Shown: piece after piece, positions 1 through 64,000 of the stretch
Numbering within the stretch: the first letter of the stretch is position 1
Layout of the letters: each line of letters begins with the position of its first letter
Assembly (NCBI GenBank): GCA_015075625.1
Contig: JABTTZ010000001.1
Location: forward strand, 310,001-374,000
Source of the DNA: Anaerolineales bacterium
GTDB lineage: Bacteria; Chloroflexota; Anaerolineae; Aggregatilineales; UBA2796
Length of the DNA stretch: 64,000 nucleotides
Direction: 5' to 3'
Notes under the pieces: model-generated
Seen by the model: the letters and a program-made list of their open reading frames with translations, nothing else
Told to the model about the DNA's origin: nothing
Database searches by the model: none
Made by a program: the position numbers and the translations under genes

Positions 1-2
1 CG

Positions 3-377
3 CGCAGTGTTTACGTCTGGCGCTTGGAAGTCAAAAACATCGGGACGCTGGAGTACAACCTGTATCCGGCGGCGCAGATGTACGTGAGCGAGGTGATCAC
101 GCCTATGGGCGGCACGATGCAAGGCGTGTGGGGACCCAGCCTCGACGCGGCACGGGCAGCGGGCATCAGCCCGACCTACGATCCGGCAGCGCTCATGCCC
201 GGACAAACCATGCTATTCGCCCTCGCCGCCTTTGGGCCACAGGGCACTGCCTATCGGATCAGCTATGCGCTGGACCTGACCACGCGCGGCGGCCCGACTC
301 AAGTGCCGGGCGCAAATATCGTATCGTGGCTGAACCGCCCCAACACCGACTGCATCGGCGAGATACAGGAGCCGTAA
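3..377 (+). CDS. Partial protein at left edge of ICE transfer operon
   Basis: The reading frame is open to the first base of the window, so the gene begins upstream and only its last 125 codons are seen. The visible part has no membrane segment; it reads like an extracytoplasmic beta-rich domain (repeated Tyr/Val/Gly stretches, motif SWLNRPNTDC near the end). It stops three bases before the ATG of the VirB6-like gene, so the two are almost certainly co-transcribed. An exported component of the mating apparatus is plausible from position, but I do not recognise the family. Confidence 0.55.
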   Translation, partial: RSVYVWRLEVKNIGTLEYNLYPAAQMYVSEVITPMGGTMQGVWGPSLDAARAAGISPTYDPAALMPGQTMLFALAAFGPQGTAYRISYALDLTTRGGPTQVPGANIVSWLNRPNTDCIGEIQEP

Positions 378-380
378 ACG

Positions 381-2939
381 ATGCCCATTATTGGTGATAT
401 TGTTCGACAGATCCAACTTGCCATTGATTCCTTCTGGTATCAACTGCTGATGATGCTGGCCGCCTTCCAATGGAGCCTGCTGCGCGGCGCGTTTATGATG
501 GGCTACACTATCCAACTGCTCACCAACTGGCTGGTGTCGGAAGCGTTCGCGCCACTTATCCAGCAAACGGGCGACAGCCTGCAAATTGCCACCAGTTGGG
601 CGTTCGTCATTGCCCTGTTCGTCTTGGGCATGACCTATATGCTGGCCTCGATTGTCCGGCTGGATGTGGTCAGTCCTCGCAACGCGATTTTGTGGTTCGT
701 GGCGGGCCTGATCTTCTTTCAGGTCGGCCCAGCGCTCTATCGGGGCATGGCCGACTTCCGCCGCACGGTGAGTTCAGCGTTTTACCTGAGCGTGTTATCC
801 ACCATGCAGAGCCAGTCGGGGGCGGCCTTGTCGTCGCTGAGCAGCGTAGCAACCAGCGATCTGGGTATCCTCACGCCCTGCGATAACTTCGGGCCGTATT
901 TGGGGCGTTCGGGCGGGCATGGCGCGCCCATCCTCATCAACGGGCTGGATGTCGCGTTGGCCTATCTGCGCGCCGACGGCATCGACGTGATGGGTTATCC
1001 CTACCCGACCTCGGACAACTGCCAGGCGCACGTGCCGCCACAGTCGTTCGCTATTCCCTGGGAATGGCAGCGGCCCGGCAGTTTCTTCGACAACACCAAA
1101 CAGCCCGTCTTTTTCCCGACCATGACCGACGAGCAGCGCGCCGCATCGATCAGCATGGCGAGTACCGCCCAGTGGCGGCTCGTTTCGGCGTGGCCGCTCG
1201 TTTTGTTCGGGATCACAGAACAGATCGTCGCGCTGTGCCTGACCATCGCCCAAGGTCTGACCTTCATCTCGTTCGCGTGCGCGATCCTGTTCGCCTTCTT
1301 CAAACGCACCGAAGGTATCGCTTGGTCGGTTGTCGATCAGTGGATTGAAACCATCGTCCAGACCGTCATCATTGCGATGGTGCAAGCGTTGGTCGTTTCG
1401 TTCTTTCTCGCCGCTGCCGGGACAAACAACGGACTCGTCGTGCTTGGCGTGGGCCTGATCTGCCTGCTGCTCATGCTGATCCTGCTCTGGTCGGGCGTGA
1501 AGGCCATCTGGCGCAGTTTCAACCGCTTGTTTGACGCTTTCGGCAAAGCAACGGGCGGCAGCGTGGTATCGGTTGGCGCGGCGGCACAAACAGCGGTCAC
1601 GGCAGGCGCAGCCGTCGCCACGGGCGGCATGTCATTGGTCGGCAATACGCTGGGCGGCGCAAGCGCATTGATGAACGGCGCGTCGTGGTCGCAGGCGGCA
1701 GGCGTGGCCTTCGGCGGCTCACAGATGCTCACCGGGGCTGCGCGCACGCTCACTCGTTTGCCGGGGCTGCGCGATACCGAATTGGCGGAGGCGGCGGATC
1801 ACTTCGTGGAGGGTGCAGTCACGCGGCAGGTAGCGCGAGGCGTACCCATTGTAGGCAGGATAACCGGGCCAACCGTCGGCGCAGCGCTGCTGACGGATCG
1901 TAATCCCGACAGTGCCTACGAGGATGAGGACGGACGGTGGAAGCAGCCAATGCTCGTGCCTGCGGTGGGCAAAGCGCTGGCCGGATTAACACGCGGCCCA
2001 CGTTGGTCAGCGCCAGAGGAGCCGTTCGAGGGCGAGTTCACGCCGCTTTATCCGGGGCGCATGGGCAAGTTCACGCCGATTGCATTACCGTCTGGTGAGC
2101 CTACCCCTGCGCTCCCTGATGGGCCCGCGACGGTTGCCCAGCTTGAGACTGCCTCACAGCGCAGTGACTACATCGAGCAGGAGACGGACGAGGAGATGGA
2201 GCAGCACATCACCGATGTCGCCCGGAGCACTGCGCCCACCGCACAAGCGGAGACTTCCCGCGCCGAAGCCTCGGCAGGCAAACTGGAACAGGCGGCGGAT
2301 CGGCTGATGCAAGCTGTCGAAGGACTGGTGCGCGCCGCTGAAGGGCGGTTGCAGGTGTCCGGCAGCGGGAATGTGGCCTCGGCAATGGGCGATACCGTCG
2401 CCTTGCTGGCGGCACGTGGGACGACAACCCCCGACAACTTCGCCGTTGCCCAGGCAATGGCGGGCGCGCTGGGGGTCACGCCCATCCGGGATGGCAAGCC
2501 GCCTATTGAGGGCGACCTGGCGCGATTCGGCTTGTTCACCAACCAGGCGCTGACGATGGGCCTGAACCCGGAACAGACTGAACGGGTCGTGCGTGAAGTT
2601 AAGGAGTCGCCCGAAGGGAAAATCACTGACAAGACCCGCGAAGAACTGATCCAGCACGGACAAGACGCGCGGGGTCTCTCGTGGGCGGATGCAGGACGCG
2701 AGGTGGAAACCCTTGAACACGCTGCTCGTGTACTGCCCAACGACATCTCGGCTTATGGCATGGTCAATGTGCCTGCTGCTGCCCCCCATGTGCAGGTTGC
2801 GCCCGAAATCGAGGTGCGTCCCACCGTGCAGGTGACGGTGGAGACGGGCAAGGATACCCCCGACAGCGGCGTGCAGCGTGACAGCGCGCTCACGGGCAGC
2901 GCGGAGATGATCGGCGCGCCGAAAGGCGGTGAAGCGTGA
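381..2939 (+). CDS. VirB6/TrbL-like conjugation membrane protein
   Basis: This 852-residue protein has hydrophobic segments around residues 15-55, 70-95 and 102-120, then a cluster of four or five between about 270 and 375. This polytopic pattern is typical of VirB6/TrbL inner-membrane channel proteins of type IV secretion. After the membrane part comes a glycine/alanine-rich stretch (about 390-450) and a long soluble tail with a charged, coiled-coil-like Ala/Glu-rich region around 590-660. It starts three bases after the preceding gene and overlaps the next one by four bases, so it belongs to the transfer operon. The family call rests on topology and context, not on a signature motif. Confidence 0.6.
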   Translation: MPIIGDIVRQIQLAIDSFWYQLLMMLAAFQWSLLRGAFMMGYTIQLLTNWLVSEAFAPLIQQTGDSLQIATSWAFVIALFVLGMTYMLASIVRLDVVSPRNAILWFVAGLIFFQVGPALYRGMADFRRTVSSAFYLSVLSTMQSQSGAALSSLSSVATSDLGILTPCDNFGPYLGRSGGHGAPILINGLDVALAYLRADGIDVMGYPYPTSDNCQAHVPPQSFAIPWEWQRPGSFFDNTKQPVFFPTMTDEQRAASISMASTAQWRLVSAWPLVLFGITEQIVALCLTIAQGLTFISFACAILFAFFKRTEGIAWSVVDQWIETIVQTVIIAMVQALVVSFFLAAAGTNNGLVVLGVGLICLLLMLILLWSGVKAIWRSFNRLFDAFGKATGGSVVSVGAAAQTAVTAGAAVATGGMSLVGNTLGGASALMNGASWSQAAGVAFGGSQMLTGAARTLTRLPGLRDTELAEAADHFVEGAVTRQVARGVPIVGRITGPTVGAALLTDRNPDSAYEDEDGRWKQPMLVPAVGKALAGLTRGPRWSAPEEPFEGEFTPLYPGRMGKFTPIALPSGEPTPALPDGPATVAQLETASQRSDYIEQETDEEMEQHITDVARSTAPTAQAETSRAEASAGKLEQAADRLMQAVEGLVRAAEGRLQVSGSGNVASAMGDTVALLAARGTTTPDNFAVAQAMAGALGVTPIRDGKPPIEGDLARFGLFTNQALTMGLNPEQTERVVREVKESPEGKITDKTREELIQHGQDARGLSWADAGREVETLEHAARVLPNDISAYGMVNVPAAAPHVQVAPEIEVRPTVQVTVETGKDTPDSGVQRDSALTGSAEMIGAPKGGEA

Positions 2940-4291
2940 TCGAGATGCTGCGTTACTATGCCATTGACGAACTGCGCGAGCTGTCACTGGCGGAACTGAC
3001 CGCCCTCTGGGAACTGGTGCCCACGGAACGGCAGCGCCGCTACAAGGCGGTCTATGATCGTGAGGTGCGCAATGCGGGCGCGTCCGGCTCCGACGCGCTC
3101 GAAGGGCAGGTCGCGGCTGAACTGCTCACCCGCTACACCGATACCGCGCTCGTCCCGGTGGGGGCGCGATGGGCACGCTGCCCGGTGCGCATTCAGGAGG
3201 CGGCCAAACAGAGCAGCGAACTGGTCGCGCCGGAAACGGTTCTGGAACGCGAGTCGCCCAAGCGCCCACGTCCTATTGTGCTGCTGATAGGCGGGGCGGC
3301 GTTCGCATTCGTGCTGCTGCTCATCCTGACGCGCATCGGCGGGCGGGGCAGCCGTGTGGCGGAGAACCTGACGGTCACGCCGACCATGACGCTTTCGCCC
3401 ACGCCGCGCCGCAGCCCGACGCCCACGCCCATTGCGCTGGAAGAGCAAGACCCGGTGATCCGGGGCGGGGATGCGGACAGGACCACTGCCTATCCGGTCA
3501 ATCTGCGGGTGACGCTGGCCGATGCGACGGTGCCGCGCGTCTTTGTGGTGCAGAGGCGGGTGATCCAGACCGCCGAATGGCGCTTTGATCCCAACCCGGA
3601 CACCGCCTCGTACATCGCTGGCTTGACGGTGCGCCCGGTGATAGGCGTGCCCTACTCGCCGGAGAATGCAGCGCTGTTTGCGCGGATGAGCGCGGGGACG
3701 GCCTTCACCTTGCAGATGAACACGGGCGCGACGCTGCGCTTTGCCTTTGCTTCCAAGACCGAAGTGGTGCGCAGCGATACGGGCATTTTCCGGCAGGTGG
3801 AGCCGGGGCTGGTGCTGGCCCTGGTTGGCGAGCGCGGGCTGGATGGAATGCCCACCGCCTCGCGGATCGTGGTCACCGCCACGTATCCGACGGAACAGGA
3901 ACTCTCGCGGACGGGCGCATTGAGCGAGGTGGGCAGTGTGCTGCCCCCGCCCGAAGCGACGGCAACCCCAACACCTACGGCCACGCCGATCCCGTTTGAG
4001 CGGCTGGATGTGCAGGTGATCTCGGTCACGACGGTGCCGGGGCGCGTGACCGTGCAGCTTCGGCTCTACAACGGCGGCGTGGAGGCGGTGCAAATCACGG
4101 GGGACATGATCTGGATGGCGTTCGGCTACGCGCCCAACCCGCTCGGCCCGCGCATCCCGGCGGATGGGTTAACGCCCTTCGTGTTGCTGCCCGGTCAGGC
4201 GGCAGATGTGACGATCTATTGGGCGTGGGCGGGGGAGCCGTTCGGGAGTCTGAGTGTGGGAGTCTATCGGTACGCGATGCAGTGGGAGTAA
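2936..4291 (+). CDS. Single-pass membrane protein with Thr/Pro linkers (conjugation-associated)
   Basis: A 451-residue protein starting at GTG 2936, overlapping the upstream stop; ATG 2945 is an alternative start. Residues 1-115 are charged and probably cytoplasmic, one strong transmembrane helix lies near 117-137, and a Thr/Pro linker (TPTMTLSPTPRRSPTPTP) leads to an exported beta-rich domain of about 170 residues, a second TPTPTATP linker and a final small domain. This layout recalls bitopic scaffolding proteins such as VirB8 or VirB10, but I see no family-specific motif. A broken copy of its last 45 codons lies at 4539-4675, beyond the antitoxin-like gene. Confidence 0.6.
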   Translation: MIEMLRYYAIDELRELSLAELTALWELVPTERQRRYKAVYDREVRNAGASGSDALEGQVAAELLTRYTDTALVPVGARWARCPVRIQEAAKQSSELVAPETVLERESPKRPRPIVLLIGGAAFAFVLLLILTRIGGRGSRVAENLTVTPTMTLSPTPRRSPTPTPIALEEQDPVIRGGDADRTTAYPVNLRVTLADATVPRVFVVQRRVIQTAEWRFDPNPDTASYIAGLTVRPVIGVPYSPENAALFARMSAGTAFTLQMNTGATLRFAFASKTEVVRSDTGIFRQVEPGLVLALVGERGLDGMPTASRIVVTATYPTEQELSRTGALSEVGSVLPPPEATATPTPTATPIPFERLDVQVISVTTVPGRVTVQLRLYNGGVEAVQITGDMIWMAFGYAPNPLGPRIPADGLTPFVLLPGQAADVTIYWAWAGEPFGSLSVGVYRYAMQWE

Positions 4292-4295
4292 GGCG

Positions 4296-4502
4296 TTACA
4301 GGCAGGGCTGCGTTTTCCCGGCACGGTGCTCGGCCAGTGCCTCATCCGCCAATTCCGCCAGCAAATCTTGCGAGGTGGCGAAAGCATCCATCCAACGCCG
4401 TTCTGAGGCAAGTTCTTCCAGAATCCAAGCCGCCAAAACATCTTGTTCCTGCGCCGGCAGTTTGTTGATTTCCGCCAACGCCCGTTCCATCAGATCAGTC
4501 AT
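4296..4502 (-). CDS. Small antitoxin-like protein, orphan
   Basis: A 68-residue acidic helical protein beginning MTDLMERALAEINKLP. The pattern of a short amphipathic N-terminus followed by LPAQEQDVLAAWILEEL is common in small type II antitoxins of the kind paired with RelE/ParE or PIN toxins. No toxin follows it: its stop is four bases from the end of the convergent membrane-protein gene, and upstream is only a gene remnant and the STAND nuclease. It may be a solitary antitoxin or have lost its partner. The ATG is preceded by a purine-rich AGGGA stretch. Confidence 0.5.
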   Translation of the reverse strand: MTDLMERALAEINKLPAQEQDVLAAWILEELASERRWMDAFATSQDLLAELADEALAEHRAGKTQPCL

Positions 4503-4538
4503 CGCGTTCCCTCCTCTGTGCAGATTATACCATGCACC

Positions 4539-4675
4539 CGCATCCCGGCAGATGGGTTAGTTCCCTTCACGCTGCTGCCCGGCTAGGCAGAGGATCTGAC
4601 GATCTTTTGGGCGGGGGCAGGGGAACCATTTGGAACGCTGCAAGTTACCCTCACCTATCTATTTGGCATAGCGCT
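4539..4675 (+). pseudogene. Broken duplicate of the 3' end of the Thr/Pro membrane-protein gene
   Basis: Translated in frame from 4539 this reads RIPADGLVPFTLLPG, stop, AEDLTIFWAGAGEPFG, closely matching the end of the gene at 2936-4291 (RIPADGLTPFVLLPG, QAADVTIYWAWAGEPFG). It has an in-frame TAG and no start, so it is a relic. The intact tail and this relic flank the antitoxin-like gene on either side, pointing to a local duplication that accompanied insertion of cargo. Confidence 0.85.
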
Positions 4676-4748
4676 TAAACCTTGGTAGGTATGAAGATTG
4701 TGACAACAGGTAGGGCATGGCTCTATGTACTCTATCTTACTCGCTATC

Positions 4749-7595
4749 TCAGAAGAGAGATTGCTGATCGCTATCAGGGTCAGTAAATTTGTGTGTTTTT
4801 TTCTTGCTTAGATGCGCAGGGGCGAGATCTAGATGGCGCGCCCAATTCAACATAATCTTGGCATTTACCTCAGCAGTGCCATCAGTCCAATCAACTCCTA
4901 AACGCAATTTCAATATTTGGGCAATATCGGTTAGTTGAGCATTGCTGTCTGCGTCGTGAAGTATTGCCACAAATGTTGAAAATGGCTGTATTTGCATAGC
5001 CCTTTCGGAAAAGATTGTCTTTCTATCTCGGGGATTATCGGCGAATTCAATCGCGACTGGGAGTACACCTATAGTCCTTGACCTTCTTACAATAAACCCC
5101 AATTCTTCGAGGCTGGCTAATACTTTTGACCAAGAACTTCTCTTGATATTGCTAGTATCGACTGTGCTGTTGTTCTTTGCTGCCTCCACAATCCTCAAAA
5201 GCACCTGCTCGATTGGCTTGTACTGAATGGCTGGTAAACCTACCCCTCTTCTTTTCCCAAGTTCAACATCAAGCAAGCTATATTCGCTTAACATCATATC
5301 TGGTTCTTGCCAAACCAAGCGACCCTGTTTGTTGTCGAAGTCTGCCAACCCTGTGGCCTTCATCCATCCAGCGAATATTCTTGCATAGGTTTGCCATGTC
5401 TTTGATGAAGCCGAGATATAGGGGCACCATTTCCTGAGCAACCTTGAGGCCAAATTAATGTCAAGTATGTTGTGAACCTCTAAGTGCTGAATATATCGCA
5501 AGATGAGCCTATTCCGGGTCAAACGGTCGTAGAGATACTTCTGTAAAGACTGCTCAAATGGAGCATCATCTCCTTGTAAATCCTGTGGCACGCCCAGAAT
5601 ACCTGTCATGTCATCAAGCGTTACTAATCCGAGCAGTTTCATCTCGTGAAAGACGTTATAGAACGTTCGATGCGCAATCCTATGATGGTTAGCAAGATGA
5701 TCACGGAATTGGTCTGAGGTAAACTCCATTCCCTTCTTCACTTGCTCAAAGAGCGATCTGGTAGCGCGAATCACTGTCCCCGCTTGAATTCGTAAAATAT
5801 AGTGTTCTTGGACTGGAATTCGCCCTGTATTCAAATAATCTCGAAAGATATCCCAGTAAATGTCGTATTTGTTGCCGACCCGCACCACGAGGCGGCGGTT
5901 GACTAACGCCTGGACTGCCGACGGGTTGAATTCATCTCCTAAGTCCGTCGCGTTAATGGGGGCTAGCCGAGCAATACTTCGAAGTGTATCTTCTTCCTCA
6001 GCAAGCAATCCCTGCATGTCTGAGCGAAAGATCTGCTCTACATTTAGTAAGCTAGTGGCGAGATCTGCCTGCGGAACGCTAGTCTCGTATTGAGATTTAA
6101 CATGAGCACAAAGTTTCTTCAACAGCCAAGGATAACCCTGTGAGTATTCAGACAAGAAGAACTTCAGGTCCTCTCGCAAGCTTGTTCCAATTTCCTTTTC
6201 GAGCCATTGAAAGAGTTCTTTAGCTTCGGTATTTGAAAAGATTCCTAATGGAATGCTCAGGCTTGCTGCAGTCAAATCTTCGCGTAGTTGGTACGGAAAA
6301 TCATTTATCTGTCCAACAATGTCTGTTTTCCAAGAGAACCCAAGGGCGATATTAGTTTGTAAATCGCATAGTTTTAGAAACATATCCTTGATGTGCCTCA
6401 AGGCATCAACTTGGAAGAAAATATTCTCAAACTGGTCAAGGAAGATGACAAGTATTTTCCGCTGCTGCGCAAGTACTTTCCCTAACTTGCCTAACGCATC
6501 CACAGCGCCTTCGTAACCTGTAACTTTGAAAGGAACCTGAGGCAGTAGATTGCGAAATTTCTCGTTAAACACGTAGTCGCACACTCGTAGAATAAACTGC
6601 GGCGAAGACGCTGTGCGCGAATCAACTGCCAGAGCGAAATGTCCAGCTTTATTCAAGCGATCAACAACTGCCAACACACATGAACTTTTACCCCATCCTG
6701 AGTTTGCTGTGAATATGAGACCCCTTGCCGACGTTTTACCATCGAGCACCTGGGTAACAAACTTATCAATTTCGGCGAACAACGATGTGCGTCCGACGAA
6801 ATAATCAGGATGTGCAGGAAATTGGTATTCAAAACAAGCTGAACCTGCTTTTACTTCGACAATTTGCTCCAAATCAGGTGCCATGGTTGATTGAATTAAT
6901 GGCGTAGCCTTGAGATTCAATATGTTGTATTGAGCAACCTCAGGGTACAACTGTTGAAATGTATTTAGAGATTCTTTGTCTCGGATATTGACCCCTTTAG
7001 CATCAAATATCGCAACTGATTGAGGTATAACGCCTCCCATTGGAATCACGTACTGAAACCAGAAAAATCCTTGCTTTGTATATGTCAGGACCTGATCACC
7101 GGGAATGCCAATTTCTGCCGGTATTTGCGATGCAATACTTTCGGGGCGTACGCAGGAATCTACCTCAAAAATAGCATCAAGAACCTCGCGTTTTTCCAGC
7201 AATCGAACAGTTATTTTTGAGTTGCCTTGGCAGTTCTCCTCATAAAAGGCAGTAGCATGTGAATTAAGTCCAGGTACAGCGATGAATAGTCCACTGGCGT
7301 GATTGTCCTTCATCCATAAAGCCATGTACTTACCAAAAAAGGCTTGTAGTTTGGGGGCATCGATAGATTTATCATAGAACTTACATTCGGCGTACAGTGG
7401 ATGCCCCGAAACCTCATGTTCACCTTCAATATCTATCTCCATACCAGCATAATTGATGGATTTACTCTTAATCTTGTATCCGTAACGACGTAACACTCTA
7501 CGCATGAGATCCTCAAAGAACTTACCACGTTCATTGGCTTGAGCCTGTGACGTTGTCTCATTGGAGAGGATTTTCAACTCTGGCATGGGTAGCAT
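4749..7595 (-). CDS. Mrr-like nuclease fused to STAND-type ATPase (probable defence protein)
   Basis: This 948-residue protein begins with a restriction-endonuclease-like fold: D55 in GMEIDIEG and E70-C-K72 in YAECKF form a PD-(D/E)xK site. A second domain carries a Walker A motif ANSGWGKS (297-304) and a Walker B motif ILVIFLDQFEN (D387, E390) with the DQFE signature common in STAND NTPases. The last 400 residues are helical with winged-helix-like stretches. Nuclease-STAND fusions are known anti-phage sensors (Avs-type) in which target recognition triggers DNA cleavage; that role is inferred here. The gene is much AT-richer than its neighbours and interrupts the transfer operon in the opposite orientation, so it is cargo. 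Start could be 7595 or 7586. Confidence 0.75.
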   Translation of the reverse strand: MLPMPELKILSNETTSQAQANERGKFFEDLMRRVLRRYGYKIKSKSINYAGMEIDIEGEHEVSGHPLYAECKFYDKSIDAPKLQAFFGKYMALWMKDNHASGLFIAVPGLNSHATAFYEENCQGNSKITVRLLEKREVLDAIFEVDSCVRPESIASQIPAEIGIPGDQVLTYTKQGFFWFQYVIPMGGVIPQSVAIFDAKGVNIRDKESLNTFQQLYPEVAQYNILNLKATPLIQSTMAPDLEQIVEVKAGSACFEYQFPAHPDYFVGRTSLFAEIDKFVTQVLDGKTSARGLIFTANSGWGKSSCVLAVVDRLNKAGHFALAVDSRTASSPQFILRVCDYVFNEKFRNLLPQVPFKVTGYEGAVDALGKLGKVLAQQRKILVIFLDQFENIFFQVDALRHIKDMFLKLCDLQTNIALGFSWKTDIVGQINDFPYQLREDLTAASLSIPLGIFSNTEAKELFQWLEKEIGTSLREDLKFFLSEYSQGYPWLLKKLCAHVKSQYETSVPQADLATSLLNVEQIFRSDMQGLLAEEEDTLRSIARLAPINATDLGDEFNPSAVQALVNRRLVVRVGNKYDIYWDIFRDYLNTGRIPVQEHYILRIQAGTVIRATRSLFEQVKKGMEFTSDQFRDHLANHHRIAHRTFYNVFHEMKLLGLVTLDDMTGILGVPQDLQGDDAPFEQSLQKYLYDRLTRNRLILRYIQHLEVHNILDINLASRLLRKWCPYISASSKTWQTYARIFAGWMKATGLADFDNKQGRLVWQEPDMMLSEYSLLDVELGKRRGVGLPAIQYKPIEQVLLRIVEAAKNNSTVDTSNIKRSSWSKVLASLEELGFIVRRSRTIGVLPVAIEFADNPRDRKTIFSERAMQIQPFSTFVAILHDADSNAQLTDIAQILKLRLGVDWTDGTAEVNAKIMLNWARHLDLAPAHLSKKKTHKFTDPDSDQQSLF

Positions 7596-7853
7596 GGGTT
7601 AGCTGATCCCTAATTCTGTCTTGTTCAACACACCACTAGCGATATTGGCTGAAAACTTCCGTGTCCCGTCCGCAGCTTTCCACCGCTTGGCTCGCAATCT
7701 TACGCGGTTCACCCGCCCCACCCTGCTATCCTGAGCAGTATCGGGGCGGCGCATTGGTCGTGAGTAGGGCCTCAACCGCGAAGGGTCCGTAGCGCCGTTT
7801 ACACACCCGCTGCGCTGCCCCAGCCATCCGTTTCAGCAGAGGAGACGCCAACC

Positions 7854-8093
7854 GTGTCGCTTCGTGACGCCATCAACCAGTTTTTCACCGATGCGCGGGA
7901 CATTGCGCAGCTCATTGCGCCCATCTGCGCGGTGCTGGGGTTTATCGGCCTCGGCATCATGTATATGGGCAGTTCATGGCCCCTGATTGGGGACTGGAAA
8001 AAGGACAATCCCCGCGCCGCCAATCAGGTGGTGATGGGCTTGCTCTTCGTCATCGCCGCCAGCAGCATCACGACCATTATCTCGTTTTCCTGA
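7854..8093 (+). CDS. VirB2/TrbC-like pilin or small membrane protein
   Basis: A 79-residue protein starting with GTG after a GAGGAGA ribosome site. It has two hydrophobic helices (about 19-39 and 59-78) separated by a short polar loop, matching VirB2/TrbC-type subunits and similar small proteins encoded just before VirB3 and VirB4 in Gram-positive-type transfer systems. It lacks a clear cleavable signal peptide. It is the first gene of the VirB2-VirB3-VirB4-topoisomerase run, separated from the upstream transfer genes by the STAND cargo. Confidence 0.55.
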   Translation: MSLRDAINQFFTDARDIAQLIAPICAVLGFIGLGIMYMGSSWPLIGDWKKDNPRAANQVVMGLLFVIAASSITTIISFS

Positions 8094-8174
8094 ACCGTCG
8101 GCAAGTTCAATGTTCAGCGGAGGGGGAAGCGCAGACCGATTTGGCTTCCCCAGGCCCACTCGGAAGGAGTCGTG

Positions 8175-8630
8175 ATGGTCGCTGAGTTCAAATCGCACGT
8201 CCTGAGCCGCGATGAAAAAGGCTTCATGGGCGTGCCGTTCAAGCGCCTGATGCTGGCAGGTGTGGGCGGCGGCATGGTCTATACGCTCGGCAAGTTCGCG
8301 CTGCCGGATGTCGCTATTCCGGTCGCGCTGCTGGTTGGGGTGCTGCTGGTCATCCTCACCGCGCCACGCGGCGGCATTCCGCGCTGGCAGCGGCTGCTCT
8401 ACAGCGTGCGGGGCAGCCTGATGCTCGGCGCAGCGCAGCAGCCGCACAGCCTCACGGGGAGCGTCGGCAAGCTGGTCGAAATCCCCACCGATTTGGCGCG
8501 GCTGGATTCGGCGATGCTGTTCACGCCACCCGCCACTGAGATCGAGGCGAATCTCGCCGAATGGGTCACCTTCGCCCAAGCCGCCGATGCAGATCGCGGC
8601 GATGGGCTGGAATTCGTGGAGGTGCGCTAA
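8175..8630 (+). CDS. VirB3-like membrane protein
   Basis: A 151-residue protein; ATG 8175 is preferred over GTG 8172 because GGAAGGAG lies five bases upstream. Two hydrophobic segments near residues 27-42 and 45-63 are followed by a soluble tail. Small two-helix proteins immediately before a VirB4 ATPase are typical VirB3/PrgI-class components, which anchor the ATPase to the inner membrane. Its stop is directly abutted by the VirB4 start, indicating translational coupling. Confidence 0.6.
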   Translation: MVAEFKSHVLSRDEKGFMGVPFKRLMLAGVGGGMVYTLGKFALPDVAIPVALLVGVLLVILTAPRGGIPRWQRLLYSVRGSLMLGAAQQPHSLTGSVGKLVEIPTDLARLDSAMLFTPPATEIEANLAEWVTFAQAADADRGDGLEFVEVR

Positions 8631-10769
8631 ATGGCTCGTGAAACCAACGCGAAGGACGCGCCGCTGCGCACCTTCCTCATCGAACCGTTCGACATTATGC
8701 TGCACGCCACCGAAGATGGCGTAAACGCGCTGCAAACCCGTTTCGCCAACTGGCTGCGGGCATTGCACACCCCGGCAAGATTCGCCTGCTGGCAGATTCC
8801 CGCCACGCTGGATGAGAAGATCTCGCAGGTCAGCCGCACCGCACGTGAAACCACCGATGCGCAGCGGGCGGGCCTGCTGATGGAATATCGCCGCCACTAC
8901 GAGCTGCTCCAGGACTCCGCCGAGTATCAGCGGGCGGTGTGTGGCATGGCGCTGTGGTCGGAGGAAAACCCGCGTGCATTGGCGGCGGGCATGACCTCGG
9001 CGTTCGATACGCCCGTCACTGAAACCGTCTGGCCTGCGCTCTTCAATGGGCAATACGAACTGCGGGAGAGTCCGTTCTGGCATCTCGCGCCGGTGGGCCG
9101 TCCCGGTGGTCGGGCGGTCTGGGCAATCCTCAATTCCTATGAGTTTCTGCCGTCCATCTGGAACTTCTTCCGTCCGCTGGCTTCGCTGCTGCGGCTGAAC
9201 TTCCCGCTGGCGCTGACGGTGGATATTCCCAAGACGTATGACCGCAACGACGGCATCGACGCGGTAGAAAGCATCATCGCGGCCTATCAGGTGCATCTGG
9301 CGACCATTCGCGGCGAGGACAGCCGCTCGGTGACGCGGGTCAACGACTGTCGGCGGGCGTTACAGGAGATGAATCAAGGCGATGCGCTGCATCTGGCGCA
9401 GATCACCGTTGCGGTCGCCGCGCCCGATGTGGAGACGCTCAAAGCGCGGGTCGCGGCGGTGGTCAACGAAACGCGAGCATGGTTCCTGCTGCGTCAAGAG
9501 GTGGGCGAACTGCTGGCTCGTTCGGTGGGCTACTTCGCCGCCAAGCCAACCAGGGAAATCGGCTTGCCTCAGACGACGTGGCCCGTCACTTCACGGGAAC
9601 TGGCGCTTATGCTCGCGCCGCTCGGGTACCGCAAACTGTCCAGCACACAGGGCATCCTACGCGGCGAAGCGGTCGGCGCATCGTATCCCATGTTCCACGA
9701 CTCGTGGCGGGACAAACGCGCGACCCACGAAATCTGGGTGGGCGTGTCGGGGTTCGGCAAAACGTTCTACTGCAACTGCTATCTGAGCCGTGAATACGCG
9801 GAAAACGGCATCCCGTTCGACCTGCTCGAACCGATGGGACATGGCAAACATGTGGCCGAGGCGTTTGGCTTGCCCTGGCACGTGATGAGCGCCCGCACGA
9901 CGGTCATGAACCCGAACGATGTGATGTTTCCGACGCTCACCGAGCAGCGTTCACATGTCACGCGGCTGTACGAGACGGTGTTGGGTCGGGCCTTGTCGGG
10001 TGGTCAGCGGGAAAACCTGGAGCGTGGGCTGCTTGGGGAAGCACTCGACCTATTGTATCGCGGTTTCCCGAACCTGCAAAAAGTCACGCCCGACCTCACA
10101 CCCACGCCAGAAACGCTGTGCGATATCCTGCGCGGCCTGGGCGACAAAGAGCATATCAAGGTGATCGCCCGCGACCTGGCCGACGAGATCGCCGGGTTGT
10201 GCAGCGGCAGCGGGCCGTGGGCGAGTTTCCTGAACGGGCAGACCAACGTGGATCTCTCGCGGGGTGGCCGGGCGTGGATTGGGCCGCGCATCTTCTCCTT
10301 CCACGAGATGAGCGAAGACCCGATCATGCTGGCGATTGCCTATGCCCAGGTGCTGTCGGCTATCCGCCGCGACTCGCTCATCGACGAGCAACCGCGCATC
10401 ATCGCCGTCGATGAAGTCTACCGCCTGATGCGCCATCCATCACTGTTGGACTTCCTGATCGAGGCGGCCAAGACGTTCCGTACCCGTCGCAAGAAATTGC
10501 TGGCGATTGACCAACAGATGAGCGTGTTCCTCGAAGGCAAAGCGCGTCTGGTGTTCGAGAATTGCCCAATCCGAGTGGTGTTTTCGCAGCGGCAGGGGAT
10601 GCACGTCTTTCGAGATGATCCCGCCTTCCAGCACCTCAACCCTCAGCACCGGGACATCATCGCCGCCCTGCCGCGCTTTCACTTCGTCCTCGACATTCAG
10701 GACGAGGGGCTTTGGTACTTGTACAACCGTCCCAGCGAGGGCGAGGTAGGGCGCTTCCGCACGACATGA
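8631..10769 (+). CDS. virB4: VirB4/TraC-family conjugation ATPase
   Basis: A 712-residue ATPase with Walker A GVSGFGKT (371-378) and Walker B IIAVDEVYRL (D594, E595), followed by the RTRRKK and IDQQ segments found after Walker B in VirB4 proteins. The N-terminal third is the non-catalytic domain that contacts VirB3 and the channel. VirB4 powers assembly of the mating apparatus and substrate transfer at the inner membrane. Length and motif spacing are normal and the gene appears intact. It follows the VirB3-like gene without a gap. Confidence 0.88.
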   Translation: MARETNAKDAPLRTFLIEPFDIMLHATEDGVNALQTRFANWLRALHTPARFACWQIPATLDEKISQVSRTARETTDAQRAGLLMEYRRHYELLQDSAEYQRAVCGMALWSEENPRALAAGMTSAFDTPVTETVWPALFNGQYELRESPFWHLAPVGRPGGRAVWAILNSYEFLPSIWNFFRPLASLLRLNFPLALTVDIPKTYDRNDGIDAVESIIAAYQVHLATIRGEDSRSVTRVNDCRRALQEMNQGDALHLAQITVAVAAPDVETLKARVAAVVNETRAWFLLRQEVGELLARSVGYFAAKPTREIGLPQTTWPVTSRELALMLAPLGYRKLSSTQGILRGEAVGASYPMFHDSWRDKRATHEIWVGVSGFGKTFYCNCYLSREYAENGIPFDLLEPMGHGKHVAEAFGLPWHVMSARTTVMNPNDVMFPTLTEQRSHVTRLYETVLGRALSGGQRENLERGLLGEALDLLYRGFPNLQKVTPDLTPTPETLCDILRGLGDKEHIKVIARDLADEIAGLCSGSGPWASFLNGQTNVDLSRGGRAWIGPRIFSFHEMSEDPIMLAIAYAQVLSAIRRDSLIDEQPRIIAVDEVYRLMRHPSLLDFLIEAAKTFRTRRKKLLAIDQQMSVFLEGKARLVFENCPIRVVFSQRQGMHVFRDDPAFQHLNPQHRDIIAALPRFHFVLDIQDEGLWYLYNRPSEGEVGRFRTT

Positions 10770-10786
10770 ACAGGAGGAGATGAACT

Positions 10787-10993
10787 ATGGCGAAAACACC
10801 CGTCACCAGCCCTTTTAAGGCAATGGAAGAAGAGGCGTACCATGCCTTTCGAGAATGGCCGATTTTTCTGGTGTTGCGCCAGAAGGAATTGGAGACTCAT
10901 CTATCACCGGCAGGCGCGTCGAGCAATGCGCCAGGTGCTGCGAAGACTGGTCAGCGCCCTGAAACAGAGTTGACGAAAGGGAAGAAAACATGA
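10787..10993 (+). CDS. Small hypothetical protein in transfer operon
   Basis: A 68-residue protein with a good ribosome site (AGGAGGAG) and a stop that overlaps the topoisomerase start by four bases, both arguing for a real gene. The sequence is charged, with no membrane helix and no motif I recognise; the C-terminal half is Ala/Gly/Pro-rich and probably disordered. Confidence 0.55.
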   Translation: MAKTPVTSPFKAMEEEAYHAFREWPIFLVLRQKELETHLSPAGASSNAPGAAKTGQRPETELTKGKKT

Positions 10994-12882
10994 CCAAACT
11001 GGTTATTGTGGAGAGTCCGGCGAAGGTGAAGAAGATCGCATCCTTCCTGAGTGATGGCTGGCGGGTCGAGGCGTCCTATGGTCATGTGCGCGACCTGCCA
11101 GAGGATGCCCTTGGCGTGGACATTGACGCTGAATTCGCGCCACAGTATGCCACCCTGCCGGGCAAAGGCAACACCGTGCGTCGTCTGCTGAAAGCGATGA
11201 CGGAGGCGGAAGCCATCTACATCGCCACCGACCCGGATCGGGAAGGGGAAGCGATGGCGTGGCACATTCTGGCGCTGGCGAAGCTGCCCAAAGAGAAACA
11301 GGTTCATCGCATCGCCTTCAGCGCCATCACCAGGAGCGCGGTGCTGGCTGCCGTCGCCAATCCGCGCCCGCTTGACCTGAACCTGGTTGAAGCGCAGCAG
11401 GCGCGCCGCATCGTTGATAGGCTGGTTGGGTATCTCGTCTCGCCGCTGGCCTGCAAGTCGTTGGGCAAACAGGTCTCAGCAGGCCGCGTGCAGAGCGTGT
11501 GTTTGCGTCTGGTCGCGGATAGGGAACGTGAAATTGGGGCCTTCACGCCTGCAACCTCCTGGACACTGGAGTCCCGGCTTCGGACGGATGCAGGTGAGTT
11601 TTCGGCTCGGCTGACCACGGTGAAGGGCGCAAAAGCGCTTTTCGCCAGTCGGGAACAGTGCGAGAAGCTGGTGAATGGTCTGCCTGGGTCAGCGTTCTGG
11701 GTTCACAAGGTCGCGGAAGGCGAGAGAATGCGTCATCCGCTGCCGCCTTTCACCACAGCCACGCTCCAACAAGCGGCGAGCAAAGCACTTGGCTTCGCGC
11801 CGGACAAAACCATGCAGGTCGCGCAAATCCTGTATGAAGCCGGGCTGATTACCTATCACCGCACCGATGCGGTAACCGTCGCGCCGGAAGCAATTGAGGC
11901 GGCCCGCGATTACGTCAAGGTCACCTTCGGCGATGCCTATCTGCCGGGACAGCCGCAGCGCTACGAAACGAAGACCCTCAACGCCCAGGAAGCCCATGAG
12001 GCTATTCGACCTGTGGACGTGGCGCACAAACTCGCAATGGCGGGCGACAACGCGGATGGCGCGAAGCTGTACGCCCTGATCTGGTCGCGTTTTATCGCCT
12101 CGCAGATGGCGGATGCCCGCTATCAGCTCCGCGCCGCACAAATTCTGGCGGGCAAGACGCAAGGGCAGCCGTACCCATTGGACTTCCGGGCACAGGGTCG
12201 CACGCTGACGTTTGACGGCTTCCTGAAGGTATATCAGGAAGCGCTGGATGAGGACGAACGCGCTCAACCCGACGAGACTCTGCCGCCACTGACTGAGGGT
12301 CAGACATTAGGGGTCGTCACGCTGCAACCTGATTCACACACGACTCAACCGCCGTCGCGCTACACCGAAGCCGCGCTTGTTAAAGCGCTAGAGGTACGGG
12401 GCATTGGGCGAACTTCGACCTATGCCAGTATGGTCAAGACGATTCGCGCCAAAGGCTACGTCAAGCTGGACAAGAAACGGCTGATCCCGACCGAAATGGG
12501 GCTGAAGCTGTGTGATCTCCTCGTGGCGCGGTTCGGGGCGGTGTTCGATTATGGCTATACCGCCCGGTTGGAAGCTGACCTTGACCGCATCGCAGGCGGT
12601 GAAATCAGTCGTCTGGTGACGTTGCAGGCGTTCTGGTCAGGTTTCCATCCGCTGCTCAGGTCGGCAAGGAGTCAGATCACGGGTGATGCGCCCGTCAAAG
12701 CTGCGCCGAAAGCGACAGGCGATACCTGCCCCAAATGCGGCGGCGCACTGGTGGAGCGCGAAGGCGCATTCGGCAAGTTCATCGGCTGCGCGAACTTTCC
12801 CAGGTGCAAATACACCACAGGCGGCACGTTCCGTCCGGTACGGTTCAGCAAGGTGGGTAAACGTGCGGAGGTGGGGGCATGA
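10990..12882 (+). CDS. topA: Type IA DNA topoisomerase (topoisomerase I)
   Basis: A 630-residue enzyme. The Toprim domain opens the protein (LVIVESPAKVKKI; ATDPDREGEA with the DxD and E residues), and the active-site tyrosine is Y289 in ITYHRTDA. One C-terminal four-cysteine zinc ribbon (C580, C583, C600, C606) binds single-stranded DNA. Housekeeping TopA usually carries several zinc domains and exceeds 700 residues; this compact form resembles plasmid- and ICE-borne TraE/TopB-like enzymes that act during transfer or replication of the element. It overlaps both neighbours by four bases. Confidence 0.92.
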   Translation: MTKLVIVESPAKVKKIASFLSDGWRVEASYGHVRDLPEDALGVDIDAEFAPQYATLPGKGNTVRRLLKAMTEAEAIYIATDPDREGEAMAWHILALAKLPKEKQVHRIAFSAITRSAVLAAVANPRPLDLNLVEAQQARRIVDRLVGYLVSPLACKSLGKQVSAGRVQSVCLRLVADREREIGAFTPATSWTLESRLRTDAGEFSARLTTVKGAKALFASREQCEKLVNGLPGSAFWVHKVAEGERMRHPLPPFTTATLQQAASKALGFAPDKTMQVAQILYEAGLITYHRTDAVTVAPEAIEAARDYVKVTFGDAYLPGQPQRYETKTLNAQEAHEAIRPVDVAHKLAMAGDNADGAKLYALIWSRFIASQMADARYQLRAAQILAGKTQGQPYPLDFRAQGRTLTFDGFLKVYQEALDEDERAQPDETLPPLTEGQTLGVVTLQPDSHTTQPPSRYTEAALVKALEVRGIGRTSTYASMVKTIRAKGYVKLDKKRLIPTEMGLKLCDLLVARFGAVFDYGYTARLEADLDRIAGGEISRLVTLQAFWSGFHPLLRSARSQITGDAPVKAAPKATGDTCPKCGGALVEREGAFGKFIGCANFPRCKYTTGGTFRPVRFSKVGKRAEVGA

Positions 12883-14165
12883 CCAACCGGATTCCTGACC
12901 TACCCGATGAGGTGGCGGACTTCTTCGCGCCGTCTCCCGACAACTGGCCTCCACCCGAACCGCCCGACGATGACTGGTTCGCGCCGGAACCGCCGTCCGA
13001 GTCCGACATGCCGCCTGATTTCGCTGATTTGCTGTCTGAATTGGCGGCTCTGGACAAGGGCGTTGTTCCTGAGCCGCCTGATCTGGCCGGAGCGCCGCCC
13101 GAGGCGCAGATGGGGTTGTTCGACTATGCGCCAGAGGACGATCCCTTTGTCCCGGCAGAATTCAATCTGGGCGATACACCTATCGAGCCAAGCGAGTATG
13201 CGCCGAAGAACACCTGGGAGCGTTACCTCTCGGCGTTTCCAGTGGAGCGAAACCCCGATGTGGTGGAACAGGAACTCATCGACCGGGCGCAAGCGCTGAA
13301 TGTGGTGGATGCGCAGTTCGTGGGGGTAGAACGCACCGATGAGACGGGCGTGGTGATTGGCTACGAAGTGGGCTGCCTGGAGGTGAGCGCGGATGTGATC
13401 AGCGGCGGCTATACCGGACGCTACCTCGAAATTGGGCGTTTTCAAGACCAGCCTGAAGCGGAAAAGCTGTACCACGAACTGCAAGGCGAAGTCCACAACG
13501 GCGGTTTGCCCACGTACGCGGTGCATGATTACGCCGAATTCGCCGCGCATGAACGGGGAATGCCAACCGCCTGGCGTGAAGTGGACTCAGAGACGCTCGC
13601 GCCGTTTCTGGAAGGGCAAGCCGTCGAACGGGAAATAGATGAGCCTCCGCTCGAACTGCACGAGCAGTTGGTGCAGGTGGCGGTGGAAGCGGAGCCGCCC
13701 GATCTGGATGTCGCGGTCAACACCGCCTCGCCTGCCTTCAATGCCCTGAGTGCAATTGGCATCCAGGCGGAAGACTTCAACCCTGACCAAGACCCGCCGC
13801 CCTTCTATGATCCTGAAACGGGCACAGCCTATTGGATTGGCATCTTCCAGCCGGATACCGACGACCCGGAGAACTGCGTTGCCAGTATCCTGTCGTTGGG
13901 ACGCAACCCGGAGACAGGCGCGGTGGAGGCGCAGCTTGCGCCGTGCGTGCCCGGCGACTGGGACAAAGCCTTCGAGAGCAGCCAGCATCTGCTCGGCGTG
14001 ATGGAACGCGAAGGCATTGATGCCTGTTTTCTGGCCGCCGAATCGATGGCGATTGCCACTGACCAGCGTGAACTGTGGGAGAGCGGGCGCGGTGTGGCCC
14101 TGGAACCGGATTACGCCGAACAAGCGGCGGAATACACCCGCGAGACTTGGGAATTGGAGCTATAA
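12879..14165 (+). CDS. Acidic ICE protein, paralogue of the next gene
   Basis: A 428-residue, strongly acidic, proline-rich protein that overlaps topA by four bases. Residues 1-75 are low-complexity Pro/Asp/Glu. A segment at about 180-240 (YLEIGRFQDQPEAEKLYHEL, then GMPTAWREVDSETL) is matched by ALEIAQFNTKADAEHFRQEF and SLPTAWKDL in the following gene, so the two share a domain. Low isoelectric point and position after single-stranded-DNA-handling genes suggest a DNA-mimic or anti-restriction type protein, but this is only a guess; the family is unknown to me. Confidence 0.7.
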   Translation: MTNRIPDLPDEVADFFAPSPDNWPPPEPPDDDWFAPEPPSESDMPPDFADLLSELAALDKGVVPEPPDLAGAPPEAQMGLFDYAPEDDPFVPAEFNLGDTPIEPSEYAPKNTWERYLSAFPVERNPDVVEQELIDRAQALNVVDAQFVGVERTDETGVVIGYEVGCLEVSADVISGGYTGRYLEIGRFQDQPEAEKLYHELQGEVHNGGLPTYAVHDYAEFAAHERGMPTAWREVDSETLAPFLEGQAVEREIDEPPLELHEQLVQVAVEAEPPDLDVAVNTASPAFNALSAIGIQAEDFNPDQDPPPFYDPETGTAYWIGIFQPDTDDPENCVASILSLGRNPETGAVEAQLAPCVPGDWDKAFESSQHLLGVMEREGIDACFLAAESMAIATDQRELWESGRGVALEPDYAEQAAEYTRETWELEL

Positions 14166-14174
14166 GGAGGCACG

Positions 14175-15140
14175 ATGACTGACCGGGACACGGAAGCAGT
14201 GAATCCAGCGGAAGCGATGCACCGCGACTTTGCAGAACAGGCACAACGGGAACGCGAAGCAAATGCGTCGCTTGAAGGTGCGGCATGGTTCGAAGCGACG
14301 TTCGCGGGAAGTGACACATCCCTGCTTCAGCCGCTGGATGACACCGTGAACTACGCTATTGCGGTGCAGTACGCCGATCCTTACACAGTGGAACTTGCCG
14401 CCGAAAAGTACTGGCGCGGCGAAAACGACTATCTGGGCTTGGAATCGGTGACGCTGAACACCTACGAACCGGAACCAGAAAATGAAAATGAGGTCGCGGC
14501 GATGGACAGAGAGCATCTGCTGCGCGTATATGGCAAAGAGGGGCTGAACGCGCTGATGCACGAAGCGTGGCAGACCGGTGTGGAATGTGGGCATCTTGAG
14601 GCGGATGACCCCAGCCTGTTCAAGCAGGGGCCACCGGATCGATTCACAATCCAGCCGGAGTACAAAAGGGAGTGGCTCGATCCCGACGATACGCAGGAAA
14701 TCGCCATACCTAGCATCGCTCAGGCATCGACGCCATCTGAGAGAATGGAAGTGTTGGCTGCGGATGTGTTCGATCCCGATGGCGGAACGCTGGGCGCTTC
14801 CACAGTAGTGGTCTCCCACGCAGAGCATGAATTAGCCAATGAAGGCGCTGGACACGGCGGGAAAGCGCTGGAGATCGCGCAGTTCAATACCAAGGCGGAT
14901 GCCGAACACTTCCGGCAGGAGTTTCTCAACTTCTTCGAATATGCCTATCCTGACGAGATGAGTACGCTCGCGGAGGAAGTCGCACGGGGTCACAGTCTGC
15001 CGACGGCGTGGAAGGACTTGGGTCAGGAGGATGTACGGAACATTCAACAAGGCGCGTTCAGCCTGACCCACGAACGAGAGGACTGGCATCCCTACGAGTA
15101 CACGCCTGATCCATACTATGACCCCGACATTGACCGATGA
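14175..15140 (+). CDS. Acidic ICE protein sharing a domain with its upstream neighbour
   Basis: A 321-residue acidic protein with a strong ribosome site (AAGGAGGC) seven bases before ATG. The region from about residue 230 to 285 resembles residues 180-240 of the preceding protein, including the LPTAW motif. Residues 105-160 form a second conserved-looking helical segment (EHLLRVYGKEGLNALMHEAW). There is no membrane segment, nuclease or ATPase motif. It is the last gene of the left-hand + strand operon and is followed by a hairpin terminator. Confidence 0.7.
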   Translation: MTDRDTEAVNPAEAMHRDFAEQAQREREANASLEGAAWFEATFAGSDTSLLQPLDDTVNYAIAVQYADPYTVELAAEKYWRGENDYLGLESVTLNTYEPEPENENEVAAMDREHLLRVYGKEGLNALMHEAWQTGVECGHLEADDPSLFKQGPPDRFTIQPEYKREWLDPDDTQEIAIPSIAQASTPSERMEVLAADVFDPDGGTLGASTVVVSHAEHELANEGAGHGGKALEIAQFNTKADAEHFRQEFLNFFEYAYPDEMSTLAEEVARGHSLPTAWKDLGQEDVRNIQQGAFSLTHEREDWHPYEYTPDPYYDPDIDR

Positions 15141-15147
15141 GAACGAA

Positions 15148-15166
15148 GCCCGGTGATGAGCCGGGC
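15148..15166. terminator. Hairpin between convergent operons
   Basis: GCCCGG and CCGGGC arms (6 bp) around a 7-base loop sit in the 30-bp gap between two convergent stops. The U tract is poor on both strands, but position and symmetry suit a bidirectional terminator. Confidence 0.55.
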
Positions 15167-15170
15167 AATC

Positions 15171-17966
15171 TTACGGGTTTACCTCAATACATGCGACTAG
15201 CCTTGATGAATATGAGGAGCCTTCTTGAATAGCCCCAAGCCGAATCAATTCACGATGGAGCATTTCTGGGGCTACATCGCTAACCAGCAATGAGATTCTT
15301 TCCATCCCAAGCAAACTTTCGGAGCTTGTGGATAGGTGCAGTAAATCGCTCCCAAGACGTTCCAAGCGCGGTAAGCGTTCCCCAGCGGGTGAAATTCCGA
15401 GGCGGATAACGTGCTGGCGCTTGTGGCTGCCTGGGGAGTCAATCAACACATGCCACAGGCTCAAAACCCCGGAAAGGTTGCCGTTCTCGGGTTTTCCCAC
15501 TAGGGCGCGTTGTTCAGGATCGAGGTTGTCGAAGCGAGCAAACAGCGATTGGACGAGTGGGTGTTCTAGCCCGAAAAGGCTCAGTTCTTCGGCAGATAAC
15601 GCTCGATCTCTGTCGGTAGAAATGAGGGTCGTTGGCTGACCGGGACGAACGAGTTCATAGACGGAAGCTGCCTTCGGGCGAAGTTCCCCACCATCCAGAC
15701 GCACCGCTCGCTGCACGAAGGACACCAAGCGCTTCATCCCGTCGCCCGTATCTTCAACACGCCGATACTCGCTCAGATCAAACCGCTCCAGGTCTTGGAA
15801 TAGTTCAAATACCACCTGACGAGCGACATTCGCGTTCGACATCGCCACCTCAAGCTCTTGCCGTGTACGCTTGAGCGAGGGATCGCGCACGGCATCCTGA
15901 TAGAGGCGATCATAACTTAGGCGACTGCCAAGCTGACCGAGAATCTGTGCGCGCAAATCTTCGGCGATTTGACCGTCTTCATCGACCTTGCCAAGCGCTT
16001 GGGCGATGTCCTTTAACTTCTCTTCCAGCAGCAGATAGATTTCGCCCTCTATGGTATCCGCCGCCAGAAGGTTGTAGACCTGTGCGGTTTGCTGTTGCCC
16101 GTAACGGTGAATACGCCCGATCCGCTGCTCCAAATCCATCGGATTCCAGGGGAGGTCATGGTTGAAGAGGATACGGGCAAACTGAAGGTTAATCCCTTCG
16201 CGCCCGGCGGCGGTACAGATCAGAACCTGCGGGCCATCCTCGCGCTTAAAACGGCGTTGTGCCGCCGTTTTCGCGCCGTGATCGCCGCCCTTCAGAACCT
16301 CAACACCTTTACCGGGAAATGCCAACTCAATCGCAGCCCGCAAATTGTCTACGCTACCCAGATAGGTCGTGAAGATGACGATCTTCTCGCGTGGATTAGC
16401 CTTCCACAACTGGCGCAGCGCATCAAGCAGCGTGACGACCTTTGTTTCCATCCCGGCTGGGTACTTCGCCAGCAGATCGCCAATCCGCCGCCGCTCCTCA
16501 GGCAAGGCGACTCCGACAAATGTCGCTGCCGAGTCTTCAGCAAGAGCCGCCGCGATCTCGCTGTCATCGTAACCTTCCAGTTCTTCGGTGTCTCGCCTGC
16601 GGCGCAAGACCTGTATTTTCGCCTCAGCCAGCAGTTGATCGGCTTGCGCCTGGCTGACGGGATCATCGCCCAAACTATATATCTTGCAGATAAGCGCACG
16701 CGCCTCACGCAGGACGCGATCTCGCCCATCAACATCGAGCAGTTCGTCGCGCTCAATCGCGTCACGAATCGTGAGCATCAACAAACGACGTTCAAGCGTG
16801 GATTTGACTGCCGCAAAACTGCTTGCCGCTATCTTCTGGAAGATGGTCATCACGAAACCAAGCGCACGCCCCTTGCCCCCCTGTTTCTCGGCGAGGTTGT
16901 AGCCGTCTTGCAGATACTCCTGAAGCGCCTCGTAAAACTCGCGCTCTGGTCCTGCCAGCGTAAACGCTTCTGTATGCACCACACGCCGGGCGAACAGCGA
17001 GCTGCCATCGGGGGCGCACGAATCGGCTTTGGTGCGCCGGATCACGACCGCATTGAGGCGGTGGCGATTCTCAAGCATATCCGTCTCGTCTTCAAAGAGT
17101 GTTGGCTCCAAGAGACGGATCAGCATCCAGAAGCGGAAATGATCGCCCTGGTGCGGCGTTGCGGAGAGCAGCAGTAGATCGCGGCAGTGACCCCGCATCA
17201 CCTCCGCCAGCTTGAAGTTCTCCGTCTTCCTGACCTTGCTCCCCGCTTTAAAAACGCTCAGGTGGTGCGCTTCGTCGAAGACGACCAAATCCCACGCGGG
17301 TGCTTCGAGTAGTCGCTTGATCCGTGCCGAACGTTTAAGTGTGTCTACCGAGGCAATGATCCGATTGTGACGGGCGAAGGTGTTGGTCTTGCGGTCAGTG
17401 ACATCGCCCTCGTAGCCGAAGACTTCAAAATCGAGGTTGAACACGTCATTAAGTTCGTGCCGCCAGTTTTCAACAAGGCTGGCAGGGACAATCATCAGGG
17501 CGCGGGTGAGTTCGCCTCGTGACGCCAGTTCGCGCAGGATGAGTGCCGTCTCAATCGTTTTGCCTAACCCCACTTCATCGGCGATCAGGAATCGACGCGG
17601 CTGGACACGGGCAATTCGATGAACCAAAACGACCTGATGGGGCAGGAGCGCCACTTTTGCCGCTGTCAGGGTCGCGGCGCTATCGATCAGCGGTAGTTCC
17701 GCTGCTTCAATGGTGAGCCATAGTCGTTCCAGCGCTTCGGGCGTTGCGGGACGCAGCCCAGCGATCACCTGATCTATCCAGCTTGCCGCATCGCTCAGAG
17801 AGGTGGGGTGTACCTGACGTTCGCCAACCGCCTGAAAGAAGACCCGCACAAAGCCCGTCGGCTCAACGGCAAGAATGACCCCTTCGCCGAGTTCCGCGTG
17901 AAGGACTTTTTTGCCCGGCTGAAGCTGCGCCGCCGCCCTCGGAGTCTTAGGAGATGCGTCGGACAT
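15171..17966 (-). CDS. SNF2-family helicase of BREX type 3-like operon
   Basis: A 931-residue SNF2-like ATPase (start 17966 preferred; 17996 possible). The first 60 residues form a small beta domain; then come motif I DEVGLGKT (about 130-137), DEAHH (about 230), LLLSATPHQGD, and in the second lobe QRIGRIHRYGQ. The C-terminal 300 residues are family-specific. SNF2 helicases of this size accompany DUF1156 methylases and PglZ in BREX type 3 (BrxHII) and resemble DISARM DrmD; the PglZ and DUF499 partners favour BREX. It overlaps the 161-aa gene by 20 bases and is the last gene of the operon. Confidence 0.8.
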   Translation of the reverse strand: MSDASPKTPRAAAQLQPGKKVLHAELGEGVILAVEPTGFVRVFFQAVGERQVHPTSLSDAASWIDQVIAGLRPATPEALERLWLTIEAAELPLIDSAATLTAAKVALLPHQVVLVHRIARVQPRRFLIADEVGLGKTIETALILRELASRGELTRALMIVPASLVENWRHELNDVFNLDFEVFGYEGDVTDRKTNTFARHNRIIASVDTLKRSARIKRLLEAPAWDLVVFDEAHHLSVFKAGSKVRKTENFKLAEVMRGHCRDLLLLSATPHQGDHFRFWMLIRLLEPTLFEDETDMLENRHRLNAVVIRRTKADSCAPDGSSLFARRVVHTEAFTLAGPEREFYEALQEYLQDGYNLAEKQGGKGRALGFVMTIFQKIAASSFAAVKSTLERRLLMLTIRDAIERDELLDVDGRDRVLREARALICKIYSLGDDPVSQAQADQLLAEAKIQVLRRRRDTEELEGYDDSEIAAALAEDSAATFVGVALPEERRRIGDLLAKYPAGMETKVVTLLDALRQLWKANPREKIVIFTTYLGSVDNLRAAIELAFPGKGVEVLKGGDHGAKTAAQRRFKREDGPQVLICTAAGREGINLQFARILFNHDLPWNPMDLEQRIGRIHRYGQQQTAQVYNLLAADTIEGEIYLLLEEKLKDIAQALGKVDEDGQIAEDLRAQILGQLGSRLSYDRLYQDAVRDPSLKRTRQELEVAMSNANVARQVVFELFQDLERFDLSEYRRVEDTGDGMKRLVSFVQRAVRLDGGELRPKAASVYELVRPGQPTTLISTDRDRALSAEELSLFGLEHPLVQSLFARFDNLDPEQRALVGKPENGNLSGVLSLWHVLIDSPGSHKRQHVIRLGISPAGERLPRLERLGSDLLHLSTSSESLLGMERISLLVSDVAPEMLHRELIRLGAIQEGSSYSSRLVACIEVNP

Positions 17967-18432
17967 GGTAACCCACGGTATTCGCTTCGCGGTCATCCGT
18001 CACCAGACGCGCCACATCGACGGTTGCGGTGCCGTTCCACAGCGCATGAGACAGGCGGATAACCTTATTGTTCGATTGAAACAATACCTCATCATCGCTC
18101 ATGCGGTGAACGACTTTAGCGGGCGTACTAAAACCAAAAACCAGCCCGCGCCGATCCCACTCGTTCTGAAACTTCACAATGAAGCGGCGGACGTGAGTCC
18201 TGATCCATGTTTCCGCATCCGGGGCAGGCAGCAGGTCGAGGCAGGTTTCCAATCCGCCGACCAGCACCGTATCTGCGCCGTTTTTGGGCGCGGCAGGGAA
18301 ACGATCAACCCAACTGAGCGCCTCACGCAGCGAGATCAAGCAGCCCGTGGTGACGAGCGGCCCCAACTTCGTCTTGTCGAACACGATGCTCGACCCTTGG
18401 CGCAGCCATGAGGAAGCGGACATATCGCGCAT
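17947..18432 (-). CDS. Unknown 161-aa protein in BREX-like operon
   Basis: The start at 18432 lies directly after the DUF1156 methylase stop and the 3' end overlaps the helicase, so the gene is translationally locked into the operon. It has no P-loop, so it is not a BrxF-type ATPase, and no methylase or nuclease motif is seen. Mixed alpha/beta with a conserved-looking C-terminal part (VLFQSNNKVIRLSHALWNG). It may be a system-specific accessory or specificity factor; a DUF3780-like protein is one possibility I cannot confirm. Confidence 0.65.
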   Translation of the reverse strand: MRDMSASSWLRQGSSIVFDKTKLGPLVTTGCLISLREALSWVDRFPAAPKNGADTVLVGGLETCLDLLPAPDAETWIRTHVRRFIVKFQNEWDRRGLVFGFSTPAKVVHRMSDDEVLFQSNNKVIRLSHALWNGTATVDVARLVTDDREANTVGYHVRRIS

Positions 18433-18436
18433 GGCG

Positions 18437-21400
18437 TTAGTTATCCTCCATGTCAAGCTGCTCGAACAGCGACAACTGCATCGTTTCGGGTGTCTTGGCC
18501 TGCTCTGCCCGCCAGTGCCCGACCAGCGCCAGCGCACGCCCCGCCGCTTCCCTGATTGAAGCATTAGGGTCAACCTGGCTGTACCAGGTCAGGATCGCAT
18601 CGACGGACTTCTTGAGCTTGAACGTCTCTCGGTTGCTCAGTTCTTTGGTGATGTCGATCCCGCTGCCGGGCAGCGCCGCGCCGATCAGAAAATGCGCCTG
18701 ATCGAGGTCAGTCTTCAGCACCTTGCGGTTGCGACCCGGCGCGGTGAAGAAGGCGAAACGCTCACGGATCGGCTTCGCCTCGATAGTCGTGCCACGCGCT
18801 TCGATCCACCCTGCCGCTTCCAGCGCATCCTGCGACACCCCTGTACCGCGCAGGGTCTTGTGCAGCTCATCACGGGACATCGCGCTGCGGCTCTGGAAAA
18901 TGCGCAGATACAGCCGCGACATGGGTTCGGCGTTTTCCGGCGGACGGCGTACCGTGCCCTGTTCGAGCAGATCATCCAGCAGTTGGTTGATGCCGAGCAG
19001 CGCGTCGCGCACGCCCAGCGCCTGCCGATCTCCGGTGAGCACCTGCCCATAGTGGCGGCTGTAGAATTCGAGCGCTTTGCCACGCAGGATGACTCGCAGA
19101 TCGGAGTCGGGCAGCGTCTTGCCGTGGGTGTGTTCAAGGAGCAGCTTAAGGCGATTCACCTCATCCTTGACCCAGCGGCGCATCCCGGCGTAGCTCACGG
19201 GTTGGGGGTCGTCCAGCCGCTTGCGGCAGACATGAATAATGTCATACTCGATTTTCTGGCTGCCAAACTGCGCTTTATCGCCCTTTGTCTCGTCGCTGCG
19301 GATTGGGTAGGTAGCGACCAATACGAACCCTGCCTGAAACAGTGCCGCCAATACATTCGCCCAGGCGCGATCCTCATCGTGGTGGAAGGTAAATGCCATA
19401 AGGCCGCCTGGCTTGAGCAACTTGCCTGCCTGATACCAGCATTCCATGAGGGCATTCTGATAGAATTCCTCAGCAGGTGGGAGACGGAACGCCGAGTTAG
19501 GCGTTTTATCCTCCAACAATGGGCGTTTTTCTTCAGGGGTACGATCATCGGGGTGTTCTGCCCAGTTCTCGATGGCTTCAATTGACTTCGGCGTAAATTC
19601 CGGCTTGAAGTATTCCGCCTCTGACAGACCCGCATACCACTTCTGCAAAGGGATGCGCAGCCACACATAGAAAAAGTCTGCGAGGTCGGCATAGTTGATG
19701 TTGTCGCCGAATGGAGGATCAGTAACAACTAAATCCACCAGTCCTCGCGTGGCAAGATCGGCAAGGTCGGTTGAAGATTGGCAATACAATGTTGACACAG
19801 CAAACGGAACCGGATCGTCAGTTAAAATGCGATGGCTGGTGCGACTGTTGTCAAAGGCAACCTCCCATGCTTCGCTTGACCACTCTAATCCCTCAATACA
19901 TGCTTGGACGCATGACAACCAATTTCCACGCCCCAAATATCCCCATACCGAGTTCTCCAGAACCTGTTGCTTGGGATGATAATTGGGATTGGAAAACATC
20001 GGTTCAGGCGTATCACGCTGAGTATTCCAAAAAACGAACATATTCTGATTTCTCAGATACTGTTGAAACGCCCCCAGCGCTTGTTCGCGGACATCGAGTG
20101 CCCAATCGCCGCCGCCATTGGTGATTGCTCGCAGCAATTGGGCATGGACCAGCAGTTGGCGGGAGTTGAACATCTTCCACCAGTGCGTGTAGCCGTGACC
20201 CTGTATGTCCCAATGCGAAGTCTTCCAAGCATAGGGCAAAGCAGGATGAGGGAAATACGACTCCAAATCCGCGATGTTACGTGTTGCCCATTCAGTCTCC
20301 GCAGCAATCAGCTTCTCTACATCGCTATCATCGGGTGCTTTGAAATAACGTCCGGTGTAGTTGTAGCCCTCTAACGCGCATTGAGGACAATGGCATTGGA
20401 GAGCATATACCGCCATTGCCCCGGTATGATTGCTCGCCTTAACTGCTTCCAATACGTCTTGTTGGCGACCGCATGATTGACATGCAAACGCTGCTTTTGC
20501 GGGAATCGTTCCAATACGAGTCGTAATCCGCGAGCCATCGCTTAGGACAATCTCACGGGGTAAGCCGTAGCCTTTGCGGTCATCGCCATCCGCTTCGCTC
20601 GCACCTTCTTCACCTGCATCCGTGTCTTCATCATCAGGCGTGGTTTCATCCGCCAGTTTGATCCGCCCGCGCACCTCAATGAGACGCAGCCCTTCCATCC
20701 GAGCGCTGTACCAGCGGGCAGTGCTGTCGGGGTCTGCGCCTGCCCAGCCGCCCAAAGGCTGCCCATCCAGTTCACCGGGGGTGCCGCGCAGCCAGTCCGG
20801 GTGGATCAGCAGGTACATGTAGACATGGCGGGTCTCAATGCCGTAATCGCCCTTTTTGATGTCGCTCTGCCGCTGCACCTTCTTGTGTTTCTCCGCCACC
20901 TGTTTGATGCGTCGGCCCGCAAACGCCCCGCAGTGTGGGCAGCGCAGCCCCGGTTCGTCATCGATAGTTTCGATCAGTTCATTGATCCGGGCGGTCTTTT
21001 CGGCGCTGCTGCCCTTGCTGTAGTCCTTCAGCAGTTGGGCAAAAGCCTGTGTTGTCTCCGTAAAACTCGGTTCGTTATCGAGAACAACCCGCTCCACGCC
21101 GGGAGCCATGCGCGTTTCACCAAGCTCGATATGGAAGGCGCGTCCGCAGTCCGGGCATGAGGTAGGAATGAATGCGGTGGTGAGCTTCTTCTCGGCAACC
21201 ACCGGAGACTTAAACAGCGGCGTGCGGTGACCGTCTGCCTTGCAGGGGCCATGTTTAGCCCAGAAGGTGTAGATGATCTCCGGCCCATACCAGCGGTAGC
21301 GCTTGCGGTCTTCAGGCGGCAGAGTCAGTGGATCTACATCGGCTGGCAGATCAGTTTCAAGATCGATCCATTGGCCCTGATGTCCGCGCGGGCAGGTAGT

Positions 21401-22003
21401 CGTGTAGAACGGCTGAATCAGCGGCTTGACCTCGCGCTCAATGTGATCAAAAAACGCCTGCACCTGTTTGGGATCGCTGCACGCCAGTTCGTTTTTGGTC
21501 ACGAACCACGCCACCGGGTTCAGGTCGATGCCTGTCATCTGAAAGCCGAGACGCGCGCCTTCGACCATGGTCGTGCCGCCGCCCATGAAGGGTTCCAGCA
21601 CCCGCAGTTTTTTGAAGCTGCCCGCCTTCTGGTGGTTCGCGTAGTAGTGATCCCAGACCAGTTTGCCCGCTTTGGTGGGGTCTTCGGGCGCTTGGGTGGC
21701 CGCCGCGATCAGCAGGCTGCGAAAGACGCTGGATCGCCGCCGCGCCCACCACTTGGACATCTGGTAGATTGGCTTGCCTGCATTACCTTCCAGATTGGAG
21801 AGGGCGTTGATCGGCGCAATGGGAAAATCAACCTCCAGGCAAACGGGAGGTCGATTCGGGTCGTTAAAATCAGGCACGGGCAGCCGAATCGCCTTGCCGA
21901 GATTTGGCGGCTGGTAGGCGGGCGCTTTTTTGGTCTTGTCTTTTTCAACCTTCTTCAGCTCGTCCGGTTCAACCGGCATCAGCTCTTGCTGTTTATTCGC
22001 CAT
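18437..22003 (-). CDS. DUF1156 adenine-specific DNA methylase (PglX-like)
   Basis: A 1188-residue methylase starting at ATG 22003. The N-terminal DUF1156 region (LSNLEGNAGKPIYQMSKWWA) leads to SAM motif I EPFMGGGTT (139-145) and GIDLNPVAWF. Four Cys-rich zinc knuckles follow (CPDCGRAF, CPHCGAF, CQSCGRQQ, CHCPQC), then the catalytic motif DPPFGDN (D762) of amino-methyltransferases. This is the COG1743 architecture used as the modification enzyme in BREX type 3. Length is typical and no frame disruption is visible. It starts 11 bases after the PglZ stop. Confidence 0.85.
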   Translation of the reverse strand: MANKQQELMPVEPDELKKVEKDKTKKAPAYQPPNLGKAIRLPVPDFNDPNRPPVCLEVDFPIAPINALSNLEGNAGKPIYQMSKWWARRRSSVFRSLLIAAATQAPEDPTKAGKLVWDHYYANHQKAGSFKKLRVLEPFMGGGTTMVEGARLGFQMTGIDLNPVAWFVTKNELACSDPKQVQAFFDHIEREVKPLIQPFYTTTCPRGHQGQWIDLETDLPADVDPLTLPPEDRKRYRWYGPEIIYTFWAKHGPCKADGHRTPLFKSPVVAEKKLTTAFIPTSCPDCGRAFHIELGETRMAPGVERVVLDNEPSFTETTQAFAQLLKDYSKGSSAEKTARINELIETIDDEPGLRCPHCGAFAGRRIKQVAEKHKKVQRQSDIKKGDYGIETRHVYMYLLIHPDWLRGTPGELDGQPLGGWAGADPDSTARWYSARMEGLRLIEVRGRIKLADETTPDDEDTDAGEEGASEADGDDRKGYGLPREIVLSDGSRITTRIGTIPAKAAFACQSCGRQQDVLEAVKASNHTGAMAVYALQCHCPQCALEGYNYTGRYFKAPDDSDVEKLIAAETEWATRNIADLESYFPHPALPYAWKTSHWDIQGHGYTHWWKMFNSRQLLVHAQLLRAITNGGGDWALDVREQALGAFQQYLRNQNMFVFWNTQRDTPEPMFSNPNYHPKQQVLENSVWGYLGRGNWLSCVQACIEGLEWSSEAWEVAFDNSRTSHRILTDDPVPFAVSTLYCQSSTDLADLATRGLVDLVVTDPPFGDNINYADLADFFYVWLRIPLQKWYAGLSEAEYFKPEFTPKSIEAIENWAEHPDDRTPEEKRPLLEDKTPNSAFRLPPAEEFYQNALMECWYQAGKLLKPGGLMAFTFHHDEDRAWANVLAALFQAGFVLVATYPIRSDETKGDKAQFGSQKIEYDIIHVCRKRLDDPQPVSYAGMRRWVKDEVNRLKLLLEHTHGKTLPDSDLRVILRGKALEFYSRHYGQVLTGDRQALGVRDALLGINQLLDDLLEQGTVRRPPENAEPMSRLYLRIFQSRSAMSRDELHKTLRGTGVSQDALEAAGWIEARGTTIEAKPIRERFAFFTAPGRNRKVLKTDLDQAHFLIGAALPGSGIDITKELSNRETFKLKKSVDAILTWYSQVDPNASIREAAGRALALVGHWRAEQAKTPETMQLSLFEQLDMEDN

Positions 22004-22013
22004 ATTCACTCAA

Positions 22014-22973
22014 TTACTTCGCAGGTAGTCTTACAAACGGTACAGCCACTTCTAGGAGGCTCAGGCCGCCGTGACACAGGTTGGGAAAGCCACCTTGCAC
22101 GCTCCACTTACGCTGCCCAATGACCACATGCTGGTTATTCTCAGTCAGCACCAACGGCGGCATGAAGCGATTTTCCCAAACGGCGGAAGCGGGTTTCGTC
22201 CGAGAGGCGCTGAAGGTGTCGCGCATCAACTGGATGCTCTCTTTGTCGGTAATCTCATCCGAGAAGAGTTTGCTGGTTGCGTAACCATGATCACCGGTGA
22301 TGACCAGTTCACGACCCTGACGCATCCGATCCACAAGCGCCCAGAACCCGGCATCTTTGAGCATATCAGCAGCCTGTTTGTAGACTTGCTCTGGCGCTTT
22401 CTGCTCATGAATCAGGTCGTCAATGAAAGTGTGCCAGAGGAGGATGTTGTGTTCATAGGGCACGCTGCCCACGCAATCTTGAAAAGGCACACTCAGCACA
22501 TCGGTGTAGGTCTGCGCCAGCGCAAATCCACCCGGTTTGCCGTTGTTGGTCAGGCTGCTTCGTGTGGACGCACCCAGCGCCTGAGCAAAGCGATTGGTGT
22601 CCGATGGAACCTCTGATCCGGTTACGACAACCTCGATAGGTTGGATATTATGCGCCGCTGCACCCTCCAACAGCACGTGCAGTTCACGAAGGGATAGCGC
22701 ATCCAATATCAGGGTGGCGCGACCAGTTGCCGCTGGCTGTGCATACCAGCGTTTCAGGCGCGCTGCTGTGCGCTCTGCGCTGGCGGAGTACGCCTCCCAA
22801 AGCTCCCAACCGCTCTCCGCCAGCAGCCGATCAGGCGCGACGGTCTGGTTGTGGAGTTCTGTTGGAGACGTGGCCTGAACGGCAATGTCGTTCAGGTGTT
22901 GGAAAATCGCCTGCCATGCCTCCGTTGGCGTGGTCGCGCCCAGGATTACCTCTGTCCAGCCCAGCGCGTTCAT
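22014..22973 (-). CDS. Compact PglZ-domain protein
   Basis: A 319-residue protein of the alkaline-phosphatase-like PglZ family: LILDALSLREL around D91 fits the metal/nucleophile strand and TGDHGYA (D228, H229) is the characteristic PglZ DHG motif. PglZ proteins in established BREX systems are usually 650-900 residues; this one is essentially the catalytic core. It overlaps the DUF499 gene by four bases (ATGA), so stoichiometric co-translation is likely. PglZ is essential for BREX defence, though its substrate is unknown. Confidence 0.75.
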   Translation of the reverse strand: MNALGWTEVILGATTPTEAWQAIFQHLNDIAVQATSPTELHNQTVAPDRLLAESGWELWEAYSASAERTAARLKRWYAQPAATGRATLILDALSLRELHVLLEGAAAHNIQPIEVVVTGSEVPSDTNRFAQALGASTRSSLTNNGKPGGFALAQTYTDVLSVPFQDCVGSVPYEHNILLWHTFIDDLIHEQKAPEQVYKQAADMLKDAGFWALVDRMRQGRELVITGDHGYATSKLFSDEITDKESIQLMRDTFSASRTKPASAVWENRFMPPLVLTENNQHVVIGQRKWSVQGGFPNLCHGGLSLLEVAVPFVRLPAK

Positions 22974-25726
22974 CGGGACTCGTCCTCTTCGTTATAGGAG
23001 ATTTCGAGCAAAGCCCGCAAGGATGATGGTATGCGCGTGAGAATTTGTTTCAACTCCTGGACAGTCAGGTTGCCAAATTCCAGCTTGGCAGTCGTCAACC
23101 GCGTGCCGGAAGGCACATTCCAGCTTTCCAATTTACCCGCCAGATTGATACTGGTATTGGCGTCATCGGTACGTTGTGTTCTCACAACGGGCTGCTTCGG
23201 TATTGGCGTCGGGTCGGGTTGTACGGGCGGTACAACGACAACAGGTTGAGCGCCGCCGGGGACGGTTACAGATATGGGCGGGTTGGTTGATCCCGGCGTG
23301 GGTGCAGGTTGGGGTGGTGTGATCGGCGGTACAGTGACGGTTGTGCCGCCGACGGCTTCGGGCAGGGCGATTTGCACAGCCCTCAACTCCGAGCCAGAAC
23401 GGAAAGCACGGCTCTTGACATGGTTGTATGCTTGGTCGCTGGAAGTATGCTCGGTCAATCGGCGAATCCAAGCGCCGCCTACATTGAGCGCGATCTTGCC
23501 ATCGGCGGCCATGCGCATAATACGCTCATAGATGCGCGTATCTCCGAGGAAGGGAGTAGCTTCCTCAGCGGGCGAAGACGGCGGCTCGTAGAGATAATCC
23601 AGCACATCTCCAACGACTCCGGTATCTTTGGCGATTTCAAGGATGTAGTTCTCGAACGGCGCGAAATCGAATATCTCGTCGTTGATCTTGGCTTCTACCT
23701 GAGCCGGGATGTCCTCGCCCTGCGCATTGACACGTTCCCATGTAAAGCGGCAAGCTGCCGGATTCTGAAAATCCCAATGCTGCAAAATAGCGAAGCGGTC
23801 AAAGCGCGTTTTCAGCGAATCGCGCAGCGGCTTGTCGAACTTGTCCTTCAGGGCACGGTACTTGCCGTCATCCTTCCATGCGATTGAGGTTAGGAAAGAC
23901 CCACGGGCATTTTGGATCATGGTCTGATCAGTGTATATGCCTTGTGTTCCTGCCCCAAGCAGAAGGAACCTCACCGTATTGCGTCGCCGGGAAACATGAG
24001 CCTTGAGCCATTCCCCCAAGCCGAGAATACGCCCGTCAGCCTCAATCGTGACCGGATCGGGAATAACCAGCAATACCGGGCGATCCCAGCGGGCAGGCTG
24101 ATCCGCTTCGTCAACATCCTTCCAGGGGTCGCGCTGCCAGTTAGGGCCAAGTACGATGATCCGCGATGGTCGTTCTTTTGCCTCTGGAGAGAGGATCGAA
24201 CGGAATGTCTTTCGAATGTGGCTGATGTCTTCACCCGGAAAGACCTGACTCCCGATTGTCGCTACAGCGCCTGGCTCCCAAAGCTTGTTGTTGCGTGCAA
24301 TGGTGCGTACTCTGGTGGTGGGATTTTCTTCTAGTTCGAAGCGCAGACGCTCGTTCCCAATTTCACCCCCATGAATATTCGGGGCATGGTCTTCCAACTG
24401 ACTCAATTCGACACGGAAGGCATTGTCGTCTTGGGATGCGCTGCGGGTAATGTCAAGCTGAAGTTCCTGACGGGTCGCGCCGTTGTTCTTTCCTGACGAA
24501 AGGGAGCGCATCCACAGCGCGCTTACGAGTTCACGGGCATGGGGAACAGGCGCATTTGTCGAGGCAATGCTTTCAAGATTACGTTGCGCAACAGCCCGCA
24601 GTTTTTCCTGGTCAGCGGCTGTCGCAATCGAGTCAAGCAGTGTGGTTACGCCGCCTGAATCGTCATCAACAAAGAAATCGGCTGGTGTGATGACCGGTGA
24701 GTGCTCCCCTCGTGCGCGATACACTTGGGCCAAGATTCGGATCAGGTCACGTGTCTCCTGTGCCGCTTCTGCCATCAGAATCTGATCTTCAAGCAGTTCG
24801 AGCAGTTCTGGCGCGAAGGGCCATGCGCCGATAACCTCGCCCGTAATTCGATCTTGCTCAGACTGAGAGATCCCAGCATAACGTAGGCGAAAACGCTCTG
24901 ATGCGTAAGCATTAACAAGCGATCTGATCTCGGCCTGCGGTATGTTGCCTCGGTTCATGAACAACCGATGCAGCAACAATCGCTGCCTATCCTGACGGGC
25001 TGTCGGCCCCCGGAAATCCACAACTACGGGTGTGTTGCGATGAACCTGCTTAAATGCCTCAGTTTGGTTGTTCAATACCGAAATCACCAAAATGAGGTGT
25101 TCTGGTCTATCTTTGGAAAGCTCCGATAGAATCTGGATGAAATTTGAAGCGTTGGTCTGCCACTTGCGTCCTGCGGGATCATCATGTAGTCCATCAAACC
25201 ACTTCTGGAACTCGTCCAGAATCAGCGCAACGGGCTGTTCCTTGAACATGCGCTCCAGTAGCGAACGCGCAGGAAAAGGATTGCCGGATGCCTCGAACTC
25301 TCCCCTGTAATATTGGCCTCGCGGGTGCCGATCAAAGATCAGGTTCCACAGAAGGGGATATTCTTGATTGTGAACAGCTTCTGAAATAGCCTGATAGCCT
25401 CGCTGAATAGACAGTGAGGTCAGTGTGGGCGATCCAACACGGTTTCCCCAGTCTCGCACCCAAGGTTCCATTGTATCGGGGGAAGAAATCGCATGATGCA
25501 TCACCGCCATAATGTGCGATTTGCCACGTCCGCGATCTCCCATCAAGACGATGGGACGCCCCTCTCTGGTCACGCTGATCGCTTTCAAGGCGTTCTGGAT
25601 ATCCGTTGTGGGATACGTGATTTCCTGTATCCAACTCGGCGGACGCTGTTTCACGTCAGCCAACGCGATGGCGGTGCCCGGCGTCTGGGCGTTAAGAAAT
25701 TCAGGTCTGAGCTGAAGATTCAGCAT
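22970..25726 (-). CDS. DUF499 AAA+ ATPase (BrxC/PglY-like)
   Basis: A 918-residue ATPase. Walker A is GDRGRGKS (63-70), preceded by TTDIQNALKAI, and Walker B is PVALILDEFQKW. A Pro/Thr/Val-rich linker (about 815-865) precedes a short C-terminal domain. DUF499 proteins belong to the BrxC/PglY group of large BREX ATPases. First gene of the BREX-like operon, with AGAGG 11 bases before ATG; the 120-bp gap to the HU gene should hold the promoter, but I cannot place one convincingly. Confidence 0.8.
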   Translation of the reverse strand: MLNLQLRPEFLNAQTPGTAIALADVKQRPPSWIQEITYPTTDIQNALKAISVTREGRPIVLMGDRGRGKSHIMAVMHHAISSPDTMEPWVRDWGNRVGSPTLTSLSIQRGYQAISEAVHNQEYPLLWNLIFDRHPRGQYYRGEFEASGNPFPARSLLERMFKEQPVALILDEFQKWFDGLHDDPAGRKWQTNASNFIQILSELSKDRPEHLILVISVLNNQTEAFKQVHRNTPVVVDFRGPTARQDRQRLLLHRLFMNRGNIPQAEIRSLVNAYASERFRLRYAGISQSEQDRITGEVIGAWPFAPELLELLEDQILMAEAAQETRDLIRILAQVYRARGEHSPVITPADFFVDDDSGGVTTLLDSIATAADQEKLRAVAQRNLESIASTNAPVPHARELVSALWMRSLSSGKNNGATRQELQLDITRSASQDDNAFRVELSQLEDHAPNIHGGEIGNERLRFELEENPTTRVRTIARNNKLWEPGAVATIGSQVFPGEDISHIRKTFRSILSPEAKERPSRIIVLGPNWQRDPWKDVDEADQPARWDRPVLLVIPDPVTIEADGRILGLGEWLKAHVSRRRNTVRFLLLGAGTQGIYTDQTMIQNARGSFLTSIAWKDDGKYRALKDKFDKPLRDSLKTRFDRFAILQHWDFQNPAACRFTWERVNAQGEDIPAQVEAKINDEIFDFAPFENYILEIAKDTGVVGDVLDYLYEPPSSPAEEATPFLGDTRIYERIMRMAADGKIALNVGGAWIRRLTEHTSSDQAYNHVKSRAFRSGSELRAVQIALPEAVGGTTVTVPPITPPQPAPTPGSTNPPISVTVPGGAQPVVVVPPVQPDPTPIPKQPVVRTQRTDDANTSINLAGKLESWNVPSGTRLTTAKLEFGNLTVQELKQILTRIPSSLRALLEISYNEEDESR

Positions 25727-25845
25727 TGTAGTATCGGCCTCTGATTATCGTGTAACAAGTATTGGGTTATTGCACAAGCAAACAGGCGTGATGACAGATC
25801 AGGCACACCTTAAAAGCTGCCTGATTTTACCATGCTGCGGCGAGT

Positions 25846-26142
25846 CTAACGAATGGTGTTCAGACGCGATCTGAGTTTCTTGCTTGCTCTGACAATCAAT
25901 CTGCTGGTATGGCGTGGCGCACGGCGTAACTTGCCGCCGACCATGAGCTTACCCGCGTTCTCGCCCCTGTCCACCTGCTTCACCTCCAGCACGAGGAAGT
26001 TCTGAATCTCGATCCGCCCGCCGCTGGCGAGTGCTTCCGTCCAGACCTCGATAAGCGCTTCCAACATCCGCTGCACCTCGTGATTACGCAGGCGGGTGCG
26101 GCGTCCGATTTCGGCGACTGTCTTATTTTTGTCCAACGACAT
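25846..26142 (-). CDS. HU/IHF-family DNA-binding protein
   Basis: A 98-residue protein from ATG 26142, overlapping the VirD4 gene by 20 bases. It shows the HU pattern: N-terminal helices (VAEIGRRTRLRNHEVQRMLEALIEVW), GGRIEIQNFLVLEV, then a basic arm and tail. HU proteins bend DNA and could act in the relaxosome or in excision of the element. A degraded relative lies at 62575-62685 in the chromosome. Confidence 0.82.
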   Translation of the reverse strand: MSLDKNKTVAEIGRRTRLRNHEVQRMLEALIEVWTEALASGGRIEIQNFLVLEVKQVDRGENAGKLMVGGKLRRAPRHTSRLIVRASKKLRSRLNTIR

Positions 26143-28159
26143 CGATTTCCCTCTTTGCCGCGTCTCGACGGCGGCGCATCTCGCGGAGATTAGTGAACTG
26201 CGTTTCATTCCCGCCTGTACGTTTGTCCATTGCCTGCGCCCGTTCCATCGCTCGGATCGCAGCTTGCTCGAAGGTGGACTGCGTGTTTCCCTGCGGTTTA
26301 TCCGGCAAGGCGGGTGCGGAGATAGGTTTAGGAGTAATCGCTACGCCACGCTCTAAAAGCAGCGGCTCTTCTGGATTAGCAGCCTTGAACCGCGCTGTCC
26401 AGTCCTCCCGCTCGTAGAGGCGCGTCAGGCGTGCCGTGAGGATGACCTGCGTGGCGAAGGAAGGCTCCACGTAGCGAGCGAAGATCGTGCAGTTGCCCAT
26501 CTGCGGTGTGACCACTTCATCAACGGTCAGCAGCGGGCGCTGCCGCAAGTTACCCTTGTTCGGGTCAGGATTCGCGTCCACCGTCGCCGTGCCGGAAGCC
26601 TCGCTGTAGAACTTGGCGGTGTCGTGGTCGCAGCCGCCGTAGACGATCTGGGTCGCCAGTCCGGTGAATAACGCCTGGGTGCCCTCGTCGCCATAGATGA
26701 GGTGGAACTGCCCTTTCGTCTGTGCGCCTATCAATATGGAAATCCTTCGTTTCCGCACAAGGTTCACATCAGCCACGAGGCTGTCCAGCTTGCCAAGCGT
26801 CGGGAACTCATCCAGGATCACGCCGACGGGCATGGGCAGCGGCCCCTTGTTGCGTTCGCCGAGGGTATCCAGATCGAGCATGAGCTTGCGCAACGTCGCG
26901 CCGAGGTACGAAGCATAGACGGCGCGCATTCTGCCGGGGCAGGTCAGCACCACCACTGTTGGCTGCGAGACAATCAGATCGGCGTCAAAGTCTGAGGCAC
27001 TGGTGTTGGCCCGCACATCGGTGGATGCCCAACCCGTGAGCGCTGTCGCCAGGGTCGCCACCACATTCGAGGCCACCTTGCCGTCTGCGCCCACGCTGGC
27101 GATGAAGCTGTTCGCCAGCAGGGAGGCGTCATCTTTGCCCGCAGCCAGGGTCTCGGCCAGCTTCTTCAGGTCATTGAGCGCGTTGTAGATTTCGCCCAGA
27201 TTGTCGAACCGGATCAGGCACGCGGCCAGCAGCGCCGCCGCGCTGTCCGTCCAGAACTTGTTGTCACCCTGGGCGGAGGGCACCAACACGTCAGCAATTG
27301 CCCGCGCATCGGAGACATTCGCAATGCCTTCCGAAAGGTTGTAGCGCGGCCCGATGGAACTGGTTGGATCGTGAATGACGACCAGATGGCGCGTGACACG
27401 CGCGAACTTCATGACGTGCCCCGTGATCTCGCCCTGCGGGTCGGCCACGATGAGGCTGTGTCCGGCGAGCATCCGGTCAGCGATGACAGGCAGAATCACG
27501 CCTTGAGTCTTGCCGGAACCGGGGCCGCCGAGCGTCAAAATGCCACGCGCAGCATCTTCCCCGTTCAAGCAGAATTTGCCAAATCCGAAATCCAACCGCC
27601 GCTTGCCATCACCCCAAAATGCGCCAAGGAAGGTCACGCCGTCTTTGTCCTGGCGACGATAGCGGCGATATTCACGGCTGGAGCAGAAGTGCGACGATCC
27701 CATCTCGCCGCGCTTCACAACAGGCCGACGTAACCTGTCTACCCACTCGTGCAGCCATCCACCGCTGCGTAATGCGCTGTGCAGGCCGATGCTGACCATG
27801 ACGAGGGCAAAAATCAGCCCCATGCCGACCATGAAGACACGCATCGGATTGACCGTTGGCGGCGCGCCAGCAAGCAACAGGATAAAGTCATTTGTCGTGG
27901 CTCTGCCAACTTGTCGCACAAGGGCGAAGTTGCTGAACAGGTGGAGATACAGAGCGGATACGCCCAGATTGACGATGGCGTAGGCGCACAGCAGATACAG
28001 GCGGCGGCGACCTCTGAAGGATGCCGAGTCGCCTGTGCGCTGGATGCCCGCGCCAAGCAGTCCGGCGACGACAAGCGGCGTGGATACGGTCAGGCACAGG
28101 AGCGGTGTAAGGCAGCCGCCCAACAGCGCTTTCCCTTCAGTGAACAACCAGTAAAACAT
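26123..28159 (-). CDS. virD4: VirD4/TraG-family coupling ATPase
   Basis: A 678-residue type IV coupling protein. The N-terminal 120 residues hold about three hydrophobic segments; the ATPase domain has Walker A GGPGSGKT (211-218) and Walker B VGVILDEFPTLG (D450, E451). It links the relaxase-DNA complex to the secretion channel at the inner membrane. It sits inside a tight - strand operon with the relaxase upstream and an HU-like gene downstream, the usual mobilisation arrangement. It looks intact. Confidence 0.9.
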   Translation of the reverse strand: MFYWLFTEGKALLGGCLTPLLCLTVSTPLVVAGLLGAGIQRTGDSASFRGRRRLYLLCAYAIVNLGVSALYLHLFSNFALVRQVGRATTNDFILLLAGAPPTVNPMRVFMVGMGLIFALVMVSIGLHSALRSGGWLHEWVDRLRRPVVKRGEMGSSHFCSSREYRRYRRQDKDGVTFLGAFWGDGKRRLDFGFGKFCLNGEDAARGILTLGGPGSGKTQGVILPVIADRMLAGHSLIVADPQGEITGHVMKFARVTRHLVVIHDPTSSIGPRYNLSEGIANVSDARAIADVLVPSAQGDNKFWTDSAAALLAACLIRFDNLGEIYNALNDLKKLAETLAAGKDDASLLANSFIASVGADGKVASNVVATLATALTGWASTDVRANTSASDFDADLIVSQPTVVVLTCPGRMRAVYASYLGATLRKLMLDLDTLGERNKGPLPMPVGVILDEFPTLGKLDSLVADVNLVRKRRISILIGAQTKGQFHLIYGDEGTQALFTGLATQIVYGGCDHDTAKFYSEASGTATVDANPDPNKGNLRQRPLLTVDEVVTPQMGNCTIFARYVEPSFATQVILTARLTRLYEREDWTARFKAANPEEPLLLERGVAITPKPISAPALPDKPQGNTQSTFEQAAIRAMERAQAMDKRTGGNETQFTNLREMRRRRDAAKREIDVVGQK

Positions 28160-28160
28160 G

Positions 28161-28349
28161 CTATTTCTCCCCGTATCGGCGTGTCACACGGCGGCTTGTG
28201 AGATAGGACAGCACCACAAAGGTCAAACAGGCGAAGTACAGCGCTTCCCCTTTACCAAACCCCAAGGCACGGTAAAGCACGGTCGTAGCGCTGATGCAGG
28301 CGACCACCACGAGTAACCCATAGATCAATGGCATATGGCGACTCCGCAT
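28161..28349 (-). CDS. Small two-helix membrane protein
   Basis: A 62-residue protein starting at ATG 28349, just after the relaxase stop, with GGGAG eight bases upstream. Two transmembrane helices (about 6-26 and 34-50) and a basic tail (TSRRVTRRYGEK). Wedged between relaxase and coupling protein with only 1-2 bp gaps, it probably works with VirD4 at the membrane, but no family is recognised. Confidence 0.6.
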   Translation of the reverse strand: MRSRHMPLIYGLLVVVACISATTVLYRALGFGKGEALYFACLTFVVLSYLTSRRVTRRYGEK

Positions 28350-28351
28350 GT

Positions 28352-29026
28352 TCACCGCTCCCTCGGAAACCAAGCGTCAAGGTCATCAAGATCGGGTGTG
28401 GTAGGTTCTACCTCTGGTTCGCGGCGCAGGTCGCGCCAGCGTTCTCCAACGATCTCATCCAAAGCCGCCTCGAAATGCTGCGCAGCGATTTCTCGAAACA
28501 GGCGGTCATGGCCTTTCTCTGTGTTGTTGTAGAAGGCGTGGCGACCTTCCAGGGAAGGCACGGTGCCGGGCAAAATCACATGGGTATGCAAATGCTGGAG
28601 ACCGGGTTCGCCGCCGTCTTTTGCTGTGGTCAGACGGTTGTGCAGGACGAATGCATATTCCGGGACTTCTGCGCCTCGTGCCGTGTAGTACGACTCAACG
28701 ATGCGTTCGGTCAGATCGACGACCAGATCACGGCGCATGTCTTCCGGCACGAGCGCCATCAGGTCGGGCGCAGGCGAGATGACCCACGACCAGGCGAGGA
28801 CGTGCTTGCTGCTCAGCTTATCGCAGTTGTTCAATATGGTGCGGTAATCCTTGCCCAGTCCGTGATCTTGCCAGCGCTCTTCCCGATCTTCTGGCTTGAG
28901 GTGCTCATCGCGGTTATCCCGATATGTGAAGTACTTGAGCTTGCCACGTAGGTGCTTGTGGGCGCTGACGCGACCTTTACCCTTTGTCGAAACATAGCCA
29001 AAGTCGGGCACAATCGTGGCCTTCAC
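28352..29026 (-). CDS. HUH-type relaxase
   Basis: A 224-residue protein with the metal-binding histidine cluster H145-L-H147-T-H149 followed by a hydrophobic strand (VILPGT), and AFVLHNR (H129) upstream, as in MOB-type HUH relaxases. Candidate catalytic tyrosines lie at 113-114 (ESYYTARG) or near the N-terminus. It nicks oriT and pilots the strand through VirD4. It is short for a relaxase, comprising only the nuclease core. It overlaps the RHH gene by four bases and precedes the coupling-protein genes. Confidence 0.7.
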   Translation of the reverse strand: MKATIVPDFGYVSTKGKGRVSAHKHLRGKLKYFTYRDNRDEHLKPEDREERWQDHGLGKDYRTILNNCDKLSSKHVLAWSWVISPAPDLMALVPEDMRRDLVVDLTERIVESYYTARGAEVPEYAFVLHNRLTTAKDGGEPGLQHLHTHVILPGTVPSLEGRHAFYNNTEKGHDRLFREIAAQHFEAALDEIVGERWRDLRREPEVEPTTPDLDDLDAWFPRER

Positions 29027-29436
29027 GACTTATCCTTGTCGTGGTCCATGTTGCGCACCGCATCCATTTGCGCCAGGAGGCGTTCACCGTCGCGCCGGGC
29101 GGCGATGATGGCCTGCTGAAGAAGTTGCGATGTGGTCGTGCGTTCCTTTGTGAAGTGCGGCAGCATCTGAGGCAGCGCATTGGCAAGCAGGAGTAACAAG
29201 ACGTTCAGATGGAATTCGAGGGCGTACTCCAGCCGATCTATCCGATCCTGGAACGAGCGTGCAAAATGCCGTCGGCTGCCGATGATGTCCTGTTGTTCGT
29301 CGAGGTAGAGCCGGATCGCTTCACGGATCAGGTCGCTCTCGGTAATGTCGCGCCCTAGTTTGCTGACAAGTTGCTCAAGGCGGCTGTGCATCTCCGGGGT
29401 CATGGCGATGCTGCGCCGAATCGTCTTCCCCGCCAT
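29023..29436 (-). CDS. Ribbon-helix-helix relaxosome accessory protein
   Basis: The 137-residue protein begins with a CopG/Arc-type ribbon-helix-helix domain (KTIRRSIAMTPEMHSRLEQLV, then TESDLIREAIRLYLDE), followed by a helical tail. Small RHH proteins encoded immediately before a relaxase usually bind oriT and help nicking, and often repress their own operon. The phased repeats at 30588-30642 are a candidate binding site. It overlaps the relaxase start by four bases. Confidence 0.78.
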   Translation of the reverse strand: MAGKTIRRSIAMTPEMHSRLEQLVSKLGRDITESDLIREAIRLYLDEQQDIIGSRRHFARSFQDRIDRLEYALEFHLNVLLLLLANALPQMLPHFTKERTTTSQLLQQAIIAARRDGERLLAQMDAVRNMDHDKDKS

Positions 29437-29571
29437 GGGTCGGCTCTCCCGCTACACTCATGTTGCACCCCTTATTGTCTCAGGTTGTGTGGTGAATAGG
29501 ATGGAGATTTGCGGCTGGTGGAAGGTGAAAACTACAGTATCGAGAGGGAAATTCGCAGCCCGCCAAGGCTA

Positions 29572-30177
29572 CTATTTCTGCGTATGGTCTTTGGCGAGGC
29601 GGATGTAGAGCTGACGAGTATGCTTGTGCTTGGGATCATCCCATTGGGTATGGAATCGTTTCGGATGTGCCTGCACCATGTGACGCAAGCTCTTGTGACC
29701 GAACTGCCTAGGATCGAGGTCAGGGTATTCACGGCGAAGATCACGGGTCACTGCCGCCCATTCACGCCAGATGTATTGATCGGTTGAGGCAAGGATTCCT
29801 TCAATGCTCGCCAGCACATCACTTTCGGTGTAGGTTCCCGCTTGACGCGGTTGGACAGGGGGCGGCGCAGGAGGTTTCGGTTTACGCGCCTGCTGTTCGA
29901 CTTTGGTCGATGGTTCAATGAGTTCGTAGGCAGATCCATACTTCCTGATGACATCAAGGCGCAAGGTTTCGCGTTCTGCTTCCGGTGTGAGCGCTGCCGT
30001 AACCGAATACTCCCAATCGCGGGCACGGATCAGGTCACGCTCAAGTTTCGCGTTGCAGTCCGGGCATAGCCCTACATCATTGACTGAGGCAGGCAGATCG
30101 CAACCGGCGCACAGAGTATCGATAATCTCCTCTGCATCATCAGTCGATGGGCTTCTTCTAAAGCTGTGCCGGGACAC
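29572..30177 (-). CDS. Zinc-ribbon protein with OST-HTH/LOTUS-like C-terminus
   Basis: A 201-residue protein. Two CxxC pairs (CAGC and CPDC at about 23-40) form a probable zinc ribbon; a Lys/Pro-rich linker near 95-110 leads to a C-terminal domain (about 118-200) whose pattern WAAVTRDLRREYPDLDPRQF, GHKSLRHMVQAHPKRF resembles OST-HTH/LOTUS RNA-binding domains. That assignment is by eye. It is the first gene of the - strand mobilisation group, 135 bp before the RHH gene, facing the structured intergenic region. Confidence 0.6.
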   Translation of the reverse strand: MSRHSFRRSPSTDDAEEIIDTLCAGCDLPASVNDVGLCPDCNAKLERDLIRARDWEYSVTAALTPEAERETLRLDVIRKYGSAYELIEPSTKVEQQARKPKPPAPPPVQPRQAGTYTESDVLASIEGILASTDQYIWREWAAVTRDLRREYPDLDPRQFGHKSLRHMVQAHPKRFHTQWDDPKHKHTRQLYIRLAKDHTQK

Positions 30178-30335
30178 TTTTCACCTCCATATCTATCAAA
30201 TTATGCCACAATGTGTATCCCAACGAACCCGGAGTGCAAATGCATACCGCAACGGCATATCCAGCATTGAGGTGCTGTGTATCGGCAGGGTGAACCGCGC
30301 CGACACGACCCGCTGCACCTGCAAAGGGCAGCGGG

Positions 30336-30357
30336 GTGACGCGCTCAGGCGCGTCAC
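30336..30357. repeat. Perfect 9-bp hairpin with 4-nt loop
   Basis: GTGACGCGC and GCGCGTCAC flank the loop TCAG. There is no flanking T run, so it is unlikely to be a simple terminator. Confidence 0.75.
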
Positions 30358-30430
30358 AGAGGGCGGGTTTCGCCGCCAGCGAAGCGGGTAGCGGCGGCCC
30401 GCCCCCAAGCCCCCACCGGCGCATGAGGTG

Positions 30431-30448
30431 GCGAGCGTTTTAGCTCGC
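30431..30448. repeat. 6-bp inverted repeat
   Basis: GCGAGC and GCTCGC arms around GTTTTA, three bases before the next inverted repeat; part of the candidate oriT/ncRNA region. Confidence 0.55.
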
Positions 30449-30450
30449 TA

Positions 30451-30502
30451 CTCCCCCCACCCCGCTATCTCGATACACAAAACCATGTCGAGGTGGGGGG
30501 AG
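30451..30502. repeat. 11-bp inverted repeat around a 30-nt loop
   Basis: CTCCCCCCACC (30451-30461) and GGTGGGGGGAG (30492-30502) are perfect complements. Inside, CTCGA and TCGAG can add an inner stem. The C-run/G-run arms make a stable hairpin, the kind found beside nic sites or at structured RNA ends. Confidence 0.75.
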
Positions 30503-30587
30503 TGACCGCCGCAACGCGGCGGATGCCCGCCTGCCAGGGCGGGCATAGCAGCCGTGCCGACCCGCCAAGATCGGGATACCCGGAGTT

Positions 30588-30642
30588 GTACGACCTCGGT
30601 ACGACCACTTCGGCAAAACGGTACGACCCCGGTACGACCTGC
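30588..30642 (+). repeat. Helically phased GTACGACC direct repeats
   Basis: GTACGACC begins at 30588, 30599, 30621 and 30632, i.e. offsets of 11, 22 and 11 bp; the empty slot at 30610 reads TCGGCAAA. Sites would therefore lie on one face of the helix, as for cooperative binding by an RHH or iteron protein. The block lies 85 bp before the RT start and about 400 bp from the mobilisation operon start. Confidence 0.85.
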
Positions 30643-30726
30643 CTTGATCCCTTACCGTGTTGCGGCATAGAATTATGCGCAATCATTCGTGTTGACCGCA
30701 TTGAAGGCTCTCTGAGGAAATCCGTA

Positions 30727-33700
30727 ATGCAGTACACTTGGGACGACGCAGTCACCAATGTTTACCAGGAAGTCATTCAGCACATATGTAGCCTATATGC
30801 TGCACCACCCCGACAATGGCTTAACAAACCCCTGTCGTGTAATTCGATTGCTGGAACTGTTGATCCGAATGGAAAGGTTAATGTCAACGATGAATCACCT
30901 GACAGTATAGCCGGACAGTTCTACGACTACATGCCAGGGCATAGTTTCAAAGTTCAATACTTGATAGACCATCTGGACAAGCATTATGCACTGTCTCTCC
31001 ATACAGAACGGGCATGTCTTGCCATTGTGGACATCGGTTGTGGTGGTGCGACAGCAACGACAGCGCTCATCAACATGCTTTTGCGAAAATCCGAGAGAGA
31101 CACGCGCTTTTTATTTGTGGGGATAGACACCAATCACTGCGCTGTTCAGCTCTATGATTGGATGATGCAGGGTTATTCTCGCGTTTCAGCCTTGGAGGAA
31201 CGCATCGACTATCATGCTGTCATAAAAGGAATGCCCGAAGTATTGACTTATGTGGCCGAAGGTTTGCATCAAGCGAAAAAGAAATGGGCTATTCCATCGC
31301 TAAACGATCTCTGGGTTATCCAATCGAATGTAGTTCGACCATTGCAGAATATCTGGGAGGAGGACAAAAAAGCGCGGAATAGCTTAGGACTAGATGCCAA
31401 CCGAAGTCTAATTCCCGATGATTTCGGTGAGGTCGAGGCACGCGCTTATGAGCAGTTGTTGCGGCTCAGTGAGGCGGATCGGATGCTCGTTATGACAGTG
31501 GCGACTAATGACGATAACTGGCGTGGCAGCTCGAGTCAGTTTGGTGACTCCGTGATGCGCATATTCTCAGATAGGAGTCATAGAGCGACCCGTCTTTATG
31601 CACCGCTAGTCGTTGCCCAGCCCTTGTCCGTGTCGTATACAAATCCTGATGGAAGCTATTGGCGTACTCAGCGCAGGGTTACAAGTTATACAGCGAGATT
31701 CTATGCCGATGTAGAACATATCGAAAGCCAACATTTTCTGGCTGATCGGGATTGGCAAGAGATCATTTCGCTGGAGAATCTAAAACTCGCATGGGTGCGG
31801 GTCCGTGCTGCCATGATCCGCGAGTCAATAGTAGACGAAGTTGATCTAAAGCTGTTTGAGTACAAGCTTGACGGCAACCTGCAGGCCATTCGAAACCGTT
31901 TACTGACTTATACAACTCGCCTGACGGATTTCCCACGCCTTTTCTACAGTGTCCCCAAAGATGAAGGCAAGTCTCGCCCGCGAGCACTGCAATCAATTCA
32001 TGAGGAGGTTTTGGCGGTAGCGATCATTCAGGTTCTCGGTCGAACGGTACAAGAGCTAATGGCCCGCAATTACGGGTATCGCCTCGACCTTGCCGGAAAT
32101 ACTGAATACTTGTATCGTCCGTGGTTCCGCTCCTACGGGCGTTTTCGAAATGCGGTAAGAAGGGCGCTGCGTGGTGGGGATGAGAATGGGATTATAATCC
32201 GGAGCGATATTGCTAACTTCTATCCCACCATCCCGCAAGAAAAGCTACTCACTACAGTTTCGGCTAAACTCCGAATTGAGGCGAATCCACGGGTTGTTTG
32301 GCTATTGCGACAACTCTTGTTGCGCTCTGAAAATGAGAAAGACGGTGGCGTACTGCAGGGGCCATTGGCTTCTGGGTTCTGGGCAAACTTGTATTTACTC
32401 GAATTGGACAGTCGATTCTCAGATGACTATGCACATGCATCGTTCTACCGGTACGTTGATGATATGGTGCTTGTTGTCCCCGATGCGTCAGCGAAGGATA
32501 GGGTGTTGCAGGATCTCAGAGAAAGCATCGGGGAATTGGGACTGAACTTGTCCGATGATAAGACGGATAGTGAGTCGGTCGTCAGTGCGTTGGAAGCGCT
32601 AGAAAGAGATAAGACTCTTGATGATTTGGACAAGCGGTTTCGGCAGTTGACGGATGGGTTGTATTTCACGCATCCCGATTATCACGCGAAGCTACGGCTC
32701 GCCGCAGAGCATGATTGGTGGAAATTCATCTATGCCTACCAGCAATGTTTGAGTAAGTTGGGAGTTTTTGTCGAAGCATCTCGCTTAAGTCGAAAGGTGT
32801 GGCAGTATGTACAGAATCCCTTGCTGCGCCGAGAAGTGCGAAAAGAGTTTCCCGCGTTTGATCACTCGCAAGATCGTGACTTATGGACTCGGCAGTTCAT
32901 CGAGGAAAATGATCAGTGGAGCGGTGAGTACAATGCCATAAAGACTGAGTTGTCTAATTTACTTTTAGAAAAGTGGGGTGAGTGGAAAATCCTTAAGGCT
33001 GAGAACCCGGATAAATTGGGCGAGAAAGAACAGAAAGCGAACCTCAAGAATATCCAAACTTATCTTAGCTTTACCCTGAATCGGCTTGCGCGACTTGGGT
33101 ACGATCAGGTTCTAAACATAGTTATCGAGATCATCAGCAATTTTCCTTACGTTCTGAAGTCTCCACGAGTAGTCATTGAGCATTTGGCGTTGCAAGGTCA
33201 TGTTGAGCACCTTCATACCATTTGGCAACAGCTCCATGAGGCAGTTTTCCCAGGCATTTCATCCTTGAGGGCGCTCATCCTTCGGTTCTTTCGTTCGACG
33301 GAGGCGGTACAAAATCGGGGGATCATCCGTATTCTGGAGGGCATCAGTGTGAATGACAGAGTATTCACAGATGATGAATTCTTGGTGGAAGCATTGATGG
33401 CTACCGAGACACTCATTTTCACCCCTCAATATACCCCTGATGTCCGTCAGCAGAAGGCATTTGCTGGTTGTGCGATCCAAATCAAGGATCGATGTGCACA
33501 ACTTGCGCGTAACCTCCTCATTTTGGCACAGCGGAACGGGAGTCAGCAGGAGCAATACGATCTCATGCGTGAATTGATGGCTGAGTGGTATTCGTTGGAC
33601 AACAATTATAGAACATATCAGGAACCAGATTTTGACAGTGAGATTATCGAACCGGAGGTAGTACGGAAAAACTACTACTACTCGCGTTATCCTGACAATG

Positions 33701-33729
33701 TGGAGGAGTTTGAAGGCGACTACTTTTGA
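30727..33729 (+). CDS. Methyltransferase-like domain fused to reverse transcriptase (probable defence RT)
   Basis: ATG 30727 (GAGGA eight bases upstream) gives 1000 residues; the frame is open further upstream but runs through the repeat region. Residues ~95-240 look like a Rossmann SAM-methyltransferase: VDIGCGGATATTAL (motif I, D102) and FVGIDTNH (acidic D134). Residues ~400-640 are a reverse transcriptase: SDIANFYPTI (D494), GVLQGPLASGFWANLYL (motif B), YRYVDDMVLV (Y576-V-D578-D579) and GLNLSDDKTDS. A helical tail of ~350 residues follows. There is no maturase or endonuclease domain and no intron structure was noticed, so it fits the 'unknown group'/defence-associated RT class. The fused methyltransferase-like domain is unusual. 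The gene is AT-rich relative to the ICE backbone and stands alone. Confidence 0.85.
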   Translation: MQYTWDDAVTNVYQEVIQHICSLYAAPPRQWLNKPLSCNSIAGTVDPNGKVNVNDESPDSIAGQFYDYMPGHSFKVQYLIDHLDKHYALSLHTERACLAIVDIGCGGATATTALINMLLRKSERDTRFLFVGIDTNHCAVQLYDWMMQGYSRVSALEERIDYHAVIKGMPEVLTYVAEGLHQAKKKWAIPSLNDLWVIQSNVVRPLQNIWEEDKKARNSLGLDANRSLIPDDFGEVEARAYEQLLRLSEADRMLVMTVATNDDNWRGSSSQFGDSVMRIFSDRSHRATRLYAPLVVAQPLSVSYTNPDGSYWRTQRRVTSYTARFYADVEHIESQHFLADRDWQEIISLENLKLAWVRVRAAMIRESIVDEVDLKLFEYKLDGNLQAIRNRLLTYTTRLTDFPRLFYSVPKDEGKSRPRALQSIHEEVLAVAIIQVLGRTVQELMARNYGYRLDLAGNTEYLYRPWFRSYGRFRNAVRRALRGGDENGIIIRSDIANFYPTIPQEKLLTTVSAKLRIEANPRVVWLLRQLLLRSENEKDGGVLQGPLASGFWANLYLLELDSRFSDDYAHASFYRYVDDMVLVVPDASAKDRVLQDLRESIGELGLNLSDDKTDSESVVSALEALERDKTLDDLDKRFRQLTDGLYFTHPDYHAKLRLAAEHDWWKFIYAYQQCLSKLGVFVEASRLSRKVWQYVQNPLLRREVRKEFPAFDHSQDRDLWTRQFIEENDQWSGEYNAIKTELSNLLLEKWGEWKILKAENPDKLGEKEQKANLKNIQTYLSFTLNRLARLGYDQVLNIVIEIISNFPYVLKSPRVVIEHLALQGHVEHLHTIWQQLHEAVFPGISSLRALILRFFRSTEAVQNRGIIRILEGISVNDRVFTDDEFLVEALMATETLIFTPQYTPDVRQQKAFAGCAIQIKDRCAQLARNLLILAQRNGSQQEQYDLMRELMAEWYSLDNNYRTYQEPDFDSEIIEPEVVRKNYYYSRYPDNVEEFEGDYF

Positions 33730-33797
33730 TACAGGAAGGGAAACTACGCATAGTAGCCGCCGTGATAGGCGAGGAATTCATAGGTGCAGCCGGAAAT

Positions 33798-34697
33798 TCA
33801 AACGTAGAAGCCACCATGTCGAACAGGAGCAATCTGCATCACTGCGCAAAGATCTTTCAGCCTCAGCCTTCCATGCCGACCAAAGCATATGCCAATGCCA
33901 CGCACGGGATCGAAATTGAAATGGCTTCCGGGATAATCGCGGCAATGCCCACAGGGACACAGCGCGGCGATGTAACCGTTTGCCTTGACATAGCCGCGAA
34001 ATTCGGCGCATAGGTGGTTAGCGACAGCGTGGAGAAGGCGGTTATTGACGCGATTATGGGTATGCGATGCCGAAGATGAGATCTTTGAGCGTTTACAGGC
34101 TGGTTTCAGAGTCGGGAAATCCGACAGTGTGTAGCGACGTTCCGGGTCAAGGGCGATAATGCGGCACGATGCGCCATTGCGTGTTGGTTTGGTGTTGAGC
34201 GTGCCGGGCAGTCGTAGCGCCTGGGCGGTATTGGTCTTGTCGCCGTTAAGCGCATTCGCCAGCCCAGCCAAGACCAGATCGGCCTGCCTCCAATCTGTAT
34301 TTGGCTGGATGAACCAGTACGCATGAATCCCGCCGCCACTAGAGACGATGCACGACGGCGAGAATCTGTAGGCATCCAGTTGGCGCTGCGCCGCATCAGG
34401 ATCGCCGTCTATATCCACAAACAGGGCAGGCAGCGCGGCCAGATCGCCCTTTCCACCACGCCGCCAGCGTCCAAGATCCGCCTTGCGGGTCGCCACGGAG
34501 AAGTAAGCGCCCCACCCTTGCGCATTTGCGGTGCAGATCTGCGCCAACGTATCCGCCAGTCGCGCCTCGTCCTTGATGGGCACGTGCCGCGAGGGGGTAG
34601 CGTGTTGTTTGTCGGGGTGGATGGCGGTGAATGTGAGAAACCCGCTCTCCACGCCGTGGTACAGAGCGCGGAGGAAAGTCATGGTTTCGGCTTGCAT
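33798..34697 (-). CDS. RepB-type/AEP primase of the element
   Basis: A 299-residue protein with the archaeo-eukaryotic-primase-like metal motif ALFVDIDGD (D95, D97) and SSGGGIHAYWF (H125), then ALRLPGTLNTK, the pattern of RepB-family primases. The C-terminus has a CPCGHC...CFGRHG zinc-finger-like segment resembling CHC2. It would prime replication of the transferred strand or of the circular ICE. It begins 9 bp after the methyltransferase-helicase gene in the same operon; the preceding AGGCGG suits the ATG at 34697. Confidence 0.75.
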   Translation of the reverse strand: MQAETMTFLRALYHGVESGFLTFTAIHPDKQHATPSRHVPIKDEARLADTLAQICTANAQGWGAYFSVATRKADLGRWRRGGKGDLAALPALFVDIDGDPDAAQRQLDAYRFSPSCIVSSGGGIHAYWFIQPNTDWRQADLVLAGLANALNGDKTNTAQALRLPGTLNTKPTRNGASCRIIALDPERRYTLSDFPTLKPACKRSKISSSASHTHNRVNNRLLHAVANHLCAEFRGYVKANGYIAALCPCGHCRDYPGSHFNFDPVRGIGICFGRHGRLRLKDLCAVMQIAPVRHGGFYV

Positions 34698-34706
34698 GGC
34701 AGCCGC

Positions 34707-37700
34707 CTAAAACAGCGCAAGCTGCTGCATGTTTTCAGGGAAAGGCTCACGTTCCTCACGAATCAGGTGCGGTGCGCAAGGCGGCGCAGGCGGGTCTGGG
34801 AGAAGCGAGAGGATAGAGAGCGTTTGGCTCCCGCTGATCTTCGATTTACGACGTTTCTTGGCAAGCTCAGTGGGCAGCGCGGAACGACTCGTCGGTGGAA
34901 CGGTTGCGGCAAAGACCAGCAGCGGATCAGGCGTTGGCTGATTGGGTTGAGTATGTGTCGCTGCCATGTCTGGCTCAGGTTCTGGGACAGCGATCATGAC
35001 AGTTTCATCGGGTGTTTCGCTGGTGAACCAAGCGCTTTCTGCCGGGTCGTGCTGCTGCGCATGACGTGCAAACAAAACGTTCAGGTCAGCGATCTCCTTG
35101 TCCTGCCCCATCTCGGCTGCCAACTCCGCCAGCAGTGAACCGCCGCCTCCGCCGCTGCTCAAGGTGCTGAGGCCGCCCGTCTCTTCGCCGTAGAGCAGTC
35201 CTGCCGCCTGCTGCTTCAGCCCGACCAATTCGACCGCCTGTTGTTCCATCAATCCTACGTAATGGGGATAGAACACTTTGCAAGGTTTGTCCTGGATCAG
35301 CCGCCACGCCCGACGCGATGCTTGTCCCATGACGTAGAGCGAATAATCCATCTCGAAGAAGATGATCGAGGGGAAACTCAACAGGTCGAGGCCAGTCTGG
35401 ACAAGGCGCGGATTGCAGATCAGTGTGTTCACGCCTGCTTCAACCTGACGGTTGAGCAGTTCCTCACGGCGATCCGCCTGCACACTGCCTTTGAGGACGA
35501 ATGGCTTCGCCAGGGGTATGTGGTGGCGGACCAGCTTCTCGATGCGCGGCTGAATATCGCGGGTTCCCGTCTGACGACAGAACACCGCCACCCCGCGCCC
35601 CTGTGCCAGTTCCTCCCGCACCGTGTCGATGAGCCAGTGCTCTTTGGCATACAGGCGGTCTTCGTCCAGTGCTGGAACGGTATGCACCGGGATGTCAATG
35701 AACTGATCCGAGTCTTTGCCCAACCGTTTATGATGGATGCACAGCTCTTCACGATAAGGCGCGGAGGGCCACGAGAGCAGGGTTTGCAGGTACATGCCGA
35801 GCGCTGAAGCGTCGCCTTCCATCCGGCACTGAAAGAGATACTGGCCGAGCTTCTTTTTGGCCTCGTTGTACAACGCAGAGACGTCGGGATCGGGCGAGAT
35901 GGCAACTGGGATTTCCTCGAAATCGGGCATCTTTTTGCCCATATCCGAAAGCCCGACGAAAACACAATGGTCGATGATCTCGCCCACCAACACGGGCGAG
36001 CAGCCGGGCGCTTCACGGGGCTTCTGCTCCATGCGGCGCTTGCCGGAATACACGCCCGATTTGTCATACTGCGGCTTGTATTCGACTACTCGTTCCAGGC
36101 AGCCCATGTCCTTGACCCACTCATTGACCTTTCCCCACGGATAGCGCGTGCGGACACGGGGATTGAACACAAACTCGATGCTGTACAACGAGGAGGCGCA
36201 TCCGCCATACAAAGTGCCTGTCAACCCAAGCGTTTTGGTCGCGGCATTGGCGAGGATCATCATCGCTTCACCCTGATCGGTTGAAGCCGATTTACACTCA
36301 TGCAACTCGTCGATTACAGCCAGATAGACCCGCCCCGGAAAGGCGGTCGCCAGATATTCCGCTAGGGGTGTACGCGGATTGCGAGTCGGGGTATTGCCGT
36401 GTTTGGGTTTGCTGAAGGTGCGTGTTTTCGACCACAGCGCGGAGCGACAGTTCGGGCAGAAACGGGGCACGCGCTCCAACCACTTCAGGTCGGCGGGAAT
36501 GTCCTTGTCCTTCTCGATTTGCGTGCCGCAGGTCGGGCAAATCGGTTTTTCAAGCGTGACAATCCGTTCACCTTCGGCATCTTCGGGCTTCATGCCCATC
36601 GACCAGCGGGCAAAGCGGCTCTTGCGCCAATTGACGGCAATCGTCCACCCTTCACCGAGTTTCGCGGTCTCGCGGCTGATAATGCCGATTTTGAGGGTAT
36701 CGGTACTCTGCTGCGCTGCGCCGTCCATGAAAGCGCGGGTATCATCCACGTTTCTCAGAATGCGCACAAACACCCGGTGTGCCGCCTGTTTGACCTCGCG
36801 TTCCCACTTCTCCACGAGGTGCGGCGGACACATGATGATCACTACCTGACCCAGCTTCATCTGCGGTTGCAGCGCCGCCGCGATGGTCGCGCCCATGATA
36901 CTCTTTCCGCTGCCCGGCTCGCCGACGAGGATCACGCCGCGCCGCTCCAAAAGCGCAGTATGGCAGGCGGCGATCACGTGCTTCTGTGTCGGGAACAGTT
37001 TGCCGCCTTTGGCAAAGCCGAGTATCGGCTTGAGGGGCGTGTAGTCGAACCCGTACAGCGGCTTGAAGTGGTCGTCGAGGTACTGCATCAGGATGGGTTT
37101 GTACGCCTTGATGAAATCCACCAGCGCCGAGTCGCCGCTCAGGTCGGTCACATCGCCGGATTCGGAGAGCAGGGTAATGGTCACCCGTGGGCGGGTCTGG
37201 TAGACCTCGCGGGCCGTCTCCTCATCGTTCGCGTCAGGATCGCCTTCCGTCTCGACCAGCGCTTCGGTAGACTCAATCGTGGAGCGCACGGCGGAACGTC
37301 CCTGCTCGGTGTCCAGCGTCAGGCCGTTGAACATGCCCGCTGCGAGAATGAGCGCTAATTGACGACCGCGTGGACGCACGACCGGGCGCACCTCTTGGGT
37401 TTCGAGGGGCGGTTCCAGCAGCGCTGCGAATCCGTGTGCGAAATGCGCACCCGCATCCCTGACCGCTTGCAATGCCACTTCCGGGGTAATGTTTTTTGGC
37501 GCGAACAGGAACGACTTGCGCGTTAGCGGGGCAGGGAAGTCATACTGCGGTGTAGCCTGCACTGTCAGTTCGGGCAGTGAGCCGCTCCGCGCCTGTTCCA
37601 CCAATTCGAGCGCTCGGTGAGCCGGATCGCCTGCGGGTTTCCCTGCACGGGCGACGGCGACCACATGCACATACGCGCCGAGGTGCAATCCCGGCAGCCG

Positions 37701-38180
37701 CCAGATGTCCACTTGGGAAGCATGATTTACGAGATACGCCGCTGCATCCGGGGTGATGTGATGGGCATACACGCACCACAGCATGAAGCCGTCCGGCTGT
37801 ACCCACTTCCAGGCGTGCTTGAGCATCCCGAATTCGCGGCGTTTGTCGCTGCCTGTGCTGTCCCAAGTGTACGGCGGGTTGCACCAGACCGCAGTAAATG
37901 CGCTCGTTGAGGCGCGAAGCTGATACAGGTCGCCATGCACCGTCTGGGTCGGCCCGAACAAGTGCTGACATTCAGCAGCGCGGACATTATCAAGTTCATT
38001 GGCATAGGCGCTCAAGCGCCACGATTCCGCGAGATGCTTCAACGCGCGGCCTTCTCCGGCGCACGGATCAAGCAGTTTGCCGCCATGCGAGGAGGGGGCG
38101 AAGAGTGAGGCAAGCGCGGTCAGGTGTTCATCCGGGAAGGCGTAGTAGCCGCCTTTTTCGATGGAAGTCAGTCGAGTCAT
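34707..38180 (-). CDS. DNA methyltransferase-helicase fusion (possible anti-restriction protein)
   Basis: A 1157-residue protein. The N-terminal adenine-methyltransferase domain has LLDPCAGEG (38-44) and the catalytic WCNPPYTW (NPPY 101-104). From about 380 a DEAD/SNF2-like helicase follows: GEPGSGKS (420-427), CPPHLVEKW, two CxxC zinc pairs (CPTC, CPNC, about 545-580), DELHECKS (D624), LGLTGTLYGG and a second lobe ending in MGQASRRAWR. The C-terminal 150 residues are low-complexity. Methylase-helicase fusions include BREX/type ISP-like restriction enzymes and phage P1 DarB, which protects incoming DNA. With no nuclease domain and a place beside the primase, protection of the transferred DNA is a reasonable inference. 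Confidence 0.75.
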   Translation of the reverse strand: MTRLTSIEKGGYYAFPDEHLTALASLFAPSSHGGKLLDPCAGEGRALKHLAESWRLSAYANELDNVRAAECQHLFGPTQTVHGDLYQLRASTSAFTAVWCNPPYTWDSTGSDKRREFGMLKHAWKWVQPDGFMLWCVYAHHITPDAAAYLVNHASQVDIWRLPGLHLGAYVHVVAVARAGKPAGDPAHRALELVEQARSGSLPELTVQATPQYDFPAPLTRKSFLFAPKNITPEVALQAVRDAGAHFAHGFAALLEPPLETQEVRPVVRPRGRQLALILAAGMFNGLTLDTEQGRSAVRSTIESTEALVETEGDPDANDEETAREVYQTRPRVTITLLSESGDVTDLSGDSALVDFIKAYKPILMQYLDDHFKPLYGFDYTPLKPILGFAKGGKLFPTQKHVIAACHTALLERRGVILVGEPGSGKSIMGATIAAALQPQMKLGQVVIIMCPPHLVEKWEREVKQAAHRVFVRILRNVDDTRAFMDGAAQQSTDTLKIGIISRETAKLGEGWTIAVNWRKSRFARWSMGMKPEDAEGERIVTLEKPICPTCGTQIEKDKDIPADLKWLERVPRFCPNCRSALWSKTRTFSKPKHGNTPTRNPRTPLAEYLATAFPGRVYLAVIDELHECKSASTDQGEAMMILANAATKTLGLTGTLYGGCASSLYSIEFVFNPRVRTRYPWGKVNEWVKDMGCLERVVEYKPQYDKSGVYSGKRRMEQKPREAPGCSPVLVGEIIDHCVFVGLSDMGKKMPDFEEIPVAISPDPDVSALYNEAKKKLGQYLFQCRMEGDASALGMYLQTLLSWPSAPYREELCIHHKRLGKDSDQFIDIPVHTVPALDEDRLYAKEHWLIDTVREELAQGRGVAVFCRQTGTRDIQPRIEKLVRHHIPLAKPFVLKGSVQADRREELLNRQVEAGVNTLICNPRLVQTGLDLLSFPSIIFFEMDYSLYVMGQASRRAWRLIQDKPCKVFYPHYVGLMEQQAVELVGLKQQAAGLLYGEETGGLSTLSSGGGGGSLLAELAAEMGQDKEIADLNVLFARHAQQHDPAESAWFTSETPDETVMIAVPEPEPDMAATHTQPNQPTPDPLLVFAATVPPTSRSALPTELAKKRRKSKISGSQTLSILSLLPDPPAPPCAPHLIREEREPFPENMQQLALF

Positions 38181-38213
38181 GAGTTTGCATCCTTTCCAAG
38201 AATCCGGGCAAGG

Positions 38214-38247
38214 ACGCGCCCCATGACTGGACGCGCACGGGGCGCGT
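38214..38247. repeat. 9-bp GC hairpin before the methyltransferase-helicase gene
   Basis: ACGCGCCCC and GGGGCGCGT flank a 16-nt loop. It lies between the 74-aa gene and the downstream start on the - strand; with no T run it could be an attenuator or mRNA-processing hairpin. Confidence 0.5.
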
Positions 38248-38279
38248 GGAGTCGGGCAGAAGAGGTTATGGAGAGTGAA

Positions 38280-38504
38280 TTAGTTCAGCGTGCCGCGCAG
38301 CAGATCCTTGAGGTACTCATGCAGCGCGTAATAATCGATCCAGGCACGCATCATACGCACGAACTGCCGCCGCTTTGCCACGCGATCTTTGAGTTGCGCG
38401 TGTTTCTTCTGTTCAGCGCGATAGCGAGCCTTGGCGAGTTGAAGGCGCAGTCGGACAAAGTAAATATGCGTGAGGTAATCGGCAGTGGATTGGAAGCGTT
38501 TCAT
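38280..38504 (-). CDS. Small basic helical protein
   Basis: A 74-residue Lys/Arg/Tyr-rich protein, probably all helical, overlapping the upstream 209-aa gene by four bases. Family unknown. The tight coupling supports its reality; nucleic-acid binding is possible from charge alone. Confidence 0.55.
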   Translation of the reverse strand: MKRFQSTADYLTHIYFVRLRLQLAKARYRAEQKKHAQLKDRVAKRRQFVRMMRAWIDYYALHEYLKDLLRGTLN

Positions 38505-39130
38505 GGCAGCTTGATGCGCCCCTTACGCAGTCCATCGCAGATGATTTCTGTCCATGCGGCGGCATCGACTTTAAGCGTCCAGAACATCAACCCTTCGTGT
38601 GACTGGCGCGGCGTGAGCAACCCCATGCGATAACCTTGTTGATGCAGATACTCACCCCAGGCAGGGAACACCGCGATCTTGACCATCTGGCGGACGTAAT
38701 CCACCAAGCGCGCACGCGCCAACGTTTCATCGGCGGCCATGAGGAAGGTAAGTTCGGTATCGGTGAACGTGGGCTGCGCCAGTTGGCGATGGAGCAGGAT
38801 GAGGTTATCCATACCCAGCCCGTCGATTTTGCGCTGGATACGGACGTACAGCCCCTTGTCTGGCGGATGCAGCGGAATAGTCGTGGCGTTACGCTCCAGC
38901 GGCGTAATGCCCAACTCTTTTCCTTGGGCCAACTTCGCCCAGGCCGCCTCGACGCTGGTCGCTGCGCCACACAGGTTGAGGTAGATCGGGTAGGCGCGGT
39001 GGGTGTCGGGCGTGTACTCGATGGCCAGCCCGAAACAGAAGCAGTCACCAACCACGCTCACATGGCCGATGTAGCGTAGCGGTAATGACCGCAGCAGGTC
39101 AGCGGGTGCGACACGATATTCGGTTGTCAT
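38501..39130 (-). CDS. Hypothetical ICE protein
   Basis: A 209-residue soluble protein with no recognised motif; mixed alpha/beta, with LYVRIQRKIDGLGMDNLILLHRQL as a likely core helix region. It is the first gene of the - strand set leading to the methyltransferase-helicase and the primase, and is divergent from the PD-(D/E)xK gene across a 109-bp gap that probably holds promoters for both. Confidence 0.6.
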   Translation of the reverse strand: MTTEYRVAPADLLRSLPLRYIGHVSVVGDCFCFGLAIEYTPDTHRAYPIYLNLCGAATSVEAAWAKLAQGKELGITPLERNATTIPLHPPDKGLYVRIQRKIDGLGMDNLILLHRQLAQPTFTDTELTFLMAADETLARARLVDYVRQMVKIAVFPAWGEYLHQQGYRMGLLTPRQSHEGLMFWTLKVDAAAWTEIICDGLRKGRIKLP

Positions 39131-39239
39131 AGTTACCTCTGAAGGGGGATAATGTTCACAGGGAAGGTGTCAAATGAGCGCCAAGTACCTAAATCGGTAC
39201 TGGTACTCATGATTCGTTTGCTGAAGGAAAGAAGAATTG

Positions 39240-39857
39240 ATGTTTGATATTGATCAATTCATGGTCGGACTTGCCTCCCAACGTGCTATTTTTCATTCTG
39301 AAGCTGATTTTCAGCACGCTTTTGCATGGCAGTTTCATGAAGTTTTTCCAGAGGCTCGCGTTCGTCTGGAATACCCTTTTTATGCAGGTAAATGGATTTA
39401 CATTGACCTTTGGCTAGACACACCCAGCCAAAAGTTGGCAATTGAATTGAAATACAAGTCGCGCACCCTTGAAACCTTGCACAGTGATGAGCATTTCCGC
39501 CTTAAGAGTCACAGCGCTCAAGACTCAGGTCGATACGACTTTCTCAAGGATGTAGCAAGACTTGAGAAAGTTTCGATGAACAGCAGCAATGTATCTGGAT
39601 ATGCTGTGTTGCTCACCAATGATCCCTCTTACTGGGGTACGGGACGTATAGGAACCGTCGATGTGAACTTCCGGCTACATCCGGGCCGGGAGATTACTGG
39701 AGATATGGGTTGGTTACCGAATGCGGCTCCTGGCACGATTCGAGGACGAACCGAACCCTTGCACCTTTCTGGTAGCTATACTGTGGAATGGAAGCCCTAT
39801 TCGAGACTTGATGCGATCTCCGGTGGTGAATTTCGGTATCTTGCATTTAGAGTATGA
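39240..39857 (+). CDS. PD-(D/E)xK nuclease-like protein
   Basis: ATG 39240 with AAGGAAAG upstream gives 205 residues. WIYIDLWLD (D56) followed by LAIELKYKSR (E69-x-K71) is a PD-(D/E)xK catalytic pattern on adjacent strands, with E22 as the possible helix residue. No DNA-binding or ATPase domain is attached. The gene is AT-richer than neighbours and alone on its strand, suggesting cargo, perhaps a solitary restriction-type or toxin nuclease. Function beyond the fold is unknown. Confidence 0.65.
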   Translation: MFDIDQFMVGLASQRAIFHSEADFQHAFAWQFHEVFPEARVRLEYPFYAGKWIYIDLWLDTPSQKLAIELKYKSRTLETLHSDEHFRLKSHSAQDSGRYDFLKDVARLEKVSMNSSNVSGYAVLLTNDPSYWGTGRIGTVDVNFRLHPGREITGDMGWLPNAAPGTIRGRTEPLHLSGSYTVEWKPYSRLDAISGGEFRYLAFRV

Positions 39858-39895
39858 GTTGCAGTCGAAAGATGTTTAGGACATCACTTGGAGCG

Positions 39896-40504
39896 TCACC
39901 ATCGCGCAAGCCAATGAGCAATCTGCGCCGCAAGACCACTGGCGGATGCCTCACGGAGACCGTTCCGCACATTGCGTAGAGCGCGACTGAGCTTCTCTTC
40001 CACGTAGTCATTCTCTGCTTCGCGCAGTACGGCTTGCGCGGCCTGTGCAAGCAGGGCGATAGCTGCCAACCACCAGAACACAACGCGCCTGCGCCAGTGG
40101 TGGCTGGCTGAGGCGGCGCTTGCTGCTTGATCAGCCGTGTAACGAAGGGTTTCCAGCGAGTGCAGCAGTCCGGCAATGAGTACCGTTTCGTCGGACTCCG
40201 GGTTGAAGTTGCGAAGGTGCTGCTCTGCCAAAACATACAGGTCTGGTGCGTTAAGTTGGGCGAGTGCAGCGTCCAGTTTCCGGCACGCGCCGTCGTACAG
40301 GCTTGCGCCGAGTCGCTCAAAACTCGCGTCAATGAGCAGGTTCATCAGCGCATTGTGTCGTTCATCCGACATGCCATCGGGCAGCGCCTGTTCCAGCGCC
40401 ACGCTGAATGCCCGGTAGGTGGCGTTGTTGTAGCGTTTGTTATAGCCGTCGAGGATGGCCTGCGCGATATTGAGCGATTCGGGCGAAGGTTGATGATGAG
40501 TCAT
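39896..40504 (-). CDS. Hypothetical protein with a hydrophobic segment
   Basis: A 202-residue protein, mostly helical, with a hydrophobic stretch VVFWWLAAIALLAQAAQAVL near 143-162 that may be a single membrane helix. AAAGGA precedes the ATG. It follows the SLOG gene on the same strand but is separated from it by a strong terminator, so it probably has its own promoter. No family recognised. Confidence 0.55.
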   Translation of the reverse strand: MTHHQPSPESLNIAQAILDGYNKRYNNATYRAFSVALEQALPDGMSDERHNALMNLLIDASFERLGASLYDGACRKLDAALAQLNAPDLYVLAEQHLRNFNPESDETVLIAGLLHSLETLRYTADQAASAASASHHWRRRVVFWWLAAIALLAQAAQAVLREAENDYVEEKLSRALRNVRNGLREASASGLAAQIAHWLARW

Positions 40505-40527
40505 GGGTTGTTCCTTTCGGTAGGCAA

Positions 40528-40566
40528 GAACGAAAAAGCCGGAACAGGCGTACTCCTGCTCCGGCT
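40528..40566 (-). terminator. Rho-independent terminator after the SLOG gene
   Basis: On the - strand, AGCCGGAGCAGG, a 6-base loop and CCTGTTCCGGCT form a 12-bp stem with one mismatch, followed by TTTTTCGTTCTT: a classical intrinsic terminator 26 bp beyond the SLOG stop. Confidence 0.85.
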
Positions 40567-40591
40567 GGCGAACGTGGTCGATTGCTGCGTG

Positions 40592-41512
40592 TTAGCGTCG
40601 TGCAGCGCCTCCTTTCTCGATCTTGCTCAGCTTCGAGGCAACCTGAGCGCGGGGCATCTTGACCCACTCTACGTTTGGGAAACGCTGGAGCAGGGTTTCG
40701 ATTCGGGCCGTGAGCCGCTGCACCTCCGGCACGTTGCGCCGCCATGACTTGGCGCACCAGCCTTCGACATTCTTGGAGGATTGAAAGACGCGGAGGCAAT
40801 ACGGAGCCTGATCAGTCTGGAGACGTGCCGTGAGACGTTCCAGCGCCATGATGAGCATTTGCATCCGCGCCGCGTCGGAGGTGTGGACATCCGCTGGGCT
40901 GGATGCAGTCGCATCGTAGAGCAGGTCACCCATTTCGTCCAGCGCTCGTAATCCGTACACTCCCTCGAAGGTCAGATCATTTGGCCTGTCGCCAGCATCG
41001 ATGATCAGTTCGACGGTATGCAGGGTGCGCGGCACTGGCAATCGCGTTGATGCCGTTTGAGGCGGCTCGAAAGTCACAAGGTTCGCTGTCTTGCCGATTT
41101 GGCGAGCGTAGTCGAAACCCGCTTTCGTCCCGCGTGACTGCCCATTCCAAATCGCCAGCATCCGGTCGCACAGGTCGATCATCCAACGATCACGGGCGGC
41201 GTAGGCATCAAACAAGGTGGCATCATCATCGCGGCGTTTCACGTCCACCTGCCAGTACGATCCCTCGCGCTGGCTGCCCTTGCGCGGCTGGGGCGCTGTG
41301 CCGCAGACCAGGACATTCACGCCCAGCGCATCACACGCATCGATGACGGCGGCATCAACGCCCTGTGGATTGTCCCCCACCAGCACCATCCAGCCGTTGG
41401 ACTTGGCGCGGGTAACGGCACGGCGAGCCATATCGAGCATTTCCGGGGTTGCGTGGCGACTGCCTGTGATCAGCAGACGATATTGACGGCAGGTGTATAC
41501 CGGGTCGGTCAT
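40592..41512 (-). CDS. SLOG-domain protein (DprA/LOG-like Rossmann fold)
   Basis: A 306-residue protein. RLLITGSRHATPE near the N-terminus, GDNPQGVDAAV and later WNGQSRGTKAGFDYA form the SLOG nucleotide-binding pattern (GSR...GxxxGVD...SxGT). SLOG proteins can bind nucleotide-derived ligands and appear in mobile elements as sensors in conflict systems; some are DprA-related. The C-terminal 130 residues lack a known effector motif, so its role here is open. A good ribosome site (AAAGGA) precedes the ATG. Confidence 0.65.
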   Translation of the reverse strand: MTDPVYTCRQYRLLITGSRHATPEMLDMARRAVTRAKSNGWMVLVGDNPQGVDAAVIDACDALGVNVLVCGTAPQPRKGSQREGSYWQVDVKRRDDDATLFDAYAARDRWMIDLCDRMLAIWNGQSRGTKAGFDYARQIGKTANLVTFEPPQTASTRLPVPRTLHTVELIIDAGDRPNDLTFEGVYGLRALDEMGDLLYDATASSPADVHTSDAARMQMLIMALERLTARLQTDQAPYCLRVFQSSKNVEGWCAKSWRRNVPEVQRLTARIETLLQRFPNVEWVKMPRAQVASKLSKIEKGGAARR

Positions 41513-42030
41513 CTTCAGTTATCCTTTCAGTGGGTGGATACTCAAACGAGGATGTGCAATTGGTCGAAGTCCGGCTGCGCCAACGAGGAGGCTTGCACGG
41601 GCAGCCATCTGACAACACTTGACCAGCCGCGCCGCTGCACCTGATCCGGGCGAAGAGGAATCCGGCGTGGAGGGCGCGAGGAAGAATCTGCGCGACTGGT
41701 CTTGTAAACGCCCGATCTGTCTACCGTTTCAGCCTGAGCGTGCATAGATCACGGGCGGATTGCTTGGCAACCCATTCCCGTGTCCCTCAGCGGCTTTTCC
41801 AGCACCACGACCCATTGGATATAGAGGGTTATATAAACGTGGCGGCTCACGACTCGGAGACATCCTGCCTGGAGCACACACCGCTGGAGCGGGCGCTCCT
41901 GAGCGGCGGGGGCGGTATGTAATCTTCGATTTCGCGTTCTCCGCTAGGTGACCGCCAACGTATAATCCGTTGGGCTTGTGCCTCGTGCCGTCACCGTGAG
42001 CACGTTCTATCTCGATAGGTTGTTCGGGAA

Positions 42031-42204
42031 GCTGCCTTCCCTTGCACATCCAGATACCGCACCCATAGGCAAAAATCTCACCCATCGGGCGCAAGGATTT
42101 TTGCATGAGCGTAGCGGCGCAAGCCAGAGCAAAAAGCCGCAGCGAGCCGCTTGCGGCTTGATGTTTTTGCGGGTGCGGTATCGTGCAAGGTGAAGGAAGG
42201 CAGC
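42031..42204. repeat. Nested palindrome able to form cloverleaf or long hairpin (origin, attachment site or ncRNA)
   Basis: The outer arms pair in three perfect blocks: 42031-42040 with 42195-42204 (10 bp), 42042-42047 with 42183-42188 (6 bp), and 42054-42064 with 42171-42181 (11 bp). Inside, GCAAAAATC at 42069-42077 pairs with 42096-42104, and GCAAAAAGCCGC at 42129-42140 pairs with the segment 42153-42170 around a small bulge. The 7-mer GCAAAAA/TTTTTGC occurs four times in alternating orientation (42069, 42098, 42129, 42164), so the first and fourth, and second and third, copies can also pair, giving a single long hairpin instead. Confidence 0.85.
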
Positions 42205-42305
42205 GGACAAATTATCGAGAGGGTGATTACTTGGCGGCCACGGTCACTGGGAAAGTGTGTTACGGTATGGCTAGAGGACTAGGAAAAGGTGGTGATGGAA
42301 TTGTC

Positions 42306-42338
42306 CTGCCTACTTCTTGTTTTCTGAGAAGCAGGCAG
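42306..42338. terminator. Hairpin just downstream of the Argonaute gene
   Basis: CTGCCTACTTCT and AGAAGCAGGCAG form a 12-bp stem with one mismatch and a 9-base loop, 15 bp beyond the Argonaute stop. The T tract is poor, so termination efficiency is uncertain. Confidence 0.55.
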
Positions 42339-42352
42339 AACATCGGTAACAC

Positions 42353-44494
42353 CTATAACCAGAATGGAATATGTCCTCCTGCACTCTTCGGGCGCACTCC
42401 CCGTAAAACTAAATAACCGATGGCATCACTGTAGTGCAGTGAAACTGGCAAACGCGGCATTGGCACGGAACCATAGTGCAGATGCGTCATTGCTAGCACA
42501 GAATGCAAGGCTTCTTCAATGCTGAGATTACCCATCGAACGAACGTGCAATGGACGGGGTGTTGAATTCTTGGTCGGAGGCAATGACGAGACCAAGAACG
42601 CTTCCCGATCATTAAGAACGAATGCGGTTCCTTTCTGCGGACGGAGAATCCTGTCATATTCCTCGATATACAGGCGCGGAACTTTCGATTTCACTACTTC
42701 AACTGGAAAGAACTTAGCTCCAATGTCGTCACCCCACGCCTTAATATTGGCGACCTCATTGCCTCGATACAATCCATCACGATGAATAATCGTTCGCTTG
42801 CCTGCGAACTCGCTGGATGGTAGCAGTCTTCGTAGTTCGCTTTGCGTTAGCATCTCGCCCTGAACTAATGTGTCGAGGAATGTGTACTTCAAGAAGTCCC
42901 CGTTTGCGGCGTAAATACGTGTCATCGCGGCGATATTGCGGCTGCCAGCGGTGCGCTCGTTACGCTCACGCGCAATATCAATCCCCACAACCAGATCAGT
43001 ATATGGCAATGGCTCGTCTAGGACATATGGCACTGTACCTGTTTTAGCAAGTATACCGAGTACAATGTTGCTGATTGCATAGTTCTGGCGCAGTGTCGTT
43101 TCATAAATGAACTGACTTTGAAGATCGTGGGCCAGCGTGATCGCTTTCAGGTCATGGTAGAGACTGTCGGCAACCTCCCCGTCGAGGGGATTACCTGGCA
43201 AAACAGCGATAATGAGATGCGGGTTCAGTAGAGCCAGCTTTTCCACAGCTATTTCAAGGGCGTGATGTGATTTTCCGTCAGGTCGTGCTGCTCCTATAAA
43301 ATTCACCGGGAAACCGATGGCAGCTAGTTCTTTGCCGATTTGACCGAGATACGACTTTCCCTGTGGATGTTCTCCGATAAGGTTGAGTGTTGCAAGACGC
43401 AGGGGGCTGCTACCCAAATCTGCTGCGCGGCGGTACGGCGGAAATTTGCGCAGGGCTGCTAGAACAGCTTGTGGATCGCATCGGCATGAAGCGTTATTTC
43501 CCAAACGCGCTTTTATTCCGAGTTGACTGTCGAGATTCAGCATGAACCGCGCTTCATGTACTTCGCTGTTGAAGGGTTCAGCCTCGATATATCCCAACTC
43601 CGCGAAGAGACGCGCGATTTGCTGAACGATTTCGCGCCGTGGATCAGATGAGATTTGCAGATTGCTAAGAGCATCCTGACCGTTGATGTCGAGCTTTCTA
43701 TACTGCTCAGTCGTCGCAATCATCTGCAAGGCGCTTGCAGGATAATCGTAGCTCTTCCCTGACACGGTTCGGACATGAAGGACCAAATCTTCGTTTGGAG
43801 CATTCTTGATGATGGCTTTCATTTCGTTACGGGTTGTGCGGGCCAGTAAGTTTTCTCGATGCTCTGCCATTGTCCCCACTATCTGTGTGATTTTGCCTGT
43901 TAAGTTTCCGGTTTTATCCTTGACTTCTACGCCTACAAGGTCGTTCAACTTTCCAACCAGATCGCGGATGTAGTCCGTAAGCGAACGCGCCGGGAAGAGC
44001 TTCGAGTTCACCGATATGGCCAGCGCAGGTTGACCTTCGACAACCATCCCGCGAATATCATCATAGCGTTCTACAGTAGCGTTACGAATACGGCGCTGAT
44101 GCGCATCTAGGATTGCCCTAATCTCTTTCCGGTGATCTTCTGCTACACCAAAAGCAACGAAATCGGCCTGAGTCCGTGCCGTTGCTGAGAATGCTTTGTC
44201 CACACCCACCGAGCGCATCTTCTTGAACACATCGTCATCTTCTTCCCATAACTTCCGTAGAAGCACCATCAGGTCATCGGCCTTCTGCACCATATCCGTC
44301 ACCAAACGGCTCTGTGACCATATGGCACGTTTTCCGAGTTTCACACGAACCCGATGAGCGAATTTCCGACCTAGTTCAGCGGCATCCTCTTCGGGAGCAT
44401 GAACGATCCATCCGGTAAGAGGCGGTAGACCATCTGCTTTGATGGGATAGACATCAACGATGACTTTCGTTTTCGTCATAGCACTTGTGACCAT
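42353..44494 (-). CDS. ago: Long prokaryotic Argonaute, apparently catalytic
   Basis: ATG 44494 with AAGGA eight bases upstream gives 713 residues, a normal length for long pAgos. The PIWI domain has the four catalytic positions: D506 in VVGIDIARE, E547 in VQGEML (glutamate finger), D573 in IIHRDGLYRG and D690 in LHYSDAIGY, a complete DEDD tetrad with spacing close to Thermus Ago. MID-like sequence precedes it, and the N-terminal half should contain N and PAZ domains, which I cannot delimit. Such enzymes use short DNA or RNA guides to cut invading nucleic acid. Divergent from the XRE/ImmA pair, with a shared control region; AT-richer than the ICE backbone. Confidence 0.9.
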   Translation of the reverse strand: MVTSAMTKTKVIVDVYPIKADGLPPLTGWIVHAPEEDAAELGRKFAHRVRVKLGKRAIWSQSRLVTDMVQKADDLMVLLRKLWEEDDDVFKKMRSVGVDKAFSATARTQADFVAFGVAEDHRKEIRAILDAHQRRIRNATVERYDDIRGMVVEGQPALAISVNSKLFPARSLTDYIRDLVGKLNDLVGVEVKDKTGNLTGKITQIVGTMAEHRENLLARTTRNEMKAIIKNAPNEDLVLHVRTVSGKSYDYPASALQMIATTEQYRKLDINGQDALSNLQISSDPRREIVQQIARLFAELGYIEAEPFNSEVHEARFMLNLDSQLGIKARLGNNASCRCDPQAVLAALRKFPPYRRAADLGSSPLRLATLNLIGEHPQGKSYLGQIGKELAAIGFPVNFIGAARPDGKSHHALEIAVEKLALLNPHLIIAVLPGNPLDGEVADSLYHDLKAITLAHDLQSQFIYETTLRQNYAISNIVLGILAKTGTVPYVLDEPLPYTDLVVGIDIARERNERTAGSRNIAAMTRIYAANGDFLKYTFLDTLVQGEMLTQSELRRLLPSSEFAGKRTIIHRDGLYRGNEVANIKAWGDDIGAKFFPVEVVKSKVPRLYIEEYDRILRPQKGTAFVLNDREAFLVSSLPPTKNSTPRPLHVRSMGNLSIEEALHSVLAMTHLHYGSVPMPRLPVSLHYSDAIGYLVLRGVRPKSAGGHIPFWL

Positions 44495-44524
44495 TGCATT
44501 TGTCCTTTCCAAGTCGAGAAAATG

Positions 44525-44545
44525 TGCTATACTTTCGATATAGCA
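44525..44545. promoter_or_regulatory. Perfect inverted repeat in the Argonaute promoter region
   Basis: TGCTATA and TATAGCA (7 bp each) flank CTTTCGA, 31 bp upstream of the Argonaute ATG. Size and place suit an operator; it differs in sequence from the site next to the XRE gene. Confidence 0.6.
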
Positions 44546-44584
44546 AACCCGCGTTTGTTAAAGCAAAATGATAACAGACAATAA

Positions 44585-44602
44585 CGTTCTGTCAAGAGAA
44601 CG
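44585..44602. promoter_or_regulatory. Probable XRE operator
   Basis: CGTTCT and AGAACG flank GTCAAG, 21 bp before the XRE start. A plausible promoter (TTGTTA at 44555, ACAATA near 44578) lies just upstream, so a bound repressor would block transcription. Autoregulation by the adjacent XRE protein is inferred. Confidence 0.6.
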
Positions 44603-44623
44603 ATAGTTTTAAGGAGAGAACGC

Positions 44624-45001
44624 ATGTCGAACATCGGGGAACGAATCAAACTGCGTCGCACGGAGATGAACATTGCGTTGGCAGAATTGGCGAGGCGGGC
44701 GGATTTATCGAAGGGTTATCTCCACGCTATCGAGTCAGGGGATACTCAAAGCCCATCCGCAGAGATTTTGTTCAGGATAGCGAACGAGCTAGGAACCACC
44801 ATTGCCGATTTATTAGGTGAGGAACAGGTTGAGCCTGTTTCGACGGAGATTTCAGAATCACTCAGGGACTTTGCGAGAGCCGAAAATCTGACAGAAGCAG
44901 ATGTCGAGATGCTGTCCCGTATTCAGTATCGAGGGAAACGACCAGACAACGCAGATGACTGGCGCTACATCTTTGAATCTATAAAACGCACATTACGCTA
45001 A
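44624..45001 (+). CDS. XRE-family transcriptional repressor
   Basis: A 125-residue protein with an N-terminal Cro/C1 helix-turn-helix (GERIKLRRTEMNIALAELARRADLSKGYLHAIESG...), good RBS AAGGAGAG, and a C-terminal helical part ending in FESIKRTLR. Next to an ImmA-type protease it forms the classic pair in which the protease cleaves the repressor after DNA damage or another signal. The likely targets are its own operator and possibly the divergent Argonaute. Confidence 0.88.
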   Translation: MSNIGERIKLRRTEMNIALAELARRADLSKGYLHAIESGDTQSPSAEILFRIANELGTTIADLLGEEQVEPVSTEISESLRDFARAENLTEADVEMLSRIQYRGKRPDNADDWRYIFESIKRTLR

Positions 45002-45023
45002 CTTTGGCCGCAGGAAGGTGACC

Positions 45024-45869
45024 ATGGAGAGTGTGGATTGGAATAGTCTACTGGCGCGTCAACTCCTCACGGAAACCCAAGCGGCTGTGATGGAAGACGC
45101 GCTGATCGCCAGGTTAGATCGAACCCTCAGTATATTCGGTACTCCCAAGTATCCAATCGACCTCCCGCTCGTAGCTTCTGTATTTGGAATTGAACCGAAG
45201 TTCAAATACGTTGAAATGGCCCAGGCGGGTCGCCTTGTTCATCTTGACGGGAAATATCATATCGAAGTGAACAAGGCTCATCCTAATGTACGCAAACGAT
45301 TTTCAATTGCTCACGAGATCGGTCATAAAGCTATCCTGACGAGCAAAATTGGGGTTCCAAAGGAACGTATATCCTATAACCCTGATATTGAAACGGGTGA
45401 GGAAGAGGAAATCTGCGATTTATTTGCTACGATGCTTCTTGGTTTGCGTCCAACCTTTATCAGCGAAACGCTTGGTGATCGAGGATGCTCGTTAGCAACC
45501 GTAGACTTTCTTGCCAAATATCTGGACGTGTCTTTTGAGGCCGTGATCCGCGCCATCGCATGTTATGGACAGATACCTGCCATATTTCTATACTGCCTAC
45601 CCGCCGCAATGGGCAATGACGAGATTTTTTATATTCAGCGCTACTACGTGACACGCCGATTCCCATACACCCTTTTGGGTCGAACGATTCTGCCCCATTA
45701 CAACTGCCTCAAACGGGCATGGCTTGGGCAAGGTACAGCAAGAACTGTGGAACACTGGCAAAATGAATCTGGTCTTGGAGCGTCTTGTATTTTTGAGTCT
45801 ATGCGTATGCCCATTTATGTTGGAGACTCTAAAAAAGATGGGCTTGTCGTTGCAGTTATAGCCCAATAA
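45024..45869 (+). CDS. ImmA/IrrE-family metallopeptidase
   Basis: ATG 45024 (AGGAAGG five bases upstream; GTG 45018 rejected) gives 281 residues. RFSIAHEIGHKAI carries the HExxH zinc site (H97, E98, H101), and EEEEICDLFATMLL supplies the third acidic ligand. ImmA proteins cleave partner XRE repressors in ICEs such as ICEBs1. It follows the XRE gene after 22 bp, so the two are co-transcribed. The C-terminal ~120 residues are extra relative to minimal ImmA and may sense a signal. Confidence 0.88.
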   Translation: MESVDWNSLLARQLLTETQAAVMEDALIARLDRTLSIFGTPKYPIDLPLVASVFGIEPKFKYVEMAQAGRLVHLDGKYHIEVNKAHPNVRKRFSIAHEIGHKAILTSKIGVPKERISYNPDIETGEEEEICDLFATMLLGLRPTFISETLGDRGCSLATVDFLAKYLDVSFEAVIRAIACYGQIPAIFLYCLPAAMGNDEIFYIQRYYVTRRFPYTLLGRTILPHYNCLKRAWLGQGTARTVEHWQNESGLGASCIFESMRMPIYVGDSKKDGLVVAVIAQ

Positions 45870-45881
45870 AGCACGTCATCT

Positions 45882-47414
45882 TTAGCTCAAAAGTGTCCTC
45901 GCCCGATACTGCACTGCCTCAGCCACATGCTCCGTGCGGATGATGTCGCTGGCCGCGAGGTCGGCGATGGTGCGGCTCACCTTCAACACTCGATGATAGG
46001 CGCGGGCGCTCAGTTGCAACTTGCGCAGCGCGGCCTTCAGCAGCGTTTCGGCAGACTCATCCATCGTGCAGAACTTCTCGATCTCGCCCGCACCCAGATC
46101 GCTGTTGGTCAGCACGCCGGGCAGATCACGATGACGGGCATATTGGCGCTCGCGCGCCTCTTCAACCCGCGCTTGAATGACTGCCGATGGTTCGCCGCGT
46201 CGCGCATCGGTCAGTTTGTCGTAATCGACCCGTTGTACATCCAATTGAATGTCAAAACGATCTAGCATGGGGCCGCTGATGCGTGCTTGATACTTGCGCA
46301 CCAACGGCTCAGAACAGGTACAGGCTCGCATTGAATCGCCCCGATAGCCGCAGGGGCACGGGTTCATACTCGCCACCAGAATGATGTTGGCGGGAAACGT
46401 CACCGAGCCGCGCACGCGGCTGATCGTCACCACTTTATCTTCGAGCGGCTGACGCAGGACTTCAAGATTCCTGCCCATCTCCAACACCTCGTCCAGATAA
46501 AGCACGCCTCGGTGCGACATGCTCAGCTCACCGGGGCGCGGTATGCTGCCGCCGCCGATCAAGCCTGCCTCCGAGATGGTATGGTGCGGCGCGCGGAAAG
46601 GGCGGCGCTGCGCCATGCCTTTGCCAGAAGGCAGCAGATCAGCAACCGAGTAAATGCGGGTGATCTCAAGGGCTTCCGGTGGGGTTAGTTTGGGCAGGAT
46701 GCCGGGAAGCGCTCGCGCGATCAGCGTCTTGCCCGATCCGGGTGGGCCGGAGAGCAACGCGTGGTGGCCGCCAGCCGCCACGATCTCCATCGCCCGTTTC
46801 ACAAACTCCTGCCCTTTGATGTCCGAGTAATCCACGAGACGTTCCGGGCCGGGTTCGGTGGCTGGCGGCGTGCGGTTGCGATCATAAGGTGGGATGATAT
46901 TCAGCTTAAAAACATGTTCGACCAGATGCCCCAAACTGGACACCGGGATCACATCGATGCCTTCTACGAGTGCCGCCTCTGCCGCATCACATTCAGGCAC
47001 ATAGAGGGTGGAGTACCCCAATTCGCGTGTCATATAGGCGAAGGACATCACACCCCGCACGTGTCGTAAAGTGCCGTCCAGTGAGAGTTCGCCAACGAAA
47101 ACAGCATCCTGAAGCGACTCAGGCGGGATTTGTTCCGTCGCGGCGAGTACCCCCATCGCAATGGGCAAATCGTAAGCGGGGCCTTCTTTACGCATCTCCG
47201 CGGGGGCTAAGTTCACTAAATAACGACGCATAGGAAAATCCAAGCCACGATTGCGAACTGCCGACCGAACACGTTCTCGGCTCTCTTGGACCGCCGTATC
47301 TGGTAGTCCGACAATCGTAAAACCTGTCATTCCGCGCGGATTGTAATCCACCTCAACTGTGATCCTGACTGCATCCAACCCGACGAGTGCGCCGGACTGT
47401 ACAATAGAAAGCAT
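45882..47414 (-). CDS. comM: ComM/YifB-type Mg-chelatase-like ATPase, complete copy
   Basis: Start 47414 (MLSIVQSGALVGLDAVRITV) gives 510 residues, the usual ComM length. N-terminal ChlI-type fold, Walker A GPPGSGKT, MSHRGVLYLDEVLEMG (Walker B), the Cys-rich NPCPCGYRGD...CTC segment, and the Mg-chelatase C-terminus. ComM is a hexameric helicase that promotes branch migration during natural transformation. The 3' half and more is closely related to the truncated gene at 47651-49005, which lies back to back with it. It is interpreted as carried by the ICE, though a duplicated chromosomal copy cannot be excluded. Confidence 0.88.
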   Translation of the reverse strand: MLSIVQSGALVGLDAVRITVEVDYNPRGMTGFTIVGLPDTAVQESRERVRSAVRNRGLDFPMRRYLVNLAPAEMRKEGPAYDLPIAMGVLAATEQIPPESLQDAVFVGELSLDGTLRHVRGVMSFAYMTRELGYSTLYVPECDAAEAALVEGIDVIPVSSLGHLVEHVFKLNIIPPYDRNRTPPATEPGPERLVDYSDIKGQEFVKRAMEIVAAGGHHALLSGPPGSGKTLIARALPGILPKLTPPEALEITRIYSVADLLPSGKGMAQRRPFRAPHHTISEAGLIGGGSIPRPGELSMSHRGVLYLDEVLEMGRNLEVLRQPLEDKVVTISRVRGSVTFPANIILVASMNPCPCGYRGDSMRACTCSEPLVRKYQARISGPMLDRFDIQLDVQRVDYDKLTDARRGEPSAVIQARVEEARERQYARHRDLPGVLTNSDLGAGEIEKFCTMDESAETLLKAALRKLQLSARAYHRVLKVSRTIADLAASDIIRTEHVAEAVQYRARTLLS

Positions 47415-47420
47415 AAACAA

Positions 47421-47471
47421 ATAATCCCCATAAGCACCGCCGCCCTTCCTAGCAGCACTGCTGGGGATTAT
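47421..47471. repeat. 10-bp perfect inverted repeat upstream of complete comM
   Basis: ATAATCCCCA (47421-47430) and TGGGGATTAT (47462-47471) are perfect complements around a 31-nt loop that itself contains AGCAGCACTGCT. It lies between the comM start and the ICE/chromosome junction and could be an operator or part of the element end. Confidence 0.6.
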
Positions 47472-47650
47472 ACTCTGCCCGCAATTGTGAGCATAACGGT
47501 GTCCGGCATTGAATGACGACTTTTCGCGGGTAAATACCAAATACCTCACCGCTTTGGAGAAAGGGCGATTCTCCCTGCTGGTGCGGCACGCAAGACCATT
47601 ACGATGTCAAAAGGCGAACTGCCAAGAAGACCTGAAGTTTGTGCGCTTGT

Positions 47651-49005
47651 TCCCGATGAAGCGCTACCTCGTCAATTTAGCCCCGGCGGAGATGCGCAAA
47701 GAAGGACCCGCCTATGACCTGCCCATTGCTATAGGCGTTCTTGCTGCGACGGAACAAATTCCGCCAGAGTCCCTTTCCGATGCCCTTTTTATTGGGGAAC
47801 TTTCACTGGATGGGACGTTGCGCCATGTGCGCGGGGCGCTCTCCTACGCTTACCTTGCCAGAGATTTAGGACTCAGCCGGCTCTATCTGCCCGAATGTGA
47901 TGCACTTGAAGCGGCGCTCGTTGACGGCATTGATGTAATCCCCGTCCCGACGTTGGGGCATTTGGTTGAACATATCTTTCAATTGAATGTCATCCCCCCC
48001 CTAGATCGCACCCAAATAAACCTCACCCCAACACAGCCCCCCGAACGCCTTGTTGATTTCTCCGACATCAAAGGGCAAGAATATATCAAGCGGGCGATGG
48101 AGATTGTGGCGGCGGGCGGACACCACGCCCTGCTTTCCGGGCCACCCGGTTCGGGTAAGACATTGATCGCCCGTGCGCTGCCGGGCATCCTCCCCAAACT
48201 GACCCCTGAGGAGGCACTCGAAATCACCCGCATTTACTCCGTGGCTGATATGCTCCCACAGGGAAAAACGCTGGCGCAGCGCCGTCCCTTTCGCGCCCCC
48301 CATCACACGATTAGCGAAGCGGGCTTGATCGGCGGCGGCAGCATCCCGCGCCCTGGCGAGATCACGATGAGTCATCGGGGCGTTCTGTATCTCGATGAGG
48401 TATTGGAGATGGGACGCTCTTTGGAAGTCTTACGCCAGCCTCTTGAAGACAAGATGGTCACCATCAGCCGCGTGCGCGGATCAACCACCTTTCCGGCAAA
48501 CATCATCCTCGTCGCCTCGATGAATCCCTGTCCGTGTGGCTACCGAGGGGACATCCTGCGGGCGTGTACATGCAGCGATCAAGCCGTGCGGAAATATCAA
48601 CAGCGCATCAGCGGTCCGATGTTGGATCGTTTCGATATTCAACTCGATGTACAGCGCGTGGACTTCGATAAATTAACCGAGGATCGACGCGGCGAATCCT
48701 CAGCAATCATCCAAGCCCGTATCGAACTTGCCCGCGAGCACCAACGTCAGCGCTATGCACACCTTTCGGGGGTGCTGACGAACAGCGATCTTGGGGCGGG
48801 CGAGATCGATGTATTTTGTAAGATGGATGAATCCGCCGCGACTCTGCTGAAAGCTGCCATGCGAAAACTTCAACTGAGCGCCCGTGCTTACCATCGCGTA
48901 TTGAAGGTTAGCCGCACCATTGCCGATTTAGCCGCCAGTGAGATCATTCGGACAGAGCATGTGGCAGAGGCGGTGCAGTATCGATCTAGGGTGCTTGTTG
49001 GGTGA
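47651..49005 (+). pseudogene. comM: Resident comM lacking its 5' end
   Basis: From FPMKRYLVNLAPAEMRKEGP onward this matches the complete comM through to the end with most residues identical, including GPPGSGKT and NPCPCGYRGD. The first ~65 codons are missing; upstream sequence in this frame (to 47509) has no ComM similarity. An ATG at 47656 could still initiate a 449-residue protein, so a truncated product is possible. The break is where the ICE right end is placed; the missing 5' part should lie beyond the left end of the ICE. Confidence 0.85.
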
Positions 49006-49069
49006 ATCACCATGACCTGATCGGCTTTCCTCAGCGCGAAACCCGAATCAGATCATTTTATTCCTCTCC

Positions 49070-49972
49070 TTACCCTATGCTGAGAACAATCCCATTCCCA
49101 AACGGATCGCGGATGAGCGTTCCTTGTTCGGTGTTTTCGGTAGCAACACCTGCCCCGACCGCCCGCGCCAATACAGGACTCAACGCTGCTTCATCCGGCA
49201 GCAGCACGCTGAAATAGCGCAGACCAAGCGCATCTGTCGGCGGCGGCGGCGCACCATGCCCTTGCCAGACGTTTGTCCCTATATGGTGATGATAGCCCCC
49301 CGCACTGAAAAAGCCCGCGCCAAAGTCGTGGTTGACAAAGAGCGTATCGAAGCCCAAGACATCGTGGTAAAAGGCTGCGGCTTTCTCCAGATCGCCCACG
49401 TGTAGATGGACATGCCCTACGCTTGCCCCTGCACTCAGCCCTGACCACGCCGAGGGATCGCGCTCTAGTTCAGCTAAGAGTTCATCCGGCTCAAGGGGGA
49501 GATTCAAATTTGCCCCCAATGCCAGCATTTCCTCGTAGGAAACCCATTCTTCTTTAGGGAAATCCCACGCCAGTTCGATTCCATTTCCCTCGGCATCGGG
49601 AAGGTAAATGGCAAGGTGAGTGCGGTGGTTGACCATGCCCTGAATTGGCGTTCGCGTGACGGCAATTTGGCGCAGCAGATGAGCGAGTTCCCATTTTGTG
49701 GGCAGCAAAAATGCCGTGTGGTAAAGCCCGCTTGTGCGGCGGTAACGCCGCCCTGTGCGCTCCTCTGTCAGGCGGAGCAAGTCCTCTTTGCCGCCGCCCA
49801 TGCCTGCCGCCGCGCCATCCCGCCAATGAATCTGAAAGCCCAGAACATCGCGGTAAAAAGCGATCTGCTTATCGAGATCAGCCGTCCGATAGTGAACATG
49901 CCCCAAGCGAGTCGCCGCGTGAATGGGAAAGATATCCGCCGGTGTCCTTTGTGGTGAGGGTTGTGTTGTCAT
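49070..49972 (-). CDS. Double VOC-domain dioxygenase/glyoxalase-like protein (CatE type)
   Basis: A 300-residue protein with two vicinal-oxygen-chelate modules, GHVHYRTADLDKQIAFYRDV and GHVHLHVGDLEKAAAFYHDV, each opening with a metal-binding histidine strand; the second includes AGGYHHHIGTNVW. The layout is that of CatE/catechol-2,3-dioxygenase-like proteins from Firmicutes and Chloroflexota, which open aromatic rings, but substrates of many members are unknown. It stands alone, convergent with the truncated comM. Confidence 0.8.
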   Translation of the reverse strand: MTTQPSPQRTPADIFPIHAATRLGHVHYRTADLDKQIAFYRDVLGFQIHWRDGAAAGMGGGKEDLLRLTEERTGRRYRRTSGLYHTAFLLPTKWELAHLLRQIAVTRTPIQGMVNHRTHLAIYLPDAEGNGIELAWDFPKEEWVSYEEMLALGANLNLPLEPDELLAELERDPSAWSGLSAGASVGHVHLHVGDLEKAAAFYHDVLGFDTLFVNHDFGAGFFSAGGYHHHIGTNVWQGHGAPPPPTDALGLRYFSVLLPDEAALSPVLARAVGAGVATENTEQGTLIRDPFGNGIVLSIG

Positions 49973-50028
49973 AGGTAGGATACTCCTATGGCTTTAGACG
50001 GGGGGAGAGGGGAAATTCTTGCTTTATC

Positions 50029-50067
50029 AAAAAGGAAACCCCTCCGACGTGTTCAGCGCCAGAGGGG
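50029..50067 (-). terminator. Intrinsic terminator after the FAD-domain gene
   Basis: On the - strand, CCCCTC pairs with GAGGGG around a 17-nt loop and is followed by TTTCCTTTTT, 30 bp beyond the stop at 50099. Confidence 0.7.
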
Positions 50068-50098
50068 GAGAAGGCAGCGATGAACGATGTGCCGACAG

Positions 50099-50806
50099 CT
50101 ATCCGCGTCCGGCGAGTTCGTGTGCCATCGCTGTGCGGTACTCGGCGCTCCCTCGGTAGTCGCTAAGGCGGCTGGTCAATGCCGGTGTATAGACCACCGG
50201 ATGGGCATCGACGCCGCTGATTACCGTCACCTTCTCAGCGCCCGTCTGTGCCGTCACCGCCGCCACAATCGGTATATCGGCAGGCGTTCGCCCTACTTTT
50301 TCCAGCGAAATGGATGTTACGCCTGTCCGGTAGCCGGAAAGGGTCACGCGCAGAATGATCCGCCGCCCACGCCAGATCATAGGCTTAGCGAACCATTCTT
50401 CAAGGGTGAATGGTTCTTCCCCGTAACAGACGATCTCTGCGCGGAGTGCCAGAAAAAGCGCGTTGACGAGCGATTCGGGGCGTGTTTCCATGAGGACATC
50501 CCCTACGGTCAAGGCATGACGCAGCGTGTTCGGCGTGTCTGCTTTGACAAGGCGGCGCACGTTCCCATCTAACCCGCAGAGCGTTTCCAAGGTCGCCGCC
50601 GCCCCCACCCATGCCGGATGATCCGCACTGTTTGTCCCATCGTGAATCAGCTTGGTAAGGGTCACAGCGCTTTCGATGTGGCTATCCCCCCACCGCACAA
50701 GGTAGGCGCCCCCTCCGTAGAGGGGAAATACGCCTGACTGCCGGACGAGCGCCGCTGCCTCGTCCAACGTGCGCGGGGTGTGGATTGCCCTCAAATTGAG
50801 AAGCAT
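50099..50806 (-). CDS. FAD-binding molybdopterin-dehydrogenase subunit-like protein
   Basis: Start 50806 lies four bases after the PqqD-like stop and gives 235 residues. The fold follows CoxM/XdhB FAD subunits: FPLYGGGAYLVRW in place of the usual AGGTDL loop, VGAAATLETL, and TVGDVLMETRPESLVNALFLAL (normally NAGGN...D). These key FAD loops are degenerate, and no XdhA/XdhC or CODH partners are adjacent, so activity as an oxidoreductase subunit is doubtful; it may have a new role with the PqqD-like protein. Confidence 0.6.
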   Translation of the reverse strand: MLLNLRAIHTPRTLDEAAALVRQSGVFPLYGGGAYLVRWGDSHIESAVTLTKLIHDGTNSADHPAWVGAAATLETLCGLDGNVRRLVKADTPNTLRHALTVGDVLMETRPESLVNALFLALRAEIVCYGEEPFTLEEWFAKPMIWRGRRIILRVTLSGYRTGVTSISLEKVGRTPADIPIVAAVTAQTGAEKVTVISGVDAHPVVYTPALTSRLSDYRGSAEYRTAMAHELAGRG

Positions 50807-50810
50807 TCGC

Positions 50811-51077
50811 TTACGCCTCCTCAACAATAACAAGCTGCGCTGCACGGAGTTCCTCAATGAGCGTAGTTAGGTCTTGGCGAAGCGTTGCCTCCTCAACATC
50901 GTATTCCTCTAACAAGGCGGCGACTGCGCCATCGAGTGTCCCGTGCTGTTGGAGTGCCTCCCACATCCGTGTACCGCTCTCATTCAAGGTGAAATACTTC
51001 TCGGTATCCATGTTCAGCAGGACGGATTCACCAGCAACATCGCTGATCAAAACATTCGTGTTTGGACGTATCATCAA
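50811..51077 (-). CDS. PqqD-like peptide-binding protein
   Basis: An 88-residue protein with the PqqD/RRE winged-helix pattern: VLISDVAGESVLLNMDTEKYFTL, NESGTRMWEAL, then a helical DLTTLIEEL end. PqqD-type domains bind precursor peptides for modification enzymes, but no radical SAM enzyme or precursor gene is nearby. It is coupled to the FAD-domain gene downstream and follows the lipoprotein gene's 3' side by 14 bp. Confidence 0.75.
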   Translation of the reverse strand: MMIRPNTNVLISDVAGESVLLNMDTEKYFTLNESGTRMWEALQQHGTLDGAVAALLEEYDVEEATLRQDLTTLIEELRAAQLVIVEEA

Positions 51078-51091
51078 TCGTCTGTCCTCCC

Positions 51092-52261
51092 CTACTTAAC
51101 CCGCCCGACGGGCTGCCAGTTACCATTCAGTTGGATGCTGTAGACCGTTCGATCCGGCAGGCTGACGTAAATCTGATTGGAGACGGGGCTAGGCTGCTGT
51201 GTCCCTTGATAGTTTTCTCCGCCAGCAATGCCATAGCCAAAGACACTGATCAGGCTGTTGCCATCGATCCAATTACTTGTCGCCCATAGGTAGCCAATCT
51301 GTGCTGTGGGAGCTTGATAACCAGCGGGGACGGTGACAGTGGGAATCTCAACACCGGGTGTCCATGTGTTGCTATACAAGCCAACGCGCAGCCCATTATT
51401 CGCCAAGAAGTAGACCCGGTTGGAGCTGGAATCATAGAGGGCAAAGCCGCGTTCAAACCGTTGCCAGATCATGGGCGCATAGGTTGCCGCCTGCGAAGGG
51501 CAGCCGCCGCGTGGCTCAGGGGTGAAAAACCAGGGTGTGGCGCAGAGAACTTGAATGGCAATATCTTGCTTCACCGATTGCCCGCCGCGCTCCGCCTCCA
51601 AGCGGATGATCACCGTGTCGCTGTTTGTAGAAGTCAGCGTAAAAATCTGCTGCCCGTCGGGTCCAACAAGGGTGGTGTCAATTACGGCGAGCGTCCCCGT
51701 CAGGCGGATCAGACGAATCACCTCGCCATCGGCACGCCATGTCACGGTGACTTGCCCACCGCTGGCGACACTTGCCGGGGTGACTCCAAAGGTCGTGATC
51801 GTTGGAGGGACAGGGGTCAGGGTTGGTGTCAAACTCGGTGTCAGGGTGAGCGTTGGCGTTGGGGTGAGGGTGAAGGTCGGCGTGAAGGTCGGCGTCAAAC
51901 TTGGCGTCAGCGAGGGGGTTAGGCTCGGCGTGAACGTTGCCGTGAAGGTATTCGAGGGTGTTAAGGTGGTGGAAGGCGTCAGGCTAGGGGTGAAGGTGGG
52001 CGTAAACGTCGGCGTAAACGTCGATGTAAAGGACGGCGTAAACGTCGGCGTGAAGGTAAACGTCGGCGTGAAGGTCGGTGTAAAGGTGGGCGTGTAGGTG
52101 TTTGTTGGTGTGTCGGTGATTGTTGGTGAAGGGAGAATCGCCACCGTCGGAAGGGGTGGTTCCACCCGCTGACGACAGGCGGCAAGTGTGGCAAACGCCA
52201 CCCCTAGCAAGGTGAGTTGAAAGAGCCGAGTGTATGCCTTCGGGCGGTTGTGGCGCGTCAC
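51092..52261 (-). CDS. Exported lipoprotein with Thr/Pro repeat stalk
   Basis: GTG 52261 with GAGGAGG six bases upstream gives 389 residues; an earlier GTG at 52297 has no ribosome site. A basic signal peptide ends in the lipobox LAAC (C29). Residues ~45-155 are a low-complexity stalk of TFTPTFTP and SLTP units, followed by an Ig-like beta domain (VTPASVASGGQVTVTWRADG) and a C-terminal beta domain, perhaps propeller-like, with repeated aromatic strands. Such TP-stalk surface proteins are typical of Anaerolineae. The ligand is unknown. Confidence 0.75.
   Translation of the reverse strand: MTRHNRPKAYTRLFQLTLLGVAFATLAACRQRVEPPLPTVAILPSPTITDTPTNTYTPTFTPTFTPTFTFTPTFTPSFTSTFTPTFTPTFTPSLTPSTTLTPSNTFTATFTPSLTPSLTPSLTPTFTPTFTLTPTPTLTLTPSLTPTLTPVPPTITTFGVTPASVASGGQVTVTWRADGEVIRLIRLTGTLAVIDTTLVGPDGQQIFTLTSTNSDTVIIRLEAERGGQSVKQDIAIQVLCATPWFFTPEPRGGCPSQAATYAPMIWQRFERGFALYDSSSNRVYFLANNGLRVGLYSNTWTPGVEIPTVTVPAGYQAPTAQIGYLWATSNWIDGNSLISVFGYGIAGGENYQGTQQPSPVSNQIYVSLPDRTVYSIQLNGNWQPVGRVK
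51815..52115 (-). repeat. Thr/Pro-coding tandem repeat array
   Basis: An imperfect array of 6-12-bp units coding TFTP/SLTP inside the lipoprotein gene. The repeats are near-identical in places and could expand or contract, changing stalk length. Confidence 0.8.
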
Positions 52262-52340
52262 GTCGCCCCTCCTCGTTTCATGTTTCGTGATAAGCACTCC
52301 ATTGTATCAGGTTTGGGGTGAGATCACCGAAACCAGATGG

Positions 52341-52745
52341 TCAGGATGGTGGTGGCGATTCGGCAGACGGTTGTTTCGTTTTCAACAGGGTTTGGACGAT
52401 ATTCACTAAAATATCCGGCGTAAACGGCTTGCCCACAAAGGCAGCACACCCCAGACGGGCAGCAATGCGCTGATCCATAGCACTGGTACGGGCGGTGAGC
52501 GCGACGATGGGCGGTTGGGGGGTGATTCCCTCAAGCTGCTTTCTGAGCAAAAGGATCATCGTCCGCCCGTCAATATCGGGCAGGTCGAAGTCCATCAGAA
52601 TTAAACTGGGGCGCTCCTGGCGTGCCATAGGCGGCGCTTCTAACCCCCGCAAGACATGTTTCACCTGATAGCCAGCGGCACTCAACACACGGATAGCGTA
52701 ATCGGCGTTGGATTGGTTGTCTTCGACAAGAAGGATGTACGGCAT
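52341..52745 (-). CDS. Single-domain response regulator
   Basis: Start 52745 (MPYILLVEDNQSNADYAI), 10 bp after the previous stop, gives 134 residues: only a receiver domain with the acidic pair ED, phospho-acceptor D in LILMDFDLPD, and K in VGKPF. With no output domain it acts as a phosphorelay or protein-interaction regulator. Last gene of the kinase-regulator-regulator operon. Confidence 0.88.
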   Translation of the reverse strand: MPYILLVEDNQSNADYAIRVLSAAGYQVKHVLRGLEAPPMARQERPSLILMDFDLPDIDGRTMILLLRKQLEGITPQPPIVALTARTSAMDQRIAARLGCAAFVGKPFTPDILVNIVQTLLKTKQPSAESPPPS

Positions 52746-52755
52746 AAGACATTCC

Positions 52756-53109
52756 CTACGAGGCATGGGCATCGATCAGGGCAGCCAGTTGATCGATGCG
52801 AAACGGTTTGCTCAGAATGGCATTACAGCCAGCTTGGTAACAGCGCTCCATATCGTCAGGGAGTGTCAGCGCTGTGACGGCGATGATTGGTCGGGCAATC
52901 CCCTGTTCACGTAACATCTCAACAAATTCATGTCCTGTTCGCCCTTGCCCAATGCGTACATCGACCAGAACGAGATCGTATTCTGGGGTAAATGTGGCAA
53001 TTGCCTCATCAACAGTGGTGACCAGTGTGAGGTGGTGTGGGGTGGAACGCACGAAGCGTTCCACAAGGGCAGCGTCGTTTGGTTCGTCTTCAAGATACAA
53101 GATATTCAC
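52756..53109 (-). CDS. Single-domain response regulator
   Basis: A 117-residue receiver domain: ILYLEDEPNDAALV, phospho-acceptor D in YDLVLVDVRIG, T in AVTAL and K in LSKPF. It begins three bases after the hybrid kinase stop, so it is co-translated and is the likely partner of that kinase. Confidence 0.88.
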   Translation of the reverse strand: MNILYLEDEPNDAALVERFVRSTPHHLTLVTTVDEAIATFTPEYDLVLVDVRIGQGRTGHEFVEMLREQGIARPIIAVTALTLPDDMERCYQAGCNAILSKPFRIDQLAALIDAHAS

Positions 53110-53112
53110 GAG

Positions 53113-55392
53113 TTAGTTCACCTTTGTTGTCATCAGATTCGTGATTGTTTTAAGGAGAATGTCCGGGGCGACAGGTTTCGTCAGGATCAGCGCCGCTCCC
53201 GATAATTCTGCTATAGGTGCAGCACTTCGGGCAGTGTAGATAATCACTGGAATATCTGCGGTGAGCGGATCGGCTTTCAGTTTTTGCAAGACCTCCCGAC
53301 CAGAAGCATCGGGGAGTTGCAAATCCAAGATGATTAGATCAGGAAGGATGCTGGTCGCCATACTGAGCGCCTCACGGCTGTTTTCCGCGTCAACAACAAT
53401 ATGCCCCGCCCCCTCTAATATTTCGTGCATCAAATGCCGTGCGTTCACCTCGTCCTCAACGATTAAGATCGTCTTTGAGGCGCTCAGGTCGCTCATCATG
53501 TCTTCGCTGAAGATCGTCACAAGGGCATCTTCGGGTTTGTCGCTGACGAATTCGGCGGGTGCTTGGCTGGCGGGCTGTGCCTCGGCAATGGGCATCGTGA
53601 AAGAGAACGTCGTGCCTACACCCACTTTGCTCTCAACAGTCATATCCCCGCCGTGCATCTGCGTCAACTGCTTACTGATATCCAGCCCTAAGCCCGTCCC
53701 CCCATAGCGTCGATCCGTATCGCTTTGCGCTTGCTGAAAGCGATCAAAAATGTAGGGCAAGACATGCGCTTCAATGCCTATTCCCGTATCGGTGACGGTG
53801 ATCCGCACAAAACGATCTTCAACCACCGCCTCCAGGGTGATCGTCCCCCGTTCGGTAAACTTGATCGCATTGGACATTAGATTTAAGGTGATCTGGCGAA
53901 TACGGACCGAATCAGCCTGAATATAGGGCAGCCCCTCTGGTAGGTTCGTCCGCAGTTGAACAGGTTTTTCTTTCACCAAGCCGATGGCGGTTGCCATAAC
54001 TGCTTTGACAACCTCATGAAGATCAACAGGGGAGCGGTGAATTTCCAGTTTGCCCGCCTCGATCTTGCTCAGATCGAGAACGTCGTTGATCAAACCAAGC
54101 AGGTATTCGCCGTTCTCCAATATCAACTGAATGTCTTTGCGGTAAATCGGCGGGAGATCAACATTTTCGTACATACTGCGCACATGGAGCATGGCGCTGG
54201 AATAACCGATGATCACGTTCAGCGGCGTGCGCAGTTCGTGGCTCATGTTGGAAAGGAAGACCGATTTTGCTTGGCTGGCTTGTTCGGTGCGGCGGTTCGC
54301 CTCGCGAAGCGCGGTGGTACGTTCCTCCACCCGCTGTTCAAGGTTAGAAAGAACCTGCCGAAGCTGCCACGTCATGCTGTTGAAGGCGTTTCCCAACGCG
54401 CCCAACTCATCCACCCCTTTGACTTCCGCCCGTGCAGTGAGGTCGCCCGCCGTAATTGCCTCGGCAACGCTGCCAAGCGCCCGGATGGGGCGAACGATCC
54501 GTCGCGCAAAGACGACACTCAGGGTGAGGGCAATCAAGAGGGAGAGGATCACCACGATGAGAAAGACAACGATGCTTTCAAATGCCAATTGGAAGGCTTG
54601 GGCAGTGGGCTTTTCCACAACAATGCGAATGTCCCGATTGCCGAGGGGGAGGGTATCTACCACCCGAAAGACGGAGCCACCCAACAACCCATTTGCCAAC
54701 CCATCTGCCAGACCGAAGGGGGAGCGCGTGTTACGCAAAACCACCGAAGGATCAGGATGGGCAACAACGCGATTGCGGTCATCGACCACATAGGCGCTGC
54801 TGACATCAACATCCCTAATCTGGGAGAGCGTCTGGCTGATTTGCCTAAGGCGCAAATCCCCCACCAGTACAGCTTGAAGGGTGTTTGTGCGGATGTTCAT
54901 TTGGGGGACAGCGACGGTGATCAGAAATTCCCCAGAGTTCGGTTCGATGTGCACCGGACTGTAGTAGACATTCCCCGTTGCCTTCACCGTGACGAATTCT
55001 TCCGCCTCAGAACGGTTGCCCAGATCGCTTGGGGTAAATGCCCGTGAGCGAGCCACACGCACGATCTCTGCTCCCTCGTTGTTTAGAAGGGTCAGTTCAT
55101 CGAAGGCGCTGTCATAAGCCAGCAGTTGGGAGAGGATGCTGTTTTGCCCGGCGGGGCTTAGATCGGGAAAATCGCCCACGCTAATCAGTTGACGAAGGGT
55201 GGTTTCCCGTTTGGTGATTTCACTGATCACCTCCACACCAATACGACGGGCAACGGCATGCTGCTGGTCAAGGGCTTGCCGTTCTTGCAAGCTGTAACTG
55301 CGCAGCACCACCGCCACACCGACAAGGGTGAGTGGGAGAACAGAAAGAAGGGCAAAGACGGCAATGATACGTCGTTGAATACTAAAACGCAT
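53113..55392 (-). CDS. Hybrid sensor histidine kinase (Cache-HAMP-HisKA-HATPase-REC)
   Basis: A 759-residue membrane kinase. Transmembrane helix at ~10-30, extracytoplasmic Cache-like sensor (~40-265), second helix ~270-295, HAMP domain, coiled coil, then MSHELRTPLNVI with phospho-acceptor H385. The ATPase domain shows NLMSNAIKF, DTGIGI and GGTGLGL. A C-terminal receiver has ILIVEDEVNA and D690 in LIILDLQLPDA. The kinase heads an operon with two receiver proteins, a three-receiver phosphorelay. The signal is unknown; Cache domains often bind small metabolites. Confidence 0.9.
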   Translation of the reverse strand: MRFSIQRRIIAVFALLSVLPLTLVGVAVVLRSYSLQERQALDQQHAVARRIGVEVISEITKRETTLRQLISVGDFPDLSPAGQNSILSQLLAYDSAFDELTLLNNEGAEIVRVARSRAFTPSDLGNRSEAEEFVTVKATGNVYYSPVHIEPNSGEFLITVAVPQMNIRTNTLQAVLVGDLRLRQISQTLSQIRDVDVSSAYVVDDRNRVVAHPDPSVVLRNTRSPFGLADGLANGLLGGSVFRVVDTLPLGNRDIRIVVEKPTAQAFQLAFESIVVFLIVVILSLLIALTLSVVFARRIVRPIRALGSVAEAITAGDLTARAEVKGVDELGALGNAFNSMTWQLRQVLSNLEQRVEERTTALREANRRTEQASQAKSVFLSNMSHELRTPLNVIIGYSSAMLHVRSMYENVDLPPIYRKDIQLILENGEYLLGLINDVLDLSKIEAGKLEIHRSPVDLHEVVKAVMATAIGLVKEKPVQLRTNLPEGLPYIQADSVRIRQITLNLMSNAIKFTERGTITLEAVVEDRFVRITVTDTGIGIEAHVLPYIFDRFQQAQSDTDRRYGGTGLGLDISKQLTQMHGGDMTVESKVGVGTTFSFTMPIAEAQPASQAPAEFVSDKPEDALVTIFSEDMMSDLSASKTILIVEDEVNARHLMHEILEGAGHIVVDAENSREALSMATSILPDLIILDLQLPDASGREVLQKLKADPLTADIPVIIYTARSAAPIAELSGAALILTKPVAPDILLKTITNLMTTKVN

Positions 55393-55645
55393 AAGCCTAT
55401 TTCCGTTTAAGAATAGATAAACTTTTTTACCTGTGGGCTTTGAAAGACGCAGCCACTAAGAGCAAGGCGGGTGCTAAACAGAAAGAAGAAAACCGCTTAA
55501 ACAGGTGTGTTCGGTTTGCGCAAGTAACCCCATCTATAAACATAATTAAATCTCCTTAAGACGGAGAGTCACCCTTAATGCGTTCATTATAAACGGGAAA
55601 ACGCGATTTCTAAATAATTGGTGCAAAAAATAGTTTAGGGCTGGT

Positions 55646-56944
55646 TTAGCTTTTGGCGGTGGGCAAAAGCACGGTGAGAACCTTATCAACCCGTTTCCCA
55701 TCCATATCCATAACCTCAAACCGGTAGCCCGCAGCGATGAAGTGATCGGCGGCAGAGGGGACACGCCCTAACTGTGCCATGACGAATCCGCTGAGGGTTT
55801 GAAACTCATCTTCATCGGGAAGTGTTTTGATCTTCAGGATGTCTTTCAGTTCGTCTACGGCGATCATTCCATCCAACAGCCACGATCCATCCTCCCGCTG
55901 AACGGCGTTTGGTTCGGCGCTTTCGTCCGTCAGCGAGATGCCGCCGATGATCTGCTCCAAGACATCGGTGATCGTCAGAATCCCTTCCAAACCGCCATGT
56001 TCATCATAAACAAGGGCAAGATGAGAACTATTCTCCTTAAATTTTTGGAGGATTTCAAGGACACTCAATGATTCGGGGGCTTCAATCGGCTGGCGAATGA
56101 TCTGGCGCAAATCCACCGCTTCGCCATACATAATCTTCAGCAGCAAATCCTTTGTGCGAACGACGCCGATCACCTGATCGAGCGATCCCTCAGCAACAGG
56201 GTAGCGGGAACGCCCTGCTCTGGTGATCTTCTCCCGCAGAACATCCAGTGAATCATCCACATCAAGCCATGTTACATCACGGCGGGGGGTCATAATCGCG
56301 CTGATGCGTATATCGTCTAGCCGAAAGACGCGCTTCATAAGGTGCGTCTCATCAACTTCAAACTCACCCGACTGCGCCCCGGCATCGAGCATCACCTTAA
56401 ATTCTTCGCGGGTAATATCCGGGGTGTCATTCGGTTTGACATTCAAGAGGGCGAGAATAAGCCGCGATGAGCCGTTGAGCAGCTTATCCAGACGCAGCCG
56501 CACGACTAAGGCGATCAGGGTGCGCATGATCCCCGACAACGCGGCGGTGATGCTTTCGGGGTTGTTCACTGCCAGTTGTTTGGGGACAAGCTCCCCAAAG
56601 ACGAGCGAGAGGTAGGTGATCCCCATCGTCACGATGAGAAAAGCGAGGGGTTGCGCCGCACCCGCTAAGAAGGGAATTCCGGCGATCCACTTCGCCAACG
56701 GATCACTGAGGGTTGCCCCCCCAAACGCCCCCGAAAGAATCCCAATGAGGGTGATGGCGATTTGATTCGTGGCAAAAAATCGTTCGCGGTCTTTGCGGAG
56801 GGCAAGGGCAAGGTGAGCGCGTTTATCGCCCTCGTTGGCACGCTGCTGAAGGCGTGCCTCCCGTGCGGCAATGAGCGCCGCCTCTGCCATGCTGAACAAC
56901 CCATTCAACAAGGCAAGGGCGAAAATCAAGAGAAGTTCAAACAT
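55646..56944 (-). CDS. CNNM/CorC-type transporter-like protein (hemolysin family)
   Basis: A 432-residue protein: DUF21/CNNM membrane domain with about three to four helices (1-~180, including GELVPKQLAVNNPE), a CBS pair (AIMTPRRDVTWLDVDDSLDVL...; VYDEHGGLEGILTITDVLE) and a C-terminal CorC_HlyC domain. Family members export Mg2+/Co2+ or act in ion homeostasis; 'hemolysin' is a historic label. Its start overlaps the sugar-transferase stop (TAATG), so it is translated by re-initiation. Confidence 0.88.
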   Translation of the reverse strand: MFELLLIFALALLNGLFSMAEAALIAAREARLQQRANEGDKRAHLALALRKDRERFFATNQIAITLIGILSGAFGGATLSDPLAKWIAGIPFLAGAAQPLAFLIVTMGITYLSLVFGELVPKQLAVNNPESITAALSGIMRTLIALVVRLRLDKLLNGSSRLILALLNVKPNDTPDITREEFKVMLDAGAQSGEFEVDETHLMKRVFRLDDIRISAIMTPRRDVTWLDVDDSLDVLREKITRAGRSRYPVAEGSLDQVIGVVRTKDLLLKIMYGEAVDLRQIIRQPIEAPESLSVLEILQKFKENSSHLALVYDEHGGLEGILTITDVLEQIIGGISLTDESAEPNAVQREDGSWLLDGMIAVDELKDILKIKTLPDEDEFQTLSGFVMAQLGRVPSAADHFIAAGYRFEVMDMDGKRVDKVLTVLLPTAKS

Positions 56945-58449
56945 TAGTAGGCGTTTCGGCTACGACCCAAGACCGTCTGCAAAACGGTGCGGATGATGAT
57001 TTTGATGTCCAACCCAAGCGACCAATGTTCAACGTACCAAAGGTCATACTTGATCCGCTCCTCGATGGAGGTGTCACCGCGTAAGCCGTTGACCTGCGCC
57101 CAGCCGGTCATTCCGGCTTTCTCACGGTGGCGTTCCATATAGCGCGGGATCATATCACGGAATTTCTGGACGAACTGGACTTGTTCCGGGCGCGGACCAA
57201 CAAGGCTCATATGCCCCAAGAGGACGTTGATCAGGTTGGGAATTTCGTCCCAGTTCGTCTTGCGCATCCAGCGCCCCAAGCGCGTCACACGGGGGTCGTT
57301 TTGGGTTGTCCAATTCCCCAACTTTTCGGCATCGGTGCGCATACTGCGGAATTTGATCATGGGGAAAGGGCGTCCATCCAACCCCATCCGTTCCTGACAA
57401 AAGAACGTCGGACCCTTCGATTCCAAGCGAATCAGGAGCGCTGTCAGCAGCATAAAAGGCGAGAGGAACACCAATCCCACACAAGCGCCTAAGACATCGA
57501 CCAACCGTTTGAGTGCTAGTTTCCAACCGCGCATAGCAATATCGCGCACGGTCAGAAGGGGCAGCCCACCCATATCGTCTACGGACATATTGCCCGCCAT
57601 GAATGCGAACGTGTCGGGGTAAATTTTGATGCTCACCCTTCCGCGCTGGCACAATCCGACGAGATGGGCGAGATCAGCACGAGATGCCTCTGGTACAGCG
57701 ATGATCACCTCATCAACTCGATAGCCATCAATGAGCGTAGGCATGTCCTTTGGCGAACCCAGCAGGGGAATCCCCGGCAGTTTGTCGTGATCACTGCCAT
57801 TGACCATGCCGAGGATATGGTAGCCGAGATACGCATTGTTTTGGATGTGCAGGGCAATGGATTGAGCGCTCTCGCCGCTCCCCACAATGATCACGCGATC
57901 CCGCCCCATCCCAAAGCGCCGCAAGAGAACTGCCGTCTGGCGGTGAATTTCGCGCCCGATGATCACGGTTATGATCGTGAACAACCAGATATACATGACC
58001 ATTTGGCGGGGGTAGTCCGAGCCGACATCCGTCCCTTTGAGTAGGATCGTCGTGAAGCCGTTCGTCATGACTACCCCCACCGAGACTGAGGCGGCGATTA
58101 CGAACGCCTGATCAATGCGGCTGACAGCGCGGCGTTGGTGGTAGAGCCGAGCGACAAAAAACAAGGTCAAAAAGGTGAGCGTTTGAATGACCAAAATCGG
58201 CAGGTAAAAGCCAAACGTCGGCGGGTCTATGGGCGCGTTGAAAAGGGGCAGCCGCCGCCGCGCAAAATAGCCCAAACCAAATGCCCCGATGACGGCGAGC
58301 GTATCCAACGCCACCAACAGCGCCCCCAAAAACGACTTCAAGCGGGGGCGATCAGGGGCTTGCGGTGGCGTGGGAGTGGGTGAAGCCGAGGGAGCAATCA
58401 CCTTCGCGGGCTGCGTCACCCGTGCCTTTCCGTTTGGATGGCTGCCCAT
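56944..58449 (-). CDS. Polyprenyl-phosphate sugar phosphotransferase (WbaP/WcaJ family)
   Basis: Start 58449 (MGSHPNGKARV) gives 501 residues; the longer frame would overlap the upstream glycosyltransferase by 280 bp. A Pro-rich N-terminus precedes about five membrane helices (~40-190), a Rossmann-like middle (IIVGSGESAQSIALHI), a sixth helix (VLGACVGLVFLSPFML) and the catalytic domain with FRSMRTDAE, ELPNL-like EIPNLINVLLG, MSLVGPRPE and PGMTGWAQV-like AGMTGWAQV. It transfers a sugar phosphate to undecaprenyl phosphate, the first step of exopolysaccharide or O-unit synthesis. Confidence 0.9.
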   Translation of the reverse strand: MGSHPNGKARVTQPAKVIAPSASPTPTPPQAPDRPRLKSFLGALLVALDTLAVIGAFGLGYFARRRLPLFNAPIDPPTFGFYLPILVIQTLTFLTLFFVARLYHQRRAVSRIDQAFVIAASVSVGVVMTNGFTTILLKGTDVGSDYPRQMVMYIWLFTIITVIIGREIHRQTAVLLRRFGMGRDRVIIVGSGESAQSIALHIQNNAYLGYHILGMVNGSDHDKLPGIPLLGSPKDMPTLIDGYRVDEVIIAVPEASRADLAHLVGLCQRGRVSIKIYPDTFAFMAGNMSVDDMGGLPLLTVRDIAMRGWKLALKRLVDVLGACVGLVFLSPFMLLTALLIRLESKGPTFFCQERMGLDGRPFPMIKFRSMRTDAEKLGNWTTQNDPRVTRLGRWMRKTNWDEIPNLINVLLGHMSLVGPRPEQVQFVQKFRDMIPRYMERHREKAGMTGWAQVNGLRGDTSIEERIKYDLWYVEHWSLGLDIKIIIRTVLQTVLGRSRNAY

Positions 58450-59318
58450 AGCTTTCGCCCGCCTTTCAGGAGCAGCCCGCTCATCACCAGCGCGTGCATG
58501 GGCAGCGACGTGCGAGCGCGGTAGTGCTTCCGATAAAACTGCCAACTGGCGCGTTGGAACTCGAACTTCGTCTGGGGATTTTGGCGGCTTGCCGCCCGTT
58601 TCACGTGAAGAACGGTCACTGTCGGGTAGTAGAGAACTTTCCAACCGTTCTGCTTGATGCGGTACGCCCAATCGATGTCTTCTCCATACATCCAAAATTG
58701 TTCGTCAAGCAAGCCCACCTGCTGGATTGTCTCACGGCGGACTTGCATATACGCCCCCACAATGCAATCCACCTCGGTTTCGAGGTGTTCATCAAGATAG
58801 GTGAGGTTATAGCGACCAAAAAGGCGGCTTTTGGGAAAAAGTTTGCTGAAGCCAAGCATCCGCCACATGGAGATTTCTGGGGAAGGAAAACTCCGCCGGC
58901 ATGCCAGATCAAGCGAGCCATCCAGCATCTCTAAACGCGGACCCGCCGCCCCGATTTTGGGGTCGGCGTCCATCCGATCCACCATCTTACGAAAGCCATC
59001 GGGCGGAACAACCGTATCGGGATTTAAGAGGAGCAAGTAACGCGGCGCGGTGGGGCTGGTCTGCCCAATATCTCCACAGCCAAACGCCCGCAAGCCCTGA
59101 TTGTTGGCGCGGGCAAAGCCGGTGTTTTCGCTGTTGACAATCACCGTGACCGAAGGGAATTCTGCCCGCACCATCTCGGCACTGCCATCGCTGCTGGCAT
59201 TATCCACAACAATCACCTGCCGCTGGATGTTTGGCTCACCAGTTTCTATCGAACGCAAACAATCCCGCAGCAGATTGCGGGTGTTCCAATTGACGATCAC
59301 GATTCCCAAATCAAACAT
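58416..59318 (-). CDS. GT2 family glycosyltransferase (rhamnosyltransferase-like)
   Basis: A 300-residue GT-A enzyme: IVIVNWNTRNLLRDCL, VVDNASSDGS, TGFARANNQG, and LLLLNPDTVV for the DXD-type metal site, then FWMYGEDIDWAYR. The pattern is that of rhamnosyl/dTDP-sugar transferases. It overlaps the sugar-phosphotransferase start by 34 bases, so the two act in one polysaccharide pathway. Confidence 0.88.
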   Translation of the reverse strand: MFDLGIVIVNWNTRNLLRDCLRSIETGEPNIQRQVIVVDNASSDGSAEMVRAEFPSVTVIVNSENTGFARANNQGLRAFGCGDIGQTSPTAPRYLLLLNPDTVVPPDGFRKMVDRMDADPKIGAAGPRLEMLDGSLDLACRRSFPSPEISMWRMLGFSKLFPKSRLFGRYNLTYLDEHLETEVDCIVGAYMQVRRETIQQVGLLDEQFWMYGEDIDWAYRIKQNGWKVLYYPTVTVLHVKRAASRQNPQTKFEFQRASWQFYRKHYRARTSLPMHALVMSGLLLKGGRKLWAAIQTERHG

Positions 59319-59391
59319 TGGTGCGTCTATTCCTCACGTTCCCTACTATAGCGTTAGACGCGCTCTGAAACAACCCACCTCCAGCAAACCG

Positions 59392-60747
59392 CTAATTGCC
59401 CACCAACGCCGCATATCGCGCCCAAATGTGCGGGGCGCGGGCGCGTGCCTCACTCAGAATTTTCCTTTCATCCAGCGTGGTGATCTCACGATTGCGCATG
59501 ACGACTTTTCCGGCGCAAATTGTTCCCACCACCATGCGCGACTCCACCCCAAACAGGACATGCCAAGGCGCATTTTCCCCCGTGAGCGGGGTGAAGGGAT
59601 CATAGGCGACGATCATCAGGTCTGCCGCTGCGCCGGGTTGGATCACGCCTAAGGTTAGGGTGGGAAAGAACATCTCGGCAAGGGCAGCATTGTGTTCGGC
59701 AGCAATATGGAGGATCGTCTCCCCCCCGGCGGCGCGGGGATCGCGCTTTGCCACTTTGTGGACGAGATACGCCGCCCGCCACTCATCGATCATGAAATGG
59801 CTAAACCCATCGTTACCCAAACACACCTTGATCCCGGCACGCAGCAGTTCATCAAGGGAGGCAACGCCCACCCCATTATTCATGTTGCTGCGCGGCTGGT
59901 GGGTGACCCACGTCTCCGTCTCCCGCAGAAGTGCTACTTCCGATGCATCGACATGGACGGCGTGAGCGGCAATTGTCCGCGCCCCTAAAATCCGGTGGTG
60001 CTTCAGGCGAAGGGTCGTCCGCACTCCAGAACGGGCAAGACTGTCTTCTTCGTCTGCTTCGTGTTCGGCAAGGTGAATGTGAAAGCCACTCCCAAAGGGT
60101 TCATTAGCGGTGGTACAGGCACGAAGGGTTTCTTCGGAAAGGGTGAGGCTGGCATGTAAGCCAAAGGTCGCCGCAAGACGATCATCCTGCCGCCGTTCCA
60201 TCTCTCGCAGAAAGCGGACATTTTCGGCAATGCCCGCTTGGGCGCGTTCCGCCCCATCCCGATCCGTCACCTCGTAACAGAGAACGCCGCGCAAGCCCGC
60301 TTCTTCAACGGCAGCGGCGATCACACTGAGGCTGCCATCAATGGCATTTGGGCTGGCGTGATGATCGATGAGTGTTGTGGTGCCGCCATGTATGGCATCG
60401 ATCAGGCATAGCAAGGCACTGTAACGAACATCGTCTAAGGTCAGCGCCCGATCCAAGCCCCACCACAAGCGGCGTAAAATCTCAGGAAAATCACGGGGCG
60501 GCACGCCGGGAATTGCCATCCCCCGTGCAAAAGCACCATAAAAATGGGTGTGGGCGCAGATTGCGCCGGGGAGGACAAGCGCCCCCTCGCAATCATAAAT
60601 GGGCAGCCCTCCCTCGTTTGCCGTAAGCGACTCAGAATCGCCAATCTTGGCAATCCGTCCCTCTCGAATCAGGATCGCCTGATTCGGAAGGACAACGCGG
60701 GGCGACCAATTCAGGATAGTGGCGTTCGTCAGCAGCAGATTAGCCAT
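59392..60747 (-). CDS. Amidohydrolase (SsnA/TrzN-like)
   Basis: Start 60747, four bases after the ROK kinase stop, gives 451 residues. Metal site HTHFYG near residue 66, FHIHLAEHE, AAHAVHVD and GNDGFSHFMI place it in the amidohydrolase superfamily beside SsnA-type aminohydrolases, guanine deaminase and TrzN. These deaminate or dechlorinate nitrogen heterocycles; substrate cannot be told here. Coupling to a sugar kinase is unusual but may only reflect shared transcription. Confidence 0.82.
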   Translation of the reverse strand: MANLLLTNATILNWSPRVVLPNQAILIREGRIAKIGDSESLTANEGGLPIYDCEGALVLPGAICAHTHFYGAFARGMAIPGVPPRDFPEILRRLWWGLDRALTLDDVRYSALLCLIDAIHGGTTTLIDHHASPNAIDGSLSVIAAAVEEAGLRGVLCYEVTDRDGAERAQAGIAENVRFLREMERRQDDRLAATFGLHASLTLSEETLRACTTANEPFGSGFHIHLAEHEADEEDSLARSGVRTTLRLKHHRILGARTIAAHAVHVDASEVALLRETETWVTHQPRSNMNNGVGVASLDELLRAGIKVCLGNDGFSHFMIDEWRAAYLVHKVAKRDPRAAGGETILHIAAEHNAALAEMFFPTLTLGVIQPGAAADLMIVAYDPFTPLTGENAPWHVLFGVESRMVVGTICAGKVVMRNREITTLDERKILSEARARAPHIWARYAALVGN

Positions 60748-60751
60748 CACC

Positions 60752-61705
60752 CTAGTTCCCCCCGCCAACTGCCAACGCCGCCGCCCCAATCAAACAGACA
60801 TCTTCACCGAGGGCAGCGGGGGCAATGACGAGATCGCGCCAATATTCCGCCCCAATGGAATAGGCGCGAATGGCGTCATTCATAGCGGGGTTCAGCAGAT
60901 CAGATGCTCCCTTGTAGACTCCCCCGCCAATCACGACAATTTGGGGGTTAAAGGTGTGCAGCAAACTGACGATCCCACAGCCAATGATTTTTCCCGTCCG
61001 CCCCATAAGGCGCAGTGCCAAGGGGTCGCCCTGACGTGCTGCCTCGCTGACGTGTTTCGCCGTGACCTCGGCAAGGTCATTGGCGGCAAAGGTGATGATT
61101 GCCGACTGCTCACCCGCCTTAATCGCGGCAACAGCATGGCGGGCAATGGAGGGTCCCGCCGCTTCTTTTTCCAGGGTAGAGACGTGTTCCCCCTCAACAA
61201 GCATGATCAGGTGTCCGCACTCTGCGCCAAACCCGTGTGAGCCGATCAACAAGCGCCCGTCGGTGATCACCCCTGCGCCGACGCCTGTGCTGATGGTGAG
61301 GTAAATCAAATCGGTGTAACCGCGCCCAGCGCCGCGTTGGTGTTCGGCAAGGGCGGCAAGATTGGCATCGTTCCCCAAAAAGACGGGAGCGCCTAAAGCC
61401 TCCTGCAAAATACGCCGCAGTTCGATATTTTTCCAACCCTTCAGGTTGGGAGGCGAGGTGATCACTCCGGCTTTGGGGTCGATGGGTCCCGGTGCAGAGA
61501 CGCCAATCCCTGCCACACGCCCACCGTCCGTCGGAAAGACGGCGCGTGCCTGCGCGACCATACGTCCGATCACGGCATCGACACCTTCCTCATCAAGGGT
61601 GAGAGTCTCGGTGCGAGCGTCCATCTCCAAATTCGCGTCAAAACGCCCCGCCCGAATGCGCGTCCCGCCTAAATCGATCCCGATGTAGTGTATTTTTTCA
61701 GTCAT
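60752..61705 (-). CDS. ROK-family sugar kinase
   Basis: Start 61705 (MTEKIHYIGIDLGGTRIRAG) gives 317 residues. Phosphate loop DLGGT, GIGVSAPGPID, LGNDANLAALAEH (catalytic D) and STGVGAGVITDG are classic ROK glucokinase motifs. The usual zinc motif (CxCGxxGCxE after the ExGH) is absent: GAECGHLIM is followed directly by LVEGEHVSTLEKEA. It probably phosphorylates glucose or a related sugar in the cytoplasm. Confidence 0.88.
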   Translation of the reverse strand: MTEKIHYIGIDLGGTRIRAGRFDANLEMDARTETLTLDEEGVDAVIGRMVAQARAVFPTDGGRVAGIGVSAPGPIDPKAGVITSPPNLKGWKNIELRRILQEALGAPVFLGNDANLAALAEHQRGAGRGYTDLIYLTISTGVGAGVITDGRLLIGSHGFGAECGHLIMLVEGEHVSTLEKEAAGPSIARHAVAAIKAGEQSAIITFAANDLAEVTAKHVSEAARQGDPLALRLMGRTGKIIGCGIVSLLHTFNPQIVVIGGGVYKGASDLLNPAMNDAIRAYSIGAEYWRDLVIAPAALGEDVCLIGAAALAVGGGN

Positions 61706-61846
61706 GATGCTGCCCTTTGCGCCGGAAAAACTCACTAAACCCCTCTAAGGTGTACCCCACGAAAGGCATATCCGGCAATGGTAGGTATGCAGTTCATAGA
61801 AAGAGGCGACCTGTCGCGGAGGGTGTCTTTGTGTGAAGGGGATGCT

Positions 61847-61876
61847 TGACAAAGGGCGGGAGGATGGGCTATACTA
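61847..61876 (+). promoter_or_regulatory. Sigma-70-type promoter of tRNA-Gly
   Basis: TTGACA (61847-61852) and TATACT (61871-61876) with an 18-bp spacer; the tRNA starts 18 bp further on. Confidence 0.85.
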
Positions 61877-61894
61877 TCTCCCACAAAGTGCGAT

Positions 61895-61966
61895 GCGGGT
61901 ATAGTTCAGTGGTAGAACGGTTGCTTCCCAAGCAACATGTCAGCGGTTCGAGTCCGCTTACCCGCT
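61895..61966 (+). tRNA. tRNA-Gly (anticodon CCC)
   Basis: 72 nt. GCGGGTA pairs with TACCCGC in the acceptor stem (discriminator T), D-loop AGTTCAGTGGTAGAA, anticodon stem GTTGC/GCAAC with loop TTCCCAA (anticodon CCC), T-loop TTCGAGT. No encoded CCA. It reads GGG codons. Confidence 0.95.
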
Positions 61967-62152
61967 CTTAGCCCTCCTAGCCTATGTAAACAGCTCTCAA
62001 ATGATGCTTCCCTTCGTGGGGAGTTTGTGTTTATAGCACCAACCCCCTCTCTTTGGGTGACAATTATCACTTTGCCCCGCCCTCCGTTTGTTTTATAGTA
62101 ATAGGGAAGTGGTGAATACCCACGGTTACCACACGGGCAAGGGGGCAGTTTC

Positions 62153-62640
62153 ATGAACGAACTCATCGGGCGTAAACTGGGACAGTACGAGATTACAGCG
62201 CTGCTGGGCGAAGGCGGTATGGCGACCGTCTATCGAGCACATCAGACCAGCGTTCGGCGCGACGTGGCAGTCAAGATCATCGAGTCCAAACTGGCGTGCA
62301 ACCCAGAGTTCATCCGACGCTTTGAACGCGAGACGATGACCATCGCTGCCCTCGATCATTCCCACATCCTCAAGATTCATGACTTCGGGCGCGAGGATAA
62401 CCTGCTCCATCTGGGGATGGAGCTCAAGAGCGGGGGCAGCCTTATCCGAGCGGAGCAGCTCAGCGCTGAACAGACTGCTCATTACCTAGATCAGATCGCC
62501 TCCGCCCTCTTGATCACGCCCATGCCAAGGGGTTCATCCGCCACGACCTGAAGCCTCAGAATGTGCTGCTCGAGGAAGTTTTGAATCTCTTCTCTATCCG
62601 CCCTCCTGCGGTCAGTTCCTCCATCCCCAGACCTCAATGA
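62153..62640 (+). pseudogene. Ser/Thr protein kinase remnant, frameshifted and truncated
   Basis: An intact PknB-type N-lobe (LGQYEITALLGEGGMATVYRAH, AVKII) runs to YLDQIASAL; then a 2-bp insertion near 62509 shifts the frame. In the shifted frame the catalytic loop follows (LDHAHAKGF, IRHDLKPQNVLLEE, with RHD in place of HRD), after which kinase similarity ends abruptly at the HU fragment. Confidence 0.85.
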
Positions 62641-62685
62641 GCGCTTCAAGCATCCGCTGCACCTCATGATTGTGCAGGCAAGAGC
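62575..62685 (-). pseudogene. HU-gene fragment related to the ICE HU
   Basis: On the - strand this codes LHNHEVQRMLEALIEVW, nearly identical to LRNHEVQRMLEALIEVW of the ICE HU (25846-26142), then shifts frame and continues as EEIQNFLE. DNA identity is obvious (e.g. CATCCGCTGCACCTC in both). It is a fragment only. Confidence 0.8.
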
Positions 62686-63060
62686 AGTTTTGCCTACACC
62701 TCCGCGTCCATAGATGCTGATGAGACGGGCACGCTCAGCAAGCAGGTTAGCCAAATCGGACGGCTTTTTGATCCGGTTTACGAACCGGTCATCGACATCC
62801 TGAGGAGGGGCATTGACCGTGGTGCGATGGGATTCGATCTCATGGCGGTGACGTTGCCCAATCTCAGCCTTAATGGCTTCGAGTGCACGCTGCTGTTGTG
62901 CCGCAGCCTGTTCCCTGCTGATAGAAACAACAACCGTCGACTCGTTCGCCACATTGCCACCCGGGGGAATCGGAGGCATCATATGTTCAGTTTGTGTCCC
63001 AATGAAAGGAACTAATTCTGCCGCCTGTGTGGTCACAGACCGCAGCAGAGTCGCAAGTTC
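62686..63060 (-). pseudogene. P-loop NTPase (STAND/NB-ARC-like) remnant
   Basis: The - strand frame reads RFVNRIKKPSDLANLLAERA then LISIYGRGGVGKTALACT, the Walker A of NB-ARC/STAND ATPases, and ends right after it where the HU fragment begins. Upstream residues are polar and linker-like. Only the start of an ATPase domain survives. Confidence 0.7.
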
Positions 63061-63390
63061 CTCGGCCGAAGCAATTCAGTTTGCGCGGTGCTTGGCTAAG
63101 GCTTTGCCGATCACCCATTGCCAGATAGAGGGTACTTGTCCCCACATCGATACCATAGCCATAGATACGTAGAATGTGGGGATGGGTGAGTGTGTTCACC
63201 GTCCGAAATTCACACGTTCGAAGCGCTTTACAAGTTCGCTGTATCCACCAGAATTGACCGCGAGGACCTTCAGCACCGCTTCAAGGGTTGTTGTGGCATG
63301 ATGCGCACGATATACGGTTGCCATACTACCTTTACCCAGCATCCCTACGATATTGTAAGGACCCAAACGTCTACCGATCAGGTTCGACAT
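63061..63390 (-). pseudogene. Second Ser/Thr kinase remnant
   Basis: MSNLIGRRLGPYNIVGMLGKG and SMATVYRAHHA give a kinase N-lobe start; a frameshift near 63200 leads to NTLTHPHILRIYGYG, the alpha-C/beta-4 region, after which the kinase breaks off. Opposite in strand to the kinase remnant at 62153, but similar in sequence, suggesting recombination between related kinase genes. Confidence 0.8.
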
Positions 63391-63499
63391 GGTTACCTAC
63401 CTTCAATGTCTGGCGAACAACACGCCACCCAAGCGACGGGGTCTTCTCTCTCAAATGTCGGGGACAAGACCGCGCTGTGAAGCCCTCTGTCGGCTACTG

Positions 63500-64000
63500 C
63501 TACTGCACAATGCCGGGCTGCGTTAGCGCATGAAAGACAATTGTCTGAAATTGCTGCTGCAAACGTTGCCTGTAGACTTCCAGATCAATAAATGGCAGGT
63601 GGAACAAGTCACGCCAAGGGCGATGCGCCTCGTACAGATAGACTTCTTGAGGAGACAGCATCTCCACCCACCGAGGGATGGACTCCGCGTCGTCAGGCTC
63701 AACTGCAAACAAGAGCATATCTGCGGGCAGAATCCGCGCCACCCGTTGAACTTCCTGAGGATTGGTCAGGCGGTGAACTCCTTCCGCGTAGTTGAGCACC
63801 GTCGTTCCATCCGGATAACGCACATGAAAGCCAAGTTGGGGAGCATTCATGGGCAAGCGCAAGCCTTGACTGCCAATTCGGAGCAGATCAAAGGGGTGAA
63901 GTGCAAGTTGTAGAAGATAGTCTACTTTATGCTTGAATCCGGGTGGCAAGAGGGGCATATGTACCCAAGTGAAGGCAGTAATCTTGATCTCATTTAGGGT
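63500..64000 (-). CDS. Hypothetical protein, 5' end beyond window
   Basis: The frame stays open to the right edge, so the gene probably begins outside; an internal ATG at 63958 would give 152 residues. Visible sequence is rich in aromatic residues (WRDLFHLPFIDLEVYRQRL) with a PDDAESIPRWVEML stretch. I recognise no family. Confidence 0.5.
   Translation of the reverse strand, partial: TLNEIKITAFTWVHMPLLPPGFKHKVDYLLQLALHPFDLLRIGSQGLRLPMNAPQLGFHVRYPDGTTVLNYAEGVHRLTNPQEVQRVARILPADMLLFAVEPDDAESIPRWVEMLSPQEVYLYEAHRPWRDLFHLPFIDLEVYRQRLQQQFQTIVFHALTQPGIVQ

Follow-up and report, generated by a model that had tools for sequence, protein, structure and literature searches.

Among the reverse transcriptases (RTs) of the UG groups, Class 1, to which the Abi enzymes and DRT4 belong, is defined by an RT followed by a C-terminal alpha-helical repeat domain (PMC13174585). 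The Class 1 enzymes studied so far are template-free while Class 2 enzymes use an ncRNA template (PMC13174585, PMC12632851). AbiK is the precedent for an RT combined with a helical scaffold (PMC9508834). In DRT1 (UG1), the RT shares its chain with an enzyme-fold domain, namely a nitrilase located at the C-terminus (PMC13275509). The UG35 protein described here likewise joins an RT to an enzyme fold in one chain and extends this pattern, but its partner is a methyltransferase (MTase) fold located at the N-terminus.

The UG35 gene lies in a 64,000-nucleotide stretch of an Anaerolineales bacterium contig, hereafter the window, as a single open reading frame encoding 1000 residues (30727..33729, plus strand). 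Its start codon is the ATG at 30727, with a ribosome-binding-site-like GAGG (30714..30717, plus strand) 9 nt upstream; an alternative GTG start at 30493 would lengthen the frame and the alignment of homologues favours 30727. The initial annotation had described an AT-rich gene in which an RT is joined to a methyltransferase-like domain and ends in a long helical C-terminus, and this description holds. The GC content is 0.48 for the frame compared with 0.56 for the window, fold prediction and homologues agree that the fusion is real, and secondary structure and Pfam agree on a long helical C-terminus with no maturase or endonuclease domain. The protein is laid out as an N-terminal class I MTase fold, a complete RT and the helical region. 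RVT_1 was the sole confident Pfam match of the window protein (E 1e-9), the best methyltransferase match being weak for the window copy alone (E 0.09) and ranging from E 0.0006 to 0.00009 for homologues. The full-length structure model reached a pLDDT of 74.8 and a pTM of 0.79.

The PADLOC model RT_UG35 matched the window protein with 650.8 bits and an E value of 1e-195 that excludes chance, aligning residues 19-992 with positions 10-933 of 938. Judged by this end-to-end match, the gene belongs to UG35 over its full length and shows no essential difference from that group; UG35 was catalogued in PADLOC-DB 2023, and the new DRT-like class that had been proposed for the gene is ruled out. The match includes the N-terminal domain, and all 13 rows scanned (the query and 12 others) matched the same model, so that joining an MTase fold to an RT is the regular layout of an existing named group. 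The second-best model was UG25, with 172.5 bits over residues 301-809, a stretch that takes in the RT and reaches into the helical domain. As in UG35, the RT of UG25 starts some 260 positions into the profile, but the N-terminal part of the UG25 model found no match in the window protein; a search for UG25 members for comparison of the N-terminus returned none, with controls equally silent. The PADLOC models and the lack of an Rfam match also place the RT among UG/DRT-type RTs and not among intron RTs, as had been suggested. The UG groups were reportedly defined in a 2022 NAR paper on UG/Abi RTs. The literature surveyed contained neither a characterisation of UG35 nor an experiment with one of its members, and UG35 is a catalogued, apparently uncharacterised group. 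What is new here is the MTase fold obtained by structure prediction, with METTL17/Rsm22 as the nearest solved fold, the conservation of the SAM pocket, the purifying selection, the lack of N-domains apart from the RT and the behaviour of UG35 as a one-gene accessory.

The fingers and palm of the RT, delimited by Pfam RVT_1 and structural alignment, span residues about 339-625 (31741..32601, plus strand). In the alignment of homologues, motif A (SDIANFYPTI, residues 493-502; 32203..32232, plus strand) holds the catalytic D494, and motif C (YRYVDDMVLV, residues 574-583; 32446..32475, plus strand) the catalytic D578 and D579. Both motifs had been singled out in the initial annotation, and motif B, LQGPLASGFWAN, is found between them (32353..32388, plus strand). 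The three aspartates are invariant, as are Q544 and G545 among other RT residues. In structural alignment, G2L4 and group II RTs are the closest matches of the RT (Z about 25, VIA-align). In sequence, group II-like RTs, G2L4, DRT2, DRT1, DRT3a and UG17 are closer than AbiK, Abi-P2 and DRT4.

The C-terminal helical domain covers residues about 626-985 (32602..33681, plus strand), as seen from secondary structure and from the alignment with AbiK and DRT6. Structurally, 447 residues of the protein could be aligned to DRT6 (9wy8_A, Z 16.0) and 468 to AbiK (7r07_C, Z 15.9). The helical domain contributes about 190-210 aligned residues to both, and none to the alignments with DRT9 or DRT2. In the same way as UG35, the Class 1 type proteins AbiK, AbiA, DRT4 and DRT6 have an RT followed by a structurally alignable helical domain. 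On the contrary, they are devoid of an MTase-fold domain and their RT sequences are weakly similar to that of UG35. As for the class of UG35, the two lines disagree, the structure of the helical domain pointing to Class 1 and the RT sequence elsewhere.

The N-terminal domain (residues 1-338; 30727..31740, plus strand) is predicted to adopt a class I methyltransferase fold, based on AlphaFold2, PDB matches and a sequence match to AprA MT (E 1.5e-4). Predicted alone by AlphaFold2, it reached a pLDDT of 82.5 and a pTM of 0.85. The predicted order of strands and helices is that of class I methyltransferases, a seven-strand Rossmann fold with a final beta-6/beta-7 hairpin, and what it matches in the PDB is either a class I MTase or a protein whose fold derives from one. 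Prediction and PDB comparison thus agree on the Rossmann methyltransferase fold, which the initial annotation had named as the point to be checked.

Several motifs of this domain are conserved. An HxFK motif, whose H72 and K75 are unchanged across all 11 sequences, is located in the helix before beta-1 (residues 72-75; 30940..30951, plus strand). SAM motif I (VDIGCGGA, residues 101-108; 31027..31050, plus strand) is contained in VDIGCGGATATTAL (residues 101-114), and motif II (GIDT, residues 132-135; 31120..31131, plus strand), whose acidic D134 is invariant, in FVGIDTNH (residues 130-137), the two segments in which SAM-binding-like motifs had been noticed beforehand. Q199-x-N201, with both residues invariant, lies at the end of beta-4 in the AlphaFold2 model (31321..31329, plus strand). 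Invariant residues of the domain also include D102, G104, C105, G106 and G132. The DxGxGxG glycine loop and its acidic residue are complete in 10 of 10 homologues, the third glycine of GxGxG included; the window copy has D102, G104, G106 and D134 together with Ala108 in place of that glycine. At position 135 of motif II, homologues have a proline and the window copy a threonine. With this glycine replaced in its SAM loop, the window copy is uncertain to transfer methyl groups. The dN/dS of the N-domain is about 0.17 (two homologue pairs), which shows functional constraint on the domain; that of the RT is 0.09 (one pair, the other being saturated) and that of the C-domain 0.18. No free-standing N-domain was found in 151 genomes or on plasmids, and it occurred only fused to the UG35 RT.

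The best PDB match of the N-domain is METTL17/Rsm22, with a Z of 20-22 over 248-268 residues, and this fold likeness covers the whole domain (residues 1-338); the next PDB family reached a Z of 13.6 over 200 residues. METTL17 and Rsm22 bind rRNA where the head and the body of the small mitoribosomal subunit meet (PMC9892005). Nevertheless, Pfam Rsm22 had no match in 11 N-domains at E up to 10. The cysteine cluster (zinc or Fe-S) found near beta-6 in Rsm22 and METTL17 (PMC8171064, PMC9892005) is absent from UG35 N-domains, in which the only cysteine-rich columns of the alignment are 99 and 105, both at motif I, and the OB domain of METTL17/Rsm22 is absent as well. In hhalign, a weak test in that the Rsm22 pieces were 52-75 aa fragments fetched with a bacterial Rsm22-like consensus, the comparison gave 33% to Rsm22 pieces versus 95% to generic MTase pieces. 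Membership of the Rsm22 family was rejected in view of Pfam, the cysteines and the profile comparison; the fold similarity stands and, given these results, it is the fold resemblance alone that we claim. A bacterial Rsm22 was also sought in 101 relatives with no match, but the controls were equally silent. In yeast Rsm22 the fold is kept and SAM binding is reported lost (PMC9892005), and one study reports activity for Rsm22 (PMC8171064). Its SAM loop reads GxGxA (PMC8171064), like that of the window copy and unlike those of the ten UG35 homologues.

Relatives were collected from the order of the window genome (seven loci), from other families of its class (two) and from Leptolyngbya PCC 6406 (one), plus a contig-end fragment. 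Homologues are 24-30% identical to the window protein, and the same architecture was observed in nine intact homologues, at 25-30% identity, and in the Leptolyngbya copy, which is split by a transposase-like gene (L001, 7226-8599, minus strand). UG35 is rare and patchy, being present in 8 of 154 genomes of the order and 6 of 396 of the class; a phylum-wide draw of 400 genomes returned a single one, that of the window itself, and no homologue was found in phages or viral contigs. Several homologues sit among metabolic genes, outside defence islands, and HEPN/nucleotidyltransferase pairs adjoin two others. In L028, a class-level homologue, UG35 starts 6 nt past an AddB/UvrD-like helicase gene. 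In Leptolyngbya, the preceding gene, a UvrD-exonuclease fusion that UG35 overlaps, is PADLOC RTasHel (1093.9 bits). With helicase genes directly 5' in these two loci, UG35 is helicase-paired in some lineages; the window copy stands alone, without a paired helicase.

In three genomes of one genus, UG35 was found between racemase and monooxygenase genes; at least 14 further loci from sister genomes in this genus have the two genes directly adjacent, as an empty site. The inserted piece consists of the UG35 gene with about 90-260 nt on the 5' side and 16-31 nt on the 3' side. UG35 was thereby shown to be a single accessory gene of ~3 kb that is gained and lost by chromosomes and ICEs. Since the empty sites make one gene the whole mobile unit, a test needs that gene alone.

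In the window, the ICE genes near UG35 are a T4CP gene, a RepB-type primase gene and a DUF6094/helicase gene. Together with the pAgo, Hma-like and Mrr-STAND genes present, they bear out the view of the initial annotation that UG35 is ICE cargo beside other defence genes. One border of the cargo slot is the RepB-type primase of the ICE backbone (33798..34697, minus strand), identified by Pfam RepB_primase and by its conserved order elsewhere. The other border consists of putative relaxase and CopG-like backbone genes (28352..29436, minus strand) with same-position homologues in L072 and L073, the relaxase being read from an HLHTH motif alone, with no Pfam match. The order in L072 and L073 is DUF6094, RepB primase, 5 kb of other cargo, CopG-like, relaxase-like and T4CP, and this cargo comprises ThiF and prokaryotic E2 genes with a TIR or a PAPS-reductase/DndC-like gene. 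The slot is filled in the window by UG35 and an OST-HTH gene and in the same-genus genome G001 by a DUF6946 gene after the primase, while G046 carries UG35 in an ICE of this kind, on the opposite side of the DUF6094 gene. These differing contents indicate that UG35 is exchangeable cargo, and the slot shared by L072, L073 and the window is likely a defence hotspot.

We consider it somewhat probable that UG35 is an antiphage protein in which RT DNA synthesis triggered by infection and a helical scaffold are combined with a SAM-binding MTase-fold effector or gate. Upon infection, the RT palm would make DNA, probably in a protein-primed manner and without an ncRNA encoded in the vicinity. The helical domain would replace the thumb and be the scaffold of an oligomer, like its counterparts in AbiK and DRT4/DRT6. 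The N-domain would bind SAM and be an effector or gate switched by DNA synthesis, the role of the nitrilase in DRT1; in the window copy, owing to the changed SAM-loop glycine, it may be limited to binding a ligand or RNA, with no methylation. The defence function, the protein-primed synthesis and the SAM-dependent gate or effector are inferred, with DRT1 and AbiK as the nearest precedents. A role in defence is suggested by the pAgo, Hma-like and Mrr-STAND genes of the window, RTasHel in Leptolyngbya and the HEPN/nucleotidyltransferase pairs. On the contrary, Ala108 and Thr135 of the window copy depart from the family, the homologues among metabolic genes do not favour this reading, and the RT sequence, nearer to group II, G2L4, DRT2 and DRT3a, points to a templated enzyme.

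That the N-domain is an active methyltransferase, for RNA or DNA, and would methylate the RT product or a cellular RNA (rRNA or tRNA) is a possibility that deserves consideration although it is on the unlikely side. The initial annotation had supposed something similar, with the nucleic-acid product or a cap-like end as the possible substrate. The conserved SAM motifs I and II, the invariant Q199 and N201, the purifying selection on the N-domain and a nearest fold that binds rRNA in mitochondria (PMC9892005) are in line with it. Nevertheless, no catalytic signature of DNA N6A, N4C or C5 MTases is recognisable in the N-domain, Rsm22 does not stand out as a relative in the profile comparison, and the window copy carries the GxGxA loop of yeast Rsm22, reported without SAM binding (PMC9892005) and with activity in one study (PMC8171064). 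A bifunctional RT-methyltransferase that would gate or execute defence by binding SAM or by methylating its own DNA product or, METTL17-like, rRNA or tRNA is rather doubtful. We know of no characterised DRT for which reverse transcription coupled to methylation has been described. The conserved SAM-pocket domain nonetheless offers a direct and mutable hypothesis.

It is rather unlikely that UG35 is a templated DRT, in which the RT would copy an ncRNA from the structured 5' leader or elsewhere and the product would be the immune effector, as in DRT2, DRT9 and DRT10. Its RT sequence is indeed nearer to DRT2, DRT3a and UG17 than to Abi or DRT4, and the 300-nt 5' leader (30427..30726, plus strand) has strong hairpins and folds far better than shuffles (z -4.7, and -4.0 by separate own shuffles). 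A weak leader similarity was also seen between two homologues of 70% identity. Nevertheless, no unusual leader structure was found in the homologues tested, and 53 bp of the stretch adjoining the leader (query 231-283, about 30408-30460) recur without UG35 in the same-genus genome G001; we take the hairpins of the window leader to be more probably a lineage repeat than an ncRNA. No family-wide ncRNA was found beside UG35 and there was no Rfam match. Three loci have 16-31 nt on the 3' side, and two others have 6 nt or overlapping genes on the 5' side; this minimal spacing leaves no constant place for an ncRNA. A conserved block of 820 nt upstream of UG35 in L015 and L016, considered as an ncRNA, was rejected as an in-frame protein-coding gene (66% identical).

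A housekeeping or group II intron-like retroelement RT lying beside defence genes by chance is very improbable, for although the palm is structurally closest to group II and G2L4 RTs and some homologues sit among metabolic genes, an intron RT is ruled out by the absence of group II intron RNA at UG35 (Rfam) and of a maturase or endonuclease domain and by 79 bits with the intron RT model against a cut-off of 300, the one-gene empty sites hold no intron-sized extra, and neither target-site duplications nor linked intron RNA were seen at UG35 copies.

Several minor observations were made around these loci. The window leader (30427-30726) holds several GGTACGACC repeats. Just 3' of UG35, 59 nt are 93% identical between L015 (12646-12704) and L018 (11552-11610), whose proteins are 39% identical, and in L015 this block runs into the end of the following gene. 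In L028, 145 nt on the 3' side of UG35 (12903-13047) fold with a z of -6.7 and form a hairpin before the HEPN/nucleotidyltransferase pair. In the window, a long prokaryotic Argonaute (42353-44512, minus strand; PADLOC pAgo 660 bits, Piwi domain) is found near an IrrE/CapP-like peptidase gene (45018-45869), and an Hma-like defence cluster (15171-25726, minus strand) comprises an HmaA-like helicase, a large HmaB/DUF1156-like methylase and a DUF499 protein. An AT-rich gene at 4749-7595 (minus strand) fuses an Mrr-type nuclease to a STAND ATPase and has no PADLOC match. Finally, two Mg-chelatase/ComM-like genes (45882-47549, minus strand, and 47509-49005, plus strand; window 45882-49005) overlap head to head at their 5' ends.

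Follow-up and report, generated by a model that had tools for sequence, protein, structure and literature searches.

DdrO/PprI and CapH/CapP are repressor/protease switches that are activated by ssDNA. In Deinococcus, the PprI (IrrE)-DdrO pair operates in the response to radiation and desiccation, and its regulon is genome-wide. PprI requires the residues E, L, G and R at the DdrO cleavage site, E and L being those that precede the cut (PMC4374696). CapH+CapP has already been published as a neighbor of immune operons, Bub and CBASS among them, and the same source lists CBASS, BREX, Pycsar, DISARM and Bub as systems served by the ssDNA-responsive families CapW/BrxR and CapH+CapP (PMC13373217). 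How the genes for prokaryotic Argonautes (pAgos) are switched on is little studied: a 2018 survey of pAgos has, in its main text, no word beginning with regulator, HTH, Xre, protease, peptidase or M78 (PMC6299218). Here, we describe a pAgo gene that diverges from such a repressor/protease pair. The initial annotation of the locus called this pairing less familiar, a judgment that does not hold for the kind of regulator, which is known (see above), but may hold for the client, as no paper was found in which a pAgo is served by a regulator of the DdrO/PprI or CapH/CapP kind.

The window, that is, the whole 64-kb stretch of DNA that was analyzed, encodes a long catalytic pAgo on the minus strand (42353..44494). 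Upon inspection of the ORF, the frame is open over 42353-44512, with the ATG at 44494 as the preferred start, just preceded by GGAAAGG, giving a protein of 713 aa. Matches to the Pfam Piwi model (E 1.1e-15) and to the PADLOC pAgo model PDLC02396 (E 8.4e-199, residues 17-719 of the 719-aa frame) identify a full-length pAgo with a PIWI domain. D506, E547, D573 and D690, numbered from the ATG at 44494 and named by the initial annotation as the mark of a catalytic enzyme, are indeed the conserved catalytic tetrad, so that the DEDX signature of long catalytic pAgos is present as DEDD. The closest solved relatives, both of the long-A type, are PDB 9iad (E 1.5e-72) and AaAgo of Aquifex (1yvu, E 2.6e-30), which the window protein resembles in being a full-length pAgo with DEDD and from which it differs in having a dedicated, divergent repressor/protease pair of its own. 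A role of this nuclease in immunity is likely. The viral contigs searched contained no relative of the pAgo, the repressor or the protease; among plasmids, pAgo-like matches occurred in 12 records, none reaching 80% query cover, and the protease had no match.

The pair lies on the plus strand and consists of an XRE repressor of the DdrO/CapH kind (44624..45001, 125 aa; HTH_3, E 1e-11) and an M78 metallopeptidase (ImmA) of the PprI/CapP kind (45018..45869; Peptidase_M78, E 3.9e-8), for which the ATG at 45024 is preferred as the start, judging by eye. Only 16-22 bp separate the two genes, and they are therefore probably carried on a single transcript. The XRE is alignable with Deinococcus DdrO over the whole length (residues 4-124, E 1.9e-11), including the RGKRP..DW portion of its C-terminal segment (LSRIQYRGKRP..DDW), and a profile of its relatives matches DdrO with an E of 1.2e-32. 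The protease, which carries a HEIGH motif and a conserved Glu130, aligns with PprI/IrrE over the peptidase and HTH parts (E 1.6e-4), the match stopping near residue 196 when the window protein is queried alone; its profile matches PprI (E 3.1e-20) and CapP (E 1.2e-14). PprI carries a GAF-like domain at its C terminus, and the predicted structure of the window protease is of low confidence (pLDDT 38.9). H99, E100, H103 and E130, that is, HExxH and the third metal-ligand Glu, are unchanged in all eight aligned proteases, and RG..P is invariant in six of six aligned XREs. These sequence comparisons place the pair with DdrO/PprI and CapH/CapP.

With CapH+CapP, the window pair shares the repressor-protease gene order, the PADLOC matches (capH, E 9.3e-14 for the XRE; capP, E 2.3e-18 for the protease) and the adjoining immune-type cargo. 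In contrast to CapH+CapP, the window pair has a pAgo as its cargo and no recognized CBASS gene alongside, and it is divergent from that cargo; moreover, the XRE is closer in sequence to DdrO than to the CapH chain 7t5u, an HTH fragment. Relative to PprI-DdrO, the window has a single defense-type cargo and a putative operator that is local, whereas the Deinococcus regulon extends over the genome, and in the predicted cleavage region, Q-Y-R-G-K-R, the G and the second R are kept while Q and Y take the place of E and L.

The genes for the pAgo and the XRE are divergent, with 129 bp from ATG to ATG, in agreement with the common control region of about 130 bp reported by the initial annotation, and the two different inverted repeats noted there can be located. 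IR1 (44525..44545) has perfect 7-nt arms (TGCTATA-N7-TATAGCA) and overlaps the -10 of a weak candidate XRE-ImmA promoter on the plus strand (44506..44533, TTTCCA-16-TATACT, 9/12, by consensus match only). IR2 (44582..44605) has 9-nt arms that are 89% complementary around a 6-nt spacer and covers the -35 of the candidate pAgo promoter on the minus strand (44568..44595, TTGACA-16-TATCAT with TG before the -10, 11/12, likewise by consensus match only). A scan for sigma-70-like promoters returned two sites in 301 bases, compared with 0.5 in shuffles. Both palindromes are real but modest against chance: the 129 bp contain three 6-nt perfect-arm repeats, two of them inside IR1 (0.44 in shuffled sequence, P 0.036), and one inverted repeat with 7-nt arms (P 0.089). 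IR2 nevertheless rises above a chance palindrome by its position, since it encloses the -35 element of the best-matching pAgo promoter. IR2 is a candidate XRE operator, and IR1 is a candidate second operator or part of the pAgo 5' leader. Neither repeat is a DdrO-type motif (RDRM), given that the control region has no match to it at up to two mismatches; elsewhere in the window there is a single match, at chance level. A common operator was also sought between the window and four loci with relatives of the XRE (L112, L113, L116 and L118), with no convincing shared motif; the best common words are 9-mers, a fraction of one per pair being expected by chance.

By the initial annotation, absence of the pair from beside every pAgo of related genomes would have refuted its proposal; the pair does occur there, as a minority trait, so that this refutation fails. 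An XRE+M78 pair adjoins the pAgo in three of 54 distinct related pAgos, or two of 53 when the window is left aside, in a survey using small profiles from pairs already found (5 M78, 3 HTH) and motif searches, which are narrow enough for a divergent XRE/M78 pair to escape. The Pfam M78 model was applied to just 28 genomes, its matches being assigned to pAgo positions by coordinates. All three pair-bearing pAgos have kept DEDD and belong to a catalytic clade of 27 members, the degenerate sister clade, also of 27, having none; enrichment in the clade is not claimed because 3/27 versus 0/27 is not significant. The pairs in the three genomes are of unequal kinship. The locus from the same genus as the window (L058) is nearer still to PprI-DdrO (XRE versus DdrO, E 8e-45; protease versus PprI, E 1.1e-16), with Q-M-R-G-K-R in the predicted cleavage region and a 13/15 match to the published DdrO motif adjoining the candidate -10 of the XRE promoter. 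In the other genome (L061), the order is XRE-ImmA-pAgo followed by a type II CBASS, a neighborhood recalling that of CapH+CapP. The 17-bp motif GTTGACTTGACNNNTCA has three exact copies there, one before the XRE, two before the pAgo and none elsewhere; with as many as two mismatches allowed, chance predicts 0.10 matches across the 18 kb of the locus. The pAgo frame of this locus is broken in three, and CBASS may be the main client of its XRE-ImmA pair.

Taking these features together, the pAgo is probably under a proteolytic switch of the DdrO/PprI (CapH/CapP) kind and derepressed by DNA damage. Inducible expression through repressor cleavage, as the initial annotation had proposed, draws support from the kind of pair, its recurrence in two other genomes and the shared motif in one of them. 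That the XRE binds an operator, that the protease senses ssDNA and cuts the XRE, that the pAgo is induced and that it serves in defense are inferences. An XRE dimer would occupy the shared control region, its likeliest operator being IR2, which covers the pAgo -35, perhaps with IR1 as another, and would keep down the pAgo and probably its own operon. Once a phage attacks, a plasmid enters or replication is damaged, the resulting ssDNA would activate the M78 protease, which would cut the XRE in the C-terminal RGKRP segment, breaking the dimer and freeing the pAgo promoter, and the induced Argonaute would act on invading nucleic acid. Such a switch would add pAgo to CBASS, BREX, Pycsar, DISARM and Bub as clients of ssDNA-responsive regulators (listed in PMC13373217). 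It would also explain how a potentially self-harming nuclease is carried at low cost. The operator, the cleavage segment and the inducer are predictions that can be tested at the bench. Rather doubtful, if conceivable, is the broader proposal that ssDNA-sensing proteolytic switches have taken control of catalytic pAgos in this clade again and again, making them inducible DNA-damage effectors, with one lineage linked to CBASS. In that reading, if the Argonaute cuts DNA, the products would keep the protease active and the loop would amplify itself, damage inducing the pAgo and its cutting sustaining induction, so that a silent nuclease would become an all-or-none response to invading DNA.

Several observations count against derepression: the palindromes are weak, the control region lacks a DdrO-type motif, Q and Y replace E and L, the pAgo frame of L061 is broken beside a CBASS that may be the main client there, and the pair accompanies only 3/54 related pAgos. 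The first and the last of these would also fit an XRE-ImmA pair that controls only itself or a stray module that settled beside the pAgo without controlling it, as would the fact that relatives of the pair adjoin other cargo and that the window lies within a mobile element rich in likely defense genes. Such mere proximity is unlikely, however, given the 129-bp divergent region common to both sides with the pAgo -35 inside IR2, the exact motif before both XRE and pAgo in L061, and the presence of pairs of unequal kinship beside pAgos in three genomes.

ImmA-like proteases regulate ICEs, and the window resembles an ICE ImmR/ImmA switch in having an XRE and an M78 protease on an integrative element, which is inserted in comM and bears a serine recombinase and a T4SS coupling protein. 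It is nonetheless quite improbable that the pair governs excision or transfer with the pAgo co-regulated upon ICE activation, a coupling that the initial annotation had offered and that is rejected here on operator recurrence and the position of the module. An ICE switch of this type would be expected to have operators at excision or transfer genes and to lie beside the integrase, whereas the module here, near one end of the element, is ~53 kb from the recombinase, which has a separate small XRE gene of its own at the far end. Within the 64-kb window, IR2 has no further copy and IR1 has nothing convincing (one 3-mismatch match, inside the ImmA gene), so that neither recurs at the transfer genes in the portion covered by the mismatch scan, namely the element from 11 kb past its left end onward; genome-wide, the IR2 core has a single exact copy. 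The kinship of the XRE to DdrO and of the protease to PprI also argues against an ICE function. Less credible still is a toxin-antitoxin-like unit with no tie to the pAgo, in which the M78 protein would be the effector and the XRE its antitoxin, as the order of a small XRE gene and then an enzyme gene, and the deposition of PDB 7t5t as 'CapP toxin', might suggest; both proteins are akin to DdrO/PprI, and the likeness includes the C-terminal segment where DdrO is cut.

Reading frames and family matches bear out the arrangement described in the initial annotation, in which the pAgo gene (42353-44494, minus strand) diverges from an XRE gene (44624-45001, plus strand) and an M78 protease (ImmA) gene (45018-45869, plus strand; the ATG at 45024 is preferred by eye), and the catalytic residues proposed for pAgo, D506, E547, D573, and D690, are correct when numbered from the ATG at 44494. 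The two inverted repeats of the 129-bp control region between the pAgo and XRE start codons, IR1 (44525-44545) and IR2 (44582-44605), were confirmed by a repeat search. The palindromes of this region are only mildly unusual, with three 6-nt-arm matches, two of them within IR1, compared with 0.44 in shuffles (P 0.036). The promoters are consensus matches and hence candidates: a strong one for pAgo (44595-44568, minus strand; 11/12) has its -35 within IR2, and a weak one for XRE (44506-44533, plus strand; 9/12) has its -10 within IR1.

The regulatory pair is akin to known repressor/protease switches. PADLOC calls the XRE capH (E 9.3e-14) and the protease capP (E 2.3e-18). Among solved-structure sequences, the XRE aligns best, and along its whole length, with Deinococcus DdrO (E 1.9e-11) and more weakly with CapH chain 7t5u (E 2.2e-6); the top match of the protease is PprI/IrrE (8slm, E 1.6e-4; 3dte, E 6.4e-3). 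Both kinships are stronger when profiles include relatives, reaching E 1.2e-32 for the XRE against DdrO, and E 3.1e-20 and E 1.2e-14 for the protease against PprI and CapP, respectively. According to PMC10904395, ssDNA activates PprI, PprI cleaves DdrO within its C-terminal domain, and CapP/CapH resemble PprI/DdrO in action. Of the residues required for the cut in Deinococcus DdrO, E, L, G, and R (PMC4374696), the window XRE segment MLSRIQY/RGKRP retains G and the second R, and E-L is replaced by Q-Y; the XRE may have co-evolved with a protease that has itself diverged, or the cut may be a different one. For this catalytic pAgo paired with a DdrO/PprI (CapH/CapP)-type switch, the structure and the kinship have good support, and induction of pAgo through the switch is inferred. 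The kind of regulator is already known; pAgo would be its new client. In the largely open-access literature searched, CapH, CapP, and Argonaute never occur jointly as whole words, and no report among the matches listed places a prokaryotic Argonaute under ImmA, DdrO/PprI, CapW/CapH, or damage-linked repressor control.

Overlapping genome samples yielded relatives of pAgo in 7 of 61 related genomes, 9 of 400 phylum members, 20 of 396 class members, and 34 of 150 genomes related to that of locus L061, and 28 loci came from genome contigs. Removal of repeats left 54 distinct pAgos, namely 36 (fragment L062 excluded) plus 18 new loci from the L061-related sample, the remaining matches of which were excluded as duplicates, fragments, or weak. 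XRE and M78 genes adjoin three of the 54, the window, the same-genus locus L058, and L061, and so the co-occurrence raised in the initial annotation was found in related genomes. The window was picked because the pair is present there, and the recurrence without it is 2/53; given that the upstream side falls short of 1.5 kb in L054, L057, and L160, the fraction is 3/51 where this side is readable. Eleven regions with weaker pAgo matches, ten of which hold a more distant pAgo frame, all lack M78. As background, Pfam M78 gave 31 matches across 28 genomes, which by our own arithmetic (about 125 Mb) puts the chance of an M78 gene lying no more than 2 kb from any particular gene at about 0.15%. The three paired pAgos do not form one clade, the tree requiring three changes, which may be gains or losses, even with well-supported branches alone. 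Overall, the recurrence of the pair beside pAgo is moderate. A sister clade of 27 full-length pAgos (L011, L013-L015, L056, L057, L095-L097, L146-L163) has mostly broken catalytic tetrads; by eye, L011 and L014 have similar neighbors, a ParA-like ATPase and a response-regulator or GAF-like protein, and a similar gene order also on the other side of pAgo, a hint that these pAgos may have a settled role in the chromosome.

L061, from the MAG 'Anaerolineaceae bacterium isolate NAT290', carries a colinear array (6763-13891) in which XRE, ImmA, and pAgo share one strand and, beyond two small frames, a type II CBASS follows with its SAVED-PNP effector, CD-NTase, and E2 genes; pAgo is thereby enclosed by a CapH/CapP-like pair on one side and CBASS on the other. 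A 17-bp motif, GTTGACTTGACNNNTCA, occurs exactly at 6781, 5' of XRE, and at 7881 and 7924, 5' of pAgo, with no other exact copy within 18 kb of the locus; shuffles predict 0.10 matches at up to two mismatches, a figure that is no blind test because the motif was derived from its own copies. The 11-mer GTTGACTTGAC is confined to the same three places, and candidate -35 hexamers TTGACT (6787, 7887) fall within GTTGACTTGACNNNTCA. This common motif is the best evidence for control of a pAgo by such an XRE. The L061 pAgo frame is split in three, and CBASS could be the main client of the pair there.

In L058, which lies on the same contig as L012 of genome G001 (MAG 'Anaerolinea sp. isolate CH2'), the pair is divergent from the pAgo side, the XRE being a close match to DdrO (6jq1, E 8e-45) and the protease a clear match to PprI (E 1.1e-16; CapP, E 3.3e-6). 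Its XRE control region holds TACGTTATCAGCGTA, which agrees at 13/15 positions with the published DdrO motif TATGYYHTTARCRKA (PMC8533742). The whole 14-kb locus has two such matches, one adjoining a candidate -10 in the XRE control region, compared with 0.67 expected. Between the DdrO-like gene and pAgo lie two small open frames (7335-7835), one apparently membrane-spanning by eye, which possibly share an operon with pAgo, and translations in the surroundings resemble, by eye, type I restriction HsdS and HsdM.

Kin of the pair also accompany other cargo. A search of 400 genomes of the phylum with the window protease gave matches in 14, the source included, and the closest non-self matches reach just 27-36% identity over part of the protein. 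Seven of the 13 other loci were read, and the protease is adjoined by an XRE in L112, L113, L116, and L118, at 54, 48, 33, and 31% identity, respectively, to that of the window. Since the cargo varies, including a metallophosphoesterase and an AAA protein in L113 and a DUF4062 protein in L118, the switch is modular, with pAgo as one putative client. In L114 (2266-6091) and L117 (2444-6144), the latter with an XRE recognized next to it, a relative of the protease directly adjoins a large ribonucleotide reductase gene, and this placement hints that proteases of this type are associated with DNA-stress genes as well.

The window corresponds to C1:310001-374000 of the source genome. The pAgo module lies within an element interrupting comM of this genome (5' part, C1:298635-298865; 3' part, from C1:357650), near the end opposite to a large serine recombinase (C1:298768-301029, left end; named by eye), on whose side a separate XRE gene is located (C1:301247-301588); a T4SS coupling protein is encoded at window 26123-28159. 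Coupling of pAgo to ICE activation, the alternative offered in the initial annotation, is unsupported, because a recurrence of the candidate operators was looked for and not convincingly found in the window, and the exact IR2 core is present once in the genome. The junctions of the comM break (window 45882-49005; C1:298635-301029) have TTCCCGA in common, and beside the break lies a full-length comM, 84% identical, that apparently arrived with the element. Within the window, a helicase, a DUF1156-type methylase, a weak PglZ-like protein, and a DUF499 protein follow in a row (15171-25726) and resemble a restriction/defence array that the element carries. The element also encodes a protein of 1078 aa (30493-33729) that has a reverse transcriptase domain (RVT_1, E 1.3e-9). 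The gene at window 4749-7595, whose 948-aa product combines Mrr_cat nuclease and nSTAND1 domains, is possibly another defence gene.
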